From: Roseobacter sp. MH60115
GTDB taxonomy: Bacteria; Pseudomonadota; Alphaproteobacteria; Rhodobacterales; Rhodobacteraceae
Reading direction: 5' to 3'
Length of the DNA stretch: 64,000 nt
Assembly: GCF_015644665.1 (NCBI RefSeq)
Contig: NZ_JADOBQ010000001.1
Coordinates: 372,001-436,000, forward strand
Shown in pieces: positions 1 through 64,000 of this stretch. The first letter of the stretch is position 1. The number at the start of each line of letters is the position of its first letter. The notes below the pieces were generated by a model. It was not told where the DNA came from. It ran no database searches and saw only the letters and a program-made list of their open reading frames with translations. Made by a program: the position numbers and the translations under genes.

Positions 1-99
1 CGCAATCATGATCAGACCGATGGTGCCGAGGATGATGATCGGACCCAGCGGCCCCAGCATATCGACCACCATGGCGTTGAAAGAGCTTAAGAATTCCAT
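1..99 (-). CDS. tadC: TadC, type II/IV pilus assembly membrane protein (N-terminal fragment)
   Basis: Only the first 33 codons lie in the window; the gene continues beyond position 1. The start codon at 99 follows an AAGGA-type ribosome site and lies 12 bases after the tadB stop, so the two are co-transcribed. The visible residues (MEFLSSFNAMVVDMLGPLG, then a hydrophobic stretch) fit the first membrane helix of TadC, the second T2SF-type inner-membrane platform protein of tad pilus systems. The call rests mainly on position after tadB; the fragment is too short to prove it. Confidence 0.7.
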   Translation of the reverse strand, partial: MEFLSSFNAMVVDMLGPLGPIIILGTIGLIMIA

Positions 100-111
100 C
101 GGGTCAGTTCC

Positions 112-1074
112 TTACACCTTGATGTCGGTCAGAATGCGCATCACCAGCAGGTTCAGCCCGAGCAGAATGCCGACGGTGAAACAGGCGGGGATGAACAATG
201 CGTGGTCGCGGACCTCATCGTAGTAATTGGGGTCGGAGACGTTGATGACGATCAGTGCCACGATCGGGAAGGCGGAGAGGAATTTACCCGACCACTTCGC
301 CTCTGCCGTGATGGCCTTGACACGGCGGAAGAGCCGGAAGCGGGCGCGGATCACCTTGGCCAGACCGGCCAGGATTTCGGCGAGGTTCCCGCCGGAGGTC
401 TGCTGGATCGTCACGGCCACGGCAAGGAAGCGCAGATCCTGCATGTCCAGTCGTTCTGCCATCTCCTTGAGCGCGTCGCCCACGTCACGGCCATAGGCAG
501 ATTCGTCCGCGATCATGCCGAATTCAGAGGCCAGCGGGTCCTGAACCTCCTTGGCCACGATCTGGATGGCAGAGGAAAACGGGTGGCCGACACGCAAGGA
601 CCGCACCATCAGCTCCACCGCATCAGGCAATTGCTCTTCGATCATCGCCAGGCGTTTGTTCGCCTTGGAGGAGACCCAGAAATAAACCGCCCCGACGCCG
701 ATGCCGACAGACAGCAGCGCGCGCACGCCGACTTCGGTCTCGGTGCCCACGGTCAGGCCCATGAAAGCGACACCGGCAAGCAGCACCATGATCATGATCA
801 GCTGACGCGGGGTGAAAGCAATGGCGGCTTTCTGCGCCTTTTCCCCAAGCAGGGAATAGAGCGGGATGCTCCGGCTTTTCATGTGCTGCTGCATTTCCTT
901 GCGCAGCTTTTCGAGCACCTCTTCGCGGCCATTGCCCTTGTCGAGCATTTCGAGCCGGCGGTTCACGCGGCTGTTCAGGCTGATCGATTTGCCGAAGGTG
1001 ACCAGATACAGGCCTTCGACCAGCACCAGCACGCCGATGAAGATCAGGCCGTAGATGATTGGTTCTGCACTCAT
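112..1074 (-). CDS. tadB: TadB, tad pilus inner-membrane platform protein
   Basis: A 320-residue protein of the GspF/T2SF family, which forms the inner-membrane platform on which the TadA ATPase acts to extrude Flp pilin. An N-terminal helix, a central pair of helices and C-terminal helices flank the cytoplasmic T2SF region, with a conserved-looking stretch around QQTSGGNLAEIL. I chose the ATG at 1074 (MSAEPIIYG) over an upstream in-frame start that would overlap tadA. It lies 11 bases after the tadA stop and just before tadC, inside a leftward tad operon. Confidence 0.9.
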   Translation of the reverse strand: MSAEPIIYGLIFIGVLVLVEGLYLVTFGKSISLNSRVNRRLEMLDKGNGREEVLEKLRKEMQQHMKSRSIPLYSLLGEKAQKAAIAFTPRQLIMIMVLLAGVAFMGLTVGTETEVGVRALLSVGIGVGAVYFWVSSKANKRLAMIEEQLPDAVELMVRSLRVGHPFSSAIQIVAKEVQDPLASEFGMIADESAYGRDVGDALKEMAERLDMQDLRFLAVAVTIQQTSGGNLAEILAGLAKVIRARFRLFRRVKAITAEAKWSGKFLSAFPIVALIVINVSDPNYYDEVRDHALFIPACFTVGILLGLNLLVMRILTDIKV

Positions 1075-1085
1075 TGTCCTGATCC

Positions 1086-2528
1086 TTATTGGGCCGCGAT
1101 GGGTTCGTAGATGGACGGGGGCAGGTCGTAGCCCCACATGCGGAACCGCTCTGCATAGGCGGACCGGACACCGGTGGCGGTGAAATGACCGATGATCTTG
1201 TTCTCCGGTGTCAAGCCGACGCGCTGGTAGCGGAAGATTTCCTGCATGGAGATGACCTCGCCTTCCATCCCGGTGATTTCGGTGATCGATGTCATCCGGC
1301 GGGACCCGTCCTGCAGACGGGACGCCTGCACGATCAGGTTCACCGCCGAGGAGATTTGCGAGCGCACGGCTTTCAGGGGCATTTCAATGCCCGCCATGGC
1401 GATCATGTTCTCCAGACGGCTGATGCCGTCACGGGCGGAGTTGGCGTGGATCGTCGTCATCGAACCGTCGTGGCCTGTGTTCATGGCCTGCAGCATGTCG
1501 ATGACTTCCTCGCCCCTTGTCTCGCCGACGATGATGCGGTCGGGGCGCATCCGCAGGGCGTTTTTTAGACAGTCGCGGGGGGAGACCTCGCCTTTGCCTT
1601 CGACGTTCGGCGGGCGGCTTTCCATGCGGCCCACGTGGGTCTGTTGCAGTTGCAGTTCCGCGGTATCCTCGATGGTCAGGATGCGTTCGGCGTTGTCGAT
1701 GAAGGAAGACAGCGCGTTGAGCGTCGTGGTTTTCCCCGACCCGGTACCGCCGGAGACAATCACGTTGAGGCGCGTGGCCACGGCCGCTTGCAGATATGCG
1801 GCCATCTCTTCGGTGAAGGCGCCGAATTCCACCAGATCATCGATGCCCAACTTGTCCTTTTTGAACTTCCGGATGGACACGAGGCTGCCGTCCACGGCCA
1901 CCGGCGGCACCATCGCGTTGAAGCGCGAGCCATCCTTGAGACGCGCGTCCACATAAGGGTTAGATTCGTCAACACGGCGCCCCACGGCAGAGACGATCTT
2001 GTCAATGATCCGCAGCAGATGGCGTTCATCCTTAAAGGTGATGTCCGTCAATTCCAGCTTGCCGGAGCGTTCCACGAAAATCTGCTGCGGCCCGTTCACG
2101 AGGATATCGTTCACGGTTTCATCTTTCAGCAGGGTTTCGAGCGGACCCAGCCCCGTGACCTCGTCATAAAGCTCCGATGTCAGGTTCTGACGATCCTCGC
2201 GGTTCAGAACGATGCTGCGTTCTTCCAGAAACTCGCTGGAGATCGCGCTGATTTCCTGACGTAGATCCTGTTCGGTCGCATGTTCCAGGGCCGACAGGTT
2301 GAGATTGTCGAGCAGCACGCGGTGCAGGTCGAGCTTGATTTCCCCCATGCGTTCCTTGCGCTTGCGCTCCTTATCCATCGGCGTGACCTGTGCGGGAGCT
2401 GTTGGTGCGGCCTTGCGGATCACGGCAGTGGCGGCCGCGGGCGTGGTCGCTGCGATGTCGGCAACGGGCGCCTCGTCCTTGGCGTCAGCAGGCGGGGTCG
2501 CTGATGTTTTTTTGTACTTCGAGAACAT
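1086..2528 (-). CDS. cpaF: TadA/CpaF, tad pilus secretion ATPase
   Basis: A 480-residue type II/IV secretion ATPase that powers Flp pilus assembly at the inner membrane. The first 90 or so residues are low-complexity and charged. After them comes the family N-terminal domain (LYDEVTGLGPLETLL, DILVNGP) and then the RecA-like core with Walker A GGTGSGKTT, an aspartate-box region (ILTIEDTAELQL), Walker B (RIIVGETRGEE) and a histidine box (TGHDGSMTTIHAN). All catalytic motifs are intact. It sits between cpaE and tadB with short gaps, as in other alphaproteobacterial tad loci. Confidence 0.96.
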   Translation of the reverse strand: MFSKYKKTSATPPADAKDEAPVADIAATTPAAATAVIRKAAPTAPAQVTPMDKERKRKERMGEIKLDLHRVLLDNLNLSALEHATEQDLRQEISAISSEFLEERSIVLNREDRQNLTSELYDEVTGLGPLETLLKDETVNDILVNGPQQIFVERSGKLELTDITFKDERHLLRIIDKIVSAVGRRVDESNPYVDARLKDGSRFNAMVPPVAVDGSLVSIRKFKKDKLGIDDLVEFGAFTEEMAAYLQAAVATRLNVIVSGGTGSGKTTTLNALSSFIDNAERILTIEDTAELQLQQTHVGRMESRPPNVEGKGEVSPRDCLKNALRMRPDRIIVGETRGEEVIDMLQAMNTGHDGSMTTIHANSARDGISRLENMIAMAGIEMPLKAVRSQISSAVNLIVQASRLQDGSRRMTSITEITGMEGEVISMQEIFRYQRVGLTPENKIIGHFTATGVRSAYAERFRMWGYDLPPSIYEPIAAQ

Positions 2529-2547
2529 GCATTATTCCTTTGGCGGA

Positions 2548-3777
2548 TCAGGCCGCTTTGACATCTTTGGTGTTCAACTCGTGAATCGAGGCCGCCAGCT
2601 TTGCGATTTCGCGCCGCAGCGGGTTCTTGGGCGCGGATTGCGCAAGCGGCAGGCCGTGGTCTGCACCCTGCGTGATGGGCTTGCCGCCGTCGGGCATCTG
2701 CACGTCGATCGAGATGCCGAGACTTTCAGCCATCCGTTTCACGCGGGCCTTGCCGCTGAGATCGGTGAACTTCGGGGCGCGGTTCATGACATACCGCAGT
2801 TTCTCGACGGGCAGTTCCTCCGCCTGCAACGCGCGCTTGAACCGCAGGGTGTTCTGGGCGCAGCGCATGTCCAGTTCGACCGTGGCGAAATACACATGCG
2901 CGGCTGTCAGGATCGCTTCGGACCAGCTGACGAGGGTCGAAGGCATATCGATGATCACATAGTCAAAGTGCCGACGTGCCATATCCAGTACGCGGTTCAC
3001 GTCTTCGGCTGTGATGATGTCCAGCGGCAGCATTTCCATGGGCGCCGTCAGAACCTGCATCTTGTCCTGAAAAGTCAGCAGAGACTGGCCGAAAATCTCG
3101 TCATCCATGCCTTCGGTGTCGGACAGCATGTCGTAGACAACTTCGCGCCGCGGCAGGTCGAGGAAGGTCGCAACGGCGCCATATTGCAGATCGAGATCCA
3201 GCATGCAGACACTTGGTCCGTTTGCCTTTTCGGCGGTTGCCAGTTCCCATGCCAGGTTGACGCCCAGCGTGGTGGCGCCGGTCCCACCTGCGAGCCCGTG
3301 CACGACGATCACGGCGCCTTCTTTCTGGTTAGAGGATTGCAGGCTCGGTGCTGCGGCGGCGGGCAATGCCTGTTCCTGCAAGCGTACCCGCTCGATGGCT
3401 TCGCCCAATTCGTTCTCGGGAAGCGGGTAGGGGACAAATTCGTCCGCGCCCTGGCGCAATAACGCGTGCAGCGAGGCTGGCGTGACATCTTCGGCGATCA
3501 GAATGACTTTGATGCCGCCTGCCTTGGCCTGGGTGATGATCTCGCCCATGAGCGGCAGGTTTTCCTCGTCCGTCTCATCGATGGCCAACGCGATAAATTC
3601 AAGCGCCTGTGCCTCCGGCTGTCCGAAAAACGCGAGGGCTTCGGCAAAACCCAGATCTCCCCAACTCTCACCGAGGGCCAGCTCCATATCTTCGATCAGC
3701 AGATCGAAGTTCTGCACATCGCGACTGACTGTGCAGGCCACGATGAGTGACGTATCTGGTTGCGGCATCGTGCTCAT
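2548..3777 (-). CDS. cpaE: CpaE/TadZ, pilus-localising ParA-like protein
   Basis: A 409-residue protein that in tad systems places the pilus machine at its cell site. Residues 1-125 look like a degenerate receiver domain, with a Lys/Asp-bearing core but no clear phosphorylation site. From about 153 there is a ParA/MinD-type ATPase fold. Its P-loop reads GLAGGTGATT (161-170), so both the signature lysine and the usual P-loop lysine are absent, as is known for several TadZ proteins. It may therefore bind nucleotide weakly or not at all. Its start codon is immediately preceded by a hairpin that contains the ribosome site. Confidence 0.92.
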   Translation of the reverse strand: MSTMPQPDTSLIVACTVSRDVQNFDLLIEDMELALGESWGDLGFAEALAFFGQPEAQALEFIALAIDETDEENLPLMGEIITQAKAGGIKVILIAEDVTPASLHALLRQGADEFVPYPLPENELGEAIERVRLQEQALPAAAAPSLQSSNQKEGAVIVVHGLAGGTGATTLGVNLAWELATAEKANGPSVCMLDLDLQYGAVATFLDLPRREVVYDMLSDTEGMDDEIFGQSLLTFQDKMQVLTAPMEMLPLDIITAEDVNRVLDMARRHFDYVIIDMPSTLVSWSEAILTAAHVYFATVELDMRCAQNTLRFKRALQAEELPVEKLRYVMNRAPKFTDLSGKARVKRMAESLGISIDVQMPDGGKPITQGADHGLPLAQSAPKNPLRREIAKLAASIHELNTKDVKAA

Positions 3778-3811
3778 TGCCTCGACTTCCTCTTTTTTCG
3801 AGGGCGAGGCA
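3778..3811 (-). promoter_or_regulatory. Hairpin enclosing the cpaE ribosome-binding site
   Basis: On the minus strand, TGCCTCG (3811-3805) pairs with CGAGGCA (3784-3778), which abuts the cpaE ATG. Inside it, CCTC pairs with GAGG across an A-rich loop, and that GAGG belongs to the only good Shine-Dalgarno sequence (GAGGAAG). The structure is read directly. That it limits cpaE translation is inference. Confidence 0.5.
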
Positions 3812-4018
3812 GAAAACTGCTGGAGTCTTGCTTTTTTGTGTCACCCCAACGTCCCCTGCGACCGCCCATGCCTGGCTCTGTGGCCGGACATACGTGTCCC
3901 ATTGGAGGATAAGTCGCAGTGAACTTGGGCGAGATTAGGGCTTAATCCGCCCAATTGTTGGGTATCTCGACACAATAGCCGAGTTTGAGAGCGGATTTGC
4001 CAGAAGCGTGCCGGGGTC

Positions 4019-4408
4019 TTATTCGGCTGTTGCCGTTTCCACCGTGATGGCCTGACCCGCGCTGCCGACATAGTCGCGGTAGATCACCCGCGCATAGTTG
4101 CCATCCAGACGACCGGTGCAATGCACACGGTAGACCGGATTTGCCGGAGAGCTTGCAGGATCAAGAACAACCACCGGATCTCGGGGCGAGACACCGATCT
4201 TGCCGGTCTTATAGGCGCTGCCGTTCGGGTTGCAGACCTGGGCCACCATGTTCTGCATCGTGGCGTTACCGAACTCGCCGCTGTCCAGCTGGGCACCGGC
4301 CTCGCTGAACCAGACGCTGCCGCTGTTTTGTTCGCCGCAGGCCGCAAGTGTCGCAAGGCCGGCGAGCAGAAGCGCCGCACGTGTTTTCCGATGTGTCATG
4401 CGTTTCAT
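4019..4408 (-). CDS. Tad-cluster outer-membrane lipoprotein, CpaD-like position
   Basis: A 129-residue secreted lipoprotein: a charged N-terminus, a hydrophobic stretch and a lipobox (LATLAAC, cysteine 25). The mature part has no domain I recognise. It holds two further cysteines, in AQVCNPNG and VHCTG, that could form a disulfide. It lies between cpaC (secretin) and cpaE, the slot where other tad loci carry a CpaD/TadD-type lipoprotein, but it is shorter than CpaD (about 200 residues). A role as a secretin pilotin is inferred from position only. The start at 4408 lies 4 bases after the cpaC stop, so the genes are probably translationally coupled. Confidence 0.75.
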   Translation of the reverse strand: MKRMTHRKTRAALLLAGLATLAACGEQNSGSVWFSEAGAQLDSGEFGNATMQNMVAQVCNPNGSAYKTGKIGVSPRDPVVVLDPASSPANPVYRVHCTGRLDGNYARVIYRDYVGSAGQAITVETATAE

Positions 4409-4412
4409 CCCC

Positions 4413-5840
4413 TCACTCCATCACGTAGCCGTAGGACCCGCTGAAATCTTGCTTGGCGACTTCACCGGCGGCACCCCGACGGGGCGCATTGGCGTTTCTC
4501 GTGGTGCGACCAAAGAGGAACAGATCCTGTTCGGTCGGCGGCTTGATCCGGTCGGTGGGCAGGGCCAGCGCTTCGCCGCGGGTCGGCGTGACCAGGTGCG
4601 CGGTGATGATGATGACCAACTCGGTCTGGCTGCGTTGGTAGTCGGCGCTGCGAAAGAGCGCGCCCAGCACCGGCACATCGCCGATCCAGGGCAGCTGGCT
4701 GGCCTGATCGGTGAAGTCATCCTGCAAAAGCCCGGCGATGGCAAAGCTTTCGCCATCGCGCATCTCGACCGTGGTTGAGGTCTCGCGCCGCGAGAAGGCA
4801 TCCAGGAAGAACCCGTCGCCCAGGCTGACCCCGTTTGACGGATCGATTGCAGAGACCGCCGCGGAGAGCTGCAGATTGATGATGTCTTCATCGACCACAC
4901 GGGGGACGAAGTTCAACTCGACCCCAAAGGGTTTGAATTCGACGCTGATCGTGTCTTCGTCCTGCGCGATAGGCACCGGATATTCGCCACCGGCGAGAAA
5001 ATTCGCCTCCTGTCCCGAGAGCGCTACGAGGTTCGGCTCAGCCAGGGTGCGCACGGCTCCCTTGCTTTCGAGGGCTTCAAGCAACAGGCCGATCTGGACG
5101 GATCCCAGACCGAAACTCACCGCTGCAGAGCCCGCGTTTTCGGTGGCAGCGGGAAACGTCGGCCCGCCCAGCAGGGTGTTTGCGAACCCGGCAGCGGCGG
5201 CATTACCGGTTCCGATTGCGGCCTCGGTGCCCCCGACAACCAAGGAGCTGCTAAGTGTTTTTGACACACTGCGGTTCATCTCGGCAAAGCGGACTTTCAG
5301 CATCACCTGCTGGATGCCGCCGACACTCATCAGGTTTGACACCCGGTCCGGGGCATATCGTTGCGCGAGGTCGAGGGCCTTTTGCAGCTTTTGCGAACTC
5401 GACACCGTCCCGGACAAGACAATGCCGTCATTTGCGGTGCGCACTTCGACACGTTCACCGGGCAGGATCTGGCCCAGCCGTTCCTTGAATTCGGTGACAT
5501 CCGGTGCGACGCGGACCTCGACATTGGTGATGAGCTGACCGGCTGCGTCCAGCAGCGTCAGCGTTGTCATGCCGGGCGTTTTGCCAAGCACATAGATACT
5601 GCGATCCGACAGGGAGGAGATATCCGCAATACCGGGATTGGCGATGCTGAGCTCGGCAAAGGGAATTTCGCTTTCCACGACCACGGCGCGGTTCATCGGC
5701 ACGGCGAGTGTCTTGTTTGTGCCCTTGGTGACCACACGCAATGTGTCGGCCTGTGCTGCGACCGGTGCCGTCAGCGCAAGCGAAGACACGCTCAGTGTCA
5801 GCCCCAAAAGGGCCGCTCTCAACATTCCGTCAATTTTCAT
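4413..5840 (-). CDS. cpaC: CpaC/RcpA, tad pilus outer-membrane secretin
   Basis: A 475-residue secretin that forms the outer-membrane channel for Flp pili. A signal peptide (hydrophobic residues 8-28, ending APVAAQA) is followed by the pilus/secretin N-terminal domain (VESEIPFAELSIANPGIAD) and a BON-like segment with NDGIVLSGTV. The C-terminal secretin domain includes the LLEALESKGAVRTLAEPNLVA signature region and the terminal ETELVIIITAHLV-like strand (here QTELVIIITAHLV). Length is typical. It is separated from cpaB by about 190 bases that include a terminator, so it may have its own promoter. Confidence 0.95.
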   Translation of the reverse strand: MKIDGMLRAALLGLTLSVSSLALTAPVAAQADTLRVVTKGTNKTLAVPMNRAVVVESEIPFAELSIANPGIADISSLSDRSIYVLGKTPGMTTLTLLDAAGQLITNVEVRVAPDVTEFKERLGQILPGERVEVRTANDGIVLSGTVSSSQKLQKALDLAQRYAPDRVSNLMSVGGIQQVMLKVRFAEMNRSVSKTLSSSLVVGGTEAAIGTGNAAAAGFANTLLGGPTFPAATENAGSAAVSFGLGSVQIGLLLEALESKGAVRTLAEPNLVALSGQEANFLAGGEYPVPIAQDEDTISVEFKPFGVELNFVPRVVDEDIINLQLSAAVSAIDPSNGVSLGDGFFLDAFSRRETSTTVEMRDGESFAIAGLLQDDFTDQASQLPWIGDVPVLGALFRSADYQRSQTELVIIITAHLVTPTRGEALALPTDRIKPPTEQDLFLFGRTTRNANAPRRGAAGEVAKQDFSGSYGYVME

Positions 5841-5987
5841 GTGACCTGCCCTTTATGATCACGCCTCGAAGCCGGGTCTTGATGCCCGGATGGGTCACAC
5901 TCTGCGTTGGTTTTGATTTTTTTGCAAGAATCAACGGGTTCTGCACCTGCCTTTATGTGGATAAATGGCAACAGCGCAAAAACGAAA

Positions 5988-6011
5988 GGCGCCGCAGAAC
6001 TCTGCGACGCC
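5988..6011 (-). terminator. Rho-independent terminator after cpaB
   Basis: An inverted repeat with an 11-base arm and one internal mismatch (5988-5998 with 6001-6011). On the minus strand it is followed by a T-rich tract (TTTCGTTTTT). It lies 22 bases beyond the cpaB stop and would split pilin/cpaB transcription from cpaC onwards. Confidence 0.65.
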
Positions 6012-6033
6012 GGGATAGTGTGTTGGTTTTACT

Positions 6034-6882
6034 TTAGTTTGTGCAGGGGATCGGGATCGCCACAACCTCGGCGCCGCGGCGCGTTCGGATACTGCATTCC
6101 CGCTTCTGTTCGACCTTGGGAGCAGGGGCTGCTTCTTTCAAACCCAATAGCGATACCTGATCGACCTCGATTTCGGAAAGCTCGGTATCATCGCCAACGC
6201 CCACAAGGGACAGCGACAGGGTGCCGGTGGATTGCGCCTGGGCAAGGGCCGCCACCTGTTCGGGGCGCACGGCCACGGTCACCGTCCGTGCGATGCGGGT
6301 GCCATTTGTGGTCTTGTCGTCCTGGTCGACCGCGATCAGCTGGACAGAGGTATCAATCAACTTGGTGACGTCTTCGCTGCCGCCGCCGAATTCCACGCGG
6401 CCGGTCCAATAGACATCAACCCGGTCGCCCGGGCGCAGAAAACCCGACACGCCGCTGGCCACGTCAACCCGGATGGCAAAGGCGCGCATGCCTCTTTCCA
6501 GCCGGGTGGTCAGGCCGATGTCTTCGCCCGGTTCGGTGACTTTCACGGCCAGCACGGCCTCGTCTTTCTCCATCGCGCGCACGATCAAACGTGGCTCTTC
6601 TTCATTTGTGGGGAAAAGCGCTTCGATATCGCTGAACGTACCTTCCGGGATCGCTGACTGGGGCCAGGCCACGGGGCGCACGTCCTCTTGGGTCAGTCTT
6701 TCACCGTATCCCAACTGCCGCGTCGCAACATAAACGGTCTGGGTCGGCACAACCTGCGCCTGGTTCAGCCGGGCATTTGCCAATTCGGCCTGATACGCCC
6801 CGATGTAGTTCTTGGCCATGTACACAGCGCCGCCAGCAAGCGCGAGCCCGGCCAGAAGCACCAATCCGAATATCATTCGCAT
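6034..6882 (-). CDS. cpaB: CpaB/RcpC, tad pilus assembly periplasmic protein
   Basis: A 282-residue protein with an N-terminal membrane anchor or signal (residues 4-20) and then a SAF domain (VYVATRQLGYGERLTQEDVR, residues about 50-70). A beta-rich RcpC domain follows, with GDRVDVYWTG and VAVRPEQVAALAQA. CpaB proteins stabilise or gate the secretin; the SAF domain is thought to bind peptidoglycan. It is the first non-pilin gene of the leftward cluster, with a 265-base leader before the nearest pilin gene. Two cysteines near the C-terminus (RECSIR, PIPCTN) may pair. Confidence 0.93.
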   Translation of the reverse strand: MRMIFGLVLLAGLALAGGAVYMAKNYIGAYQAELANARLNQAQVVPTQTVYVATRQLGYGERLTQEDVRPVAWPQSAIPEGTFSDIEALFPTNEEEPRLIVRAMEKDEAVLAVKVTEPGEDIGLTTRLERGMRAFAIRVDVASGVSGFLRPGDRVDVYWTGRVEFGGGSEDVTKLIDTSVQLIAVDQDDKTTNGTRIARTVTVAVRPEQVAALAQAQSTGTLSLSLVGVGDDTELSEIEVDQVSLLGLKEAAPAPKVEQKRECSIRTRRGAEVVAIPIPCTN

Positions 6883-7095
6883 AGTCTTACCTCGTTTTTC
6901 GCATGGCCCGTGAACAAACAGGTCATTTTGCCAAGGGTTTGCCTGCGCATTGTGGCAATTTAGGGATTAACGCGTGTCAGACGCGCGGCTTTCTACCGGA
7001 TATCGCAACAATCGTATCTATCGCTTGCGTCTTTGCAGCGCGGCAAAAAGCCAATCGGCGCAAGCTCGGAGACCCACGAACCCAGTTCGAAAAAA

Positions 7096-7124
7096 GAACC
7101 GCCCCTTTTGGCAAGAGGCGGTTC
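7096..7124 (-). terminator. Terminator behind the downstream Flp pilin gene
   Basis: Perfect 8-bp stem: GAACCGCC at 7096-7103 pairs with GGCGGTTC at 7117-7124. On the minus strand it is followed by six T residues (7090-7095 read in reverse). It lies 23 bases after the stop of the pilin gene at 7148. Confidence 0.8.
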
Positions 7125-7147
7125 CGATCAATCTAATCAGTATGATG

Positions 7148-7348
7148 CTATGGTGAAGAGGTGCCAATTTGGCCAACAACTTGCGTTCCGAGGAAGCTCT
7201 TGGTCTCGGCTGTGACGCCAGACGAACCAGCGCGGAGTTCAAGTACAAGAGCGACCGCAAGTCCAACCACCGCAGCAGTCAAGACCACCCAGTCTACAGT
7301 TACAGCCCCGGCCTCATCCGTTTTGAATTTTCTAAAAGCGCACAACAT
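7148..7348 (-). CDS. Flp-family type IVb pilin (copy 2)
   Basis: A 66-residue Flp prepilin: a short basic leader, then DEAGAVTVDWVVLTAAVVGLA, with presumed cleavage after the glycine and one hydrophobic helix. Canonical Flp pilins have Glu-Tyr at positions 5-6 after cleavage; here they are Asp-Trp. The tail keeps the TKSFLGTQVVGQI pattern shared with the neighbouring pilin. The ribosome site in front of 7348 is weak, unlike that of copy 1, which suggests lower expression. It is flanked by its own terminator, so it behaves as a separate unit or a read-through product. Confidence 0.9.
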   Translation of the reverse strand: MLCAFRKFKTDEAGAVTVDWVVLTAAVVGLAVALVLELRAGSSGVTAETKSFLGTQVVGQIGTSSP

Positions 7349-7395
7349 AAGTTAAGCTTTCGATTGAGGAACCTTGTGTGGGTCCGGGTAAAAAG

Positions 7396-7427
7396 AGGGC
7401 CGCGTTCAAGTGAATGAATGCGGCCCT
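7396..7427 (-). terminator. Terminator behind the upstream Flp pilin gene
   Basis: An 8-bp stem (AGGGCCGC 7396-7403 with GCGGCCCT 7420-7427). It is followed on the minus strand by a CTTTTTA run and on the plus strand by TTTTGTTT, so it could work in both directions. It lies 39 bases past the stop of the pilin gene at 7466. Together with the hairpin at 7096, it makes each pilin a separately terminated unit. Confidence 0.75.
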
Positions 7428-7465
7428 TTTGTTTGAGTTACGCTACAAGGGCGCCCGAACATCTG

Positions 7466-7696
7466 TTACGGGGTTGTAGGCGTTGTCGGTGCTGCAGGTG
7501 CTGCAGGTGCGCCGATGCTACCCACGGACTGGGTGCCCAGGAACGAAGATGTCGCAGCTGTCAGGTCGGTCGCGCCGGTCTGAATGGAGCTGTATGCGGC
7601 AATCGCCAGGCCGACAACAGCAGCTGTCAGCACGACCCAGTCAACCGTCACGGCACCGTCTTCGTCTTTGCGGAAGTTCTTGATAAACTTAATCAT
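7466..7696 (-). CDS. Flp-family type IVb pilin (copy 1, probably the major pilin)
   Basis: A 76-residue prepilin starting MIKFIKNFRKDEDG, then AVTVDWVVLTAAVVGLAIA. The start at 7696 is preceded by a strong GGAGGGAC ribosome site; an upstream in-frame ATG (7729) has none. The processing motif again has Asp-Trp in place of Glu-Tyr. The C-terminus is a proline/alanine/threonine tail absent from copy 2. It is the first gene of the tad cluster and has an AT-rich leader of about 350 bases shared with the divergent transglycosylase gene, where the promoter must lie. Confidence 0.92.
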   Translation of the reverse strand: MIKFIKNFRKDEDGAVTVDWVVLTAAVVGLAIAAYSSIQTGATDLTAATSSFLGTQSVGSIGAPAAPAAPTTPTTP

Positions 7697-8048
7697 GGTA
7701 TGTCCCTCCAAAGGATCAATTACATTCACTTAGTAACCTTGCCGTCCTCAGGAACCGTCTCTCTCGCTTGGCCCGTCCGACTTGGTATGCACCTATATAG
7801 CCAAGGGATTGGGGCATGATTTTGGCGGCAAATGTGACTTTTGAGGATTCTAAGCAAATAATTGTAGGAAAAAACGTAACCCAATGAATCCGAAGAGATT
7901 TTTTTGCTTTTGAAGTTTATAATTCGTTAAAGTGAAGCCCGAATGTGGCAAAACCGCCGCGTTCGCGGGGCGGATTCACTGGTGTGACGCAGGTTTCTCT
8001 GCGATGCTGTGGGAAAAACAAGGCAAAAGCAGAGTGTGAGCAGTCGAT

Positions 8049-8873
8049 ATGCGTATCGTTCTATGTGGCGTGGCGATTGCCGCGGCCTTTCCCATCTATT
8101 CCGCCTGGGCCGACACCCCAAAACCCTTCCCGGTCTTTGAGGCCAAGCGGATTGGTGTTCCCCAAAGCGGACAAAAGCGCATCCAGGTGCAGATTGATCC
8201 TGCGGCGCAAAAAGCCGCCCTTGCGGTGCCCCTCCCACAGCCCAATACCCCCCAAACGGCGCCGGACGTGCCGCGTACTGCGCAGCCGCTTGGTCAATAC
8301 GGGTGGTTCTGGGACAAGGTGTCACCCTCCATTTTCGACGTGCAGCCGGGCCGGTTGGAGACCATCATGGAGGTGCTCACCGGGTCGGGAAAGGTTGCGG
8401 CCCCCCGATTGCAACACATGCAGAGCATCGCTCAGGCCAACGGGGTGGAGATCCTGAAATCCACCATCGGTACGCGGGTCTCGCCTGCGCTGGTGCTCGC
8501 GGTGATTTCGGTTGAGTCGTCCGGACGGGTGGACGCGACCAGCACTGCAGGGGCGCAAGGCCTTATGCAGCTGATGCCCGACACGGCGGCCCGTTTTGGC
8601 GTGCAGGACAGCCTCGTAGCGGCCGATAACATCGCAGGTGGTGTCAAATATCTCGACTGGCTGATGGGGGAGTTCGCAGGCGATCCGGTGCTTGTGCTGG
8701 CCGGATATAACGCGGGCGAAGGATCGGTGCGCAATCATGAAGGGGTGCCGCCCTTTGCCGAAACCCGCGACTACGTGCCCAAGGTGCTGGCCGCCTTTCA
8801 GGTGGCCCGCGGGTTGTGCAAAACCCCGCCGGAGCTGATCACGGATGGCTGCGTCTTTGCGGCGATGAACTAA
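8049..8873 (+). CDS. Secreted lytic transglycosylase (SLT domain)
   Basis: A 274-residue periplasmic muramidase of the Slt70-type family that cleaves peptidoglycan between MurNAc and GlcNAc. It has a signal peptide (cleavage near AWA-DT) and a proline-rich linker to about residue 80. The SLT domain starts near 125: catalytic Glu156 in VISVESSGR, then GAQGLMQLMP, NIAGGVKYL and AGYNAGEG. It is divergent from the tad cluster. A role in making room for the pilus secretin is possible but unproven. Its 3' end overlaps the convergent small acetyltransferase by 4 bases. Confidence 0.9.
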   Translation: MRIVLCGVAIAAAFPIYSAWADTPKPFPVFEAKRIGVPQSGQKRIQVQIDPAAQKAALAVPLPQPNTPQTAPDVPRTAQPLGQYGWFWDKVSPSIFDVQPGRLETIMEVLTGSGKVAAPRLQHMQSIAQANGVEILKSTIGTRVSPALVLAVISVESSGRVDATSTAGAQGLMQLMPDTAARFGVQDSLVAADNIAGGVKYLDWLMGEFAGDPVLVLAGYNAGEGSVRNHEGVPPFAETRDYVPKVLAAFQVARGLCKTPPELITDGCVFAAMN

Positions 8874-9160
8874 ACGCTGAAGACATCGGCCCATTCCGGG
8901 TGGCGCCGCCGCTGTGCATTCACGAAGGGGCAGAGTGGCACGATCTTGAAACCTTCGCTGCGGGCATCTGCGACAAAGCGCGCGACAAGCGCTTGACCCG
9001 CCCCGGATCCGCGCAAGGCGTCAGGAACCGCCGTGTGGTCCGCGATCACGGTCTGTGGGGAGAGGATAGAATATGTCAGATCCGCCTCATGCCCGTCCTG
9101 GACCAGCACGTAGCGTCCCTTGGTCCCCTCGACGCTGCGGGTAATGTCAAATTCGGTCAA
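8870..9160 (-). CDS. Small GNAT-fold acetyltransferase (Gcn5-related, YjdJ type)
   Basis: A 96-residue single-domain protein of the short acetyltransferase family (Acetyltransf_CG). It shows the acetyl-CoA loop DALRGSGAGQALVARFVADA and the C-terminal signature KIVPLCPFV, followed by a paired-basic segment and HPEW. Members are usually of unknown substrate. It is followed on the same strand, 85 bases upstream, by the LOV protein, but co-transcription is not evident. Confidence 0.82.
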   Translation of the reverse strand: MTEFDITRSVEGTKGRYVLVQDGHEADLTYSILSPQTVIADHTAVPDALRGSGAGQALVARFVADARSEGFKIVPLCPFVNAQRRRHPEWADVFSV

Positions 9161-9245
9161 CCGTGGACCCCATCGGACAGGGCATTCCCAGTCATCATTC
9201 TCTCTCTGCCGAAGGATGCAAAATCCATCTTCTGCGCGCCCGTTT

Positions 9246-10271
9246 CTATCGTGTCAGGGTTGCGCCAGCGGGCACATCAATTGTGATGAAACTCCCGGCG
9301 GCCCCGCGCCCGAGCTGTAGGGTGCCCTCGAGGCCTTCGATCAGGCCGTTGACCATGCGTCCGCCGACGGTGGTGGTATCCGGCCATGTCATGTAATTCG
9401 GAATGCCCAGACCATCGTCCGATACGGTCACGCGTAAACCGCCCGCGCTCAGCTGTGTCATCCGCACCTCGACAAGCCCGGTGTCAATGCGCTCGAAAGC
9501 ATGCTGGAACGCGTTGGTCAGAAGCTCCGCCACCACCAGGCCGACGCGCGATGCGGTCTCAATCGGGATGTCCAGCGGATCGAGCTGCAGGTTCAGCCGT
9601 ATGCCGGAGCGACCGTAGACATGTCCAATCGCGCAGCAGAGGCGCGACAGATAGCTGCCCATGTGGATACTGTCCCGGTTCGACTGCATGTCAGAGAGCT
9701 TCATTTCTTCGTAGAGAAGTTGAAGCGTCTCGATACGTCGGGTCAGGGCGGCATATTCCGCCGGCACGGAGGTTGAATTGGACTGCTGCCGGATCATACT
9801 GATGATCATCGACATGTCGGTCTCGACCCGGTCCTGCACTTCCATCAGCTGGGTGTTGATCTGTTCAGCCATATCACTGCGGTCGCCGTGCCGCAGTTCC
9901 TGCTGGATGCCCATCAAATACTGGACCTGCCCATTTTCATCAAAGATCGGCGCAATCACCAACCGGTTCATGAACGGTTCGCCATTCGCCCGGTAGTTCA
10001 GCAGATCGGCCGTGACCGCCTCTTTTGCCTCAACGGATTTCCGCAACAGATCGACAGCAGCTTTCTCGGTGTCTTCACCCTGGAGAAACCGGCAGTTGCG
10101 CCCGATTACCGCACTGCGCGCGTAACCTGTTTGCCGGGTGAAGGCCTGATTGACGTAGACAATCGGATTGTCTTCGAGGTTAGGATTGGTCACGACCAGC
10201 GGCAGCTGCGTGCGACCGAAACTGTCAAAGGAGATGTCTTCGTTGAGCAGGAAGTTCAGGGAATCCGCCAT
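9246..10271 (-). CDS. LOV (blue-light) sensor with histidine-kinase ATPase domain but no phospho-acceptor His
   Basis: A 341-residue photoreceptor-like protein. A LOV/PAS domain occupies roughly residues 20-125, with the flavin-adduct motif GRNCRFLQGEDT (Cys60). Then comes a HisKA_2-type helical hairpin and an HATPase_c domain with the N box (ELLTNAFQHAF) and G1 box (SDDGLGIP). Aligned to the HisKA_2 consensus EV-x-HRVKNNLQ, this protein reads EVQDRVETDMSM: the acceptor histidine is Asp147 and the VKNN core is gone. It may be a pseudokinase or act through a partner. The ATG at 10271 is chosen because a GAGG site lies 10 bases upstream; an in-frame GTG at 10280 is too close to it. Confidence 0.88.
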   Translation of the reverse strand: MADSLNFLLNEDISFDSFGRTQLPLVVTNPNLEDNPIVYVNQAFTRQTGYARSAVIGRNCRFLQGEDTEKAAVDLLRKSVEAKEAVTADLLNYRANGEPFMNRLVIAPIFDENGQVQYLMGIQQELRHGDRSDMAEQINTQLMEVQDRVETDMSMIISMIRQQSNSTSVPAEYAALTRRIETLQLLYEEMKLSDMQSNRDSIHMGSYLSRLCCAIGHVYGRSGIRLNLQLDPLDIPIETASRVGLVVAELLTNAFQHAFERIDTGLVEVRMTQLSAGGLRVTVSDDGLGIPNYMTWPDTTTVGGRMVNGLIEGLEGTLQLGRGAAGSFITIDVPAGATLTR

Positions 10272-10283
10272 GGTCGGCACGCC

Positions 10284-10550
10284 TCAGGTCGCTCGGATTA
10301 TGCGCCGGTTGGGGCGCTGTTCATGCGTGCCTCGGATGAGGCGACGCTTACGGGTGTCGTGTGGTCCGCAAGGGTCCCGATCGCACCGGGCAGGCAGGAT
10401 CGCCTTGCGCCCGCACCTCACATGAGGCGCGCAGGCTTCTACGGCAGGGCAGAGAAAATCATCAAGCATAACTAAGCCAGTGGCCGTCAGCTTGCCATGT
10501 TGCAAAGCTTCATACTGCGCCGACAGCGCTGCATCATGTCGATTATTCAT
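10284..10550 (-). CDS. Small unknown ORF leading the LOV gene
   Basis: An 88-codon frame directly upstream of the LOV gene; its TGA is part of the LOV ribosome site (TGAGG). The start has a good AAGGGAG site and lies about 80 bases behind a well-formed promoter. The first 35 residues (MNNRHDAALSAQYEALQHGK and on) look like protein. The rest is rich in Arg, Cys, His and Pro and could be out of frame. I recognise no family. It may be a real small protein, a leader peptide coupling LOV translation, or a decayed gene. Confidence 0.4.
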   Translation of the reverse strand: MNNRHDAALSAQYEALQHGKLTATGLVMLDDFLCPAVEACAPHVRCGRKAILPARCDRDPCGPHDTRKRRLIRGTHEQRPNRRIIRAT

Positions 10551-10637
10551 CTCGCTCCCTTAATCCAGCCGGTCAGCCGAACCTCTTCTTATGCACAATG
10601 ATCGCTCGTTGAGTGTCGACCCTGTCATTCAATCGCG

Positions 10638-10665
10638 AGTATAGAGCCGGTTCGACTTTGGTCAA
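10638..10665 (-). promoter_or_regulatory. Sigma70-type promoter for the small ORF/LOV unit
   Basis: Read on the minus strand: TTGACC (10665-10660), a 16-base spacer, TATACT (10643-10638). It is close to consensus and points at the ATG at 10550. The -35 lies in a 9-bp inverted repeat (GGTTTGAC and GTCGAACC arms) that could bind a regulator or form a hairpin at the end of topA. Confidence 0.6.
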
Positions 10666-10718
10666 ACCGCTTTGACGATTTTCGGAGCAAAGGTGCACTA
10701 TCCTGCAGAAGCGGAGAC

Positions 10719-13301
10719 TTATGCCTTTTTGGCGACGGCTTTCTTCTTGGCGGGCGCCTTCTTTTTTGCAGCGGTCTTGCGGCGGCCGGTGCCCTTCTTG
10801 GCGGCCTTTTCATCGATCAACAGAACAGCCGCTTCGATGGTCAGATCAGCCGGTTCGCTGTCCTTGGGCAACGTCGCGTTGATCTTTTCCCACTTCACGT
10901 AAGGCCCGTATTTGCCCTCCATGATGCTGATCTGGCCGCCCTGATCGGGATGTTCGCCCAACTCCCGCAGGGTTTTGGCGGCAGCACCACGCCCGCCGCG
11001 GCTGGCAACCTTTTCCGCCAGGAGTTGCACCGCGCGGTTCATGCCCACGGTGAAAACCTCGTCGATGCTTTCGAGATTGGCGTTCGTGCCGCCGCGTTCC
11101 GAGGTGGAGGCGGCGTGCTTCAGGTATGGCCCGTAGCGCCCGATGTTCGACCAGACCGTCACCCCATCCTCGGGGTGCGGTCCAATTTCGCGGGGCAGGG
11201 ACAGCAGCTTGAGCGCCTGCGGCAGGTCCACACCCTCGGGCGGCCAGTCTTTGGGAATCGACTGGCGCGGTGGCTTCTTGTTGTCCTCCGTGACCTCGCC
11301 GCGCTGCACGTAGGGGCCGAAGCGACCCTTGAAGGCGTAGATCTTGTCGCCTGCGTCCTCGCCCAGCAGCTTGCCTTCGGGCGGGATGCCGCTGTCGTCT
11401 TCTTCACCGGGCGGACCGAAGGCGCGGGTGTAGCGGCATTCGGGATAGTTCGAGCAGCCGATGAAGGCCCCGCCGGAGCGCGCCGTGCGCATGGACAGCC
11501 GCCCGGCGCCGCAATTGGGGCAGAGGCGCGGGTCCGTCCCGTCCTCGTTGGGCGGAAACAGATGTGGCTCCAGCACCTCGTTGATCTTTTCCAGCACTTC
11601 GGTGATGCGCAGATCGGCGGTCTCGGCGATTGCAGCGGAGAAATCGCGCCAGAAGCGCCGCAGCACTTCTTTCCATTCCGCGTCGCCGGCGCTCACGTCA
11701 TCGAGCTCGTTTTCCAGATCGGCGGTAAAGCCGTAGCCGACGTATTTACGGAAGTAATTCTCAAGAAAGGCCGTGACCAGCCGCCCTTTGTCTTCGGGGA
11801 TCAGGCGGTTCTTGTCTTTGCGAACGTACTCACGATCCTGAATCGTGGTCACGATCGAGGCATAGGTGGAGGGTCGCCCGATACCCAGCTCTTCCATCTT
11901 CTTGACCAGCGTGGCCTCGGTATAGCGCGGCGGCGGCTGGGTGAAATGCTGCTCCGGCGTGACGGCGCGCTTGTCCATCTTGTCGCCCTCGTCGATCTGG
12001 GGCAGGCGCTTGTCGTCCTCATCCACCACATCGTCGCGGCCTTCTTCATAGACCCGCAGGAAACCATCGAAGAGCACCACCTGACCGGTGGCGCGCAGCA
12101 TGACCTGGCCATCGGCGCTGCCCACATCCACTGTCGTGCGTTCCATCCGGGCGGCTTCCATCTGGCAGGCCAGCGTGCGCTTCCAGATCAGATCGTAGAG
12201 CTTGCGTTGATCGGCGTCAGAGGTCTTCAGATCCTCCGCCTTGGTCATCATATCGGTGGGGCGCACGCATTCGTGGGCCTCCTGCGCGTTCTTGGCCTTG
12301 TTTTTGTACATGCGCGGGCTGCCGGGCACGTATTCCTTGCCATAAAGCGTCCCAATCGCGTCCCGGGCGGCCTGCACGGCCTCGGGCGCCATGTCGATGC
12401 CGTCGGTCCGCATATAGGTAATGTAGCCTGCCTCGTAGAGCCGCTGCGCGGTGGACATGGTCTGGCGCGCGCCCATGCCGAACTTGCGGCTGGCCTCCTG
12501 CTGCAGGGTCGAGGTCATGAAGGGGGCGGCGGGGTTGCGGTTGGCAGGCTTGGCCTCGACCGACTGCACCGTCAGGTCGCGGGAGCTGATGGCCTGCACG
12601 GCCATTTCGGCCTGGGTCTGGTTCTCGATGTCGAACTTGTCGAGCTTTTTGCCCGCGAGTACGGTGAGGCGGGCCTCGAACTCCTGCCCGCGCGGCGTGG
12701 CAAGCTGCGCCTTCACAGACCAATACTCGCGGTTGCGGAAGGCTTCGATCTCCATTTCGCGCTCGACGATCAGGCGCAGGGTGACTGATTGCACGCGGCC
12801 TGCGGATTTCGCGCCTGGCAGCTTGCGCCAGAGCACCGGCGAGAGATTGAAGCCCACCAGATAGTCGAGTGCGCGGCGGGCGAGATAGGCCTCCACCAGA
12901 GGCATATCGACCTGGCGCGGGTTCTCCATCGCCTCGGTCACGGCCTTTTTGGTGATCTGATTGAACACGACCCGGGAGACCGGGGTATCCTTTTTGATCG
13001 ACTTGCGCTTGGTCAGCGCCTCCTGCAGGTGCCAGCTGATCGCCTCGCCCTCGCGATCAGGGTCGGTCGCGAGGATGAGCGCGTTGTCCTCTTTCAGCGC
13101 ATCGGCGATGGCTTTGACGTGTTTCTTGCTGTCGGAGGCCACCTCCCACAGCATGTCGAATTCGTTCTCAGGGTCGACAGAGCCATCTTTCGGGGGCAGG
13201 TCGCGGACGTGCCCATAAGAGGCCAGAACGGTATAGTCACTCCCCAAATATGCGTTGATTGTCTTGGCTTTGGCTGGCGATTCAACAACTACAACTGGCA
13301 T
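10719..13301 (-). CDS. topA: DNA topoisomerase I (type IA)
   Basis: An 860-residue omega protein that relaxes negative supercoils. The Toprim domain opens MPVVVVESPAKAKTI with the acidic DPDREGEA motif. The catalytic tyrosine is Tyr296 in GYITYMRTDG, and the family signature GRPSTYASI follows. The C-terminal part has one zinc-ribbon (LCPNCGAGRL ... GCSNYPECRY) and several degenerate repeats, such as KYGPYVK, RFGPYVQ and RYGPYLK. The tail is Lys/Ala-rich, a common non-specific DNA-binding extension. The dprA-topA order is widespread in alphaproteobacteria. Confidence 0.97.
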   Translation of the reverse strand: MPVVVVESPAKAKTINAYLGSDYTVLASYGHVRDLPPKDGSVDPENEFDMLWEVASDSKKHVKAIADALKEDNALILATDPDREGEAISWHLQEALTKRKSIKKDTPVSRVVFNQITKKAVTEAMENPRQVDMPLVEAYLARRALDYLVGFNLSPVLWRKLPGAKSAGRVQSVTLRLIVEREMEIEAFRNREYWSVKAQLATPRGQEFEARLTVLAGKKLDKFDIENQTQAEMAVQAISSRDLTVQSVEAKPANRNPAAPFMTSTLQQEASRKFGMGARQTMSTAQRLYEAGYITYMRTDGIDMAPEAVQAARDAIGTLYGKEYVPGSPRMYKNKAKNAQEAHECVRPTDMMTKAEDLKTSDADQRKLYDLIWKRTLACQMEAARMERTTVDVGSADGQVMLRATGQVVLFDGFLRVYEEGRDDVVDEDDKRLPQIDEGDKMDKRAVTPEQHFTQPPPRYTEATLVKKMEELGIGRPSTYASIVTTIQDREYVRKDKNRLIPEDKGRLVTAFLENYFRKYVGYGFTADLENELDDVSAGDAEWKEVLRRFWRDFSAAIAETADLRITEVLEKINEVLEPHLFPPNEDGTDPRLCPNCGAGRLSMRTARSGGAFIGCSNYPECRYTRAFGPPGEEDDSGIPPEGKLLGEDAGDKIYAFKGRFGPYVQRGEVTEDNKKPPRQSIPKDWPPEGVDLPQALKLLSLPREIGPHPEDGVTVWSNIGRYGPYLKHAASTSERGGTNANLESIDEVFTVGMNRAVQLLAEKVASRGGRGAAAKTLRELGEHPDQGGQISIMEGKYGPYVKWEKINATLPKDSEPADLTIEAAVLLIDEKAAKKGTGRRKTAAKKKAPAKKKAVAKKA

Positions 13302-13512
13302 GTACTAGGGCACCTCTGGGTGAAATTCTCTGCGTCTATGCTCAAGCCAGATGTGCTGTGCAAGCACGTTTGTCAATCTGCTCATGTTTGTCGCACGCAG
13401 TTTTCCGCGCGTAAGACGGCGGCGCGCAGGGACGGATTCATCGGCCGGTCCGGCTGCGTTCGGTGCAGCGCCGGAGCTGGCTGGACATAGTCGTGAAACG
13501 CGTTGGCACAGG

Positions 13513-14664
13513 TCAGGCGCGAGACAGCAGGCCACCGGCGCGGCGCGTGATTTTGCCGTCCATTTCGAGGTCGAGCAGAACCGGCGCCGCCTCCGCGGGG
13601 GCTACGGCAAGGTCGCGGATCAACTGGTCCTCTGCCACGGGGGCGGGGCTCAGGCGCGACAGGATCATGCGGTGCAGGGCTGCGACCTCTCTCAACGCAG
13701 GCCGGTCTTTCTTGGGGGGTGCAACGGGGCCGGGCAAAGGCAGTTCCGGCGCATTTCCGTGCAGGGGTGTGAGCGCTTCCAGCACGTCATCTGCACCGCG
13801 CACCAGCGTGGATCCTTCCCGGATCAATTGATTGCACCCAGCGGCGCGGGCGTCGAAGGGGCTTCCCGGGACGGCGAGCACATCGCGTCCCTGATCCAGC
13901 GCGTCCCGTGCGGTGATCAGGCTGCCCGATTTTGCAGCAGCCTCCACAACAACCGTCGCGCGGCTGAGGCCGGAGATGATGCGGTTTCGGCTCGGGAAGT
14001 GCCGAGCAATCGGCTGGAGCCCCATGGGTTGTTCCGACACCCGCAGCCCGGTGGCCGCAATGTCCTGTGCCAGCTTCATGTTTTCGGTGGGATAAATCAC
14101 ATCGACCCCACCCGCCTGCACCGCGACCGTGCCGGTGGCCAGAGCGGCGAGATGCGCTGCCGCATCGACACCACGCGCAAGGCCGGAGACGATCACGTAA
14201 CCGGCGGCACCGAGATCGCGGGCGAGCGCCTTGGCCATGCGGGTGCCAAGAGAGGAGGCGTTGCGGGCGCCTACAAGCGAAATCATCGGACGTTTTAGAA
14301 GGCCGGGATCCCCCATGACCCAGAGAAAGGGCGGGGCGTCGTCCAGATCTTCAAGCAATTCGGGGTAGGCCGGGGTGCCCTGCATGATCAGCCGCGCGCC
14401 CGCTTTGCGGGCGGCGTTCAATTCAGCCTGCACCACGGCTTCGGGGCAAATCTGGTATTTTTCAACGCCGGCGGCGCGCGCTACCTCAGGTAGCGCGGCC
14501 AGCGCGTTCTGCGCAGTGCCGTGTTCAGTCAGCAGTCGTTTATACGTCGTTACGCCAACCCGGCGGGATCGCAACAGACGGAGACGGGAGAACTGTTCGT
14601 CTTCCGAGGTGGGTGGGAGTGGGGGGTGAGTGGAAGAAGGATTGTGGTCCTTGTCATCAGTCAT
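13513..14664 (-). CDS. dprA: DprA/Smf, DNA-processing protein
   Basis: A 383-residue protein that binds incoming single-stranded DNA and loads RecA during natural transformation; it is present in many species not known to be competent. A short N-terminal SAM-like region precedes the Rossmann-like core (residues about 75-290) with SLVGARNASSLG, YVIVSGLARGVDAAAH, FPSRNRIISGLS and VLAVPGSPFD. A winged-helix C-terminus follows after about 310. It is followed by topA on the same strand after 211 bases. Confidence 0.94.
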   Translation of the reverse strand: MTDDKDHNPSSTHPPLPPTSEDEQFSRLRLLRSRRVGVTTYKRLLTEHGTAQNALAALPEVARAAGVEKYQICPEAVVQAELNAARKAGARLIMQGTPAYPELLEDLDDAPPFLWVMGDPGLLKRPMISLVGARNASSLGTRMAKALARDLGAAGYVIVSGLARGVDAAAHLAALATGTVAVQAGGVDVIYPTENMKLAQDIAATGLRVSEQPMGLQPIARHFPSRNRIISGLSRATVVVEAAAKSGSLITARDALDQGRDVLAVPGSPFDARAAGCNQLIREGSTLVRGADDVLEALTPLHGNAPELPLPGPVAPPKKDRPALREVAALHRMILSRLSPAPVAEDQLIRDLAVAPAEAAPVLLDLEMDGKITRRAGGLLSRA

Positions 14665-14769
14665 CCGCGTCTCCGTCCGTTGCAGAATCAGGTTTAAGGC
14701 GAGTTGGTTAACAACGCATGAATCAATGCCCCGTGTTGGCCTCGCTATTTCTGGGGAGAGGGGCCCGGA

Positions 14770-16191
14770 TCAGGAGGCCGAACCGCCCACCGTCAGGCCA
14801 CCGATCATCAATGTGGGTTGGCCCACGCCCACCGGCACCCATTGCCCGTCCTTGCCGCAATTGCCCATGCCGGGATCAAGCGCCATGTCGTTCCCGATGG
14901 CGCGAATCTGCTTGAGCGCGGTGGCCCCATCCCCGATCAGCGTTGCCCCTTTGACCGGCGCACCGACCTGGCCGTTTTCCACCCGGTAAGCCTCGGTACA
15001 GCTGAAGACGAACTTACCGTTGGTGATGTCCACCTGACCGCCGCCAAACCCCACAGCGTAGATGCCATCCTTGAGATCGGCGAGAATGTCGCCCGGGTCG
15101 CTGTCCCCGCCCAGCATATAGGTGTTGGTCATCCGTGGCATGGGCGCATGGGCATAGCTTTCACGGCGCCCGTTGCCGGTGGGGGCCACGCCCATCAGCC
15201 GGGCGTTTTGCCGGTCCTGCATGAAGCCCACCAGAATGCCGTCGTCGATCAGAGTGTTCTTGCCCGAGGGGGTGCCTTCATCGTCGATGCTGATGGAACC
15301 GCGCCGGTCCGGGATTGTGCCATCGTCGAGCACGGTCACGCCCTTGCTGGCGATGCGTTGACCCATGAGACCGGCAAAGGCGGAGGAGCCTTTGCGGTTG
15401 AAATCCCCCTCCAGCCCATGGCCGATGGCCTCGTGCAGCAGGATACCGGGCCAGCCCGGGCCCAGCACAACATCCATGACACCAGCGGGGGCAGGCACCG
15501 CGCCAAGGTTCACGACAGCCACCCGCAGCGCCTCGCGCGTCTTGGCCTGCCAGTCCGCCGGATCGATCAGGCCATCCAAGCCCACACGGCCACCGCCCCC
15601 GGCGGAGCCGCTTTCCCGGCGTCCGTTCTCCTCGACGATCACCGAGACATTCACCCGCGTCATCGGGCGGACATCCCGCAACGACTGCCCGTCGGGACGC
15701 AGAATTTCGACTTCCTGCAGGCTGGCGGCAATGGTCGCGGAGACCTGCACGACACGCGTGTCTAGGTCCCGGGCAAAGGCGTCGATCTGGCGCAATGTGT
15801 CGATCTTGACGGGAAAGGCGGCCCCGGCAATGGGGTCTTCATCGGTATAAAGCTTGATATTGGTCGGGTTTGGCGCGTCCGCCATTGTGCCGCCGCCGTC
15901 GCCCACCGCCAGGCGCGCGGTCTCGGAGGCGCGTTTCAGAGCGGTTTCCGAAATTTCGGTGGAATGAGCGTAGCCGGCCACCTCGCCGCACACGGCGCGC
16001 AGGCCGAACCCCTCGGAAGCATCGTAGCTGGCCGTCTTCAGACGCCCATCGTCGAAGACGAGCGCCTCGGAGCGGCGCCGTTCCAGAAACAACTCCCCAT
16101 CATCCGCGCCCCGGGTCGCCGTGCGCAGCACATCAAGGGCCGCATCCCGGTCGAGCGCATCCTGAAAGGGCGTGAAAGGGGTGTCTGTCAT
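14770..16191 (-). CDS. tldD: TldD metalloprotease
   Basis: A 473-residue TldD/PmbA-family protease. With TldE it forms a heterodimer that cleaves unfolded peptides, such as microcins and CcdA in Escherichia coli. The zinc site HEAIGHGLEGD is visible, with the conserved GGQVDITNGKFVFS region and the C-terminal GNCGKDGQ. The ATG at 16191 is preceded by GGAGG and preferred over an upstream start. TldE is not in this window. It is divergent from the cytochrome oxidase operon, with 175 bases between. Confidence 0.95.
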   Translation of the reverse strand: MTDTPFTPFQDALDRDAALDVLRTATRGADDGELFLERRRSEALVFDDGRLKTASYDASEGFGLRAVCGEVAGYAHSTEISETALKRASETARLAVGDGGGTMADAPNPTNIKLYTDEDPIAGAAFPVKIDTLRQIDAFARDLDTRVVQVSATIAASLQEVEILRPDGQSLRDVRPMTRVNVSVIVEENGRRESGSAGGGGRVGLDGLIDPADWQAKTREALRVAVVNLGAVPAPAGVMDVVLGPGWPGILLHEAIGHGLEGDFNRKGSSAFAGLMGQRIASKGVTVLDDGTIPDRRGSISIDDEGTPSGKNTLIDDGILVGFMQDRQNARLMGVAPTGNGRRESYAHAPMPRMTNTYMLGGDSDPGDILADLKDGIYAVGFGGGQVDITNGKFVFSCTEAYRVENGQVGAPVKGATLIGDGATALKQIRAIGNDMALDPGMGNCGKDGQWVPVGVGQPTLMIGGLTVGGSAS

Positions 16192-16366
16192 CGGTGATTT
16201 CCTCCAAAGGTGGGTAAATCTGCATTCAGCGTCTCTATGACGCAAGCTGAACTCTTTATCTCGCGATCAGAATATGATTGTAAGAGCACAGATTACAACG
16301 GACGGGATGGTGCGCAGTCCTTTCCCCGCCCGCCAACCAAAGATGATCCCAAGATCAGGACGACAC

Positions 16367-17248
16367 ATGAAACGTTTTTTCACATTCTCAGGCCTGATGG
16401 CTGGTTTTGCAGCGACAGCGGCCCAGGCACAGGACAATCTCGAAATCATTGGGCGTCCCGTGGATGGCAAAATGGGCTTTCAACCTGCCGTGACCGAGCT
16501 GGCGGAAGACCTGCAGTGGCTGGACGGCATGATTCTGGTGATCATCACCGCGATCACGCTCTTCGTGACGGCACTGATCCTCTGGGTGGCCATCCGCTAC
16601 AATGCCAAGCGCAATGCGGAGCCTGCGTCCTTCACCCATAACACGCCGGTCGAGATCGCCTGGACGGTGATTCCGATCGTGATTCTGGTGTTCATCGGTG
16701 CGTTCTCCCTGCCGATCCTGTTCAAGCAGCAGGAGATTCCCGAAGCGGATATCACGATCAAGGTGACCGGATATCAGTGGTATTGGGACTATGAATATGT
16801 GGACGAGGGTTTCGAATTCTCCAGCTACATGATTGGTGCGCCTGCAACGGGGGGCACAAATCAGAAATCACCCGAGGTGATTGCGCAACTGGAAGCGGCC
16901 GGTTTCTCCGAAGAGGAGTTCCTGCTGGCCACCGATACCTCCGTCGTGGTGCCGGTCAACAAGACCATCGTGATGCAGGTCACAGGCGGCGACGTGATCC
17001 ATGCCTGGACCATTCCCGCCTTTGGCGTAAAGCAGGATGCGGTGCCCGGACGTCTGGCGGAGCTGTGGTTCAAGGCGGAGCAGGAAGGCGTCTACTTTGG
17101 TCAGTGTTCAGAGCTGTGCGGTCTGAACCACGCCTATATGCCGATCACCGTGAAAGTCGTCTCGGACGAGGCCTATGCGGAGTGGCTGGCCGGAGCGAAA
17201 GAGGAATATGCCGGTATTCCGCAAACCCGCGTGATCGCGTCGAACTGA
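16367..17248 (+). CDS. ctaC: Cytochrome c oxidase subunit II
   Basis: A 293-residue subunit II of the aa3-type oxidase; it accepts electrons from cytochrome c at the CuA centre. A signal peptide (to about AQA-QD) is followed by two membrane helices and the periplasmic cupredoxin domain. Visible motifs are the aromatic patch [10 protein letters not shown] and the CuA ligands in [12 protein letters not shown], with a distal His in VIHAWTIP. The ATG at 16367 has an AGGA site. It heads a ctaC-ctaB-coxF-ctaG-ctaE-surf1 operon; subunit I (ctaD) is not here. Confidence 0.96.
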
Positions 17249-17306
17249 TCTGGCACAGGTGGCCTGAAAGCCCACCCTACCTGCTGATGGCATAGAAGGC
17301 ATATGA

Positions 17307-18245
17307 ATGGCTGATGCGAGCTATACAACTCCAGCCGGAGAGTACGACACGCAACTGGGCGATTACTTCGCCCTGTTGAAGCCGCGTGTCATGTCGCTGG
17401 TGGTGTTCACGGCCCTTGTGGGGTTGCTGGCGGCGCCAGTGTCTGTTCATCCGGTGATTACCTTTTCCTCCATCCTGTTTGTGGCGATCGGAGCAGGGGC
17501 CTCTGGCGCGCTGAACATGTGGTGGGACGCGGATATTGACGCCGTCATGCGCCGCACCGCCAAGCGCCCGATCCCCTCGGGCCGGGTGCCAGCGGGCGAG
17601 GCGCTGTCGCTGGGTCTTGCGCTGTCCGGTCTGTCGGTGATGATGTTGGGGCTCTCGGCGAACCTGCTGGCCGCAGGGTTGCTGGCCTTCACCATTTTCT
17701 TCTACGCCGTCATCTATTCCATGTGGCTGAAACGCTCCACGCCGCAGAATATCGTGATTGGCGGCGCGGCCGGGGCCTTCCCGCCGGTGATCGGCTGGGT
17801 GATTGCCACGGGTAGTTTCTCGGTCGAGGCCTGGCTTATGTTCGCGCTGATCTTCATGTGGACGCCGCCGCATTTCTGGGCGCTGGCGCTCTTCATGAAA
17901 TCGGACTACGACGATGCGGATGTGCCGATGCTGACGGTCACCCACGGGCGCCGTGCCACACGGGCGCATGTATTGGGGTATACGCTGCCGTTGGTCGTGC
18001 TGGCGGTTGGCACAGGGTTCACGGCCATTGGCGGGCCGCTCTACCTTGCCGCCGCCATTGTCCTGAATGCGCTGTTCCTCAAGGGGGCGTTCGACATCTG
18101 GCGCCGCGATGAAACGCAGGCCGAAGCCGACGCATACCGAGTGGAAAAGAAGTTCTTCCGCCTGTCGCTGTGGTACCTCTTTGCGCATTTCGGCATGATC
18201 CTGATCGAAGCCATGCTGCGCCCCTTTGGTATGGGAGGCTGGTGA
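17307..18245 (+). CDS. ctaB: Protoheme IX farnesyltransferase (heme O synthase)
   Basis: A 312-residue UbiA-family prenyltransferase that makes heme O from heme B and farnesyl diphosphate, the precursor of heme A for aa3 oxidase. There are about nine membrane helices. The polyprenyl-binding motif is NMWWDADIDAVMRRT followed by RPIPSGR, and the second acidic region is KSDYDDADVPML. It lies 58 bases after ctaC and 3 bases before coxF. Confidence 0.96.
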   Translation: MADASYTTPAGEYDTQLGDYFALLKPRVMSLVVFTALVGLLAAPVSVHPVITFSSILFVAIGAGASGALNMWWDADIDAVMRRTAKRPIPSGRVPAGEALSLGLALSGLSVMMLGLSANLLAAGLLAFTIFFYAVIYSMWLKRSTPQNIVIGGAAGAFPPVIGWVIATGSFSVEAWLMFALIFMWTPPHFWALALFMKSDYDDADVPMLTVTHGRRATRAHVLGYTLPLVVLAVGTGFTAIGGPLYLAAAIVLNALFLKGAFDIWRRDETQAEADAYRVEKKFFRLSLWYLFAHFGMILIEAMLRPFGMGGW

Positions 18246-18248
18246 TCC

Positions 18249-18413
18249 ATGGCCTTCAAGCCTGAGCATGAACTGCACACACGGCGTAAGGGCCGGAACA
18301 TCGGCGTTGGCCTGATGCTGGCCGGTTTCGTCGTGCTGGTGCTGGCTCTAACCTTCACCAAGGTCACCAATGGCGACTTTGAACTGCCCAAGGCAGAGGA
18401 GTTGACCCAGTAA
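18249..18413 (+). CDS. coxF: CoxF-type small membrane protein
   Basis: A 54-residue protein: a charged N-terminus (MAFKPEHELHTRRKGRN), one membrane helix (about 18-37) and an acidic tail ending KAEELTQ. Small proteins of this kind sit between ctaB and ctaG in Rhodobacter and Paracoccus relatives and are linked to oxidase assembly. The TAA shares its final A with the ctaG ATG (18413), so translation is coupled. The sequence is unremarkable; the name rests on position and the basic-helix-acidic layout. Confidence 0.8.
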   Translation: MAFKPEHELHTRRKGRNIGVGLMLAGFVVLVLALTFTKVTNGDFELPKAEELTQ

Positions 18414-18997
18414 TGGCGCTGTCAGGACCTGCAAAAACCGTTGCCCAGACCGTCAGTGTCGTGCTTGTCATGGGCGGGCTCGCCTGGGCCTCCGTCCCGT
18501 TCTACGACTGGTTCTGCCGGGTGACCGGATTTGGCGGTGTGACCGGCGTGTCCGATGTGGCACCGGATGACGTGTTGGACCAGACGATCAAAGTGCGCTT
18601 TGACGGCTCGCTGCACAGCGAAATGGCGTGGACCTTCAAGCCGGTCGAGCGTGAGATGGAAGTGCGCATCGGCGAGACCGGACTGGCCTTCTACGAGGCC
18701 TACAACCCGACGAACCGCCCGATTGCCGGATCCGCCAGCTACAATGTCACCCCCTATCAGGCGGGCGGCTTTTTCAACAAGATCCAGTGTTTCTGTTTCG
18801 AAGAGCAGATCCTGCAGCCCGGCGAACGAGTACAGATGCCGGTCACCTTTTATGTGGACCCGGAAATCGTCGATGATCGTGACGGTAAATATATACATAC
18901 CATCACACTCTCCTATACATTCTACGAAATTGACCTGCCCGAAGGCTATGCTGCCGTGCAGGACATGGAACCAACCTCAGACACAAGTCTGAACTGA
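18413..18997 (+). CDS. ctaG: Cox11/CtaG, copper chaperone for CuB
   Basis: A 194-residue assembly factor that inserts copper into the CuB site of subunit I. An N-terminal membrane helix is followed by [13 protein letters not shown], and the periplasmic immunoglobulin-like domain carries the copper-binding CFCFEEQ motif and the PVTFYVDPE strand. It overlaps coxF by one base and is followed by ctaE after 22 bases. Confidence 0.96.
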
Positions 18998-19019
18998 CCA
19001 AGATAAGGCAAGCGACGTC

Positions 19020-19841
19020 ATGGCCCATGAAAAGAACCACGATTACCACATTCTGAACCCCTCGATCTGGCCCCTGCTGGGGGCTGTCGCCGGGTTCTTC
19101 ATGCTCTTTGGCGCCGTGTTGTGGATGAAGGGGATCACACCCTTCCTGTTCTGGGCCGGTTTCGTTGCCGTGCTTTACGTGATGTTCGGCTGGTGGTCCG
19201 AGGTCGTGGCCGAGAGCAAGATCGGCGATCACACTCCTGTGGTGCGGATCGGCCTGCGCTATGGCTTCATTCTTTTCATCATGTCCGAAGTGATGTTCTT
19301 TGCCGCGTGGTTCTGGGCCTTCTTCAAGGACGCCATCTACCCGATGAGCGCCTATGTCGGCACGGAATATGTCCGTCCGGAAATCTACCATGTGGATGCC
19401 TTTCACCTGCCGCTGATCAACACGCTGATCCTGCTGCTGTCCGGCTGCACGGTCACCTGGGCCCACCACGCGCTGGTGCATGGCGGGCCGCGCAAGGACG
19501 TGATCAACGGTCTGGCACTGTCAGTGGTGCTGGGCGTCGCCTTCACTTGCCTGCAGGCCTATGAGTACTCCTATCTGCTCTACAAGGGCTGGGAGTTCGG
19601 CAACGACACGTTCTTCTCGGCCTTCTTCATGGCCACCGGGTTTCACGGGGCGCATGTGATCATCGGGACGATCTTCCTCGCGGTCTGCCTGTTCCGCGCG
19701 ATGAAGGGACATTTCACGCCGGAGAAACACGTGGGCTTCGAGGCCGCTGCCTGGTATTGGCACTTTGTGGACGTGGTCTGGCTGTTCCTCTTCTTTGCCG
19801 TTTATATCTGGGGTGTCGGGCAGATGCCCGGAGCGCATTAA
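19020..19841 (+). CDS. ctaE: Cytochrome c oxidase subunit III
   Basis: A 273-residue subunit III with seven membrane helices. Typical stretches are [38 protein letters not shown]-like [15 protein letters not shown] and the C-terminal [16 protein letters not shown]. It stabilises the oxidase and lines the oxygen path. Length is typical. A terminator follows 23 bases after the stop, which marks the end of the core oxidase transcript. Confidence 0.97.
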
Positions 19842-19863
19842 GCGGTCTTACATGTCTTGAGAA

Positions 19864-19890
19864 AAAAGCGCGCGGCTCTCGCGCGCTTTT
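19864..19890 (+). terminator. Terminator after ctaE
   Basis: An 11-bp perfect stem (19864-19874 with 19880-19890), AAAAGCGCGCG against CGCGCGCTTTT with a 5-base loop. The 3' arm ends in four T and is followed by CCTTTGG. It stands between ctaE and surf1, so surf1-thrC may depend on read-through or a separate promoter. Confidence 0.75.
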
Positions 19891-19911
19891 CCTTTGGGGT
19901 CCGAAGTACGC

Positions 19912-20592
19912 ATGCGGCGACTGGTATTCTTTCTGATCTTCGGGCTGGGAGGGGCGGCGATCCTCATCGGCCTCGGCACCTGGCAGGTCCAGCGTCTGGC
20001 CTGGAAAGAGGGCATCATCGCCACCATAGATGAGCGCATTGCCGCGGATCCCGTGGCCTTGCCGACCGACCTGGATGTTGACCGGGACGCCTACCTGCCG
20101 GTGCAGGTCACCGGCGTTCTGGGGACGGATTACCTGCGCGTTCTCGTGTCGCAAAAACAGGTGGGCGCGGGCTACCGGATCATTCGTCCGATGATGCGGG
20201 ACGCGGGCCGGATCATGATCGACATGGGGTTTATACCTGTCTCGGCAGCGGATGATCTGAGCGTTGAAGAAGGCCCGCCCGTCACCATCACCGGGAACCT
20301 GCAGTGGCCACAGGAAACCGATGGTTTCACGCCGGAACCCGATCTGGCGGAAAACATCTGGTTTGCCCGCGACGTGCCCGCCATGGCTGCGGCGCTTGGC
20401 ACCGAACCGGTGCTTGTCGTGCGCCGCGATGCGCCGCAATCAGGCGGTCCCGTGACGCCAATGCCCGTAGACACATCGGCCATTCCAAACGATCACTTGC
20501 AATATGCGATCACATGGTTCTCGCTTTCGGCCATCTGGCTGGCGATGACCGCCATTTTCCTGCGCCGTCCGAAGGCGGCCAACAAAAGCTGA
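19912..20592 (+). CDS. SURF1-family oxidase assembly protein
   Basis: A 226-residue SURF1 homologue. It has an N-terminal helix (GLGTWQVQRLAWK motif just after it), a periplasmic domain with GYRIIRPM and IMIDMGFIP, and a C-terminal helix preceded by NDHLQYAITWFSLS. SURF1 proteins help insert heme a into subunit I. I use the ATG at 19912; an in-frame TTG 18 bases upstream has no better ribosome site. thrC begins 5 bases after the stop. Confidence 0.93.
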   Translation: MRRLVFFLIFGLGGAAILIGLGTWQVQRLAWKEGIIATIDERIAADPVALPTDLDVDRDAYLPVQVTGVLGTDYLRVLVSQKQVGAGYRIIRPMMRDAGRIMIDMGFIPVSAADDLSVEEGPPVTITGNLQWPQETDGFTPEPDLAENIWFARDVPAMAAALGTEPVLVVRRDAPQSGGPVTPMPVDTSAIPNDHLQYAITWFSLSAIWLAMTAIFLRRPKAANKS

Positions 20593-20596
20593 GACT

Positions 20597-21985
20597 ATGC
20601 GCTATATTTCGACCCGCGGCACCGCGCCGGTTCTGAATTTCGAAGAGGCGATGCTGACCGGGCTGGCCCGTGACGGCGGGCTTTATGTGCCCGAGACAAT
20701 CCCGCAGATGACCGGGGCCGAGATCGCGCGGCTGGAGGGCTTGAGCTATGAGGCGATTGCCTACCGGGTGATGCGGCCTTTCGTGGGTGATGTCTTCACG
20801 GACGACGAGTTCGAGGGGATCATCGACCGGGCCTATGCAGGCTTTGGTCATGCGGCGCGGGCTCCATTGGTGCAGCTTGATCAGGGGCATTTCCTGCTGG
20901 AGCTGTTCCACGGGCCGACGCTGGCCTTCAAGGACTTCGCCATGCAGCTGATTGGGCAGATGTTCCAGACCGCACTGGGCCGCAAGGGGGAGCGGGTGAC
21001 CATCGTGGGCGCCACCTCCGGCGATACCGGCTCGGCGGCCATTGAGGCGTTCCGGGGTCTCGACAACGTGGATGTCTTCATCCTCTACCCGCATGGGCGC
21101 ATCTCCGAGGTGCAGCGGCGGCAGATGACCACGCCAACGGAATCGAACGTGCATGCGCTGGCGATGGACGGTGATTTCGACGACTGCCAGGCACGGCTGA
21201 AGGACATGTTCAACGATTTCGCCTTCCGCGATGAGGTCAAACTGGCGGGTGTGAATTCGATCAACTGGGGCCGGGTGCTGGCGCAGGTTGTGTACTACTT
21301 CTCCTCTGCTGTTTCGGTCGGCGCGCCGCACCGCCCGGTCAGCTTCACCGTGCCCACGGGCAATTTCGGCGACATCTTCGCGGGCTACATCGCCAAGCGC
21401 ATGGGGCTGCCCATCGACAAGCTGGTGGTCGCGACCAACCAGAACGACATTCTCGACCGCTGCCTCAAGGGGCAGGGGTACCACAAGGGTGAAACCGTGC
21501 CCTCGATCAGCCCGTCGATGGATATTCAGGTCTCCTCCAACTTCGAGCGCGCGCTGTTCGATGCCTATGACCGTGAGGGTCCAGCCATTGTGCAGCTGAT
21601 GGAAGAGCTGAAGGCGGGCGGTTTCGAGGTCAGCCAGGGCGCGATGCAGGTGCTGCAATCGCACTACCTCTCGGGCCGCGCCTCCGAGGACGAGACATCG
21701 GCCACAATCGCATCCGTGCTGCAGGCAACCGGCGAGCTGCTCTGCCCGCATTCTGCCGTGGGTGTGAAGGTAGCGGAGGAGCAGCGCGTGACCGGGACGC
21801 CGATGATCACGCTGGCCACGGCGCATCCGGCGAAGTTTCCCGATGCGGTCGAAGAGGCATCGACGCAACGGCCCCCCTTGCCCCCGCGTATGGCAGACCT
21901 GTATGAACGCGCGGAACGGGTGAGCCGGGTGCCGAACGATCTGGCCGCGCTCACCGCGCACATCAAAGGGCACAGAGCTGCGTGA
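20597..21985 (+). CDS. thrC: Threonine synthase
   Basis: A 462-residue PLP enzyme converting O-phosphohomoserine to threonine. The PLP lysine lies in HGPTLAFKDFAMQ. Also visible are VGATSGDTGSAAIEA, the phosphate-binding loop VPTGNFGDIFAGY and the class-typical N-terminus MRYISTRG. Length fits the long form found in proteobacteria. It overlaps the following M16 peptidase by four bases (GTGA). Confidence 0.97.
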   Translation: MRYISTRGTAPVLNFEEAMLTGLARDGGLYVPETIPQMTGAEIARLEGLSYEAIAYRVMRPFVGDVFTDDEFEGIIDRAYAGFGHAARAPLVQLDQGHFLLELFHGPTLAFKDFAMQLIGQMFQTALGRKGERVTIVGATSGDTGSAAIEAFRGLDNVDVFILYPHGRISEVQRRQMTTPTESNVHALAMDGDFDDCQARLKDMFNDFAFRDEVKLAGVNSINWGRVLAQVVYYFSSAVSVGAPHRPVSFTVPTGNFGDIFAGYIAKRMGLPIDKLVVATNQNDILDRCLKGQGYHKGETVPSISPSMDIQVSSNFERALFDAYDREGPAIVQLMEELKAGGFEVSQGAMQVLQSHYLSGRASEDETSATIASVLQATGELLCPHSAVGVKVAEEQRVTGTPMITLATAHPAKFPDAVEEASTQRPPLPPRMADLYERAERVSRVPNDLAALTAHIKGHRAA

Positions 21986-23244
21986 CACTGAACCAACACC
22001 GCCTGCCAAACGGCTTCCGCATCGTAACCGAAGAAATGCCCGGCCTCGCCTCGGCCTCCATTGGCGTCTGGGTGACCGCAGGTGCGCGGCATGAAACGCC
22101 CGCCCAGAACGGCATTGCGCATTTTCTGGAGCATATGGCGTTCAAGGGCACCAAGCGGCGCACGGCGCTGCAGATCGCCGAGAGCATCGAAGACGTGGGC
22201 GGGTATATCAACGCCTATACCAGCCGCGAGGTCACGGCCTATTACGCGCGGGTGCTGCAGAATGACGTGCCGCTGGCGCTCGACGTGATCGCCGATATCC
22301 TGCTGAACCCGACGCTGGAAGAGGCAGAGATCGAGGTGGAGCGCGGCGTGATCCTGCAGGAGATCGGGCAGGCGCTGGATACGCCTGACGATGTGATCTT
22401 CGACTGGCTGCAGGAGCAGGCCTATCCGGATCATCCGATGGGCCGCACCATCCTCGGCCCGGCAGAGCGGGTCGCCAATTTCACCCGCGCGGACCTTCAG
22501 GGGTTCATCAAGCAGCACTATGGACCAGAGCAGATGATCCTCTCTGCAGCGGGTGCGGTGGATCATGAAGCCATCGTGAAGCTGGCCGAAGAGCTTTTTG
22601 GCGGCATGGAGGCGCGGCCCGTCTTTGACGCGGACGCAGCACGGTTCTTGGGCGGCGAGCGGCGCCAGCCGAAGGCGCTGGAGCAGGCGCATTTTGCGCT
22701 GGCCTTCGAGAGCCCCGGCTACCGGGATGACAGCATCTATACGGCGCAGATCTACGCCTCCGCCCTGGGCGGCGGCATGTCGAGCCGCCTGTTTCAGGAA
22801 ATTCGCGAAAATCGCGGGCTGTGTTATTCGATCTTTGCGCAGGCGGGGGCCTATGCCGATACCGGCATGACCACGATCTATGCGGGCACCAGCGCGGCGC
22901 AGCTGCCGCAGCTGGCCGAGATCACCATTGATGAGATGAAACGCGCGGCCTCTGACATGTCCCCGGCCGAAGTCGCACGGGCGCGGGCACAGATGAAAGC
23001 GGGGCTGCTGATGGGCTTGGAGAGCCCGTCGAACCGGGCAGAGCGGCTGGCGCGGCTGGTGCAGATCTGGGACCGCGTGCCGCCGCTGGAAGAGACCGTG
23101 GCGATGATCGACGCGGTGACCACGGGCGATGTGCGCGAGTTTGCGCAAGACATGGCTTCTGCGGCCCCGGCGGCGCTGGCGCTTTACGGACCGGTTGAAG
23201 ATGCCCCGAGCCTCGCGGCCTTGCAGGAGCGTCGGGCGGCGTGA
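21982..23244 (+). CDS. M16 zinc peptidase (mitochondrial processing peptidase-like)
   Basis: A 420-residue two-lobed M16B peptidase. The inverted zinc motif HFLEH (residues 47-51) is present, with the third ligand glutamate in the EIEVERGVILQEIG segment. The C-terminal lobe carries GGGMSSRLFQEIRENRGLCYS. Such proteins, often placed next to thrC in alphaproteobacteria, are close relatives of the mitochondrial processing peptidase beta subunit. It starts with GTG inside the thrC stop. Confidence 0.95.
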   Translation: MTLNQHRLPNGFRIVTEEMPGLASASIGVWVTAGARHETPAQNGIAHFLEHMAFKGTKRRTALQIAESIEDVGGYINAYTSREVTAYYARVLQNDVPLALDVIADILLNPTLEEAEIEVERGVILQEIGQALDTPDDVIFDWLQEQAYPDHPMGRTILGPAERVANFTRADLQGFIKQHYGPEQMILSAAGAVDHEAIVKLAEELFGGMEARPVFDADAARFLGGERRQPKALEQAHFALAFESPGYRDDSIYTAQIYASALGGGMSSRLFQEIRENRGLCYSIFAQAGAYADTGMTTIYAGTSAAQLPQLAEITIDEMKRAASDMSPAEVARARAQMKAGLLMGLESPSNRAERLARLVQIWDRVPPLEETVAMIDAVTTGDVREFAQDMASAAPAALALYGPVEDAPSLAALQERRAA

Positions 23245-23828
23245 TGCTGCGCGGGTTTCGGAAACTCCGCATTGAAACGGAACGGATGACCCTGCGCCCG
23301 CCGATCCATTCGGATTTCCGGGCCTGGACCGCGCTGCGGGCGCAGAGCAAGGACTACCTGACCTCTTGGGAGCCCAGCTGGGCCAAGGACCATCTGACGC
23401 GCAAGGCCTTTACCAACCGGGTCTACTGGGCACAACGGTCGGTGTCGGGGGGCACGGCATTGCCGCTTTTCCTGATCCGGCGGCAGGATGATGCGCTGCT
23501 GGGGGCCATCACGCTCGATAATATTCGGCGCGGTCCCGCACAGGCGGGCACCCTGGGCTATTGGACAGGGGAGCCCTTTGCGCGGCAGGGGTATATGCGC
23601 GAGGCGATCACCGCATTGGTGCACCATGCCTTTACGCAGTTGGATCTCAGCCGGATCGAGGCGGCCTGCCTGCCGGAGAACGCCGCCTCGCGCGGATTGT
23701 TGGAAACCTCGGGGTTCAAATACGAAGGTGTGGCGCAGAGCTATCTGCAGATTGACGGGCGCTGGCGCACCCATGTGCTCTATGCCGCCCTGCGCAGCGA
23801 CCGGCGCGGCAAGACGCAAGCGGGGTAG
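23244..23828 (+). CDS. RimJ/RimL-type GNAT N-acetyltransferase
   Basis: A 194-residue acetyltransferase like those that modify the N-termini of ribosomal proteins. It shows LRIETERMTLRPP at the N-terminus, GYWTGEPFARQGYMREAI (acetyl-CoA loop) and AACLPENAASRGLLETSGF. The ATG at 23244 overlaps the preceding stop, so it is the last gene of the thrC-M16-GNAT unit. A hairpin follows 12 bases after the stop. Confidence 0.9.
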   Translation: MLRGFRKLRIETERMTLRPPIHSDFRAWTALRAQSKDYLTSWEPSWAKDHLTRKAFTNRVYWAQRSVSGGTALPLFLIRRQDDALLGAITLDNIRRGPAQAGTLGYWTGEPFARQGYMREAITALVHHAFTQLDLSRIEAACLPENAASRGLLETSGFKYEGVAQSYLQIDGRWRTHVLYAALRSDRRGKTQAG

Positions 23829-23839
23829 GATTCCCATTT

Positions 23840-23895
23840 GCGGCTTTTTGAAAAAGCCGCGTGCCTCCGGCGGGGATATTTTTGGCCAGAAGAAG
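23840..23895 (+). repeat. Hairpin plus CCTCCGGCGGGGATATTTTTGG element (terminator-like)
   Basis: A self-complementary stretch GCGGCTTTTT/AAAAAGCCGC (23840-23860) is followed by CCTCCGGCGGGGATATTTTT and then GGCCAGAAGAAG. The second part folds as CCTCCG/CGGGG before an AT-rich tract, so it can end transcription of the acetyltransferase gene. From memory, close copies of this element are common between genes in Roseobacter genomes. A shorter relative (CATCCTCGGGCATATTTG) lies at about 35819. Confidence 0.5.
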
Positions 23896-24002
23896 GTGTT
23901 GGGGCGCAATTTTGGGCGAACGGCCTGTCGTATCGGCGGCGCGCCTGAAAACCCTTCGGTGAATCGGCAGATCGCGATAGGCTATCTGTGTGGGAGGTGG
24001 TC

Positions 24003-24815
24003 ATGCTCATTCGGCTTTTTGCAGTTTTTGTTTTTTTGGCGCAGGTGGCGGTGGCGCAGGAGCGTACGCCGAGCCATTGCGTCGCCTTGGCCGAAGCGCC
24101 GGGTCTGGAGTATGTGGTGCCCGCGAGCCTGGGTGCGGTGGCCGAAGAGACGGTGCGCATTCATTATATTGCCCACGCAAGTTTTCTGATCCGCAGCCAT
24201 GGCGGGCTGAACATGGTGACGGATTTCACCGGGTTTACCGGATCGGCCCCGATGATCCCGGATGTGGTGACGATGAACCATGCCCATGACACCCATTGGA
24301 CCGCGCACCCGGATCCGGCGATCCCGCATGTGTTGCCGGGGTGGGGGCCGTTCGGAGAGGGGATCGAGCATCATCTTGATCTGGGTGAGGTGCTGATCCG
24401 CAATGTCTCCACCGATATCCGGTCGCAGTTTTCCGGGGTCGAGGAGAAGGGCAATTCGATCTTCGTCTTTGAACTGGCCGGCTTATGTGTTGGGCATCTG
24501 GGGCATCTGCATCACGAACCGGATGCGGCGCAATATGCGGCCCTCGGGCGGCTGGATGTGGTGATGGCGCCGGTGGACGGTGGGTATACGCTGGATCTGC
24601 CCACGATGATCCGGGTGCTGAAGCGGCTGAAGTCTTCTGTGGTGATCCCGATGCATTGGTTTTCGCTGTATGCGCTGGACGAATTCCTGACCGGCATGTC
24701 GGATGAATTTGCGGTGGTGGAGGTTGGTGGCCCCGCGCTTGACATCTCGCTGGACCGGTTGCCGGGGCGGCCCACGGTGATGGTTTTACGTCCGGCCCTT
24801 CTCAGCACACCCTGA
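24003..24815 (+). CDS. Secreted MBL-fold hydrolase (UlaG-like)
   Basis: A 270-residue exported protein: signal peptide (to VAVAQ), then a metallo-beta-lactamase fold with IHYIAHASFLIRSHGG, the metal-site variant NHAHDTHW, GHLGHLHHEP and VVIPMHWFS. The canonical HxHxDH is here HxHDTH, so the acidic ligand is shifted by one place. The ATG at 24003 is preceded by GGAGG. The substrate is unknown; relatives act on phosphate esters or lactones. Confidence 0.85.
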   Translation: MLIRLFAVFVFLAQVAVAQERTPSHCVALAEAPGLEYVVPASLGAVAEETVRIHYIAHASFLIRSHGGLNMVTDFTGFTGSAPMIPDVVTMNHAHDTHWTAHPDPAIPHVLPGWGPFGEGIEHHLDLGEVLIRNVSTDIRSQFSGVEEKGNSIFVFELAGLCVGHLGHLHHEPDAAQYAALGRLDVVMAPVDGGYTLDLPTMIRVLKRLKSSVVIPMHWFSLYALDEFLTGMSDEFAVVEVGGPALDISLDRLPGRPTVMVLRPALLSTP

Positions 24816-24855
24816 GCCCCCTTGCATCGCGATCTTGCGCGGGGGATCAAGGGGC

Positions 24856-26271
24856 ATGGATTTGAACTCTGCCGATTCCGCCTTCGAGACACGCCTGCGC
24901 CAGCAGTTGCCGGACGGAGTGATCAAAACAACCGAGCCGCGGCATCTGGAGGAGCCAAGGGGTCGCTACCATGGGCGCGAAACGCTTGTTGCCCTGCCGC
25001 GCTCAACCCAAGAGGTGGCGGCGATTGTGCGGTTGGCTGCCGATGCGCGTGTGGGCATTGTGGCCTATGCGGGGGGCACCGGGCTTGTGGGCGGGCAGAT
25101 ATCGCCGGACGGGCCGTTGCCGCTTATTCTGTCCTTGGAGCGGATGACGGAAATTCGCGCGGTTTATCCGGAGGAAAACGTGCTGATCTGCGATGCCGGT
25201 GCGGTGCTGGCCGATGTGCAGGCTGCGGCGGAAGAGGCGGGGCGGCTGTTTCCGCTGTCGCTTGCTTCCGAAGGATCGGCGCGGATCGGCGGAAACCTTG
25301 CGACCAATGCCGGGGGCACCGCGGTGCTGCGCTATGGGAATGCCCGCGATCTCTGTCTGGGGTTGGAAGCGGTGCTGCCCGACGGGCAAATCTGGCACGG
25401 GTTGAAGCGGTTGCGCAAGGACAACACCGGCTACGATCTGCGCAACCTGTTGATCGGGTCGGAAGGCACGCTGGGTGTGATTACGGCGGCAGCGTTGAAG
25501 CTGAGCCCACGCCCGGCGGCTATGGGAACGGCCATCTTTGTCGTGCCGTCACCGGCGGCGGCTTTGTCCCTTCTGGCACTGGCCCGATCGCAATTGGGCG
25601 AATTGGTGAGTGGCTTTGAATTGATCAACGGTCAGGGCCTGGCGTTTCTGGCGGAAACCCTGCCCGAGGTGCGCCAGCCTTTTGCTGCGCGGCCCGAGTG
25701 GTCGGTACTGATTGAGGTGGGGGTGGTCGCCGGTCTGGACCCTCAGGCGGCGTTGGCGGATCTGTTCGAGGTGGCCGCGTCAGAGGGGGTGGCTCTGGAC
25801 GGGGTGATTGCGCAGAGCGCGCAGCAGTCGGACGCGTTCTGGTCCGTACGCGAACACATCCCGGAGGCCAACAAGCGCGTAGGGGCGATCATATCCAGCG
25901 ATGTGTCGGTCCCCCTCGGCGCCATTCCGGAATTCATTGCCGAAGGCAGGGAGGTGATCGGAGGGGTAGGCACCTTCCGCATCAACTGCTTTGGCCACGT
26001 GGGAGACGGCAACCTGCACTACAACATCTTTCCCCTGCCGGGGCAGAAGGCGTCGGATCATGCCAATCAGCGCGCCGAATTGCAGCGGGTCGTGCACGAT
26101 CTTGCGCATCGGCTTGGCGGGTCGGTCAGCGCCGAGCATGGCATTGGGCGACTGAAAGTGGAGGATCTGGAGCGTTATGGCGACCCGGCCAAACTCTCTG
26201 CGATGCGGGCGATCAAGGCCGCGCTCGATCCTTTGGGCATCATGAACCCCGGCGCGGTCCTCAAGAAGTGA
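24856..26271 (+). CDS. FAD-binding oxidoreductase (D-2-hydroxyacid dehydrogenase / GlcD type)
   Basis: A 471-residue flavoprotein with an FAD_binding_4 domain (AYAGGTGLVGGQ, GGNLATNAGGTAVLRYGN, GSEGTLGVIT) and the FAD-oxidase C-terminal domain with NCFGHVGDGNLHYN and the signature SAEHGIGRLK. These enzymes oxidise D-lactate, glycolate or D-2-hydroxyglutarate. The single-subunit layout without a GlcE/F partner favours D-2-hydroxyglutarate or D-lactate, but the substrate is not fixed by what I can see. Confidence 0.93.
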   Translation: MDLNSADSAFETRLRQQLPDGVIKTTEPRHLEEPRGRYHGRETLVALPRSTQEVAAIVRLAADARVGIVAYAGGTGLVGGQISPDGPLPLILSLERMTEIRAVYPEENVLICDAGAVLADVQAAAEEAGRLFPLSLASEGSARIGGNLATNAGGTAVLRYGNARDLCLGLEAVLPDGQIWHGLKRLRKDNTGYDLRNLLIGSEGTLGVITAAALKLSPRPAAMGTAIFVVPSPAAALSLLALARSQLGELVSGFELINGQGLAFLAETLPEVRQPFAARPEWSVLIEVGVVAGLDPQAALADLFEVAASEGVALDGVIAQSAQQSDAFWSVREHIPEANKRVGAIISSDVSVPLGAIPEFIAEGREVIGGVGTFRINCFGHVGDGNLHYNIFPLPGQKASDHANQRAELQRVVHDLAHRLGGSVSAEHGIGRLKVEDLERYGDPAKLSAMRAIKAALDPLGIMNPGAVLKK

Positions 26272-26332
26272 GGCGCTGCCGCGCCGCACGATGTTTTTCA
26301 AATTCTTCCAGGATTTGGTTTTTGGCGCGGGC

Positions 26333-26863
26333 TTAGAGGCCGTCGAACGCACAGAGGGCATGGACATCCATGCCCATGGCTTCAAGCTTCTTGCGCCCCC
26401 CGAGTTCCGGCAGGTCGATGATGAAGGCGCAGGAGACGATTTCGCCACCCAACCGCTCCAGCAGCTTGATCCCGGCCTCTGCGGTGCCGCCGGTCGCCAG
26501 CAGGTCATCGACTACGAGCACTTTCTCCCCTGCCGTGATCGCGTCGTCGTGGATTTCGACAATCGCCTCGCCGTATTCCAGTTTGTAATCCTGACTGATC
26601 GTGGTGCCGGGCAGTTTGCCCTTTTTGCGGATCGGCACGAAGCCGACCGACAGCTGGTGCGCGATGGCCCCGCCGAGGATGAAACCGCGCGCTTCCAAGC
26701 CGACGACCTTGTCGATCTCAAGCCCCGCGTAGGGGTGCAGCATCTGGTCGATGGCCATGCGAAAGCCGCGCGGGTCGGCAAAGAGCGTGGTGACGTCACG
26801 AAACATGATCCCTTCGTGCGGGAAGTCGACGATGGTGCGAATGTAGTCCTGTACCGTTTTCAT
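26333..26863 (-). CDS. apt: Adenine phosphoribosyltransferase
   Basis: A 176-residue type I PRTase that salvages adenine with PRPP to AMP. It has [17 protein letters not shown] at the N-terminus, the [17 protein letters not shown] hood region and the PRPP loop [14 protein letters not shown]. The start MKTVQDYIR at 26863 is chosen; longer in-frame versions run into the LysE gene. It lies 11 bases after the LysE-type gene. The nearby mtnP makes adenine, so the two enzymes can form one salvage route. Confidence 0.96.
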
Positions 26864-26874
26864 GGTGCTCTTCC

Positions 26875-27498
26875 TCAGGCTGCGCGACGGAGCGTGGCGG
26901 TCAGCACGCCCATGCCGATCAGTGTTGTGCCGCCCGCACGGGTGATCCAGGTCAGAACCGAGGGGCGACCGATGACGCGGCGCAGCCGGTCTGCCAGCAG
27001 CGCATAGGCCAGTGCGTTTACCGCGGCGAGCGTTACGAAAGTGGTAATCAGGAGCGCAAACTGCGGGAGTAATGGGGCCTCCGGGCGTAGGAACTGCGGG
27101 ACGAAGGCGATGAAGAAGGCGATGGATTTCGGGTTGAGCGCGGTGACGGCGGCGGTGTGGCCAAAAACACCCTTTGCGTTGATCTCGAGGGTGGCCGGCG
27201 CCAGGCCCGCGCTGGGGGCGGAGCGGATCAGCTTGATCCCGAGCCAGACCAGATACACAGCCCCGACCCATTTCAGCAGGGTGAAGAGCGTGGCCGAGGC
27301 CAGGACCAGCGCCCCCAGTCCCGCGAGCGAAGCGCTCATGGCGATCAGATCGCCCATGGCAACACCTGCCGCAGAGGCGACGGCGACCGAGCGGCCTTTG
27401 GACAGGGCGTAGCTCAGAACCAGCAGGACGGTCGGGCCGGGGATCAGCAGCAAGGCGGTGGAGGCGGCGACAAATGTCAGCCAGAGATCAAGAGGCAT
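26875..27498 (-). CDS. LysE/RhtB-family exporter
   Basis: A 207-residue inner-membrane protein with about six helices. It matches the RhtB layout: [19 protein letters not shown] near the N-terminus, [10 protein letters not shown], and [17 protein letters not shown]. Relatives export amino acids or their analogues. The substrate cannot be read from sequence. It is upstream of apt on the same strand. Confidence 0.9.
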
Positions 27499-27583
27499 TG
27501 TGTTTCCTTGGTTTTCGCGATGACACCCCGCCAGTTAAAGTGGTTTGAGCCACGCCACGTCAAGCGTCATGGTCGGGGGGGCG

Positions 27584-28261
27584 TCATTGAGGTGGGTAGT
27601 GTCGGCGCAGCGCCATGATGTCTTGCGGTTGCAGCCGGGTGACAGTGTTGTCGGAGAATTCTGCGAAAATGGAACGAGATGTGTACCAAGGGCTGGCGAT
27701 GTCAGTCATCAAGCCGGTGGACTGGACGACCTCTTCGAGCATGATGGACTGCACTTCCTCCCACCTTGCATCGCGGGCAAAGAGGATGACGGCCCGCTGG
27801 ATCTCATTCTTGCCGTTCCACCAGACCCAGAACATCGCGGCGGGCATTTCGTTGCCGTTCAACTCGGGCTCCGGAAAGCTCCGGATTGTGCTGCCGATCT
27901 TCTGATCCACCAGATAGATCGCGATGTCCGGTGTCTCGTCCGGGGCGGCCCGGCGCAGGTGCAGCCCGGTGCTGGCGGCGTTGACTTCGGTGATTGCTTG
28001 GAAAAGCGCGCGGCGGATCGGCGTGCGCAGAAGGCGCGGGTAATTTTGATGGATGGCGATGATGCCCAGGCTGAGGTCACTGGCTTTTTCTTCCGGCCAC
28101 CGCACGCGGCTTTTGGCACATGGACCGCCAGGGGCGGCGGCACAGCTGACCAGATTGTAAAAGGCGTCATCACTCAGCGGTGCATCCGGCACGGAAATGT
28201 AGTCTTGCGCCCCCGCAGAGGCACCAAGCCAGAGCAGTACTGCACAGAGCCACCGGATCAC
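27584..28261 (-). CDS. DUF2927 secreted protein
   Basis: A 225-residue exported protein of the DUF2927 family, which is common in Rhodobacterales and of unknown function. A hydrophobic signal (WLCAVLLWLGASAGA) leads the mature part, which has FYNLVSCAAAPGG, a central region with IAIYLVDQ and a C-terminal EEVVQSTGL helix. The GTG at 28261 overlaps the mtnP stop (GTGA), which makes translational coupling likely. Longer starts would extend deep into mtnP. Confidence 0.82.
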   Translation of the reverse strand: MIRWLCAVLLWLGASAGAQDYISVPDAPLSDDAFYNLVSCAAAPGGPCAKSRVRWPEEKASDLSLGIIAIHQNYPRLLRTPIRRALFQAITEVNAASTGLHLRRAAPDETPDIAIYLVDQKIGSTIRSFPEPELNGNEMPAAMFWVWWNGKNEIQRAVILFARDARWEEVQSIMLEEVVQSTGLMTDIASPWYTSRSIFAEFSDNTVTRLQPQDIMALRRHYPPQ

Positions 28262-29130
28262 AAAAGGCGACCGGCAACCGCATCCAGTTTCGCCATCAGG
28301 GCCGGATCGCGGACCTCGGGCGCGGTCAAAATCGCGTATTCCAATGCGCGGTCGCATCCGTGTGGGCAGGGCGCGCGCTCGGACCTGAGCAATGCGGGCA
28401 GGCGGCGCACCAACTCGCGGCCCTTGTCCGCGTTGCCCATCAGCGTGGCGATGATCTGGGTCACGTCCACCTCGCCGTGATCGGGGTGCCAGCTGTCGTA
28501 GTCGGTGATCATCGCGACAGAGGCATAGCAAAGCTCGGCCTCACGGGCGAGTTTCGCCTCGGGCATATTGGTCATGCCAATCACATCCGCGCCCCAGCTC
28601 TCGCGATACATCTTGGATTCGGCAAGTGTCGAGAATTGCGGCCCCTCCATGGCGAGGTAGGTGCCACCTTTGTGCACCGTAATGCCCGCGTCTTTCGCGG
28701 CGATGTCGCAGGCATCCGTCAGGCGCGGACAGGTCGGGTGGGCGACGGAGACATGGGCCACGCAGCCCGTGCCGAAGAAGGATTTCTCACGCGCGAACGT
28801 GCGGTCAATGAATTGATCGACAAGGACAAAGTCACCCGGCGCCATCTCTTCTCGGAACGAGCCACAGGCCGAGATTGAAATCACATCCGTGCAGCCCAAC
28901 CGTTTCAGCGCGTCGATGTTCGCGCGGTAGGGCACGGTTGTCGGGCTGTGCACATGGCCACGCCCGTGGCGGGGGAGGAAGGCCATCTCGGTCCCGTCCA
29001 GCCTGCCCGTGAGAATCGCGTCCGACGGGGTACCCCAGGGGGTTTCCACGCGGGTCCAGCTGGCATCCTCCAGCCCATCGATGTCGTAGATGCCAGAGCC
29101 GCCAATCACGGCGATCTTGGGTGCGGTCAT
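28258..29130 (-). CDS. mtnP: S-methyl-5'-thioadenosine phosphorylase
   Basis: A 290-residue purine nucleoside phosphorylase-family enzyme that splits methylthioadenosine into adenine and methylthioribose-1-phosphate. Signatures: AVIGGSGIYDIDG, PRHGRGHVHSPTTVPYRAN, GGTYLAMEGPQFSTLAES and GMTNMPEAKLAREAELCYA. The start at 29130 (MTAPK) gives the usual length. It is translated in coupling with the DUF2927 gene and feeds adenine to apt, which lies 1.4 kb downstream. Confidence 0.95.
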   Translation of the reverse strand: MTAPKIAVIGGSGIYDIDGLEDASWTRVETPWGTPSDAILTGRLDGTEMAFLPRHGRGHVHSPTTVPYRANIDALKRLGCTDVISISACGSFREEMAPGDFVLVDQFIDRTFAREKSFFGTGCVAHVSVAHPTCPRLTDACDIAAKDAGITVHKGGTYLAMEGPQFSTLAESKMYRESWGADVIGMTNMPEAKLAREAELCYASVAMITDYDSWHPDHGEVDVTQIIATLMGNADKGRELVRRLPALLRSERAPCPHGCDRALEYAILTAPEVRDPALMAKLDAVAGRLL

Positions 29131-29273
29131 GGTATGCTCCGTTCTGTGTCCGGCTTGGATCGTGGCGGGAATAGGCGGTGAGATCAATGGGGTGGGCAGG
29201 TTGATTTTTCGTGAGCAGCACGTGCGTCAGTCCCGCCGGATGATGCCGGTCACGGCGGCGGCCGCAAGACCTG

Positions 29274-30827
29274 TTACAATCCAGCCCGTGGTGGCGCGAC
29301 CCAACGCCACCACCACAGAAACGTTCCCCAAGCCCCGCGCGAGACCGATGGCGCCCAGGCATCGGTCTGGCCGAACGCGATGATCGGAATGGCAATGTCC
29401 GCACCATAGGCCAGCGCATTGAACGTCTCCCAGTCGCGGCCCGGCGCCACGTCGGGCCATTTCTGCTCCGGTGTCTCCGGGTCGGGGGACCATCCGGTCG
29501 GTATGACTTCACCGATCCAGACATGGGCGGGCGCCCCCTCAACAGCGTGATGCGCAAGCCACCCCGGTGACACCAGAACATGCGCGGAATTCGGGGTGAT
29601 GCCGCCTGTCTGCCACGCCCGGTCGGCAAAAACGGCGCTGAGCGCGATCAAGGCAAACAGGATCATCACGCTGCGAAACGGGTGATAGCCATATCCCACC
29701 ACCATGCGTGCCAGAAAGGACCACAGGATGACGTGGAAATTGATCTGCCGGAGGGGCACACCGTCTTCTGGTGTCCCGTTATTGAGATTAACTGCACTGA
29801 AAAAGCGGTGCCGCAGCAAACGCCGCTCCCGCTCGGCGAGGATATCGCGCGCATCGCCGTCCTGCCCCATCTCGCGGTAGACCTTGGCCAGCTGGGTATA
29901 GGGCTGGGGGTAGAACTCATGGCCCCAGGTGCTGCCCTTGGCGAGCCAGTCGAGCCGGTCAGAGAGCCGCGGAAACTCTGCATTCTCCATGCGCGAATAG
30001 ATAAATCCGTCCAGAATGAGTTGGTCTTTTGGTGGCCAACTGTGCGGATCATCCGCCAGGGTGCCCACCTGTGCCGCGTTTAAATCGATCACGCCCTGGC
30101 CTGTTCTGACACCGCGAAAGAGGAAACCCTCCATCACCTGCGCGCCTTGGGCGTAGAGCGCGTGTTCCGAGGTCGCGTTGAATGTGGCGCCGTCGCAGTC
30201 AAGCTGCCCGCCGATGGTGGCGCTGTTGACCCTGACGGTTGCCTCTGCGGTTATGCTGCGCAGGAAGACGCTCCCCGTTACCTGCGCGCCTTGGGCGTTG
30301 AAGGCGTCACCGAAGGTTGCGTTGAATATGGCGTCGTCGCACTCAAGCTGCCCGCCGATGGTGGCGCCGGTTACACGGACAGTTGTCTCGGCGGTGACTT
30401 TGCGCAGGAAAATGTCGCCCTTTAGCTTTGCGCCTTGGGCGTTGAGCGCTGGAAACGCGCTGCCGTCCAGATTGAGAAGTTGCAATTTCGCCTGAAGCGC
30501 CGCAATTGGGTTGTCAAAACGGCACTGGATGAGCCCGGTGACGCCCTGTGCTTTTGCGAAGTTCAGGTCCAAGGCGCCGGTGACATGGGCGCCGTAGAGC
30601 ACGATGCCCCAATCGGCGATGGGATGCGTTTTGCAACCACCGGTGATGAGATAGCGCAGGACATTGGCACGGATGTGGACCTGCGGGTTCGGCGTGCCTT
30701 TTGCGGGAACCGCATCGCCCAGATAACAGGGCTTCCCGGCCAGACAGGCACCGAGGAGCTTTTCTTCGGCGGGAGTAGGGCCATCGAGCAGGTCGTCAAT
30801 GTCGGCGCGGGTGCGGATGAGGGGCAT
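29274..30827 (-). CDS. Membrane protein with beta-helix-like repeats; apparent frameshift near the 3' end
   Basis: A 517-codon frame. Residues about 150-250 hold two 45-50 residue tandem repeats (pattern TVRV-x-x-ATIGGQL-x-CD-x-A-x-FNAT ... AQGAQV), suggesting a right-handed beta-helix. A charged linker and a membrane helix near RSVMILFALIALSAVF follow, then a periplasmic stretch with ALAYGADIAIPIIAFGQTDAW. The frame then ends in a non-typical WRWVAPPRAGL. A second frame (29227 to about 29300) continues as TTGWIVTGLAAAAVTGIIRRD, a plausible last membrane helix. One indel near 29300 would join them. The function is unknown; the gene may be mutated or mis-sequenced. Confidence 0.7.
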   Translation of the reverse strand: MPLIRTRADIDDLLDGPTPAEEKLLGACLAGKPCYLGDAVPAKGTPNPQVHIRANVLRYLITGGCKTHPIADWGIVLYGAHVTGALDLNFAKAQGVTGLIQCRFDNPIAALQAKLQLLNLDGSAFPALNAQGAKLKGDIFLRKVTAETTVRVTGATIGGQLECDDAIFNATFGDAFNAQGAQVTGSVFLRSITAEATVRVNSATIGGQLDCDGATFNATSEHALYAQGAQVMEGFLFRGVRTGQGVIDLNAAQVGTLADDPHSWPPKDQLILDGFIYSRMENAEFPRLSDRLDWLAKGSTWGHEFYPQPYTQLAKVYREMGQDGDARDILAERERRLLRHRFFSAVNLNNGTPEDGVPLRQINFHVILWSFLARMVVGYGYHPFRSVMILFALIALSAVFADRAWQTGGITPNSAHVLVSPGWLAHHAVEGAPAHVWIGEVIPTGWSPDPETPEQKWPDVAPGRDWETFNALAYGADIAIPIIAFGQTDAWAPSVSRGAWGTFLWWWRWVAPPRAGL

Positions 30828-31036
30828 GAAAGGCTCAGGTGCTAAAATCGCATTAATTGCGGGCAGAGTAGCGGCGCATCGGGGTTTGTGAAGGGCTGAC
30901 ACGCGGGCGTTCATGAAATATTTACCATAACCGCGCAGGTCGGTGGGGTTTCCATTTGGATCGAAAGCGTCTAGGGAGCGCGCAAATCTACCGGCTCGGT
31001 TCGGTTTTTCACAAGATACGATTTAGGATATTGAGC

Positions 31037-32671
31037 ATGGCGCGAACGACGTTCAGCAGCTTTACAAAGAATTTGGACGTGACCGACCTGCGCTGGATGC
31101 CGGAGGATGGGTTTTCGCCCGCCCGGCTGCGGATCGAGTTGCTCTCCGGTCTGACCGTGGCGCTGGCGCTGGTGCCCGAAGCGGTGGCCTTTGCCTTTGT
31201 CGCGGGGGTGCATCCGCTGGTGGGGCTTTATGCGGCGTTTCTGGTGGGCCTGATCACGGCGTTGATTGGGGGTCGTCCGGGCATGATTTCGGGGGCGACC
31301 GGCGCGCTGGCCGTGGTGATGGTGGCGCTGGTGGCTGAACACGGGGTCGAATATCTCTTTGCGACCGTTGTCCTGATGGGGCTTTTGCAGGTCTTTGCGG
31401 GCGTGATGCAGTGGGGCAAGTTCATCCGGCTGGTGCCGCATCCGGTGATGCTGGGCTTTGTGAACGGCTTGGCCATTGTTATTTTCCTGGCGCAGATGAG
31501 CCAGTTCAAGGTGCCGGGCACCATGGAGAACACCGGCCACGGCATGGGGGGCGGTGAATGGCTGAGCGGTCAGCCGCTGTTCCTGATGCTGACGCTGGTG
31601 GCGGCGACCATGGCGATCATCTGGGTCATGCCGCGGATCACGCGGGCAATCCCGGCGCCGCTGGCGGGCATCGGCATTGTTGCCGCCGTGGTGATCGGCT
31701 TTGGACTGGAGGTGCCGCGGGTGGGCGATCTGGCCTCCATCCAGGGTGGCCTGCCGAGCCTGCATATCCCGATGGTGCCGCTCAACTGGGAAACCTTCGA
31801 GATCATCCTGCCCTATGCGGTAATCCTGGCGGCCATCGGGTTGATCGAGAGCCTGCTGACGCTGAACCTTGTGGGCGACATGACCAACCAGCGCGGCGGG
31901 GCGAGCCAGGAGTGTATCGCACAGGGCGTGGCCAATACGGTCACCGGGTTCTTTGGCGGCATGGGCGGTTGTGCGATGATCGGTCAGTCGATGATCAACG
32001 TGAAATCGGGCGGGCGGACGCGGGTTGCGGGGATTGCGGCGGCGGTCTTTTTGCTGCTGTTCATTCTTGTGGGCTCGTCCATCATCGAGCTTATTCCACT
32101 GGCGGCCCTGGTCGGTGTGATGTTCATGGTGGTGATCGGGACCTTTGCCTGGAACAGCCTGACGATCCTGCGCAAGGTACCCTTTACGGATGCTTTCGTG
32201 ATCCTGCTCGTGACGGTTGTCACGGTGATGGAAGACCTTGCGGTCGCCGTTGTCGTGGGCGTGATCGTGAGCGCGCTGGCCTACGCCTGGAACAACGCGC
32301 GGCGTATCTATGCTACCACGCGGGAGTCGCATACTGAGAAGGGCGCTAAGGTCTATGAGATCAATGGGCCGCTGTTCTTTGGGTCATCGGACGGGTTCAT
32401 GGAGCTTTTTGACGTGGCGAATGATCCGGATACGGTGATCGTGGACTTTGCCGAGAGCCGCGTGGTCGATCAGTCGGCGCTGCAGGCCATTGAGGCTTTG
32501 GCCGCGAAATATGAAGCAGCGGGCAAGACCTTGATGCTGCGTCATCTGAGCCGGGATTGTCACAAGCTTTTGCAGAAGGCCGGGCAGTTGATGGTCGACA
32601 GCGACGACGACCCCGACTACGCGCTGGCGGTGGACTATTCGGTGCGGACCGGGATGTTGGGCGGACACTGA
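31037..32671 (+). CDS. SulP-family anion transporter with STAS domain
   Basis: A 544-residue inner-membrane transporter for sulfate, bicarbonate or related anions. The N-terminal core has ten or more helices, with GLTVALALVPEAVAFAF, GLYAAFLVGLITALIGG and TNQRGGASQECIAQGVANTVTGFFGGMGGC. The C-terminal STAS domain (from about 430) carries VVDFAESRVVDQSALQAIEAL, the serine site used for regulation in relatives. The ATG at 31037 follows an AGGA site. Substrate is not determined here; BicA-like bicarbonate transport is one option. Confidence 0.93.
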   Translation: MARTTFSSFTKNLDVTDLRWMPEDGFSPARLRIELLSGLTVALALVPEAVAFAFVAGVHPLVGLYAAFLVGLITALIGGRPGMISGATGALAVVMVALVAEHGVEYLFATVVLMGLLQVFAGVMQWGKFIRLVPHPVMLGFVNGLAIVIFLAQMSQFKVPGTMENTGHGMGGGEWLSGQPLFLMLTLVAATMAIIWVMPRITRAIPAPLAGIGIVAAVVIGFGLEVPRVGDLASIQGGLPSLHIPMVPLNWETFEIILPYAVILAAIGLIESLLTLNLVGDMTNQRGGASQECIAQGVANTVTGFFGGMGGCAMIGQSMINVKSGGRTRVAGIAAAVFLLLFILVGSSIIELIPLAALVGVMFMVVIGTFAWNSLTILRKVPFTDAFVILLVTVVTVMEDLAVAVVVGVIVSALAYAWNNARRIYATTRESHTEKGAKVYEINGPLFFGSSDGFMELFDVANDPDTVIVDFAESRVVDQSALQAIEALAAKYEAAGKTLMLRHLSRDCHKLLQKAGQLMVDSDDDPDYALAVDYSVRTGMLGGH

Positions 32672-32686
32672 CGTTTGACGGCGCTG

Positions 32687-32810
32687 TTGGCCTGCGGCCA
32701 AGGCGCCCCGCCCACCGTCCCGCTTGGGCATCGGTGGGCAGACGCGGGCGGGCAGACCGCAGGTTTGCTTTGCAAACCCACTTGTCTGCATCGTTGCTCC
32801 TGCGGAGCGA
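32687..32810. repeat. Cluster of four hairpins after the SulP gene
   Basis: Four inverted repeats follow one another: TTGGCC-tgc-GGCCAA (32687-32701), CCCACCG ... CGGTGGG (32711-32738), GGTTTGC ... GCAAACC (32762-32778) and GTTGCTCC-tgc-GGAGCGAC (about 32793-32811). They fill the gap between the converging SulP and nuclease genes. None has a T tract, so simple intrinsic termination is unlikely. It may be a REP-like intergenic element. Confidence 0.45.
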
Positions 32811-32815
32811 CGGGG

Positions 32816-33643
32816 TCAGTAGATTTTGAAGTTTGCCACGAAGGGCAGATGGTCGGAGACGCTTTTGCGGAAGGCTTCGCGCCCCAAGTTCATGGTCCAG
32901 TGCATCGGGAAAAGCCGCAAACTGCCTTTGATGTAATCCGTGGAGAAATTGCGGCTGACGGCAAACCCGTCCAGCAGGTTGGCGCGTCCTTTTTCGAGGA
33001 TATGTGAGAACCGGTCCTGCAGATCCCAGGAGGACACGAAGTCCATCACATCATCCCCGCCGAGGAAGTGGAAGTTCGACACGTCCTGCCCGGGGATCAT
33101 GTTGAAATCCCCCATCAGGAAGATCGCGCGTCGCTTCAACCCCGGCGTCTGGTGGATCTGTGAGATATAGTCACCGATCACCTTGCATTGAGTGTCGCGC
33201 ACTTTCTGCTGCGGCTTGTTGCGCCCGGATTTCAGATGCACGCCGATGACAATGGCTTTGAGCTTGGCGATCTTGATATCGACGGCAAAAGCCTGGCGCC
33301 CGCCTGTATAGTCGCCTTCCGAGCCTTCGATGAAACGTGGATTGGTGACCTCTATGCCGGGCTTGTGCAGAAACCCGATGTGAATGTTACCGCTCTTCTG
33401 TGGCAGGAGGGTGTGGTTGTACTCGACGCCGTAGGTCTTCAGCTTCTGAACCAGCGTTTCGATGTAACTGGCCGGTGATACCTCTACCAGGGTGACAAAT
33501 TCGGCATCCAGCAAGGCCAGACCCTCTGCCTGTTTCTCTGCCTTCTTGGAACGGGCGGAGATCCCCACGGGACGCCCTGGCAAGGAGTAACCGGCGAGGT
33601 TCCAGACGGCTGCGCGAATAATCGAATGATTGAAATTGGTCAT
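32816..33643 (-). CDS. Endonuclease/exonuclease/phosphatase-family protein
   Basis: A 275-residue EEP-fold hydrolase. Motifs: RAAVWNLAGYS near the N-terminus, FVTLVEVS with the metal-binding Glu, VIGVHLKSGRN, FLMGDFNMIPGQD and the terminal SDHLPFVANF with catalytic Asp-His. No export signal is seen. The ATG at 33643 is preceded by GAGAGG. Whether it acts on DNA, RNA or phosphoesters is not clear from the sequence. Confidence 0.86.
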   Translation of the reverse strand: MTNFNHSIIRAAVWNLAGYSLPGRPVGISARSKKAEKQAEGLALLDAEFVTLVEVSPASYIETLVQKLKTYGVEYNHTLLPQKSGNIHIGFLHKPGIEVTNPRFIEGSEGDYTGGRQAFAVDIKIAKLKAIVIGVHLKSGRNKPQQKVRDTQCKVIGDYISQIHQTPGLKRRAIFLMGDFNMIPGQDVSNFHFLGGDDVMDFVSSWDLQDRFSHILEKGRANLLDGFAVSRNFSTDYIKGSLRLFPMHWTMNLGREAFRKSVSDHLPFVANFKIY

Positions 33644-33751
33644 AATACCTCTCACTTCTTGCACCGGCGGTCGAAGGACAGGCCGCCATGCATCTATGGG
33701 TTGCACCATAGCACAAGATGGAGAAGGCGTTGCTGTTACTGCGTCAGGCGC

Positions 33752-34357
33752 CTACATGCCGGGGCGCACCAGCTCAAAAAGCTCCGTCACGCGGGCGTAG
33801 TCGTGATAACCCAGACGGCTGAGCGGCTGGAAACTGGTGACGTCGAAACGCCCGTCCACGATGGTGTCGTTGCGGATATGAACGCCCACCACCTCACCAA
33901 AAACCACGAAGTTGGTCTCACCCTCGACCTTGATGATCTGGGTCATCCGGCATTCGAGCGCGGCAGGCGCACCGGTCACGCGGGCGCAGTCGATCTCGGT
34001 ACATTCCGTCGGGGTGATGCCTGCCGCGTCGAATTCATCCTGATCCTTTGCCAGCGGGGCGGAGGAGGCATTCATCACATCACGCATCCCGTATTCGACG
34101 ATGTTCACGCAGAAGGTGCCGGTTTCGCGGATATTCGCCACGGAATCCTTGGTGTCGCCCCGGTCGGGTTTGCTGCTGGTGGAGGCGAACATCACCTGGG
34201 GCGGCACATAGGCCACGGCGTTGAAAAAGGAGTAGGGGGCCAGATTGTTGCGCCCCTGCACATCGCGCGTTGAAATCCAGCCAATAGGGCGCGGGCTGAC
34301 GATGGCGTTGAAGGGGTTATGCGGCAGACCATGGCCATCGGCGGGGCGGTAGAACAT
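33752..34357 (-). CDS. Flavin reductase-like (FMN-binding) protein
   Basis: A 201-residue split-barrel flavoprotein of the flavin reductase-like family. NAIVSPRPIGWISTRD, NLAPYSFFNAVAYVPPQVMF and the DTKDSVANIRETGTFCVNIV segment mark the FMN-binding fold. Members reduce flavin for partner monooxygenases or have unknown roles; no monooxygenase is adjacent. It is divergent from the GNAT gene at 34444. Confidence 0.9.
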   Translation of the reverse strand: MFYRPADGHGLPHNPFNAIVSPRPIGWISTRDVQGRNNLAPYSFFNAVAYVPPQVMFASTSSKPDRGDTKDSVANIRETGTFCVNIVEYGMRDVMNASSAPLAKDQDEFDAAGITPTECTEIDCARVTGAPAALECRMTQIIKVEGETNFVVFGEVVGVHIRNDTIVDGRFDVTSFQPLSRLGYHDYARVTELFELVRPGM

Positions 34358-34443
34358 CGGAAACTCCTGATCGTTTGCAGCCGGTGTAACGCATGTGCTA
34401 CGGGCGGGCTACCTGAAACCCAAGCCGGGGCAACGCGCCTGCC

Positions 34444-34950
34444 GTGTACGAACTGAAAGTAGAAACCGCGCAGGATGTGCATGAGGTCGAAGCGCTTTTC
34501 GATCTGTGTTTTGCGCCCGGACGCGAGGCGCTGTCGTCCTACCGGTTGCGCGATGACGTGGCCCCCGTGGCAGGCCTCAATCAGGTTGCGCGGGATGTGG
34601 ATGGTATCCTGGCAGGCGCAATCCGCTACTGGCCCGTTCTGGCCGGAGGGGCGGTGTCTCTTTTGCTGGGTCCGATCGCCGTGCACCCCACGCGGCAGGG
34701 CGAGGGACTGGCCGGTGAGTTGATCCGCAGCTCTCTGGCGCTTGCGGCGCGCGACGGTTGGGCGCGGGTGATGTTGGTTGGCGACGCGCCTTACTACGCG
34801 CGGTTCGGCTTTGAAAAGCTGAGCGGTGTTGTCATGCCGCCCCCCACCAATCCGGACCGTGTGTTGGGACAACCCCTGGTGCCCGGCGCGTGGAAGGGCA
34901 TCGCCGGAACGGTCCAGCGGTACCCGTCCGACGGTTCGGGGCCCGATTGA
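34444..34950 (+). CDS. GNAT-family N-acetyltransferase (YhbS-like)
   Basis: A 168-residue acetyltransferase. The acetyl-CoA binding stretch is LGPIAVHPTRQGEGLAGELI, followed by VMLVGDAPYYARFGFEKL, which is typical of the YhbS group. It begins with GTG at 34444. Its substrate is unknown. It is followed after 42 bases by the EcsC-family gene. Confidence 0.88.
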   Translation: MYELKVETAQDVHEVEALFDLCFAPGREALSSYRLRDDVAPVAGLNQVARDVDGILAGAIRYWPVLAGGAVSLLLGPIAVHPTRQGEGLAGELIRSSLALAARDGWARVMLVGDAPYYARFGFEKLSGVVMPPPTNPDRVLGQPLVPGAWKGIAGTVQRYPSDGSGPD

Positions 34951-34992
34951 AAACGGCACATCTCTCCCCATTTGTGAAAGAGGAGAGATTTT

Positions 34993-35754
34993 ATGGATGA
35001 TATTTCACAGATCGTACCGGTGGATGTGGACGCGCAGTTGGATGCGCTGGCGCGGCGCTACAAACGTGCCAGCGGCGGGGCGGTCGATCTATTGAACATC
35101 ATCGGCGGGCGTGCCGAAGGGTTGCTGGACCGATTGCCCAACGCGGCCCAGTCCGGGCTGCAGGAGGCAACGCGCCGGGCGCTGGAGCAGGCCATGAAGG
35201 TGGCGCACAGCAGCCGCGATGTGGTGCCGGATCAGAAAGGCTGGCTCAACACCGTGGTGGGCACGGCCATGGGGGCGGCCGGCGGGGTCGGGGGGCTGCC
35301 CACGGCGCTCGCAGAACTGCCGGTGACCACAACCCTTCTGCTGCGGATCATTCAAGGGGTCGCCGTCGAACACGGGTTCGATCCATCGTCGGAAAGCGTG
35401 CAATTCGACTGCATCGAGGTGTTTGCCGCTGCCGGACCCTTGGCAGAGGATGACGGTGCCGATCTTGGGTTTCTCTCTGCGCGGGTGACGCTGACCGGTC
35501 CTGCGTTGCAAGGTATCATCTCGCGTGTGGCCCCAAGGCTGGCCACGGTTCTGGGCCAGAAGCTGGCCGCGCAGACCGTGCCGGTATTGGGGGCGGTGGC
35601 CGGGGCCGCGACAAATTACGCCTATACGACCTACTACCAGGAAATGGCCCATGTCCATTTCGGTCTGCGAAAACTGTCGATAGACGCGGATGTGCCCATT
35701 GAGGAATTGGTGGCCAGATTGCGCGTGCGCATGGCCTCGCGGGATTTGCGCTGA
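34993..35754 (+). CDS. EcsC-family protein
   Basis: A 253-residue protein of the EcsC family, named after a Bacillus protein linked to an ABC exporter; the biochemical role is unknown. A glycine-rich hydrophobic segment (GTAMGAAGGVGGLPTALAEL) and a second one (VLGAVAGAATNYAYTTYYQ) are conserved features and may insert into the membrane. It has a strong ribosome site (AGAGGAGAG). It stands alone with its terminator-like hairpin region before the nudix gene. Confidence 0.85.
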   Translation: MDDISQIVPVDVDAQLDALARRYKRASGGAVDLLNIIGGRAEGLLDRLPNAAQSGLQEATRRALEQAMKVAHSSRDVVPDQKGWLNTVVGTAMGAAGGVGGLPTALAELPVTTTLLLRIIQGVAVEHGFDPSSESVQFDCIEVFAAAGPLAEDDGADLGFLSARVTLTGPALQGIISRVAPRLATVLGQKLAAQTVPVLGAVAGAATNYAYTTYYQEMAHVHFGLRKLSIDADVPIEELVARLRVRMASRDLR

Positions 35755-35892
35755 TTCAAGATTGTCACAGGGCCCGATCTGTTTTGCCGCGCAGGCCTTG
35801 ATTTGTTGGCAAACCGCCCATCCTCGGGCATATTTGAAGATATTCAGCGACGCATTCCGCGCCGGTTTTTCCAGAGTTCTTGTGATCTCACT

Positions 35893-36363
35893 ATGATAAA
35901 ACAACTGCCAATATCGCTGTCAGGCGCAGGCAAGCGGGACGTGCGGACGCAGTTTGCAGCATTGTGCTACCGGGTTCAGAAAGGCAAGATCCGCGTGCTG
36001 ATGATCACCTCACGCGGCTCGAAACGCTGGATCGTGCCAAAGGGGTGGCCCATGGATGGCCTCACCCCCGCAGGCTCCGCCGTGCAGGAGGCCTGGGAAG
36101 AGGCCGGGGTCCGCGGGGCATCCGACGGGCGCTGTCTAGGCATCTTTTCCTACAGCAAGGATGCAGAGGATCTGGGCGCGCTGCCCTGCCTGGCCATGGT
36201 CTATGCCGTGGAGGTCGAAACGCTGGCCGATGACTACCCCGAAGCCGGCCAGCGGGAGCGCGCGTGGATGTCGCGTAAGAAAGCGGCGCGCCTTGTGGAC
36301 GAACCCGAACTGGCGCGCATTCTGCGCGACTTCGATCCACGTGCCTCGGCCAGATCTTCTTGA
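35893..36363 (+). CDS. Nudix hydrolase (diphosphoinositol-polyphosphate phosphohydrolase-like)
   Basis: A 156-residue Nudix protein with FAALCYRVQKGKIRVLMITSR, WIVPKGWPMDGLTPAGSA and the box QEAWEEAGVRG. The Nudix arginine is replaced by glutamine, while the metal-binding EE pair is kept; this variation is seen in related DIPP-like members. The ATG at 35893 is chosen because the homologous domain begins just after it. Substrate unknown. Confidence 0.88.
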   Translation: MIKQLPISLSGAGKRDVRTQFAALCYRVQKGKIRVLMITSRGSKRWIVPKGWPMDGLTPAGSAVQEAWEEAGVRGASDGRCLGIFSYSKDAEDLGALPCLAMVYAVEVETLADDYPEAGQRERAWMSRKKAARLVDEPELARILRDFDPRASARSS

Positions 36364-36427
36364 CGACAGGTGGTCTCTGCCCCATGTCATAAAGACTTGG
36401 TAACGGCTTTGGAGTATTCTGCGCGCC

Positions 36428-36853
36428 ATGATTCAATATGCGCTGAAATGTGATCAGGGGCATGATTTCGACAGCTGGTTTCAGTCGGCGTCGGCCTTTG
36501 ACAAGCTGCAGGCGGCAGGACATGTGGCCTGCGCCGTGTGCGGATCGGAGACCGTGGACAAGGCGGTGATGGCCCCGCGTGTTGCGCTCTCGGCAGAGGA
36601 TGCACCAGAAAAGCCTTTGCGCACGTCGAAGACGGAGCAGGAAAAGGCGCTGACCGAACTGCGACGGCATGTTGAAGATAACGCGGATTACGTTGGGCCG
36701 CGTTTTGCGGAAGAGGCGCGGTCGATGTACCTGGGCGCCACGCCGGAACGGGCGATCTATGGCGAGGCGAACGGCGCCGAGGCCAAAAAGCTGATAGAGG
36801 ATGGTATCCCGGTGGCACCGCTGCCGTTTTTGCCCAACCGAAAGGCCAATTGA
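36428..36853 (+). CDS. DUF1178 zinc-ribbon-like protein
   Basis: A 141-residue protein of the DUF1178 family. The N-terminal half holds a probable zinc site: LKCDQGHDFDSWF and CAVCGSE supply Cys/His pairs. The C-terminal half carries the conserved YVGPRFAEEARSMYLG. Members are widespread in alphaproteobacteria and uncharacterised. The SDR gene starts 5 bases after the stop. Confidence 0.88.
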   Translation: MIQYALKCDQGHDFDSWFQSASAFDKLQAAGHVACAVCGSETVDKAVMAPRVALSAEDAPEKPLRTSKTEQEKALTELRRHVEDNADYVGPRFAEEARSMYLGATPERAIYGEANGAEAKKLIEDGIPVAPLPFLPNRKAN

Positions 36854-36857
36854 AATC

Positions 36858-37496
36858 ATGACCATTGTCATCACCGGTGCGAACCGCGGGATTGGCGCGG
36901 GGCTGGCTGCCGCCTATCGCGCGCGCGGTGAGCAGGTGATCGGCACGGCGCGGGACGGAGAGCACCCGTTGGAGGTCACCGATCCGGCAAGCCATGCAGC
37001 CCTTGCCGCCCGTCTGGACGGGCAGGCGGTCGACCTGTTGGTCTGTAACGCCGGTGTCTATCTGGACAAGGGTCAGATGCTGGAGGATGGCTACCCGCTC
37101 GAACAATGGGCGCAGACCTTTGCCGTCAACGTGACCGGTGTCTTTCTGACGGTACAGTCGCTGCTGCCAAATCTGCGTCTGTCAACGGCGGGGCGGATCG
37201 CGATCATCTCGTCGCAAATGGCATCGTCAGAACGCGCGCCGGGCGGCAGCTACATCTACAGATCCTCCAAGGCGGCAGCCCTGAACCTGGGGCGCAATCT
37301 GGCCAGTGACCTGATGCCCGAAGGCATTGCGGTGGGTATCTATCACCCGGGCTGGGTGCAGACCGACATGGGCACATCTGCAGCGGAAATCACCGTCGAT
37401 GAAGCCGTGAACGGGTTGGTTGCCCGTTTCGACGCGCTTGACGTGACCCGCACCGGTGTCTTTGAAACCTGGGATGGGCGTCCCCACGCCTTCTGA
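36858..37496 (+). CDS. Short-chain dehydrogenase/reductase
   Basis: A 212-residue SDR: NAD(P)-binding TGANRGIGAGLA, the NAG motif in LLVCNAGVYLD, catalytic Ser in AIISSQMAS and the YRSSK (YxxxK) pair. The short length and the C-terminal HPGWVQTDMG fit the carbonyl-reductase-like group with unknown substrates. It is translated right after DUF1178. Confidence 0.9.
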   Translation: MTIVITGANRGIGAGLAAAYRARGEQVIGTARDGEHPLEVTDPASHAALAARLDGQAVDLLVCNAGVYLDKGQMLEDGYPLEQWAQTFAVNVTGVFLTVQSLLPNLRLSTAGRIAIISSQMASSERAPGGSYIYRSSKAAALNLGRNLASDLMPEGIAVGIYHPGWVQTDMGTSAAEITVDEAVNGLVARFDALDVTRTGVFETWDGRPHAF

Positions 37497-37593
37497 AATC
37501 CCGCGACACGATTGCGTGCAATAAGCCCCTGAACGGCTTGTGGTTCCCTGCGCCACAGCGTAAACCCGCCGCGATTAATGCAAGGGGCGCATC

Positions 37594-38832
37594 ATGCCTG
37601 TTCTGGTGATGAAATTCGGTGGCACCTCCGTGGCCACGCTGGACCGTATCCGGCGCGCGGCCAAGCGCGTTGGCGTCGAAGTGGCCAAGGGCTACGATGT
37701 GATCGTCATCGTGTCGGCCATGTCGGGCAAGACCAATGAGCTTGTGGGCTGGGTGAACGAGACATCGCCGCTCTATGATGCGCGCGAATATGATGCGGTG
37801 GTGTCTTCCGGCGAAAACGTGACCGCCGGGTTGATGGCGCTGACCCTGCAGGAAATGGACGTGCCTGCCCGCAGCTGGCAGGGCTGGCAGGTGCCGGTGA
37901 AAACCACCTCTGCCCATTCCGCCGCGCGTATCGAGGAAATTCCCCCGGACAATATCATGGCGAAGTTCGACGAGGGCATGAAGGTCGCCATTGTCGCCGG
38001 GTTTCAGGGGGTGAGCCCCGAGGGGCGGATCACCACGCTTGGACGGGGCGGGTCCGATACGACAGCCGTGGCCTTCGCTGCGGCTTTCGAGGCGGAGCGC
38101 TGTGACATCTATACGGATGTGGATGGTGTCTACACCACCGACCCGCGGGTCAGCCCCAAGGCGCGCAAACTGGAAAAGATCGCCTTTGAAGAGATGCTGG
38201 AACTCGCGTCGCTGGGGGCTAAGGTCCTGCAGACGAGGTCTGTGGAACTCGCGATGCGCTACAAGGTACGGCTGCGCGTGCTCAGCAGTTTTGAAGAACA
38301 ATCGGATAACGCGGGGACGCTGGTCTGCGACGAGGAGGATATCATGGAAAGCAATGTGGTGGCGGGCGTGGCCTTTTCACGCGATGAAGCAAAGATGACC
38401 CTTGTCAGCGTGGCCGACCGCCCGGGCATCGCGGCCAGTATCTTCACGGCCCTGAGTGACGGCGGCGTGAATGTCGACATGATCGTTCAGAACATCTCCG
38501 AGGAAGGGCGCACGGATATGACCTGGTCCTGCCCGACCGATCAGGTCGCGCGGGCGGAGAAAGCCGTGGCGGACGCCAAAGCCGATGGCGTGATCAACTT
38601 TCATGAAGTCATCGCCGACACGGATGTGGCCAAGGTTTCCGTCGTGGGGATCGGCATGCGGTCCCACACCGGCGTTGCCGCGAAAATGTTCCAGGTGCTG
38701 AGTGCCGAAGGCATCAACATCAAGGTCATTACGACGTCGGAGATCAAGATTTCGGTGCTGATCGACAGGAAATACATGGAACTCGCCGTTCAGGCGCTGC
38801 ATGATGCCTTCGAGCTGGAAAAAGCCGCCTGA
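37594..38832 (+). CDS. lysC: Aspartate kinase
   Basis: A 412-residue aspartokinase catalysing the first step to lysine, threonine and methionine. The N-terminus VLVMKFGGTSVATLDRI, TTLGRGGSDTTAVA and DVDGVYTTDPR mark the kinase domain. Two ACT domains follow from about residue 265 (VSVADRPGIAASIFTAL and VGIGMRSHTGVAAKMFQVL), which give feedback control by end products. It stands between an SDR and ptsP on the same strand. Confidence 0.97.
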   Translation: MPVLVMKFGGTSVATLDRIRRAAKRVGVEVAKGYDVIVIVSAMSGKTNELVGWVNETSPLYDAREYDAVVSSGENVTAGLMALTLQEMDVPARSWQGWQVPVKTTSAHSAARIEEIPPDNIMAKFDEGMKVAIVAGFQGVSPEGRITTLGRGGSDTTAVAFAAAFEAERCDIYTDVDGVYTTDPRVSPKARKLEKIAFEEMLELASLGAKVLQTRSVELAMRYKVRLRVLSSFEEQSDNAGTLVCDEEDIMESNVVAGVAFSRDEAKMTLVSVADRPGIAASIFTALSDGGVNVDMIVQNISEEGRTDMTWSCPTDQVARAEKAVADAKADGVINFHEVIADTDVAKVSVVGIGMRSHTGVAAKMFQVLSAEGINIKVITTSEIKISVLIDRKYMELAVQALHDAFELEKAA

Positions 38833-38881
38833 TCCGCGTTGACTGCGGACGGGTGCTCGAAGACGTGGGAGGATCGCACGC

Positions 38882-41125
38882 GTGGCAGAACGTCTGGAAA
38901 CCGGATCGCGCAAGCTGCTGGGGCGGCTGCGCGATGCGATGGCGGGCGATGTCGAAGGACAGGCCCGGCTCGACAAGATCACCCATCTGATTGCCGACAG
39001 TATGGGGTGCGAGGTGTGCTCCATCTATCTGTTCCGCGATGAGGATACGCTGGAGCTCTGCGCCACGGAGGGGCTCAATCAGGACGCGGTGCACAAAACC
39101 CGCATGAAACTGGGCGAGGGCCTTGTGGGCCAGGTGGCGCGGCGGCGCCAAGTGGTGAATACGGCTGATGCGCCTCAGGCCCGGGGGTTCCGCTTTATGC
39201 CGGAAACCGGAGAGGAGGTATTCTCCAGTTTCCTCGGCGTGCCGGTACAGCGGCTGGGGGAGGCGCTGGGCGTTCTGGTGGTGCAATCCAGAACGGCGCG
39301 CGAGTTTCTGGCGGATGAGGTCTATGCGCTGGAGGTCGTGGCCATGGTGCTGGCCGAGATGACCGAACTTGGCGCTTTCATCGGCGACAATGCGGCGATG
39401 TCTGCGCGCCACTCGCAACCGGCGATGTTCCGCGGGACCGTTGGTCAGGAGGGCGCGGCCGAAGGACATGTCTGGCTGCATGAACCGCGCGTGGTGGTGA
39501 CCAACCCGATTGCGGACGATCCCGTGCGCGAGTTGGAGCGCCTGAAAGAAGCGGTCGAGCAATTGCGTGTTGGTGTCGACAAGATGCTGGAGATCGCGGG
39601 CAGTCAGGACAAGGATCAGCAGCAGGTGCTGGAAGCCTACCGGATGTTCGCCAACTCCAAAGGCTGGATGCGGCGGATGGAGGAAGATATCTCCAACGGC
39701 CTCTCCGCCGAAGCTGCGGTCGAGAAGGAACAGTCGCTGGCCCGCGCCCGCATGGGGCAGGTGACCGACAATTACCTGCGCGAACGTCTCAGCGATCTGG
39801 ATGACCTCAGCAACCGGTTGCTGCGGATACTGACCGGGCAGGGGGCGGATACCGGGGCCGAAATGCCCAGCGATCCAATTCTGATCGCGCGCAACATCGG
39901 CCCGGCGGAACTGCTGGAATATGGACGGAGCCTCAAAGGCATCGTGCTCGAAGAAGGATCGGTGGGCAGCCACGCGGCCATTGTCGCGCGCGCCCTGGCC
40001 ATCCCGCTCGTGGTGCATGCCAACCGGGTCACGACCGAGGCGCTGAATGGCGATCACATCATGGTGGATGGGGAGCAGGGCGTCGTGCACTTGCGGCCTG
40101 ATGACACCGTGGTCAGCGCCTTCCGCGACAAAATCGCGATGCTGGCCGCAGCCCAGGAGCGCTATGCCTCTATCCGCGACAAGCCTGCGGAAACCAAGGA
40201 CGGTGCTGTCCTGTCGCTGCACATGAACGCAGGTCTGATGGCAGATCTGCCGTCCCTGCCAAACTCAGGCGCCGAAGGTGTTGGGCTTTTCCGCACCGAA
40301 CTGCAGTTTCTGGTGCGCAACCAGATGCCGCGCCGTTCCGAACTGGTCGCTCTTTACGCACGGGTGCTGGACGCGGCGCAGGGCAAGCGGGTGATTTTCC
40401 GCACGCTCGACATCGGGTCGGACAAGGTTCTGCCCTATATGAAACCCAATGACGAGCCCAATCCGGCCCTGGGCTGGCGGGCCATTCGGGTGGGGCTCGA
40501 CAAACCGGGTATCATGCGGATGCAGCTGCAGGCCCTGATCCGGGCCGCTAACGGGCGTCCGCTGACCGTGATGTTCCCCTTCGTTGCGCAATTCGAAGAG
40601 TACCGTGCCGCTCGCAGGCTCATGGAAAAGACGCTGGCTGCCGAGGAACGTCTCGGCCATGTGTTGCCGGAAACCGTCGAGATCGGGGCCATGCTGGAAA
40701 CACCCAGTCTTGCTTTTGCACCGGTGAAGTTTTTTGAGGAGGTGGATTTTCTCTCTATCGGTGGCAATGATTTGAAACAGTTCTTCTTTGCGGCAGACCG
40801 CGAGAACGAACGCGTGCGGCGGCGCTATGACACGTTGAACGTTTCTTTCCTGAGTTTCCTTGAAGGCATCGTCGAACGCTGTGCCAAGACGGGCACGCCG
40901 CTGTCATTTTGCGGCGAGGACGCCGGACGCCCGGTTGAGGCCATGTGTCTCGCAGCGATTGGATTGCGCAGCCTGTCGATGCGCCCGGCCTCAATCGGTC
41001 CGGTGAAGAACCTGCTCCGCCGCAGCAATCTGGAAGAGGTGCGCAAGGTCATCGCGGACGCGCGCCACCGCGGTGAAATGTCGGTGCGCCCGGCTGTGAT
41101 GGAGTGGCTGCGCCAGCAGGGCTGA
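38882..41125 (+). CDS. ptsP: PtsP, nitrogen-type PTS enzyme I with GAF domain
   Basis: A 747-residue EI(Ntr) that takes phosphate from phosphoenolpyruvate and passes it to NPr in the regulatory nitrogen PTS. A GAF domain covers residues about 15-165. Next are the EI N-terminal domain, the phospho-histidine swivel (SVGSHAAIVARALAIPLV), and the PEP-binding barrel with GAEGVGLFRTEL, FLSIGGNDLKQF and the active cysteine in LSFCGEDAG. It starts with GTG after a GGAGG site. The NDLxQ motif reads NDLKQF rather than the usual NDLTQY. Confidence 0.94.
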   Translation: MAERLETGSRKLLGRLRDAMAGDVEGQARLDKITHLIADSMGCEVCSIYLFRDEDTLELCATEGLNQDAVHKTRMKLGEGLVGQVARRRQVVNTADAPQARGFRFMPETGEEVFSSFLGVPVQRLGEALGVLVVQSRTAREFLADEVYALEVVAMVLAEMTELGAFIGDNAAMSARHSQPAMFRGTVGQEGAAEGHVWLHEPRVVVTNPIADDPVRELERLKEAVEQLRVGVDKMLEIAGSQDKDQQQVLEAYRMFANSKGWMRRMEEDISNGLSAEAAVEKEQSLARARMGQVTDNYLRERLSDLDDLSNRLLRILTGQGADTGAEMPSDPILIARNIGPAELLEYGRSLKGIVLEEGSVGSHAAIVARALAIPLVVHANRVTTEALNGDHIMVDGEQGVVHLRPDDTVVSAFRDKIAMLAAAQERYASIRDKPAETKDGAVLSLHMNAGLMADLPSLPNSGAEGVGLFRTELQFLVRNQMPRRSELVALYARVLDAAQGKRVIFRTLDIGSDKVLPYMKPNDEPNPALGWRAIRVGLDKPGIMRMQLQALIRAANGRPLTVMFPFVAQFEEYRAARRLMEKTLAAEERLGHVLPETVEIGAMLETPSLAFAPVKFFEEVDFLSIGGNDLKQFFFAADRENERVRRRYDTLNVSFLSFLEGIVERCAKTGTPLSFCGEDAGRPVEAMCLAAIGLRSLSMRPASIGPVKNLLRRSNLEEVRKVIADARHRGEMSVRPAVMEWLRQQG

Positions 41126-41219
41126 TGCGGCGATCAACGATCCCGGACAGCCTTGTCGCGCGTCGGTCTGCGCCTAAGGCTCGCGTCTTAAGTAAGTTAA
41201 GAGCAGATCCTGTGGTCCA

Positions 41220-41768
41220 CTAGCTCAGTAGAATAATCTCAAATATGCTGTGATCGGTCGTGTCAGATTTCTCGGCCACCTGCTTGACCTGTATTTTCGC
41301 GCCCGTTTCGTCAGCGAGGCCGTGCAGCAGCCCCAGAACCATGGAATCCAGCCCTTTCCGGTGAGAAAAGTAGTGTAAACGGTACATTCTGTCTCCGACC
41401 TCCTCCGTTTTGAAGGAGGGTGGCTTCAGATTTGGCATGGAACGCTGAATGCGGGCGTGCATGGCGTCAAGCCCATTCAACCGCTCAAGGAAACTGTCTC
41501 CCGCAAGCTTCATCAAATTGCCAAACTCCGAAGCTCCGGCGTAGTCGACCCAGTACGATCCGAACTCGGTCATCACCTTGTCGACGGAAAGGCCGGTGTG
41601 TTCCGAAATCGCGCCCGCGAGACGATAGGTTATGGCGTCGTCATAACTGGTCATGCTGTCGAACTGGTGGTCGCTCACGGAAGCTTTTTTGCAAACGGCC
41701 TGCCAAGCCTCTTCGTCGTGATGCTTCAGTATGAAAGTGCGAATGCCTTCGTTAACCATGCCGTACAT
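41220..41768 (-). CDS. H-NOX heme-based NO/O2 sensor protein
   Basis: A 182-residue stand-alone H-NOX (HNOB) domain. It starts MYGMVNEGIRTFIL, carries the proximal heme ligand His104 (DAMHARIQRSMP), the conserved NLKPPSF proline pair and the heme-propionate motif Y133-x-S135-x-R137 (LHYFSHRKGL). Bacterial H-NOX proteins usually pair with an adjacent histidine kinase or diguanylate cyclase. None is adjacent here: ptsP ends downstream and 1.2 kb of apparently decayed sequence lies upstream. It marks the left edge of the accessory island. Confidence 0.9.
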   Translation of the reverse strand: MYGMVNEGIRTFILKHHDEEAWQAVCKKASVSDHQFDSMTSYDDAITYRLAGAISEHTGLSVDKVMTEFGSYWVDYAGASEFGNLMKLAGDSFLERLNGLDAMHARIQRSMPNLKPPSFKTEEVGDRMYRLHYFSHRKGLDSMVLGLLHGLADETGAKIQVKQVAEKSDTTDHSIFEIILLS

Positions 41769-42977
41769 ACAAATTACCTCTCAATCTGGCCGAGCGCATT
41801 TAGGGAAGGGCATGCAAAGCTCTGTTCATCGCATTGCCCAAATGGAACCTGCGCGCTCGAAACGCGGGTGTCCAAGCGCGTGGGAACGGAATAGATATGC
41901 CCGGCAGCCTTGAGAACCCAAACGCCTGCAAGACGCTCTTGCGAAGATGCATTGTTCCGGTGCGAGGTTTCTTATGGATGTCCATTCAACGCGAGTTGAA
42001 CTCGTTATTCCCAGCGCAAAACCTGGATCAAACGTAGCACAATCTCTTCGATCTGAGCCCCGAACGCTAGCGGTTCGGGACGCTCATCACTTGGTTGACG
42101 CATGCAGCAGCAGATCGCCATCGGGCATTGCTCGATCACCCCCGAAGACAGCCGTGCAGTCACCTGATCCTGCGCGGCACCGGTCAGGCGTGCATTGACG
42201 CCGACATCGCCGATCCGGCTGAAGGGTTGAGAGGTCGTAGGCGCACGCTCACATATTGTCTTGAAGAGGGTGCGCGTAAGCAAACCCGCAGCGAGGTCAG
42301 AACGGCGCTGACCAATGAATTGGCCGCTGCCGTTCGGACGAACGTTGATGTGAACGCCGCGCCGCTGCTCCGATCAAAGGTGTCGTCAGCGATCCGCAAT
42401 CGCCCGCCCTTTGGCAGGCGGAATGGCCTATGACACATGAGGGCATATCCGCTGAGGATCTCAGAATGCGTCCGCGGCGGCAGTCGCGCGCATGGCGTCG
42501 TATCATTCAGGAAGGATATCCTGACGGCTTTCCGTCAATTGCCTTGGTTGAACACGGTCAGGCGACGGGCGGTTGCATGCCCCCTCTGTCGGAGCGGGCG
42601 GTGGGATCTTGGGGTCCGTGAGCGGGGATTTGTCACCTATTGGCGGGCTGGTCGCGAGGAGGATGGGACATGCAACGCATGAGACCTCGCGGCCTATCTG
42701 AAGGAGACCGGCGAGGTCTAGATGTCAGACGGTGCGGCCTTTGATCAAGATATGGGCAAGACCTGCACATGTTATCCCCAGGCACCGTAAGTTTCCCGAT
42801 CGCATTTACGGAAAGCGCTCACCCCTCGGGCTAAAGCAAGGGGTTCGCATAGGCAAACCAGATCAGCCTCGCGGCCTGCCTGGAACAACCGCATTGCCCC
42901 GCGCAGGGTGAGTGAAACTGTCAACTGAGAGCGCCGCCCCGATCCCGGAGCGGTGCTTTTGCCTGCAATCGGACGCG
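41769..42977. other. 1.2-kb stretch without a convincing gene, probably decayed
   Basis: Several short frames on both strands cross this region, but none has a good ribosome site, a recognisable domain or sustained codon bias. Pieces such as AAYLKETGEV near 42690 end at stops after a few residues and look like remnants of a former coding region. The base composition is high-GC like the neighbours. I see no transposase motif, tRNA or inverted-repeat ends. Confidence 0.45.
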
Positions 42978-43472
42978 CTACACAGCCGCCTTGTTGATCT
43001 CGGAACTTGCCAGTTCGGTCATTTCCCGATCGCCGCTGTAGCAGGCGTCGAGACAGGTCTGCAACACGGCTTTATCCTCCGGCAGATCAAGGCGCCCGGC
43101 AAAGGCGGCGAGACACCCGTAGCCGGCAATCGCGTAATGGACCATGCGCTGATACTGTGTGATGATCATCGCATCACGCGCGTCGTTGTCGCCAAAATCC
43201 TCCTCGATCGCATGTGCCTTGGCCTCTTTGACAAGACCTTCCATGCCCTTGCAGTGTTCACCGTTCGGATCCGCGTCGTGACGCCGCACAAGTGCCGCAA
43301 CCTGTTCCATGCCGTCGCGAATGCCTTCCACACCCTTTTGCAGCAGGCTGCGCAGATCTTCATGCGTCGCCGCATCGGCGAGCGCCTCTGTCATCTCGGC
43401 GGCCTGTTTGTTCGCGCTATAGATGTCTTGTAACTGATCGACATAGACCTCTTTCAGGCTGTTCATACTCAT
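42978..43472 (-). CDS. DUF892 (YciF-like) ferritin-fold protein
   Basis: A 164-residue helical protein of the DUF892/YciF family, associated with osmotic and oxidative stress. The family pattern is clear: YVDQLQDIYSANKQA, KGMEGLVKEAKAHA and MIITQYQRMVHYAIAGYGC. Compared with E. coli YciF as I recall it, carboxylates that would bind a di-iron centre are changed (YSAEKQ to YSANKQ; EHYEIA to VHYAIA). It belongs to an alphaproteobacterial subgroup that may not hold iron. It lies 110 bases downstream of its divergent paralogue. Confidence 0.88.
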   Translation of the reverse strand: MSMNSLKEVYVDQLQDIYSANKQAAEMTEALADAATHEDLRSLLQKGVEGIRDGMEQVAALVRRHDADPNGEHCKGMEGLVKEAKAHAIEEDFGDNDARDAMIITQYQRMVHYAIAGYGCLAAFAGRLDLPEDKAVLQTCLDACYSGDREMTELASSEINKAAV

Positions 43473-43582
43473 GATGTCTCCTTTCTGTTCAGGTTTCGGT
43501 TCTCATGGTTTTCAAATGCCCCGGGCGGGCGGTGGCTGCGCGGGCGGCCCTGCCGTGACAGGGGAGGTCCGGAGGATCGGTC

Positions 43583-44074
43583 TCACTGAAGGCGCTGGTC
43601 TTCCCCGTTTTCGGTGATCATGTCGTTCAGCTGCACGCAGATGGAGGCCAGGCACTCACTGCTTGTCCGGAGAGCGTTCCTGGCATCGGTACGCCCCAGT
43701 GTTTCGGCAAAATTGGAAAGCAGCTGCAGCCGCTGGGCCTCGAAAGATCCGATCTCGTTGCTGGAGAGCAAAATCGCCACATCCACAAGGGCGGGTTCGT
43801 CTATCCGGTCGATCAGGTCGAAAAGATCATCGACCATGGCGGGCACGGCGGTCGGGTCTCGTCCACTCAACTGGTCGGCAACGACCCTCATGGCTTCTTC
43901 GGTGCGGTCGGCGTTGTCCCGCACGACATCGAGATAGAGGTTAAGGAGCTTGCGCAAGCCGTCGCTTTCAGCAGCCGAGACCATAAAAGGGATGTGCTGC
44001 GCCAGAAAGCATGCGCTGGAGTGGATGTCGCCGAGACGGCGGGACAGAAGATCTTCAGCCGAATAGACGTCCAT
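43583..44074 (-). CDS. Divergent DUF892-like helical protein
   Basis: A 163-residue all-helical protein that follows the DUF892 layout: a first helix with LLSRRLGDIHSSACF, then a long helix pair and a final one with LASICVQLNDMI. Almost no metal-type Glu/His pairs remain. The ATG at 44074 is chosen because AAGGAG lies six bases upstream, inside a longer frame whose upstream ATGs have no such site. One TCAAnnTAnnTTGA element lies 79 bases upstream. The family link is by pattern only. Confidence 0.65.
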   Translation of the reverse strand: MDVYSAEDLLSRRLGDIHSSACFLAQHIPFMVSAAESDGLRKLLNLYLDVVRDNADRTEEAMRVVADQLSGRDPTAVPAMVDDLFDLIDRIDEPALVDVAILLSSNEIGSFEAQRLQLLSNFAETLGRTDARNALRTSSECLASICVQLNDMITENGEDQRLQ

Positions 44075-44152
44075 AAGCCGCTCCTTCATATGGTGACCGG
44101 AAATGGTCGCACCCATCACCAACGAGTAAGCCCCTCTCGGGGCAGGGCTGCA

Positions 44153-44166
44153 TCAATCTATCTTGA
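44153..44166 (-). promoter_or_regulatory. TCAAnnTAnnTTGA element (site A)
   Basis: The plus-strand sequence is TCAATCTATCTTGA. It lies 79 bases upstream of the DUF892-like start (44074) and 33 bases after the end of the Crp/Fnr-type gene. The same 10 fixed bases occur at 45153 and 49830. It is an imperfect palindrome, as expected for a dimeric regulator. Confidence 0.55.
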
Positions 44167-44198
44167 AGACGGCGCGGATCGCGCCCGACGTGCGGCGT

Positions 44199-44936
44199 TC
44201 AGGAGGGGAACCACGAGGTGTCGAGCGTCGCGTACCGGTCCGAAAAATCGACCATGTCGCGCAGCTTGTCTTCATAGCCCAGCGTCAGCGTAGCCCCGTT
44301 CCGGGAAATCAGGCCCGCGTCTTCCATTTCCCGGATTGTTTTGCTGACATAGGTATGTGTCAGGCCAAGGGCATCGCCGATTTCATGCTGGTTCATCGGC
44401 ATCCGGATCGTGTTGCTCATGGCCTTGTTGGTCACCCGAAGCCGGGCAATGATGTCGAGAAAGAAATAAGACAGCCGTTCGCGGGCATCCATGCGCCCCA
44501 TGGCGCGCAGCGTGTCGATGACGCAGGCATGATCGCGGTTGGCGATGGAGAACATCAGCGCGGTCAGCTTGGGCGATTCCCGGAAAATGACGTCGAGCTT
44601 GCTCTTGGGAAAGGGGCACAGGCAGCCATCTTCGGAAGCCCGGACATTGCAGGTCGCCTCCTCGAACGAGATGTCGGGAAAGCCGATGATGTCGCCGGGA
44701 TGAAGAACCCGGATGATCTGTCGCCGACCATCGGGCATGTCGGTGTAGGAATAGAACCAGCCCTCCTTGACGACGTGAAGGTACTGCAGTTCGTCTCCCT
44801 CGCTGTAAACCTCCTGATGCCGGTAGTAATTGCGCTCGTGCTCCTCCAGCGCCGCGAGATGCTTTTCCGCAATGTCGTCCAGATCCACGTAGTAGGACAG
44901 CTTTTCCACAAGGCAGCTTTTACTCTGGGTCGACAT
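44199..44936 (-). CDS. Crp/Fnr-family transcriptional regulator with unusual recognition helix
   Basis: A 245-residue regulator: a cyclic-nucleotide-binding-like barrel (about 25-130; EVYSEGDELQYLHVVKEGWF, RVLHPGDIIGFPDI), a dimer helix and a winged helix with MNQHEIGDALGLTHTYVSKTIREME. Cysteines at 8, 96, 105 and 107 do not match the FNR iron-sulfur pattern. The recognition helix reads THTYVSK where FNR has VETISR; the Glu and Arg that read TTGA are Thr and Lys, so a non-FNR target is expected. Three TCAAnnTAnnTTGA elements lie within 5 kb, one of them 217 bases upstream. Confidence 0.9.
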   Translation of the reverse strand: MSTQSKSCLVEKLSYYVDLDDIAEKHLAALEEHERNYYRHQEVYSEGDELQYLHVVKEGWFYSYTDMPDGRRQIIRVLHPGDIIGFPDISFEEATCNVRASEDGCLCPFPKSKLDVIFRESPKLTALMFSIANRDHACVIDTLRAMGRMDARERLSYFFLDIIARLRVTNKAMSNTIRMPMNQHEIGDALGLTHTYVSKTIREMEDAGLISRNGATLTLGYEDKLRDMVDFSDRYATLDTSWFPS

Positions 44937-45152
44937 GTCACCCTCCTCTTTGTGAGCCCACCAAGCCGGCTCCCGCAGTTGGTGTAACCGGGGACGGCAC
45001 GCTTTCGTAAGTCCGCACAGAAGCGGACAAATCTGTTTCCTCTGAGCTTAGCACCAATAGGGCGCAAAGTCAGAGGATCGCCATGAATTGGGTCCGTTTC
45101 ACGATGCCCCGGTTCAGATTTTCATGCTGCGCACGTAAAGATCATGGCGGTT

Positions 45153-45166
45153 TCAATATAGATTGA
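45153..45166 (+). promoter_or_regulatory. TCAAnnTAnnTTGA element (site B)
   Basis: TCAATATAGATTGA, matching 6 of 7 palindrome pairs. It lies in the intergenic region between the divergent Crp/Fnr-type gene (217 bases from its start) and the PRC-barrel gene (155 bases from its start), so it could serve either or both. Confidence 0.55.
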
Positions 45167-45320
45167 GATCGGCCTTCTCTGCCTTGGATACGATCAGGCG
45201 ACAGACAGAAGGCGAATGGCGTGCTGCCACCGTATCCCTGTCTGCAAAACCGAAGGCCCGCGCCCTGTGGCTCCGCCATACTGCGGGCATTTTTGTCGAT
45301 CTCAGAAGGAGACCTGCTTC

Positions 45321-46130
45321 ATGAAAAGACTTCTCATCTCAACCGCGATGGGTTTGATGCTGACGACATCGGCGTTCGCCGATGCGCACTCAGGCGCGAT
45401 GATGACGTATCAATCCGAACAAACCGGAGATATCTATGCATCCAACCTGATCGGCATGCGCATCTACTCCGCCGAAGCGGATTACGATGCGCTGACCGCT
45501 GACAGCGTCATGCAGGACGATGCCGAACAGAACTGGGACGACATCGGTGAGATCAACGATGTGATCCTGAGCCGTGACGGGCAGGTCAAGGCGGTGATCC
45601 TGGGTGTTGGCGGTTTCATCGGCATCGGGGAAAAAGATGTCGCTGTCGACATGAGCAGCATCAAGATCGTGAACGAAAACGACGATCCGGGTGATTTCTT
45701 CCTCGTGGTCAAGACCAACAAGGAGGCTCTGACCGACGCGCCCGCGTATGAGCGGCAGGACGATGTCGCCATGGCCAACGATACCGTGACGTCAGCCGAC
45801 CGCCCGATACTGGCGCCCCCGGCTGTCGAACGCGATGGCTATGAGGTCGCAACCCCGGATCAGCTGACCACCGAGGATCTCACCGGCGCGCGGCTCTATG
45901 GGGCCAAGGATGAGGACATCGGCGAGATCGACCAGCTGATCGTTGATGACAACGGAAAGCTGCAACAAGCGGTTCTGGATATCGGTGGTTTCCTCGGGAT
46001 TGGCGAGCATCGCATTGCGGTCGCGATGGATGAACTCAAGATCCTGCGGCCAGCCGAAGGCGGCGACGTGCGTGTCTACATCGACGCCACCAAGGAAAAT
46101 CTGGAAAGCCAGCCAGAATACGAGGGCTGA
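45321..46130 (+). CDS. Periplasmic tandem PRC-barrel protein
   Basis: A 269-residue exported protein. A signal peptide (MKRLLISTAMGLMLTTSAFA) is followed by two PRC-barrel domains, each with the same core: DIGEINDVILSRDGQVKAVI then GVGGFIGIGEKDVAV, and DIGEIDQLIVDDNGKLQQAV then DIGGFLGIGEHRIAV. PRC barrels mediate protein binding; secreted tandem forms are frequent in alphaproteobacterial stress loci, with no known biochemical role. The start has an AGAAGGAG site. A strong terminator follows 52 bases after the stop. Confidence 0.9.
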   Translation: MKRLLISTAMGLMLTTSAFADAHSGAMMTYQSEQTGDIYASNLIGMRIYSAEADYDALTADSVMQDDAEQNWDDIGEINDVILSRDGQVKAVILGVGGFIGIGEKDVAVDMSSIKIVNENDDPGDFFLVVKTNKEALTDAPAYERQDDVAMANDTVTSADRPILAPPAVERDGYEVATPDQLTTEDLTGARLYGAKDEDIGEIDQLIVDDNGKLQQAVLDIGGFLGIGEHRIAVAMDELKILRPAEGGDVRVYIDATKENLESQPEYEG

Positions 46131-46182
46131 TAGAGCGCCTTCCGACAGCATGGATCTGTCATATCCCTGGTAACGAGTAACG

Positions 46183-46218
46183 ATGCGCTCCCCCGGTCTT
46201 CGGGGAGCGCATTTTTTA
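46183..46218 (+). terminator. Terminator after the PRC-barrel gene
   Basis: An 11-bp stem (46183-46193 with 46202-46212), ATGCGCTCCCC against GGGGAGCGCAT, followed by TTTTTTAT. It is a textbook intrinsic terminator on the plus strand. It also separates this gene from the convergent SpoIIAA-like gene. Confidence 0.9.
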
Positions 46219-46245
46219 TGGGGGGAGTTCTATCCGTCGGGCGGA

Positions 46246-46659
46246 TCAGCCCTGCGCGATGTCGTCGTCGGCTGCGGCGGTGCCGACAAAACGCCAGGCC
46301 TCATCTTCTTGCGATGTCTCGAAAGTCTTGGCGTCAACCGGCAGGATCTTGTCCATGATGGAGATCATTCGGCTGGCGCCGTCCGGTGCGCCGACCACGG
46401 CATATTTGTCGACCTTGAACAAGGCCCGCCAACGCGATTCCAGCACATCCCCGTCGAAGAGCGCATCCTTGTCGCTGCCGGTATAGCCGCTCATCCGGAT
46501 CAACATGTTGACCTTGTCGTGCCGGTCGAAGGCATCGTTCATGTATTTGGCAAGTGCCTCTGCATCGTCGTCCGACACATGGCCGGTCACATCAAAGGCA
46601 TAGACCGTGTCGCTGTGTGTCGGGATTTCTCTCACGGAGGGTAAGGTCAGGTGGGTCAT
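46246..46659 (-). CDS. SpoIIAA-like (STAS-fold) protein
   Basis: A 137-residue protein of the SpoIIAA-like family (PF11964 type): VYAFDVTGHVSDDDAEALAK, a beta-strand core with VNMLIRMSGYTG, and VDKYAVVGAPDGASRM. Despite the name these lack the phosphorylatable serine context of true anti-anti-sigma factors, and their role is unknown. They often occur in stress gene clusters. The ATG at 46659 has an AGGAG site. A GGAAC-N17-AGTT promoter-like element lies upstream (46730-46755). Confidence 0.85.
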   Translation of the reverse strand: MTHLTLPSVREIPTHSDTVYAFDVTGHVSDDDAEALAKYMNDAFDRHDKVNMLIRMSGYTGSDKDALFDGDVLESRWRALFKVDKYAVVGAPDGASRMISIMDKILPVDAKTFETSQEDEAWRFVGTAAADDDIAQG

Positions 46660-46729
46660 TCGGGTCTCCTGCTGGCGTGAAACTGGATTGCCATCGCGCC
46701 GGTGCCGTCCGCCGCGCCGACATGTCTTC

Positions 46730-46755
46730 AACTGTCAGACTGGAGCAATCGTTCC
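46730..46755 (-). promoter_or_regulatory. EcfG-like promoter candidate for the SpoIIAA-like gene
   Basis: Minus strand: GGAAC (46755-46751), 17-base spacer, AGTT (46733-46730). The ATG is 70 bases beyond the -10. The -10 departs from CGTT in its first base, so this is one of the weaker members of the set. Confidence 0.4.
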
Positions 46756-46770
46756 CGGCTGACGTTGCAC

Positions 46771-46780
46771 TAGATTGATG
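46771..46780 (+). promoter_or_regulatory. Half-site of the TCAAnnTAnnTTGA element
   Basis: TAGATTGATG shares ten bases with the reverse complement of site A (CATCAATCTA), but the other half (TTGCAC) does not match. It lies between the divergent SpoIIAA-like gene and the HAD gene. It may be a weak site or chance. Confidence 0.25.
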
Positions 46781-46860
46781 GTGACCGTGCTGATCGTTGC
46801 TAGATCGGACCCACAACGCAAACCGGTACGCGGTCCTTTGCCGGTACCACCATTGGAGAT

Positions 46861-47526
46861 GTGAAATTGCCCCTCAAAGCAGTACTTTTTGGATCCATCG
46901 GAACCCTTGTCGAGACATCGGAACTGCAGCGCCAGGCGTTCAACCAGGCTTTTGCCGAAGCAGGTCTTGAGTGGAACTGGGACCGCGAGAGCTACAAGGC
47001 GCGCCTTGCGAAGTCGGGCGGGCGGCGGCGGATCGAAGACTATGCGCGCGAGCGCGGTATCGATGTCGATGCAGAGAGGCTTCACGCGCGCAAGACAGAG
47101 ATTTTCGACGCGGCCATCACCGCGCGCGGTCTCTCCCTGCGACCGGGCGTGTCGGGTGTGGTCACTGCCGCCAAGGAACAGGGCATCAGGCTGGGGTTTG
47201 TCACAACCACGTCGCGGCAGAACGTCGATGCGGTGTTTGCGGCTCTGGCGGGGGATCTCTCTGCGGAGGATTTCGATTTCGTTGGCGACGCAACCATGGT
47301 CGATCAGAGCAAACCGGCACCGGACATCTACCGGTACGCGCTTGACGTGCTTGCCCTTGCCGCGTCGGATTGTATTGCCATCGAAGACACGCCGGTCAGC
47401 ATGAAGGCCGCGCGCGGCGCGGGGATCGATTGTGTGGCTTTTCCGGGGGATTATGCGGATCGCAGTGGCTTTCCCGCCGATGCCCGGATTATGGACAGGC
47501 TTTCCACCGAGGCGCTGCTACGCTAG
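46861..47526 (+). CDS. CbbY-like HAD-fold protein lacking the catalytic aspartates
   Basis: A 221-residue protein of the CbbY/phosphoglucomutase-like HAD group: cap region RQAFNQAFAEAGLEWNWDRE, motif II GFVTTTS, motif III Lys in VDQSKPAPDIY, motif IV CIAIEDTPVSMKAA. Motif I, normally FDxDGTL, reads FGSIGTL: both the nucleophile and the acid/base aspartate are gone. It is therefore unlikely to be a phosphatase or mutase of the usual kind. It starts with GTG at 46861. Confidence 0.85.
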   Translation: MKLPLKAVLFGSIGTLVETSELQRQAFNQAFAEAGLEWNWDRESYKARLAKSGGRRRIEDYARERGIDVDAERLHARKTEIFDAAITARGLSLRPGVSGVVTAAKEQGIRLGFVTTTSRQNVDAVFAALAGDLSAEDFDFVGDATMVDQSKPAPDIYRYALDVLALAASDCIAIEDTPVSMKAARGAGIDCVAFPGDYADRSGFPADARIMDRLSTEALLR

Positions 47527-47643
47527 CGCCAGAAGATCAATAGATCGGATCAGACCCGAGCAGGCACTGCGGCGGACGTCAACGCCCGCCGACATGATCG
47601 TGACGCAAGCCTCTTGAGGGGCAGCGTTGTCCCGGGCAACACC

Positions 47644-48729
47644 TTACGACTTGGGTGTGCCGAGATCCTGAGATTTGGCCTCGGCCTCTGCGGCGTCGGC
47701 GACGCGCTTGATCGCCGTCTTCGCCTTCTGCTTGGCGGTTGTCGCGGCGGTCTCTCCCGATGCGTTCTGATCCGCCTCCGCCTTGATGTCGCTGGCTGCT
47801 TCTCTGGCCTCTTCACCTGCTGCCTGCGCCACCTTGCGGAGTTTTTCCTTCTCCTCACGGAACACCCGCTGGGCTTCGGCCATGGCCGCGTCGCTGCGTT
47901 CACCGAGGTAGTCATCTTCGACGCGACTGCGCGGCAGGGCTGCCGCGACGGCGGCCCCGGCAGCCAGGGCAAGCGCCCCGGCAATCAACGGCTGCTCTTC
48001 AAAAAGGTCAACCGCCCGGTCGCGGCCCCGTCGGGCCTGACGCACAGCGGCGTCCCGCGCCTCGACGGCCCGTTGGCGGGCGGCGATGATACGATCCCGC
48101 GCCTGATCGCTGAAGCCTTCCGTGCCCTCCGCTAGACGGGCCCGCAGGTCCGATGCCGTGTCAGACAACTGGCCGACGGCGCCTCCAACACTGTCGCGCG
48201 CCGCCTGCAGCTTTGAGGATGCCGCTTGGGTCGTGGATTTCGCGGCATCGGCGACATTGTCTTTCAAACTATGCCCGGACTGCGCATCTGACTGAGCGCC
48301 ATCGCCATCCCTGTCCGTGTAAGGCATCGTCCGCGCCCAGGACGGATCATGCGCATGGCGCTCGGTCTCCCCGCTGGGAATATGACGCGGTCTGACGTCG
48401 CCGCGTTCCCACTGGTCGTCATATCCATAGTGCCGTTCGCGACGCTCCCAACGCCGTGCCGGGGCGGCGGTGCTGCCAGTTCCGCTGCCAAAAATCAGCC
48501 ACGCGAGCCCGACGCCGGTCAGCGCGATTGCCATTGGGTTGTCCTTGACCGATTGCGAGATCGATCTGCCGATATCGCCTCCGTTTTCCCGCAGGTGGTC
48601 GGTCACCTTGCGGGTGACGGCCTCAACCGAAAACCTGTCCTGCAGATCCTCCAGCGTGTCCGTCAATCCGGCGCGTTCGCGCTCGATCTGACGTTCGATT
48701 TCTTCGGGGCTTCGGGTTTTAGTCGTCAT
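47644..48729 (-). CDS. DUF3618 membrane-associated protein with long helical tail
   Basis: A 361-residue protein. The DUF3618 segment comes first (SPEEIERQIERERAGLTDTL), then a short membrane helix (NPMAIALTGVGLAWLIFG), an Arg/His-rich linker, and an Ala-rich amphipathic region with a second hydrophobic stretch (LIAGALALAAGAAVAAALP). The tail is Lys/Ala/Glu-rich and LEA-like. The gene overlaps the preceding holin-like gene by 11 bases. The family has no known biochemical role but is widespread in alphaproteobacterial envelope/stress loci. Confidence 0.85.
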   Translation of the reverse strand: MTTKTRSPEEIERQIERERAGLTDTLEDLQDRFSVEAVTRKVTDHLRENGGDIGRSISQSVKDNPMAIALTGVGLAWLIFGSGTGSTAAPARRWERRERHYGYDDQWERGDVRPRHIPSGETERHAHDPSWARTMPYTDRDGDGAQSDAQSGHSLKDNVADAAKSTTQAASSKLQAARDSVGGAVGQLSDTASDLRARLAEGTEGFSDQARDRIIAARQRAVEARDAAVRQARRGRDRAVDLFEEQPLIAGALALAAGAAVAAALPRSRVEDDYLGERSDAAMAEAQRVFREEKEKLRKVAQAAGEEAREAASDIKAEADQNASGETAATTAKQKAKTAIKRVADAAEAEAKSQDLGTPKS

Positions 48730-49117
48730 TGTATGCCTCCTTGACGGCCGCCGCATCGCGTTGGACATTCTTGGCTGTCCGGGTGGGGGCCAAGTTGCTG
48801 AGTTTAAGATCGGTCATGCCCTTGTGCGCCATGCCATAGGCGACAGCAGCAAGCGCCACGCCCACGATGAGCGCAGCCCAGCCGCCATGCAGCCCTGCTT
48901 CCGTGAGCCCTGCGACAACTGCTGCCACCAGCACATTCAGCGCCGTCAGCGCAATGATCACGGCGCCGGCCAGCAGTCCGATGGCGACACCGGCGTTTGC
49001 GATGTTTTCATTGATCTCGGCGCGCGCCAGATCGACCTCGTTGCGCACCAGGGAACTGACGCGGCTCATCGCGTCGTTCAAAAGCCCGGTTGTTGATTTG
49101 TCGGAATGCGTGTTCAT
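48719..49117 (-). CDS. Phage-holin-superfamily-III-like membrane protein (YqjE type)
   Basis: A 132-residue protein with an N-terminal amphipathic helix (SSLVRNEVDLARAEI) and two membrane helices (about 40-70 and 78-98). This is the layout of the putative Actinobacterial Holin-X / YqjE family, which is not phage-derived in this setting. It overlaps the preceding gene by four bases (ATGA) and the DUF3618 gene by 11. The set is typically found next to DUF3618 proteins. Confidence 0.85.
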   Translation of the reverse strand: MNTHSDKSTTGLLNDAMSRVSSLVRNEVDLARAEINENIANAGVAIGLLAGAVIIALTALNVLVAAVVAGLTEAGLHGGWAALIVGVALAAVAYGMAHKGMTDLKLSNLAPTRTAKNVQRDAAAVKEAYNDD

Positions 49118-49686
49118 AGAAGACCTCCCTTGTCGATATTGGCCGCCGAAGCGCCAGGGTCGGCGGATGACGTGCCGACCGACGTGGTCCCACGCGACGC
49201 GTGTGACCGCGCGGCATCGTATCCAGGGTCTTCCGAACCGGTCTTGGATGCCTTGGCAAAGCGTACTGCGGCAAAGCCGACAAGGGCTGCCGCGCCGAGA
49301 AAGACCGCCGGATTGCGGCGTGAGATATCATTCAGGTCTGAGACGATCTGACCGAGGTCCTTGTCGCGGATGGCGTCCGACATATCGGCAATACCATCGG
49401 CGATCTGCCCCAGCGTGCGTTCCTGAGGCGACCCGCTGCGCATTTCCTGCGCCGCGGTGCGCAGCGCACTGGCGATGTTGTTGCCTTCTGCGGCCACGTT
49501 GTCTTTTGCCGCCTCCGCATGGGAGATCGCCGTTTGCTGTGCGTCTTTGGCGTAGGTACCTGCCTCCTCCGAGACGGTCTCGGCGAGCGCCTTGGCCTGT
49601 TTTTTTGCTTTTTGAACCGTGTCGGTCTGGTCCGGTTGCGTTTGTGTTGCTGACGTCGTCTGAGATGAGGGACTGCGCGTCGCCAT
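49114..49686 (-). CDS. LEA-like hydrophilic protein with one membrane helix
   Basis: A 190-residue protein: a Thr/Gln/Ser-rich start, a long Ala/Lys/Glu/Gln helix-prone region, then RNPAVFLGAAALVGFAAVRF (one membrane helix) and a flexible Ser/Gly tail. It resembles 'nutrient deprivation-induced' proteins of rhizobia. The ATG at 49686 follows CAGGAGG. It is translated between the 22-residue peptide and the holin-like gene and is coupled to the latter. Confidence 0.75.
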   Translation of the reverse strand: MATRSPSSQTTSATQTQPDQTDTVQKAKKQAKALAETVSEEAGTYAKDAQQTAISHAEAAKDNVAAEGNNIASALRTAAQEMRSGSPQERTLGQIADGIADMSDAIRDKDLGQIVSDLNDISRRNPAVFLGAAALVGFAAVRFAKASKTGSEDPGYDAARSHASRGTTSVGTSSADPGASAANIDKGGLL

Positions 49687-49702
49687 CTGAGCCTCCTGCG
49701 GG

Positions 49703-49771
49703 TTAAGTGATGAAATTGAGAATCGCGAGTACGACCACGACCAGGCCGATGAGGTAAAAAACACTGTGCAT
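49703..49771 (-). CDS. 22-residue single-helix membrane peptide
   Basis: A tiny gene: 22 codons beginning MHSVFYLIGLVVVV and continuing hydrophobic to the end. It has a strong GGAGGGTGG ribosome site six bases before the ATG, and TAA is followed 16 bases later by the next start. One hydrophobic helix occupies nearly the whole peptide. It heads the four-gene operon, and site C of the TCAAnnTAnnTTGA element lies 59 bases upstream. From memory, similar 22-30 residue peptides occur in other alphaproteobacteria but are seldom annotated. Confidence 0.7.
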   Translation of the reverse strand: MHSVFYLIGLVVVVLAILNFIT

Positions 49772-49829
49772 GCGGGCCACCCTCCTTGTATGTTCCAGGC
49801 TCAGGGTACCGGCGCGGATTTGCGGCGTA

Positions 49830-49843
49830 TCAAGATAGATTGA
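49830..49843 (-). promoter_or_regulatory. TCAAnnTAnnTTGA element (site C)
   Basis: TCAAGATAGATTGA (plus-strand reading), 59 bases upstream of the 22-residue peptide that starts the DUF3618 operon. The same ten fixed bases occur in sites A and B. Confidence 0.55.
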
Positions 49844-50044
49844 AGGGCGCGCGGAGCACCGGCGCGGTCTCGCGCATCAGTTGGAAGGGTGGCGGCGTGG
49901 CCTAGTGTCAGGGAATGTTGCGCGGGCAGGGTGCGCCGACAGTCAGGGGCGTGAGGAGGACCGAACGCATCACTTAAGATCGATGGTCCAGACGAGAAGC
50001 GTTATCGTCAGGCGTTCGTCTGAACCCGCTAGTAGGACATGAAA

Positions 50045-50071
50045 AATGCGCGGCGTGGTACGCCGCGCATT
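50045..50071 (-). terminator. Terminator after the DUF533 gene
   Basis: Twelve-bp perfect stem: AATGCGCGGCGT (50045-50056) with ACGCCGCGCATT (50060-50071) and a three-base loop. On the minus strand it is followed by a T-rich TTTC run. It lies 26 bases beyond the DUF533 stop. The 273-base stretch from here back to 49772 otherwise holds only site C. Confidence 0.85.
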
Positions 50072-50096
50072 CATGGGTGGTGCAGGACAAATGCCT

Positions 50097-50837
50097 TCAG
50101 GCGACAGGCTCCACCTTGCCCATCGCGCGATGTAATTCAGCCGTTTCATGGGAAGACAGACCCAGAGCTGTCGCAAAGGATGACAGATAGTGCCGCTCGC
50201 TCTCATTATCGAGATCCCCGACCAGCAGCGCGGCCGAATAGGTCTCCTTGCGGGCATGCTGTGGCGTGGCTGCGGCGACAGCCTGCGGGTCGATCGGTTC
50301 GCGCAAAGCCGTCTGCAGAATGGCCCGTTCCTCGGGGGAGGCGTCATCCAGAATGTCCAACAATGTCTGCTGTTCCTCCGTGTCAATCGCACCGTCTGCG
50401 CGCGCGACCTGAACCATCGCCCGCAGGATCGGCCTGGCATCCTGATCTGCTTCGACGTCCTGCAGATTGAATTGATCTTCGAATTCGCGCGCCGGGGTTT
50501 CCGCCTCCGAGCGGTGGCCGAGCGCACTTGCCAAACCACCGAAGAGAGCGCCCAGCGACTGGTTCGCAGGGCTGATCTGTCCCGACGCGCCGGCTTCGCG
50601 CGGGCCGGTTGCTCCCGCCATGCCGAGACTGTCGAGAATACTGCCCAGCCCGCCGGTCCGTGCATCGGTCGCGCCCCCGATGCGGCCTTGCATGCCGCCC
50701 GGCTGCCGTGTCTGTTCGCCCAGACCCTGCAGGGATGATTTCAGACCGGACAGACCGCCCATTGATCGAAACACCTCGACGCCCTTTTTCGCGGCAAAGG
50801 CCAAGGCCAGTTTCGTGATCATTCGCTTGATAGACAT
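50097..50837 (-). CDS. DUF533 (TerB-like) protein
   Basis: A 246-residue protein. An N-terminal hydrophobic/basic segment (MITKLALAFAAKKGVEVF) and a Gly/Ser/Ala-rich linker lead to the C-terminal TerB-like helical domain with ILRAMVQVARADGAIDTEEQ, DDASPEERAIL and FATALGLSSHET. TerB-like domains bind metal or partner proteins in tellurite and general stress responses. The ATG at 50837 follows AGGGAG. A promoter-like GGAAC-N17-GGTT lies at 50970-50995. Confidence 0.87.
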   Translation of the reverse strand: MSIKRMITKLALAFAAKKGVEVFRSMGGLSGLKSSLQGLGEQTRQPGGMQGRIGGATDARTGGLGSILDSLGMAGATGPREAGASGQISPANQSLGALFGGLASALGHRSEAETPAREFEDQFNLQDVEADQDARPILRAMVQVARADGAIDTEEQQTLLDILDDASPEERAILQTALREPIDPQAVAAATPQHARKETYSAALLVGDLDNESERHYLSSFATALGLSSHETAELHRAMGKVEPVA

Positions 50838-50969
50838 TGTAAATCTCCCTGTGTGCTGCACTTTGTTCGTAGCTCTCTGCGCTCGGTGCCGTGGGTGAGG
50901 GCCCCCACCCGCTCTTCATTCAATGATCCGGCGTTCGTATCGACGTAAGCCGATAGCGCGCACAGGGGT

Positions 50970-50995
50970 AACCTCGCTCAAGGTCCAGTGGTTCC
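50970..50995 (-). promoter_or_regulatory. EcfG-like promoter candidate for DUF533
   Basis: Minus strand: GGAAC (50995-50991), 17 bases, GGTT (50973-50970). It is 133 bases upstream of the DUF533 start. The -10 differs from CGTT in its first base only. Confidence 0.4.
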
Positions 50996-51145
50996 ATGTG
51001 TGGCCACCCGGCGGACCCCGCCGGTTGGGTGGCGGGCAGTGCGATGTCATGCAGCTCCGCTCCGCGACGGGCGGCTCCAGGGATGGTTTCACCCGGCAAG
51101 AGCATGGAACAACACCGCAAGCTGCAAAAATGAGTGAAAAACCTC

Positions 51146-51171
51146 GGAACCTTCCGGAAGCGCAGGGTGTT
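51146..51171 (+). promoter_or_regulatory. EcfG-like promoter candidate for DUF1328
   Basis: GGAAC (51146-51150), 17 bases, TGTT (51168-51171), then 44 bases to the ATG at 51216, which carries AAAAGGAG. Spacing and leader are as expected for an EcfG-type promoter; the -10 differs from CGTT in the first base. Confidence 0.45.
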
Positions 51172-51215
51172 TCTAACTCAATATCGCAAGTTAAATCGAC
51201 AAAAGGAGTTATGTC

Positions 51216-51389
51216 ATGCTTGGATGGGCTTTGACGTTTTTGATTGTTGCTCTCGTGGCAGCAGTTCTGGGCTTTGGCGGGATTGCCGGGGCATCCGCAG
51301 GTATCGCGCAAATTCTGTTTGTGCTGTTCCTCGTCCTGTTCGTGGTCGCAATGATCGCACGTGCGGTCAAGGGTCGCCCGCCGGTATAA
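51216..51389 (+). CDS. DUF1328 (YtjA-like) small membrane protein
   Basis: A 57-residue protein with two membrane helices: [20 protein letters not shown], a [12 protein letters not shown] turn, then [15 protein letters not shown] and a basic tail. This matches the DUF1328/YtjA family, small inner-membrane proteins often found in stress regulons. A strong ribosome site (AAAAGGAG) precedes the ATG, which is chosen over an out-of-frame ATG five bases earlier. An intrinsic terminator follows 20 bases after the stop, so it is a single-gene unit. Confidence 0.85.
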
Positions 51390-51408
51390 CCACAGTCCAA
51401 TCGTAAAG

Positions 51409-51434
51409 AGGCGTCGCACATGCGGCGCCTTTTT
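51409..51434 (+). terminator. Terminator after DUF1328
   Basis: A 9-bp stem with one G-T pair (51409-51417 with 51422-51430) and ACAT loop, followed by TTTTG. Confidence 0.8.
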
Positions 51435-51533
51435 GCACTTTAGAGACAGAATTCTCGGTGCCATGGCACCATCCAGGCGAACACACTTGGCGGTGCTGCC
51501 GCCCGTAACCCACGTGTACCGTTGCCAGCCGGT

Positions 51534-51559
51534 GGAACCAAACCGGTGCGCAGCGCGTT
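51534..51559 (+). promoter_or_regulatory. EcfG-like promoter (exact GGAAC-N17-CGTT) at the first MscS gene
   Basis: GGAAC (51534-51538), 17 bases, CGTT (51556-51559), only eight bases before the ATG at 51568. No Shine-Dalgarno sequence precedes that ATG. If the promoter is real, the transcript would be leaderless or nearly so, or else translation begins further downstream. Confidence 0.5.
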
Positions 51560-51567
51560 TTGTCCGA

Positions 51568-53232
51568 ATGCTGAATTTCATTTCGTACGTCGTGGCGGCG
51601 GTGATCGCCTTATTCGTTGCAACGGCCTCCCTTGCGGAAGAGGAGACCTGTGACCGCGAGCGCTGGTATTGCGCGGATACTCTGAACCCGGGTTTGCCCG
51701 CGTCCTCCGCCACCGTGGATCGCGACACGCCGCGGGCAACCCTTGAAAGCTTCCTCAATGCCGCCCGTCACCAGAACTGGTCTGATGCCGCCCATCTGCT
51801 TGATTTATCCGATGTGCCGGAGGGCGATCAGGCCCGGATCGGTGCGCGTCTTGCGGAACGTCTCGAGACCGTCATCAGCCGCAAAGCCGTGATCAGCTGG
51901 GACGCCCTGCCGGACCGGCCTGATGGTATGGATGCCACCGCAGCCGCAGACGCGCCGCTGGCCGGTCAACCGCGCAAATCGCTTTTGCTCTGGACCGTCG
52001 ACCTCAAGCGCTATCCCGCCAGCATTCGTCTCAACCGGATCCGTCCTGACGGCGGCGATCCGGTCTGGGTTTTCTCCCGTCAGACGGTGCAAAACACAGA
52101 TGCGCTCTTTGCGCTCTACGGCCCGACCTGGTTCGAGGCGCAACTGCCCGAGGCGCTGAAAACAAGCACGCGCTTTGGCCTGATGTGGTGGGAGATACTG
52201 GGATTGCCGCTTGTGGTCCTGCTTGCCTTTTTGTGCAGCCGACTTGTCTGGACCGCCCTGACCGCCGCCAAACGTCGGGCCAAGAGAACACTAACGCGCG
52301 AAATCCTGCGCTCCGCCCGCGGCCCTGCCGCCATTGGCAGCGCCACCGGGATTGCGCTGGCGATTGGCTCCAACCTCTTCGTGTTCTCCGGCCAGATTTC
52401 CACGGTTGTTACTCCCGCCGCCTGGCTGGGGCTCATGGCCTCGGGTCTCTGGTTCGCCGTCAACTGTATCGACGTCATCCTCGACCGGTTGACGGAATTC
52501 GATGAAACCGATCTGACCAAATATCAGGCCCACCACATGCGTACCGTCGCAACCCGCGTTGCCGCAGCGCGGCGGGCGCTGGTCGTTGCCGTGGTGCTGA
52601 TCGGCGGCGGCGTTTTCTTGTCGCAAACCAACGTGTTCCAGAACCTCGGTCTGACATTGCTGGGCACCGCGGGGGCACTCACCCTTGTGCTCGGCTTTGC
52701 CGCCCGCCAGGTCTTGGGCAACATCATGGCCTCCATGCAGATCGCCTTGAACCAATCCGCCAGGATTGGCGACCGCATCGTTTACAAGGACTATCTCTGC
52801 CATGTGGAGCGCATCAACTTCACCTATGTTCAGCTTCGTGACTGGGACGGAACGCGTCTGGTTGTGCCGGTTGACGAGTTCATCTCGACGCCCTTTGAGA
52901 ACTGGACGATGCAAGAGCCCGAGATGCTGCGGATCATCAAGCTTAAATGCGCGCATCAGGCGGATGTCGATCAGCTGCGCACGATCTTTGATCGGGTGGT
53001 CGCGTCTCTGGACCCGGAGGAGCTGGGCGATCTCGATGATGCGAAAGTCCGGGTCGCCGGGCAGGATGCGCTCGGCAAGGACGTGTGGTTCGCGCTGCCC
53101 TGCGCCGATCCGAACACATCCTGGGACATGGCCTGCAAAGCGCGGGAGAAGCTGATTGCAGAAGCCACCGATCTGGAAAAGTCCCAGAACATCGACATTT
53201 TCCCGGAGGCGCGATTGTCGGAAGCGGCCTGA
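51568..53232 (+). CDS. MscS-family mechanosensitive channel with long N-terminal periplasmic domain
   Basis: A 554-residue channel protein. A signal peptide (to SLAEE) is followed by a periplasmic domain of about 180 residues, with two early cysteines (TCDRERWYC) and WTVDLKRYPASIRLN. Then come several membrane helices and the MscS core: AARQVLGNIMASMQIAL, ARIGDRIVYKDYL, VVPVDEFISTPFENWT. MscS-type channels release solutes on hypo-osmotic shock. The start at 51568 has no ribosome site but lies just behind an exact EcfG-like promoter. Confidence 0.88.
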   Translation: MLNFISYVVAAVIALFVATASLAEEETCDRERWYCADTLNPGLPASSATVDRDTPRATLESFLNAARHQNWSDAAHLLDLSDVPEGDQARIGARLAERLETVISRKAVISWDALPDRPDGMDATAAADAPLAGQPRKSLLLWTVDLKRYPASIRLNRIRPDGGDPVWVFSRQTVQNTDALFALYGPTWFEAQLPEALKTSTRFGLMWWEILGLPLVVLLAFLCSRLVWTALTAAKRRAKRTLTREILRSARGPAAIGSATGIALAIGSNLFVFSGQISTVVTPAAWLGLMASGLWFAVNCIDVILDRLTEFDETDLTKYQAHHMRTVATRVAAARRALVVAVVLIGGGVFLSQTNVFQNLGLTLLGTAGALTLVLGFAARQVLGNIMASMQIALNQSARIGDRIVYKDYLCHVERINFTYVQLRDWDGTRLVVPVDEFISTPFENWTMQEPEMLRIIKLKCAHQADVDQLRTIFDRVVASLDPEELGDLDDAKVRVAGQDALGKDVWFALPCADPNTSWDMACKAREKLIAEATDLEKSQNIDIFPEARLSEAA

Positions 53233-53455
53233 TGATGCTGGCCCGCATATCTCGGGCTGATGTCGGCAGGATGTGATGGTTCAGGTTTTGCTTTGCGTTG
53301 AGCGACTGGTCCGGGCATCGTCCGCTGTCTGTCGGGACCTGAATTGGACTTATCTGACAGAGCCCCCGACATTCGGAGGCCGACAGGCGCGTCAGGCGCG
53401 TTGGTCTCCGGTCCGACACAAGCCGGGGCAGGGGACGACGTGGCGTCCCTGACCG

Positions 53456-53842
53456 CTAGAGAAACCACAAAATGACGCCGGTGCACGCCGCTGCGAAGGT
53501 CAGGATCGTGGCAAGCAGGGTCATACGTTTGTAGGATTGCGTCTCCACGTCATGTTCCGACATGCGCGTCTGGGTCTTGCGACAGTTGATTGCCGCCGCC
53601 CAGAAGATGAGGATGCCGGACAGGATAAAGAGCTCGGCGATCGCCTTGGCCAGCAGGGGATACTCCGTGCCATTGAAAACCGCTTTGAGGCCAAGGGCCA
53701 GCGCGACACATGCCATCCCGGTGCGCATCCATCCCGCAAAGGTCCTTTCATTGGCAAGCACCGTGCGATCTTCGGCCCAGGCCGTTCTCGCATTCGCCAG
53801 ATCGTTCGAATCCGGATCTTTTGGAAGGTCGGCTGTGGGCAT
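53456..53842 (-). CDS. DUF202 (YidH-like) membrane protein
   Basis: A 128-residue protein with a hydrophilic start, the family motif LANERTFAGWMRTGMACVAL and three membrane helices. DUF202 proteins are small inner-membrane proteins of unknown function, common in stress or envelope clusters. It is on the minus strand between the first MscS gene and topoisomerase IB. The 223 bases between it and that MscS gene hold nothing I can identify. Confidence 0.87.
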   Translation of the reverse strand: MPTADLPKDPDSNDLANARTAWAEDRTVLANERTFAGWMRTGMACVALALGLKAVFNGTEYPLLAKAIAELFILSGILIFWAAAINCRKTQTRMSEHDVETQSYKRMTLLATILTFAAACTGVILWFL

Positions 53843-53948
53843 GTCTCTTCTCCTGTGGCTTGGGTTCGGCGGGGCGCAGATAGAAGCATAGACGGCACGA
53901 CCGTATCTGAGCCAGTGTCACGCCCTGTCGTCTGCTGCCCGGGGTCCC

Positions 53949-54905
53949 CTAGCTTTCAAGCCAGCTGAGCAGATGTTGCTCGCTCACCCGCAGGTCGGGA
54001 ATCTCCGTTGGCGCTGGCAGGGTCGCCTCATGTTGCGCCAAATCGATCACCTTCGGATGAATATAACTGTTGCGGGCAATCGTCGGTGTATTGTGCAACC
54101 TCTTTGCCGCGGCCTGTGACATCTCCTTGATCGTGGTCGGACCGGCCTGAGCAACTTCGAAAGCCGCCAATGTCCCTGCCCATGTGCGAAACGTCTTGGC
54201 GGTGATCCCGTCCATGTCACAGGTGGCCGCGATATAGTCGTTCAGAGCGTGCGAGCTGAGTGTCTGCGGGCCGCCGTCGTCATCGACCCAGCTTAGGAGC
54301 GTGGCACCGGGCAAATCGCCGATCTTGTTCAGGATGCGCGCCAGGGTCCGGTCCGCCATCTGCTTGCGGACGCGCTTCCCGCCTTTCGCAGTGTAGCTGA
54401 GATTGATACAGGTTCCGTTCAGCGCGACATGGCGCTGCCTGAGCGTCAAAGCACCATAGCTTCCGTTCTCGCGGGCATATTCGTCGCTGCCGACCCGCAT
54501 CGCGACCCGGTCGATCAAGGCCACCGCACTGGCGAGCGCAAAGGTCTTTTCACCGGCGTTTTCGGTAAGATCACGCCGCACCCGGCGCCGGATGCGCGGC
54601 AGGGTTCGGCCGAAGTCGGGCAGCAACTCAAACTTGGTCCTGGCCCGTTCTGCCGCCCAATCCGGGTGATACCGATACTGTTTGCGGTTTTTCGCATCCC
54701 GTCCCGTGGCAAGCAGGTGGCCGTGGGGCAGGGGGCACATCCACACGTCATCATAGGCCGGAGGCACGGCGAGCGAGGCCAGCCGCTTGCGTTCGCCTGC
54801 ATCATCTATCGCCGTGCCGTCCGGGGCGAGGTACCTGAACCCTCGGCCCCATCGTTGGCGCGTGATGCCCGGACGGTCATCCGGATAGTAGACGATGCCT
54901 GGCAT
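53949..54905 (-). CDS. Type IB DNA topoisomerase (poxvirus/eukaryotic type)
   Basis: A 318-residue topoisomerase IB, which relaxes supercoils of both signs through a 3'-phosphotyrosine. N-terminal domain: GITRQRWGRGFRYLAPDG. Catalytic domain: RVAMRVGSDEYARENGSYG, LSYTAKGGKRVRKQM, TAKTFRTWAGTLAAF and the tyrosine in TIARNSYIHPKVID. All active-site positions I can identify are present. It is followed upstream, two bases away, by DUF2945, with which it is co-transcribed. The window also carries the type IA enzyme topA. Confidence 0.94.
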   Translation of the reverse strand: MPGIVYYPDDRPGITRQRWGRGFRYLAPDGTAIDDAGERKRLASLAVPPAYDDVWMCPLPHGHLLATGRDAKNRKQYRYHPDWAAERARTKFELLPDFGRTLPRIRRRVRRDLTENAGEKTFALASAVALIDRVAMRVGSDEYARENGSYGALTLRQRHVALNGTCINLSYTAKGGKRVRKQMADRTLARILNKIGDLPGATLLSWVDDDGGPQTLSSHALNDYIAATCDMDGITAKTFRTWAGTLAAFEVAQAGPTTIKEMSQAAAKRLHNTPTIARNSYIHPKVIDLAQHEATLPAPTEIPDLRVSEQHLLSWLES

Positions 54906-54907
54906 GA

Positions 54908-55120
54908 TCAGAACTTGGTCACCTCGGAGGCGAGTTTCAGCACAGCGTCCCCGTCCTCCTGTTTGATGTAGAGCGCTTTGTCGTCATCTGACCCGTTCCG
55001 CGTGACCTCCGTGCCCTTGATCTTGCGGGTCACCGAGCGGGTATAGGTCTTGTCGACGGTGCCGGTGGCGGTTCCATTGCCCCAGTCCCACTTGACCTTG
55101 TCTCCTGTTCCAATCGACAT
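54908..55120 (-). CDS. DUF2945 (Tudor-like) small protein
   Basis: A 70-residue protein matching the DUF2945/'hypervirulence-associated' small beta-barrel family: GDKVKWDWGNGTATGTV, then KGTEVTRNGSDDDKALYI and a C-terminal VLKLASEV strand. The fold suggests binding to nucleic acid or protein, untested. It stands two bases before the topoisomerase IB gene, an association that suggests a joint role with DNA. Confidence 0.88.
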   Translation of the reverse strand: MSIGTGDKVKWDWGNGTATGTVDKTYTRSVTRKIKGTEVTRNGSDDDKALYIKQEDGDAVLKLASEVTKF

Positions 55121-55179
55121 TCTGTGTTTCCTCCTGGTTCGTCATTAAAGCGCTGGTAGCTCCTACAGGCGCCGGCCTC

Positions 55180-56076
55180 TCAGGATGACTGGGCCTCTTC
55201 TTTGTCGAGCGCGCTGGATTTCACGTTCAGTGGTTCCTTGAAAGTCAGTGTCCGGTAGGGGAAGGGGATTTCCACGCCTGCGTCGTCCAGCGCCCGTTTG
55301 ACCGCCGCGATCACCTGATCGCGAGAGCGGCGGATATCTATGGGTCTGGACCCGGTCCACCAAGTGACTTCGAAGTCGATCGAGGATGCGCCGAAGGCCT
55401 GCGCAAAGACCTCCACATCCTTCACATCATCGCGCACGGTATCCACACTGATCACCGCATCTTCAATGATGCTGCGCGCGGCATCGACATCCTCGCCATA
55501 GGCAACCCCGCACATGATGGTCGTGCGGCGCAGATCGCGGTCGGTTCGGACGACGACGGCGTTCTGAAAAAGGATGTGGTTCGGCACGACAACCCGCTGG
55601 CCGTCCGTCTGGCGGACATGGCTGTCGCGGATCGTGATCTCTTCCACCTGCCCCTCGACGTCGTCGCATTCGATGTGGTCACCGATGCGGAACGGTTCCC
55701 GCAGCAGGATCAGGATGCCCGCCAGAAAATTCTCGAACGTGTCCTTGAAGGCGAAACCAATCGCCACGGAACCCAGACCAAGCGTTGTCAGCGCCTTGCC
55801 GGGCGTGATGGATGGAAAGACAATCGTGAGCGCCAGCAGTATGCCGACAAGCCACAGACCAACGCCCGCGATCATCGCGAGCACATCGACAAGGTTCTGG
55901 CGCATCCTGAACCGCTTGCCGAGCCGCCGCACAATTCCCTTGGCCAGCGACGTAACGGCCCATGTCGCCAGAACCACGACGACAGCGACCACCAGCCGCG
56001 GCCCGACGTCGACAAGCGCATCGGCATATTCGGTGAGCTTGTCCACAAGCGCCGTGGTGAGTGTCGTGACTTCCAT
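55180..56076 (-). CDS. MscS-family small-conductance channel (canonical type)
   Basis: A 298-residue channel of the E. coli MscS layout: helices at about 25-45, 70-90 and the pore helix TLGLGSVAIGFAFKDTFENF, then ILLREPFRIGDHIECDDVEG and the cytoplasmic vestibule with VVVPNHILFQNAV. It is on the minus strand. An exact GGAAC-N16-CGTT element lies 30 bases upstream of its start. It is of a different subfamily from the MscS gene at 51568. Confidence 0.93.
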   Translation of the reverse strand: MEVTTLTTALVDKLTEYADALVDVGPRLVVAVVVVLATWAVTSLAKGIVRRLGKRFRMRQNLVDVLAMIAGVGLWLVGILLALTIVFPSITPGKALTTLGLGSVAIGFAFKDTFENFLAGILILLREPFRIGDHIECDDVEGQVEEITIRDSHVRQTDGQRVVVPNHILFQNAVVVRTDRDLRRTTIMCGVAYGEDVDAARSIIEDAVISVDTVRDDVKDVEVFAQAFGASSIDFEVTWWTGSRPIDIRRSRDQVIAAVKRALDDAGVEIPFPYRTLTFKEPLNVKSSALDKEEAQSS

Positions 56077-56105
56077 GATTGCCTTATCAATGACCGATAT
56101 GCGTT

Positions 56106-56130
56106 AACGCCCCACAGGACCGAATGTTCC
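56106..56130 (-). promoter_or_regulatory. EcfG-like promoter (exact GGAAC-N16-CGTT) for the second MscS gene
   Basis: Minus strand: GGAAC (56130-56126), 16 bases, CGTT (56109-56106). The ATG at 56076 is 30 bases beyond, leaving a normal leader. This is the best placed member of the set. Confidence 0.6.
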
Positions 56131-56763
56131 CAACCGCGCGCGCCCGGCTTGCGTGATCCGGCTGAACCTCAAGGATGACAGGCCTCTTTGCCGCACCCCT
56201 GGGGCATACATGATCGACGACGAAACCTCATGGTCGCAGTGACTGTTCACGCGACCTGCAACCCACTTTGGGTGTCCATTGTCCGCCTCTTGGTGAGATC
56301 AACTGGCAGTCGGTAAAGTCTCTCGCGTCGGCGAATTGGAAGCCCTACCAACCGGAGCAGCCGCGTGATCCTCCCAAGGTTCAGGAGGTCCGGGGGGTAG
56401 GTTTTAGGCAAGTGTGCGGGCTGACCATCGCCATCCGCTCATAGCGCCGGCAATTATGGCATCCAAATCAAATCCAAACCGAGCTCTGTTTCGACACAAG
56501 CACAACGATTTGGGGAGAAACCCTTGTTCGAATTTTGCAGGCGCTTGGGAACCAAGGTGAAAACAATGCGTTGGCTGATGTGCAGGCCGCAATCAGGCTG
56601 TGACATACAGATGATCGGTTTGACTGATGGAATTCATGCCATTTTACATGGTGCCCCGCGGGAAAACTACATTCAGGTCGCGCAGTAAAAATTTGTTAAA
56701 GAATGATTTTTGTCCGATTCAGTGGTGTTCACGAAGCCACTATCGGTCTGCTGAAGAGGTGAT
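56131..56763. other. 630-base region without genes, holding one promoter-like element
   Basis: No frame here has a ribosome site and a protein-like composition; one 62-codon frame on the minus strand (56404-56592) looks like noise. The only structure I see is the GGAAC-N16-CGTT element at 56548. The last 130 bases before the App1-like gene are AT-rich compared with the rest, as for a leader. Confidence 0.5.
56548..56572 (+). promoter_or_regulatory. EcfG-like promoter (exact GGAAC-N16-CGTT) upstream of the App1-like gene
   Basis: GGAAC (56548-56552), 16 bases, CGTT (56569-56572), pointing at the gene that starts at 56764. The implied leader is about 185 bases, long but possible. Confidence 0.5.
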
Positions 56764-57762
56764 ATGATGAAGACCACCCTCCACAAGTTTGCGCTTTCGC
56801 TTGAGCGCGGATTGGATCGGTTTCGACGGCAACAAAAACGAAGCCGCGTGATCGAGGCCTATGCGGGCTACGCGACGCCCACCGCATTGGTTGCAAGGGG
56901 GCGGGTGCTAACATCGCTGCGAAAGCAAAATCCGGCAGTCGATGCCTCGTGGCTGACCAACCTGCGCGAAATGATCTCTCTCTTCCTGACCGATGAGGTG
57001 GCCGACGTCACAGTCCGCACCGGAGAGACCGAAACAACCAGTGACGAGGAAGGGTATTTCACGCTGAGCCTGCCCCGCGAATCGGCGACGGGCTGGGTGC
57101 CTCTGCCGGTGAGGATCGAAGGGTTCGAGGATGAAACGCAATGTTTCGTCCTTGTTCCGTCGCCGGAGGCCAAGTTCATGATCATTTCGGACATTGACGA
57201 CACGGTGCTTGAAACCGGTGCATATTCCTTGACGCGTAACCTGTGGACCTCAATGACCGGCAATATTCTCAACCGTCGTGTGTATGCCGATGCGGTGCGG
57301 CTGTTGCGGGATCTTTCGGAGGAAGGGCGCAATCCGGTCTACTACGTCAGCTCTTCGCCGTGGAACCTGTACTCGTTCCTCACAAGAATTTTCGCGCGAA
57401 ACGACCTGACGCGCGGGCCGATGTTCCTGCGCGATCTGGGACTGTCTGAGGACAAATTCATTACCGCGGGGCACGGCAGCCACAAAGGCGCAAGCATTCA
57501 AACGATCCTGGAGGCCAACCCCACGTTGCCTACGCTGCTGATGGGCGATACCGGACAGAAGGACGCCAAGATTTATGCAGATGTTATTGAGGCCTTTCCT
57601 GATCGGGTGAAGGCAGTCATCCTGCGGGAAACGAATGACGGGTCTGACGCTGTCGACAAGTCCGAAATGCTCAGGATCCGAAACGCCGGTGTCGAGGTCT
57701 TTCACGGACCGCAGATGCCGCCCAGCCGCGACGTCGCGCGACTGCTGACGTCCGAGACCTAG
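56764..57762 (+). CDS. App1/DUF2183-family phosphatase
   Basis: A 332-residue protein of the App1 family (yeast actin-patch phosphatidate phosphatase). Residues about 75-115 form an immunoglobulin-like strand region. Then comes the HAD-type catalytic motif FMIISDIDDTVLETG (Asp143), with YYVSSSPWNLY, FITAGHGSHKGASIQTIL and LLMGDTGQKDAKIY. All HAD motifs are intact, unlike the CbbY-like protein at 46861. The likely substrate is a phosphatidic acid-type lipid, by homology only. Confidence 0.9.
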   Translation: MMKTTLHKFALSLERGLDRFRRQQKRSRVIEAYAGYATPTALVARGRVLTSLRKQNPAVDASWLTNLREMISLFLTDEVADVTVRTGETETTSDEEGYFTLSLPRESATGWVPLPVRIEGFEDETQCFVLVPSPEAKFMIISDIDDTVLETGAYSLTRNLWTSMTGNILNRRVYADAVRLLRDLSEEGRNPVYYVSSSPWNLYSFLTRIFARNDLTRGPMFLRDLGLSEDKFITAGHGSHKGASIQTILEANPTLPTLLMGDTGQKDAKIYADVIEAFPDRVKAVILRETNDGSDAVDKSEMLRIRNAGVEVFHGPQMPPSRDVARLLTSET

Positions 57763-58754
57763 TTCCTTGGGCCGACTGAGCGGTAGTGGGTGCATACGCG
57801 ACACCCCCCAGTGAAAAAGACAAAGCTCCGGTGGCAAGGCTTCGGGAGGACACAGCACAGGTATTGAAATGTCGTAGAGCCGATTACTTTTGGATGCCTG
57901 GCCCAAAAAGCTGAGCAAAATCAGTCCTTGGCCGTGCCTTTAATTTCCGGATTGTGTCATGAATTGGAGAGTGGGCAGAATTTGGTGATCAAGCGGCCAT
58001 CTGTGAAACGGTCAGCCTCCCAAGCTTCGCTGGCGCGGATAATGCATCGGATCGAAGCCGTACCCTGTGCCAGCGCGTGCCTCGGTTGATCTCCTCATTG
58101 AGGATATCGCTGCCGACTTGGGAGAACGATCCGTCGAAGTGTTGCAAGTCGCAGGCGGCTGGATGCCGCGCATGTGGTTAGGTTGTGCGCCCGCGATCCG
58201 GGCGGCAACCGATGTCGGAGACCAACATCTCGACCTGCATGAGTACGATGTCGCCGGGCTGGCGGCCATCGCCTACCACTAGTTGATCACGCGCGATGGG
58301 CTCAAGGGCATCTTCGGCAGGGAAGTCAACACATCCGAGCTGATCAAACCCGCCCAGCTAAAGCGAGAGACGGTGGACCAGTAAATCGACATCCTCATTC
58401 GGCGGTCGATGGTCACCAAGCTGAGCGCCTGGATGCCTGAGGAACGCAAACGAGATATCAAACAGCCAAAATCTCCATTAGTCGATACGGGCATTGACGC
58501 GGCACTTCGTCGGCCAAATAAAGGGTCGTTTAACATCGGCGACAGTCCGGAGTTTCTTGGAGAGCTTTTTTATCGGGGAAAAACTGTCACTGAAAGGGAA
58601 ATCGGAAAGCGGAAGTTCATTGCAGTCGAGAAGAATTCAGCATGGAGCAAGTCAAGCGGACATGGACGACAAACAACATCGAAAACGCTGATGGGAAAAC
58701 GCGACCACGTTCTATGCGTTCGCGGTAGCTGAGTAACGGGTGCCTTTGGCCGCT
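57763..58754. other. About 1 kb of broken coding remnants
   Basis: On the plus strand two frames are interrupted by stops: one ends HEYDVAGLAAIAYH then a stop, continuing LITRDGLKGIFGREVNTSELI, then another stop, then MVTKLSAWMPEERKRDIKQ. The pieces keep a protein-like composition but no family is recognisable. It looks like a decayed gene, possibly from a mobile element, since no flanking gene resembles it. The rest (57763-58020 and 58540-58754) holds nothing I can support. Confidence 0.4.
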
Positions 58755-59156
58755 TCAATACATCGCGGTGTACAACGTGATGGAAACGGGATCACCAAGG
58801 GCCAGCGGCGCACTGCCACGCGCAAGTAGCCAGCCGTCGTCGCGCTGGAGGTGTGCAACTACCTCCATTTTGTGTGATGTGTTCAGACGCTCAGGCAATG
58901 CCAGGGTAAACGATATCGTCTCTGATTTGCCGTCGCTGTTGACCTTTGTTTCCATCGTACCTTGTCGGGTGCCATCCTGAATGGATGGCTCCGCGATCTG
59001 GATGTTGATCTGGCCTTTCGGGATAACCTCTCCGCTTGTGTAGGTGACCGCGCCACGCACAACCTGTGACTGCGCCGATACCGCTCTGGCGAACACGGCA
59101 ACGACCGCAGATCCTGCCGCAATGAGAAGGGTTCGGCGATTGACCGGGGGTTTCAC
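58755..59156 (-). CDS. YbaY-family exported protein
   Basis: A 133-residue protein. The N-terminus (VNRRTLLIAAGSAVVAVFARAVSAQ) looks like a twin-arginine signal with an Ala-x-Ala cleavage site. The mature part is the beta-rich YbaY domain: VVRGAVTYTSGEVIPKGQIN and FTLALPERLNTSHKMEV. There is no lipobox cysteine, unlike E. coli YbaY. The domain resembles pilotin-like chaperones; its role is unknown. Confidence 0.82.
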   Translation of the reverse strand: MKPPVNRRTLLIAAGSAVVAVFARAVSAQSQVVRGAVTYTSGEVIPKGQINIQIAEPSIQDGTRQGTMETKVNSDGKSETISFTLALPERLNTSHKMEVVAHLQRDDGWLLARGSAPLALGDPVSITLYTAMY

Positions 59157-59223
59157 GTCGCTACGTCCTTTCCTGTTGCCTTACCCGCGCGGCGCGCGCG
59201 CCGCGCTGATAGACCGGTGACCA

Positions 59224-59248
59224 AAGGGGCGCCCTGAACGCGCCCCTT
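59224..59248 (-). terminator. Probable terminator after the RTX protease
   Basis: A 9-bp inverted repeat AAGGGGCGC ... GCGCCCCTT (59224-59232 with 59240-59248), ten bases after the protease stop on the minus strand. It is not followed by a T tract, so its strength is uncertain. Confidence 0.5.
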
Positions 59249-59258
59249 CCATGTCGCG

Positions 59259-62200
59259 TCAGACGACAATGAAGTCTTCTGCAGAAAGATCGAGATTTCT
59301 GCTCAGCTGTGCAAACTGGATCGCTTCGCCCTCACCAGAGCCGTCGTCGTCATAGAACAGCGCCCCATCGTCGATGTCATACAGGATGCGATCATCGCTA
59401 TCTCGGCTTACCCCTGCCGTGCTTTGATGAAATGCGCCAAACGAAAGCGCACCATCATCGCCAAGGTTATCGAAGATGGTGTTGTCCAGCAGGATCAGGT
59501 CTTCACCAACGTCAAAGTCCCTGATCCGGTCCACGTTGCCATCCCCAAGGGCTGTCGAGAACCGGAAAGAATCCTCGCCCAACCCGCCAACAAGCGTGTC
59601 AGCCGCAAGCCCTCCGTCCAGCAGATCACTGCCCTCACCACCGTTCAGCCTGTCGGCGCCAGCTTCGCCTGGTTCTGTGGGTGCTGGCGGGAAATCCACC
59701 GACACGTTCAGTGTGTAAGTCGATCCTTCCGGCACCGTCTCAGCCCAGCCATTGCCCGGTGCATCGGGTGACCAGCTGCCTTGCAAGATGTAGTAGGTGC
59801 CGGTTTCTTCAACGACATAGACCGTGCTGGAGTCCCGCGTGGAGGCCGAACCGGGGTCGCCGCCGCCGTCGTCATTTTCGGCAACGATGTCGCCGCTGCT
59901 GTTCAGCAACCGGATCCAGCTGTCATGCACATTTGGATCGGCGATGCCATCAACATCGATCGATAGGATCGTTCCGGCGGCCAGATCGATACTGTAATAA
60001 CCGCCCAGGCCATTCCCGGTGGCTTCGACCGTGGTGTGCAGAACGGTTGTGGAATCGAAAATGTCGGGGTCCTCTTCCAGCGAGAAGTTGTCCGAAATGT
60101 CGAAGGCTGTTGCGATTGAATTGTTCGTCGCATCCGGTCCAAGCGTGGCATATCCCGTGCCCAATCCCGGCGTTGGCAAGGCATCACCCTGATAGGCGAA
60201 ATCCCCAAGCAGCGTGTCATCCCCGCCGCCGCCGCGCAGAGTATCGTCACCGCCCTGACCGGTCAGCACGTTGGCGCCCGCGTCACCTCTTATCAGGTCG
60301 TCAAATCCAGAACCGGTGAGGTTTTCAATCGAGACATAGGTGTCCCCTTCGGACATGTCGCGTCTCAGGTTGAGCCTGACACCGCTGGTCGCGTCAGAAT
60401 AGTCCGCTGTATCGCTGCCAGCGCCACCGCTCAACAGATCGGGCCCGCCGCCGCCGGTCAGCAGATCGTCGCCCGCGCCGCCGGATAGCACGTTGGCGTT
60501 GTCATCGCCAATCAGCCAGTCGTCATGGAATGAGCCGATGACGTTCTCGAAATCGACAAGGATGTCGTGATCGATTGTCGTGCCGCGCCCAACGATTTGC
60601 ACAGGCCCATCCGCGTCCCCACCCGTGGCCCTGCCGTTGACGAGGTCCACGGTCACGCCGCTGGAGCTGTCTGTGTAAACAACCGTATCGTTACCTTCGC
60701 CGCCATCGAGATAGTCCTGGCCAGAGCCACCAATGATGAGGTCGTCACCACCCTCACCATACAGGATGTCGCCGTCATTGCCGCCATCCAATGTGTCGTT
60801 GCCGTCGCGACCGTTGAACACGTCGCCGCCACCCTGACCGATGAAGTGGTTGGCCGCAGAGGTTCCGATGAACCGGTCGATCCGATCATTGGATCCGATC
60901 AGACTCTCGATGCTGTAGAACGTGTCGCCAGATGCGGTACCGCCGTTTGCGACGTTCGTTTCGAGATTGACCAGCAGCTGGAAGGGGCTCTCCTGGCTGT
61001 AGTCGACGGTGTCGTTGCCCGCACCACCGCGGAAAACGTCGACGCCGGCCTGGCCGCTCATCATATCGTCGCCGTCACCACCGTCGAGCAGATCGTCACC
61101 CTGGCCACCAAAGAGCGTGTCATTGCCGTCGCCACCGTAGAGCGCGTCATTGCCGTCATCGCTTTCAGTCTGGTCTTCGAGGTCGGCAATGTCGATGGTG
61201 TTGTTGATGTCGCGGCTTGCAAGCGAGTCCGTGCCACCGATGAGGATGTCATCGCCGCCCAACCCGAAGATGGTGCTGCCTCCTGCGCCCCCGTCGATGG
61301 TCTCGTCGGTGCCATCCCCAACGATGATGTTGGTCAGCATATTGTCGCCAGACATGGACGGTGTCTCAACGGTATCTTCTTCGAGTTGGACAAGAGAACT
61401 GTCGACATAGATTATGTTTTCGACGTTCTCGATATTGCCAATGTCGAGGTCTCTTGACATCACGAAGACGGTGTCATTGCCGCCATCCTCTTCCTCACGC
61501 ACCACATCATCCAGCGAGTCGACAAAGTAGGTGTCGTCGCCACCGCCGCCCGCCATACGGTCACCGCCACTGCGGCCATCCAGAACATTGTTGCCGTCAT
61601 TCCCGATCAGAATGTCGTCATGTTGGCTGCCGATACCGTTCTCGATGTAGTATTCGGTCTCGTCGGCATTGTGCCCTGCAAAGATGGACACATTGTTGTT
61701 GTGGCCGTTGACGCTGGAAAACTGCCCGGCGCGCATATCCAGGATCGTGCCCGCGGTAGAACCGGAAAAGTCTATGGTATCGGTGCCCCCGGTGTCGTGG
61801 ATCACAAAGCCGATATCGCGCTGCATCCCGGACGAGGTGAGTTCGTAGCCATACTTCGAACTGTTGAAGCCATAGACATCGTCACCCGTATTCAGGTTGA
61901 TCGTCTCGTAGGTCCGCACGCCAGCCTCATCGACAGTCGAAAAATAGGTGCGGATGGCCGCTTCGATGTCTGCCATCAGCGGGGTCGCTGCGGACCAGCG
62001 GGTGTCTTCGCCGACATCGATCCCATCGAAATAGGACATGACGCTATATTGCTGACGGTCATAGATCCATGTGGCGTTGTTCAGATGGTTGATCTGCACG
62101 CCGCCGGGGCCGCTGTAGTTGTAGAGACCGGGATGGTTGAGGCCGAACTCGTGCCCCAATTCGTGAATGAAGGTGTCGAAAACATAGCCGCCAATGTCTG

Positions 62201-62864
62201 TGAGGTTGGGTTCCGTGTCGTGAAACCGCTGACCGACGCTGATGTACCGGTTGCTTGAAAATGCGCTCCCGTCGGATTGCTCGCCCACTTCGGGGCTGAC
62301 AATCTGCATCCAATCCGTGTCGGCATCATATGGTGTGTCATAGACGACTTCGAACTCGAACGGTGTGACCGAGGCCCACATCTCGAGCGCACCAACTGCC
62401 GCTTCCTGATAGTCAGGGTGGTTGCTCAACTCTTGAACGTTGATCCTGAGGGGCTCCGCTGCAATCTCCGGCGTCAGGCTACGGTTCAGCGCGCCGAGAT
62501 AGTCGAGATAGGCTTCGTAATCCTCACTCTTCCCAAAAGGATTGTCCGGCGTCTGATCGTTGACCCACCACGGGTCGTCGGTGTCGTCGGTTTCAAATTG
62601 CGCGGTACTGGACGCTTGAAGCGCCCCGTCATTTGAGTCCGTAGAAGCCGTTTCCTGAGTGCTGGCAGTGTTTGCGGATCCAGTATGGATGCGCGACGTG
62701 GTAGGTTCCTCGGTATCTACTTCGAGCGCTGCGGGATCAGTCTCCGGCTCTGGAACGGCTATTGCCGCCTCCAAGTCTGCTTGTAGTCCAGTCTCTTGAA
62801 AACCAATCTTTTCAAAAGAGGTCACTTTCTCGGGGCCGTACCCCAGTTGGCACATCATGCACAT
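59259..62864 (-). CDS. Serralysin-type M10 metalloprotease with RTX repeats and a PPC domain
   Basis: A 1201-residue secreted protease. A hydrophilic propeptide-like region (1-95) leads to the catalytic domain with zinc motif HELGHEFGLNHPG (His234, 238, 244; Glu235) and Met-turn YSVMSYFDG. RTX calcium-binding nonapeptide blocks (GGDGDDxLxGG type) follow from about 420 to 920. A bacterial pre-peptidase C-terminal (PPC) type beta domain (about 930-1095: ATAFDISDNF, YYSIDLAAGT) separates them from a last RTX block and a C-terminal secretion tail. No signal peptide is seen, as expected for type I export; the exporter is not in this window. Confidence 0.93.
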   Translation of the reverse strand: MCMMCQLGYGPEKVTSFEKIGFQETGLQADLEAAIAVPEPETDPAALEVDTEEPTTSRIHTGSANTASTQETASTDSNDGALQASSTAQFETDDTDDPWWVNDQTPDNPFGKSEDYEAYLDYLGALNRSLTPEIAAEPLRINVQELSNHPDYQEAAVGALEMWASVTPFEFEVVYDTPYDADTDWMQIVSPEVGEQSDGSAFSSNRYISVGQRFHDTEPNLTDIGGYVFDTFIHELGHEFGLNHPGLYNYSGPGGVQINHLNNATWIYDRQQYSVMSYFDGIDVGEDTRWSAATPLMADIEAAIRTYFSTVDEAGVRTYETINLNTGDDVYGFNSSKYGYELTSSGMQRDIGFVIHDTGGTDTIDFSGSTAGTILDMRAGQFSSVNGHNNNVSIFAGHNADETEYYIENGIGSQHDDILIGNDGNNVLDGRSGGDRMAGGGGDDTYFVDSLDDVVREEEDGGNDTVFVMSRDLDIGNIENVENIIYVDSSLVQLEEDTVETPSMSGDNMLTNIIVGDGTDETIDGGAGGSTIFGLGGDDILIGGTDSLASRDINNTIDIADLEDQTESDDGNDALYGGDGNDTLFGGQGDDLLDGGDGDDMMSGQAGVDVFRGGAGNDTVDYSQESPFQLLVNLETNVANGGTASGDTFYSIESLIGSNDRIDRFIGTSAANHFIGQGGGDVFNGRDGNDTLDGGNDGDILYGEGGDDLIIGGSGQDYLDGGEGNDTVVYTDSSSGVTVDLVNGRATGGDADGPVQIVGRGTTIDHDILVDFENVIGSFHDDWLIGDDNANVLSGGAGDDLLTGGGGPDLLSGGAGSDTADYSDATSGVRLNLRRDMSEGDTYVSIENLTGSGFDDLIRGDAGANVLTGQGGDDTLRGGGGDDTLLGDFAYQGDALPTPGLGTGYATLGPDATNNSIATAFDISDNFSLEEDPDIFDSTTVLHTTVEATGNGLGGYYSIDLAAGTILSIDVDGIADPNVHDSWIRLLNSSGDIVAENDDGGGDPGSASTRDSSTVYVVEETGTYYILQGSWSPDAPGNGWAETVPEGSTYTLNVSVDFPPAPTEPGEAGADRLNGGEGSDLLDGGLAADTLVGGLGEDSFRFSTALGDGNVDRIRDFDVGEDLILLDNTIFDNLGDDGALSFGAFHQSTAGVSRDSDDRILYDIDDGALFYDDDGSGEGEAIQFAQLSRNLDLSAEDFIVV

Positions 62865-63108
62865 GTTCAGTTCGTCCTTTTTGAGCGACGCGGGAGTCGC
62901 GAGTTCAGATCGCCGGGGGAGACCGAGTGACGTTCAAATCCTCAATTGATCACTTCGGACAGGATTGGATTCCCGACAATCGGGTCATCCAATCAATGCA
63001 GAGCGTGGATCCGGCCCAGACTACAGACATCGTGTCCGGCCAAGATGCTCCGCTTTCCTGTCGTGTGATTTTTGAACGCCAACGATCCTTTCCCGACGGA
63101 TCGCCGTG

Positions 63109-63621
63109 TTACACTTCCTGGATAAAACGCAGCGTTGCGGAGGCGGGGATGGCCCTGGCCGACCTCGTGGTCGAACGGGGTGACGGACGCCTACATCTCC
63201 TGAGCACAGATCGCCGATCCTGCCGCCCCGGATGGTCGCTGCGCTCTGTGACATCGATGGCTAGCCACTCTGCGGCGATCTTCGCCATCAAACTGTCATC
63301 CAGCGCGCCGGGATCATCGAGGCAGGCCTCGTAGTCGATGCTCTGAACATAGGGGTTCTCCGACCTCTGACGGTTGATCCGCCATGGGTCGGTCGTCTGG
63401 CTTGAAGATGGCATGTTTTTGAGACTCCTGTTGGGCAGCCGTAAGTTTCTACGGTCGTTGAGGTTGGGCAAAGCCGATTGGAAACCGACCCTGTCAGTGT
63501 TGATTTTGAAAAGGGAGCTGGCTGAAAAAAACGGATCACCTTCATCAATCAATGAGGTGTTTTGATATAGTTGATCTTCTACCTGTGATTGAATTCTTGG
63601 GGATTCAGCCTTTGGATTCAA
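63109..63621 (-). pseudogene. Decayed partial copy of the RTX protease N-terminal region
   Basis: A minus-strand frame whose middle matches residues about 97-150 of the intact protease: DPWRINRQRSENPY against DPWWVNDQTPDNPF, and SIDYEACLDDPGALDDSLM against SEDYEAYLDYLGALNRSLT. After SDHPG the match leaves this frame and resumes in another as ICAQEM-stop-ASVTPFDHEV, against ALEMWASVTPFEFEV (a TGG to TAG change). Frameshift and stop mark it as a pseudogene. No zinc motif or repeats follow. The duplication sits directly upstream of the intact gene. Confidence 0.75.
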
Positions 63622-64000
63622 CTGGAAATCCAGATCGCCGGTCTATCGGCAAAATCTGGCTTGGTTGATCAAGCGCATGAGCGGAACAGCACTCTCAGCC
63701 TCCAGGATAGACTGCCTCGCGCCTCACGATGGCCATCGGTGGCTGCATGCCGCGTCGTTTCCGAGGGTATTGCAAGTACTAGGGACTCAAATAGCGACGT
63801 ACTGTTTTCCTGCTGCTCACGGATCGGGCTTTCGTGACCTGTGTCCCGTCGCCGCGAGGCTCTGTCGTGTCACGCTCGGCCCCTGTCCTTCCAGCTTACA
63901 TCACCATAGTCGGCCTGCTCCAATATGTGCTTGCCATGCGTCACGTTCGTTCTCTTGACAGATAGCCGCCTGAAAACATTGGCCCGCTTGGGCATGGCAC
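63622..64000. other. No gene recognised at the right edge
   Basis: Short frames on both strands lack ribosome sites and recognisable domains. The composition suggests former coding sequence. It may continue a decayed region or a gene running off the window. Confidence 0.35.

Follow-up and report, generated by a model that had tools for sequence, protein, structure and literature searches.

What reads the 14-bp palindrome that recurs around a Crp/Fnr-type regulator gene in this DNA? In the window, by which we mean the whole 64,000-nucleotide stretch analysed, three exact 14-mers were confirmed (boxes 1, 2 and 3 in Table 1; on the forward strand TCAATCTATCTTGA, TCAATATAGATTGA and TCAAGATAGATTGA, respectively). 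They are more alike than the ten common bases claimed in the preliminary description: site 3 is the reverse complement of site 1, one 14-mer read from either strand, and a single base sets site 2 apart from it. As claimed there, all three lie between genes, in our own reading of the gene calls, and the window holds no further full match; at up to one mismatch we found these 3 sites and no others, against a mean of 0.40 and a maximum of 2 in 100 dinucleotide shuffles. The pattern TCAANNTANNTTGA has 4 exact matches in the host genome (4.76 Mb, 19 contigs), and the genome-wide scan called for earlier places most of them (3/4) at the regulator island, in a 5.7-kb part of the window; the remaining one (L004) overlaps two ORFs, 157 and 119 codons long. 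Under a uniform model, the clustering here and that around the 80% identical ortholog described below have probabilities of 6e-8 and 5e-10, with intervals set post hoc at 12 and 20 kb, respectively. The palindrome could fold as a short hairpin, and one might invoke either coincidence or a small dispersed repeat or hairpin that plays no part in regulation. We regard this as very improbable in view of the shuffle and genome counts, the flanks around the boxes, which differ from one another, and the spacing of -10-like hexamers described below.

Table 1. Boxes, promoter elements and genes of the regulator island (window coordinates).
Feature	Position	Strand	Remarks
DUF892-like protein, predicted target	43583..44074	-	ATG at 44074 after AAGGAG
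-10-like hexamer CTTACT	44125..44130	-	offset 23 from box 1; weak
Box 1	44153..44166	-	TCAAGATAGATTGA on - strand; precedes DUF892-like gene
Crp/Fnr-type regulator, 245 aa	44199..44936	-	cNMP-binding fold and HTH_Crp_2
Box 2	45153..45166	+	TCAATATAGATTGA; precedes PRC-barrel gene
-10-like hexamer TACGAT	45189..45194	+	offset 23 from box 2
PRC-barrel protein, predicted target	45321..46130	+	N-terminus signal-peptide-like by eye
Imperfect box TTGCACTAGATTGA (candidate)	46765..46778	+	precedes HAD gene; TAGATC at offset 23
Presumed operon gene 4, DUF3618	47644..48729	-	
Presumed operon gene 3, Phage_holin_3_6 (PF07332)	48719..49117	-	
Presumed operon gene 2	49114..49686	-	no Pfam family at cut-off
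22-aa hydrophobic peptide ORF	49703..49771	-	first after box 3; AGGAGG upstream
-10-like hexamer TACCCT (TACTCT in L021)	49803..49808	-	offset 22 from box 3
Box 3	49830..49843	-	TCAATCTATCTTGA on - strand; precedes DUF3618 operon

The regulator belongs to the Crp/Fnr superfamily, with both domains above the Pfam cut-off (PF00027, E 5e-16; PF13545, E 1e-10), and among proteins of solved structure FNR is nearest to it in sequence (E 8e-19). It reaches 78.8 of 228 bits against the NCBIfam FNR model, 77.1 of 300 against FnrL and 29.5 of the 266 bits of the CRP equivalog cut-off. Alignment to solved FNR bears out the earlier observation that Thr and Lys (Thr195 and Lys199) replace the Glu and Arg of FNR, and Ser198 is a retained FNR residue; the recognition helix, LTHTYVSKT, thus presents Thr195/Ser198/Lys199 where FNR, with its TTGAT-N4-ATCAA box, has E-xx-SR. 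Cys8 and Cys107 are conserved and align to two of the FNR cluster cysteines. The remaining N-terminal FNR cysteines are absent, leaving 2 of the 4 cysteines of a [4Fe-4S] cluster. As a guess, the signal could be redox or thiol status, sensed through Cys8 and Cys107. FNR-type binding at these promoters was considered and rejected, there being no TTGA-N6-TCAA in the window.

According to the preliminary description, absence of the motif upstream of the same genes in relatives that carry the regulator would refute the proposal; boxes are present around the regulator in relatives where it is 99% and 80% identical. Only two lineages with a regulator at least 80% identical were found, that of the window together with the almost identical G013 (the same record as L021; 99%), and a Sulfitobacter (G451, locus L020; 80%). 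All three boxes are kept in G013: box 1 in 14/14 positions against 84% identity over 32 nt on its regulator side, and box 3 in 14/14 against 84.6% over 49844-49960. In Sulfitobacter all 4 genome-wide matches fall within 13.4 kb around the ortholog gene, on glycosyltransferase-type units and on the orthologous DUF892-like gene (56% identical), which one of the boxes precedes. Apart from the regulator and the DUF892-like gene, the two islands have no genes in common, and the boxes cluster with the regulator in both lineages. Among viral contigs no relative was found.

The sequence TCAAKATAGATTGA was matched in 5 of 99 genomes, the window's own included (G000, G013, G029, G056 and G080). The match lies between genes in G000 and G013, which both carry the regulator, and inside long ORFs in the other three, which are not among the regulator-matching genomes. 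These last were rejected as sites and treated as chance, those of G029 and G056 falling within a gene that by eye is phosphate-permease-like and that of G080 inside a 210-codon ORF. G013 has two extra matches, L051 in an ORF resembling, by eye, the same phosphate permease and L049 outside any ORF of 80 codons or more.

Phylogenetic footprinting thus supports a putative link between the box and the Crp/Fnr gene, and with it the earlier suggestion that this regulator may have a target of its own, distinct from that of FNR. The box might instead belong to another DNA-binding protein encoded elsewhere, the proximity of the Crp/Fnr gene being incidental; the link is, after all, read from sequence, and some 55% relatives are without the box. 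This seems improbable to us, since the Sulfitobacter box is confined to the surroundings of this gene, among mostly unrelated neighbours, the three matches in genomes where the regulator was not found are inside long ORFs, and a 5-4-5 dyad near -41.5 suits the Crp/Fnr family.

Window and Sulfitobacter sites together give the palindrome TCAATCTAGATTGA, i.e., TCAAT-N4-ATTGA, with TCAA/TTGA arms in 7 of 7 group-A sites. A home-made palindrome search returned it as the top motif (score 82, against 40 for the best of 3 mononucleotide shuffles), and among exact 5-mer palindromes TCAAT-N4-ATTGA was counted 3 times in 2 loci of group A, while GC-rich words dominate in groups B-D. Because other motifs in groups B and D also beat these lenient shuffles (72 against at most 38), the search is no proof by itself, and it is convincing for group A only.

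Group-A sites score 21.4-24.8 bits. An island with a 54% ortholog has a one-mismatch box, TCAATCTAGATGGA, before a catalase gene (20.2 bits), with TAGGAT at offset 23; it is the sole match at up to one mismatch in the G241 genome. In the 7 loci of the 54-60% group a strong box occurs only in the almost identical pair L032 and L056. L033 has a weak one (15.8 bits), and scores stay at or below 10.4 bits in L031, L034 and L037 and on the short contig L022. No site exceeded 8.6 bits in Tistrella L057 (regulator 47%) or 13.7 bits in the 32-37% group. The 32-34% relatives carry a different palindrome, CTAATCTGGTTTAG; at the group-D box no -10-like hexamer was evident by eye at offset 22-24.

On the gene-ward side of the box, a -10-like hexamer follows at 22-24 nt. 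Over 10 gene-facing directions this offset ranked first of 59 offset windows, with 0 of 20000 shuffles as good; over 6 held-out directions, outside the window, it ranked second of 59 (p = 23/20000, about 0.001), and 7 opposite directions gave a mean -10 score of -6.2 at the same offset. These scores come from hand-entered promoter weight tables; box 1, L020:15991 (+) and L020:18056 have weak -10 hexamers, and 3 of 9 gene-ward scores are below 0.5. The best -35 per direction, with spacers of 16-18 bp, scored from -4.4 to 1.5 in 10 directions, so the promoters look weak without help. A -10-like hexamer at this distance and no clear -35 place the box near -41.5, and at the level of sequence these are the features of class II promoters. 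Box 2 had been assigned to the PRC-barrel/regulator pair. It looks like a promoter box of the PRC-barrel gene and not like an autoregulatory one, as the best hexamer toward the regulator at the expected offset is a poor one (CAGCAT).

A protein bound to the box, which spans roughly -48 to -35, could get in the way of polymerase, and the regulator might act as a repressor by occluding the -35 region. We consider this unlikely given the low -35 scores, and in this family sites centred near -41.5 are activating, as reported for dehaloboxes (PMC7062800). Our preferred reading, to which we give a probability of roughly 0.78, is that the 14-mer serves the Crp/Fnr regulator as its operator in a small regulon. 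We infer that a regulator dimer would bind TCAAT-N4-ATTGA, ideally as TCAATCTAGATTGA, centred near -41.5, and recruit RNA polymerase in class II fashion to promoters with a -10-like hexamer and no clear -35. The host regulon would be local, made up of the small-peptide/holin/DUF3618 operon and the genes for the DUF892-like and PRC-barrel proteins; the Sulfitobacter regulator, with the same box, may serve the glycosyltransferase-type units and the DUF892-like gene there.

The half-site reported at 46771, TAGATTGATG, is present. All 21/21 of its bases are kept in G013, which is uninformative because the intergenic region as a whole is 93% identical, and TAGATC at offset 23 from the imperfect box that contains it (46765-46778) scores only 0.58. 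As an operator this half-site is unproven.

The box has the layout of FNR and CprK sites with different letters. L. casei FLP uses a dithiol switch and a CCTGA half-site. FLP-type FNR-like proteins of Gram-positives have two cysteines rather than four (PMC5039431), as the window's regulator does; their host group and box differ. CprK/RdhK regulators (PMC3638464 and PMC7062800) belong to the same family and recognise the dehalobox, TTAAT-N4-ATTAA, likewise a 14-bp 5-4-5 inverted repeat with half-sites ending in AAT and a centre at -41.5. The letters differ here (TCAAT-N4-ATTGA, preferred centre CTAG), and a stress-type gene island takes the place of organohalide respiration. The FNR/FnrL box, TTGAT-N4-ATCAA (PMC5398030), is a dyad of equal length, and FNR supplies the nearest solved sequences, but the substitutions at 195 and 199 and the two absent cluster cysteines set the regulator apart. 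CrpK of Rhodobacter sphaeroides, compared by description only (PMC4344238), comes from the same order and is a Crp/Fnr protein that lacks the FNR N-terminal cysteine set; it differs in being described as sharing FnrL targets. The exact box strings were absent from the open-licence literature searched, and a search mainly over such literature found no study of this Crp/Fnr subfamily, for which the operator, promoter geometry and targets are now predicted. The predictions also give a starting point for working out what common yet unexplained stress-island genes (DUF892, PRC-barrel, DUF3618) do.

A homologous small-peptide/DUF3618 operon stands behind both candidate box types, TCAAT-N4-ATTGA and CTAAT-N4-TTTAG, and two recognition-helix variants are paired with two boxes on a homologous operon, which is useful for decoding Crp/Fnr specificity. 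Tentatively, a two-cysteine Crp/Fnr subfamily might move between alphaproteobacterial replicons with its own box, fitted to differing stress gene sets, the box drifting with the recognition helix. If true, the regulon would be portable and redox-gated, and it would provide a natural series from which Crp/Fnr DNA specificity could be read. The signatures of such a subfamily are CPFP and a C-terminal SWFP; its gene sets would be an envelope/small-peptide operon, a glycan cluster and catalase, and its helix-box pairs HTYVSKT with TCAAT-N4-ATTGA and SIYVNKL with CTAAT-N4-TTTAG. Homologs of the 22-aa hydrophobic peptide were found in Roseobacter relatives.

The three 14-mers reported in the preliminary description occur exactly where it placed them, and its remark that no full match exists elsewhere in the window holds even at up to one mismatch. 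In 100 dinucleotide shuffles of the window the mean number of matches at this threshold was 0.40, and none of the shuffles contained three. Site 3 is the exact reverse complement of site 1, and a single base separates site 2 from site 3. A genome-wide motif scan of the 4.76-Mb assembly found TCAANNTANNTTGA four times, three of these inside the window.

Features of the window and of the islands of its relatives
Feature	Sequence	Position	Strand	Remark
Crp/Fnr-type regulator gene	window	44199-44936	(-)	245 aa; cNMP-binding and HTH_Crp_2 domains
Box 1	window	44153-44166		before DUF892-like gene
Box 2	window	45153-45166		before PRC-barrel gene
Box 3	window	49830-49843		before small-peptide/holin/DUF3618 operon
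22-aa hydrophobic peptide ORF	window	49703-49771	(-)	strong ribosome site; heads holin/DUF3618 operon
DUF892 protein	window	42978-43472		166 bits to Pfam model
DUF892 protein, strongly diverged	window	43583-44074		43 bits to Pfam model; neighbour of 42978-43472
Boxed glycosyltransferase gene	L020	4776-5924		Pfam
Boxed glycosyltransferase gene	L020	14911-15936		Pfam
Boxed glycosyltransferase-like gene	L020	16099-16710		Pfam, under cut-off
Boxed unit	L020	read from 18056
CTAATCTGGTTTAG	L038	7262
CTAATCTGGTTTAG	L039	9009
CTAATCTGGTTTAG	L040	8985
CTAATCTGGTTTAG	L041	8995
CTAATCTGGTTTAG	L042	10999
CTAATCTGGTTTAG	L058	3287

The preliminary description had proposed looking for the boxes beside the regulator in relatives. 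In G013, whose regulator is 99% identical, all three are kept (14/14 each), with one flank of boxes 1 and 3 down to about 84% identity and the stretches next to box 2 at 98%; three of the five genome-wide matches lie at the island. Because the two genomes are close, this is a weak test. Sulfitobacter G451 (regulator 80% identical) provides the strong test: all four matches in its 4.3-Mb genome lie around the regulator (contig 15, span 24612-37975; regulator at 28907-29641). Blastp at E 1e-5 with ORFs of at least 70 aa matched two genes between its 18.7-kb island stretch, L020, and the window: the regulator and the DUF892-like gene. All remaining hits were antisense ORFs of these two, and only the diverged window DUF892 protein was matched beside the regulator. 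The four sites, TCAATCTAGATTGA, TCAACATAGATTGA, TCAATCTAAATTGA and TCAAGTTAGATTGA, combined with those of the window, give the palindrome TCAATCTAGATTGA. At up to two mismatches to it, 3 of 6 matches in the window's genome and 3 of 7 in G451 fall outside the islands, and every one of these has an arm or the central TA broken. L020 also encodes (6724-8808, minus strand) a glycosyltransferase fused to a sucrose-6-phosphate phosphatase domain, together resembling a sucrose-phosphate synthase and possibly serving osmolyte synthesis.

Among more distant regulators, TCAATCTAGATGGA precedes a catalase gene on Paracoccus sediminicola plasmid p1 (L056, regulator 54.5% identical) and in G241 (L032), where it is the sole genomic match at up to one mismatch; the DNA of the two loci is near-identical, and we counted them as one case. 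The box score scan of the regulator loci gave one site of 15.8 bits in L033, and best sites of at most 10.4 bits in L031, L034, L037 and the 5.6-kb L022, 8.6 bits in Tistrella (L057) and 13.7 bits in the 32-37% group. Conservation thus held in G013 and G451, but most loci below 80% identity have no good box, and these results make no case for a general box there. Ku, LigD, catalase, MgtC and YetF genes lie in the L056 island together with a glycosyltransferase cluster that includes a PIG-L deacetylase and a methyltransferase; in kind, this island resembles the one of Sulfitobacter.

Six relatives of the same genus as the window's genome, with regulators 32-34% identical, share another palindrome, CTAATCTGGTTTAG, which occurs exactly seven times in these genomes (twice in G011), once more with one mismatch in G002, and is absent from the window's genome. 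The exact matches adjoin the regulator; the second G011 copy adjoins an ORF with its C-terminal part. In the six tabulated loci CTAATCTGGTTTAG has a DUF892 gene on one side and a homolog of the box-3 operon, 22-aa peptide included, on the other; homologs of this peptide (MHNVFYLIGL...) come first in the operon of the Roseobacter relatives. The core AATCT-N-G-N-TT is common to CTAATCTGGTTTAG and the box of the window, G013 and G451. The flanks of CTAATCTGGTTTAG are also conserved in part, and the palindrome does not stand out by conservation alone. Taken together, these observations suggest, without proving, that box and recognition helix vary in step. In the second G011 island copy, the ORF at L058 2348-2692 has 114 codons and matches the regulator in its C-terminal part only; this copy may be truncated or frame-broken.

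The nearest relatives of the regulator with solved structures are FNR proteins (E 8e-19), and it scores far under the NCBIfam cut-offs for FNR, FnrL and CRP. Alignment to solved FNR bore out the earlier reading of the recognition helix: Thr195 and Lys199 stand where FNR has Glu and Arg, whereas Ser198 is retained. Cys8 and Cys107 line up with two FNR cysteines that serve as iron-sulfur cluster ligands. In an 18-row alignment reaching down to 32% identity, Cys107 is conserved in all rows and Cys8 in 16, the parts used for the other two (L022 and Tistrella) ending short of that position. Two-cysteine FNR-like proteins occur in Gram-positives, according to PMC5039431. Given this precedent and the two cysteines at FNR positions, the signal may be a thiol or redox switch.

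Hexamers resembling a -10 element were first spotted by eye in the window and in the flanks of the sites, and the statistics came afterwards. Over 10 start-codon-facing directions (box 2 and L020:15991 counted both ways), offsets 22-24 past the box ranked first of 59 offset windows for -10-like score, equalled by 0 of 20000 shuffles. The four window directions alone ranked 1/59 (p 7/20000), and the six outside it (five L020, one L056), not used to pick the offset from the window yet already looked at before testing, ranked 2/59 (p 23/20000). No -10-like signal was found at these offsets in seven opposite directions, box 2 toward the regulator being counted here. Individually, TACGAT, TAGAAT and TAGGAT score well and CTTACT, TAGGTA and CAGTAC poorly; for -35 elements the top scores lie between -4.4 and 1.5. 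A hexamer at offset 23 has its first base 29.5 nt from the box centre, which puts the box near -41.5, and the predicted arrangement is a class II activation layout. The same position is reported for the dehalobox TTAATacacATTAA in PMC7062800. We infer that the regulator binds the box and activates; it would be a dimeric Crp/Fnr activator with predicted half-site TCAAT, acting from about -41.5 on a small island regulon. Box geometry and protein family are known already. The open-licence literature searched contained no description of the box letters, the subfamily operator or its targets, and as far as that search goes, the letters and the predicted operator and targets are new here.

Regulator matches were found in 6/394 family genomes (E 1e-50), 8/19 genus genomes (E 1e-40) and 4/385 class genomes (E 1e-60), the window's own genome included in each, in 1/62 genomes of the G451 genus (E 1e-70; G451 itself), and in five records of a plasmid collection (E 1e-30); a further contig scan gave three loci. 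The regulator is therefore rare and scattered in the sample searched. Elsewhere in the window, a 1201-aa ORF (59259-62864, minus strand) carries RTX calcium-binding repeats and a serralysin C-terminal-like domain.
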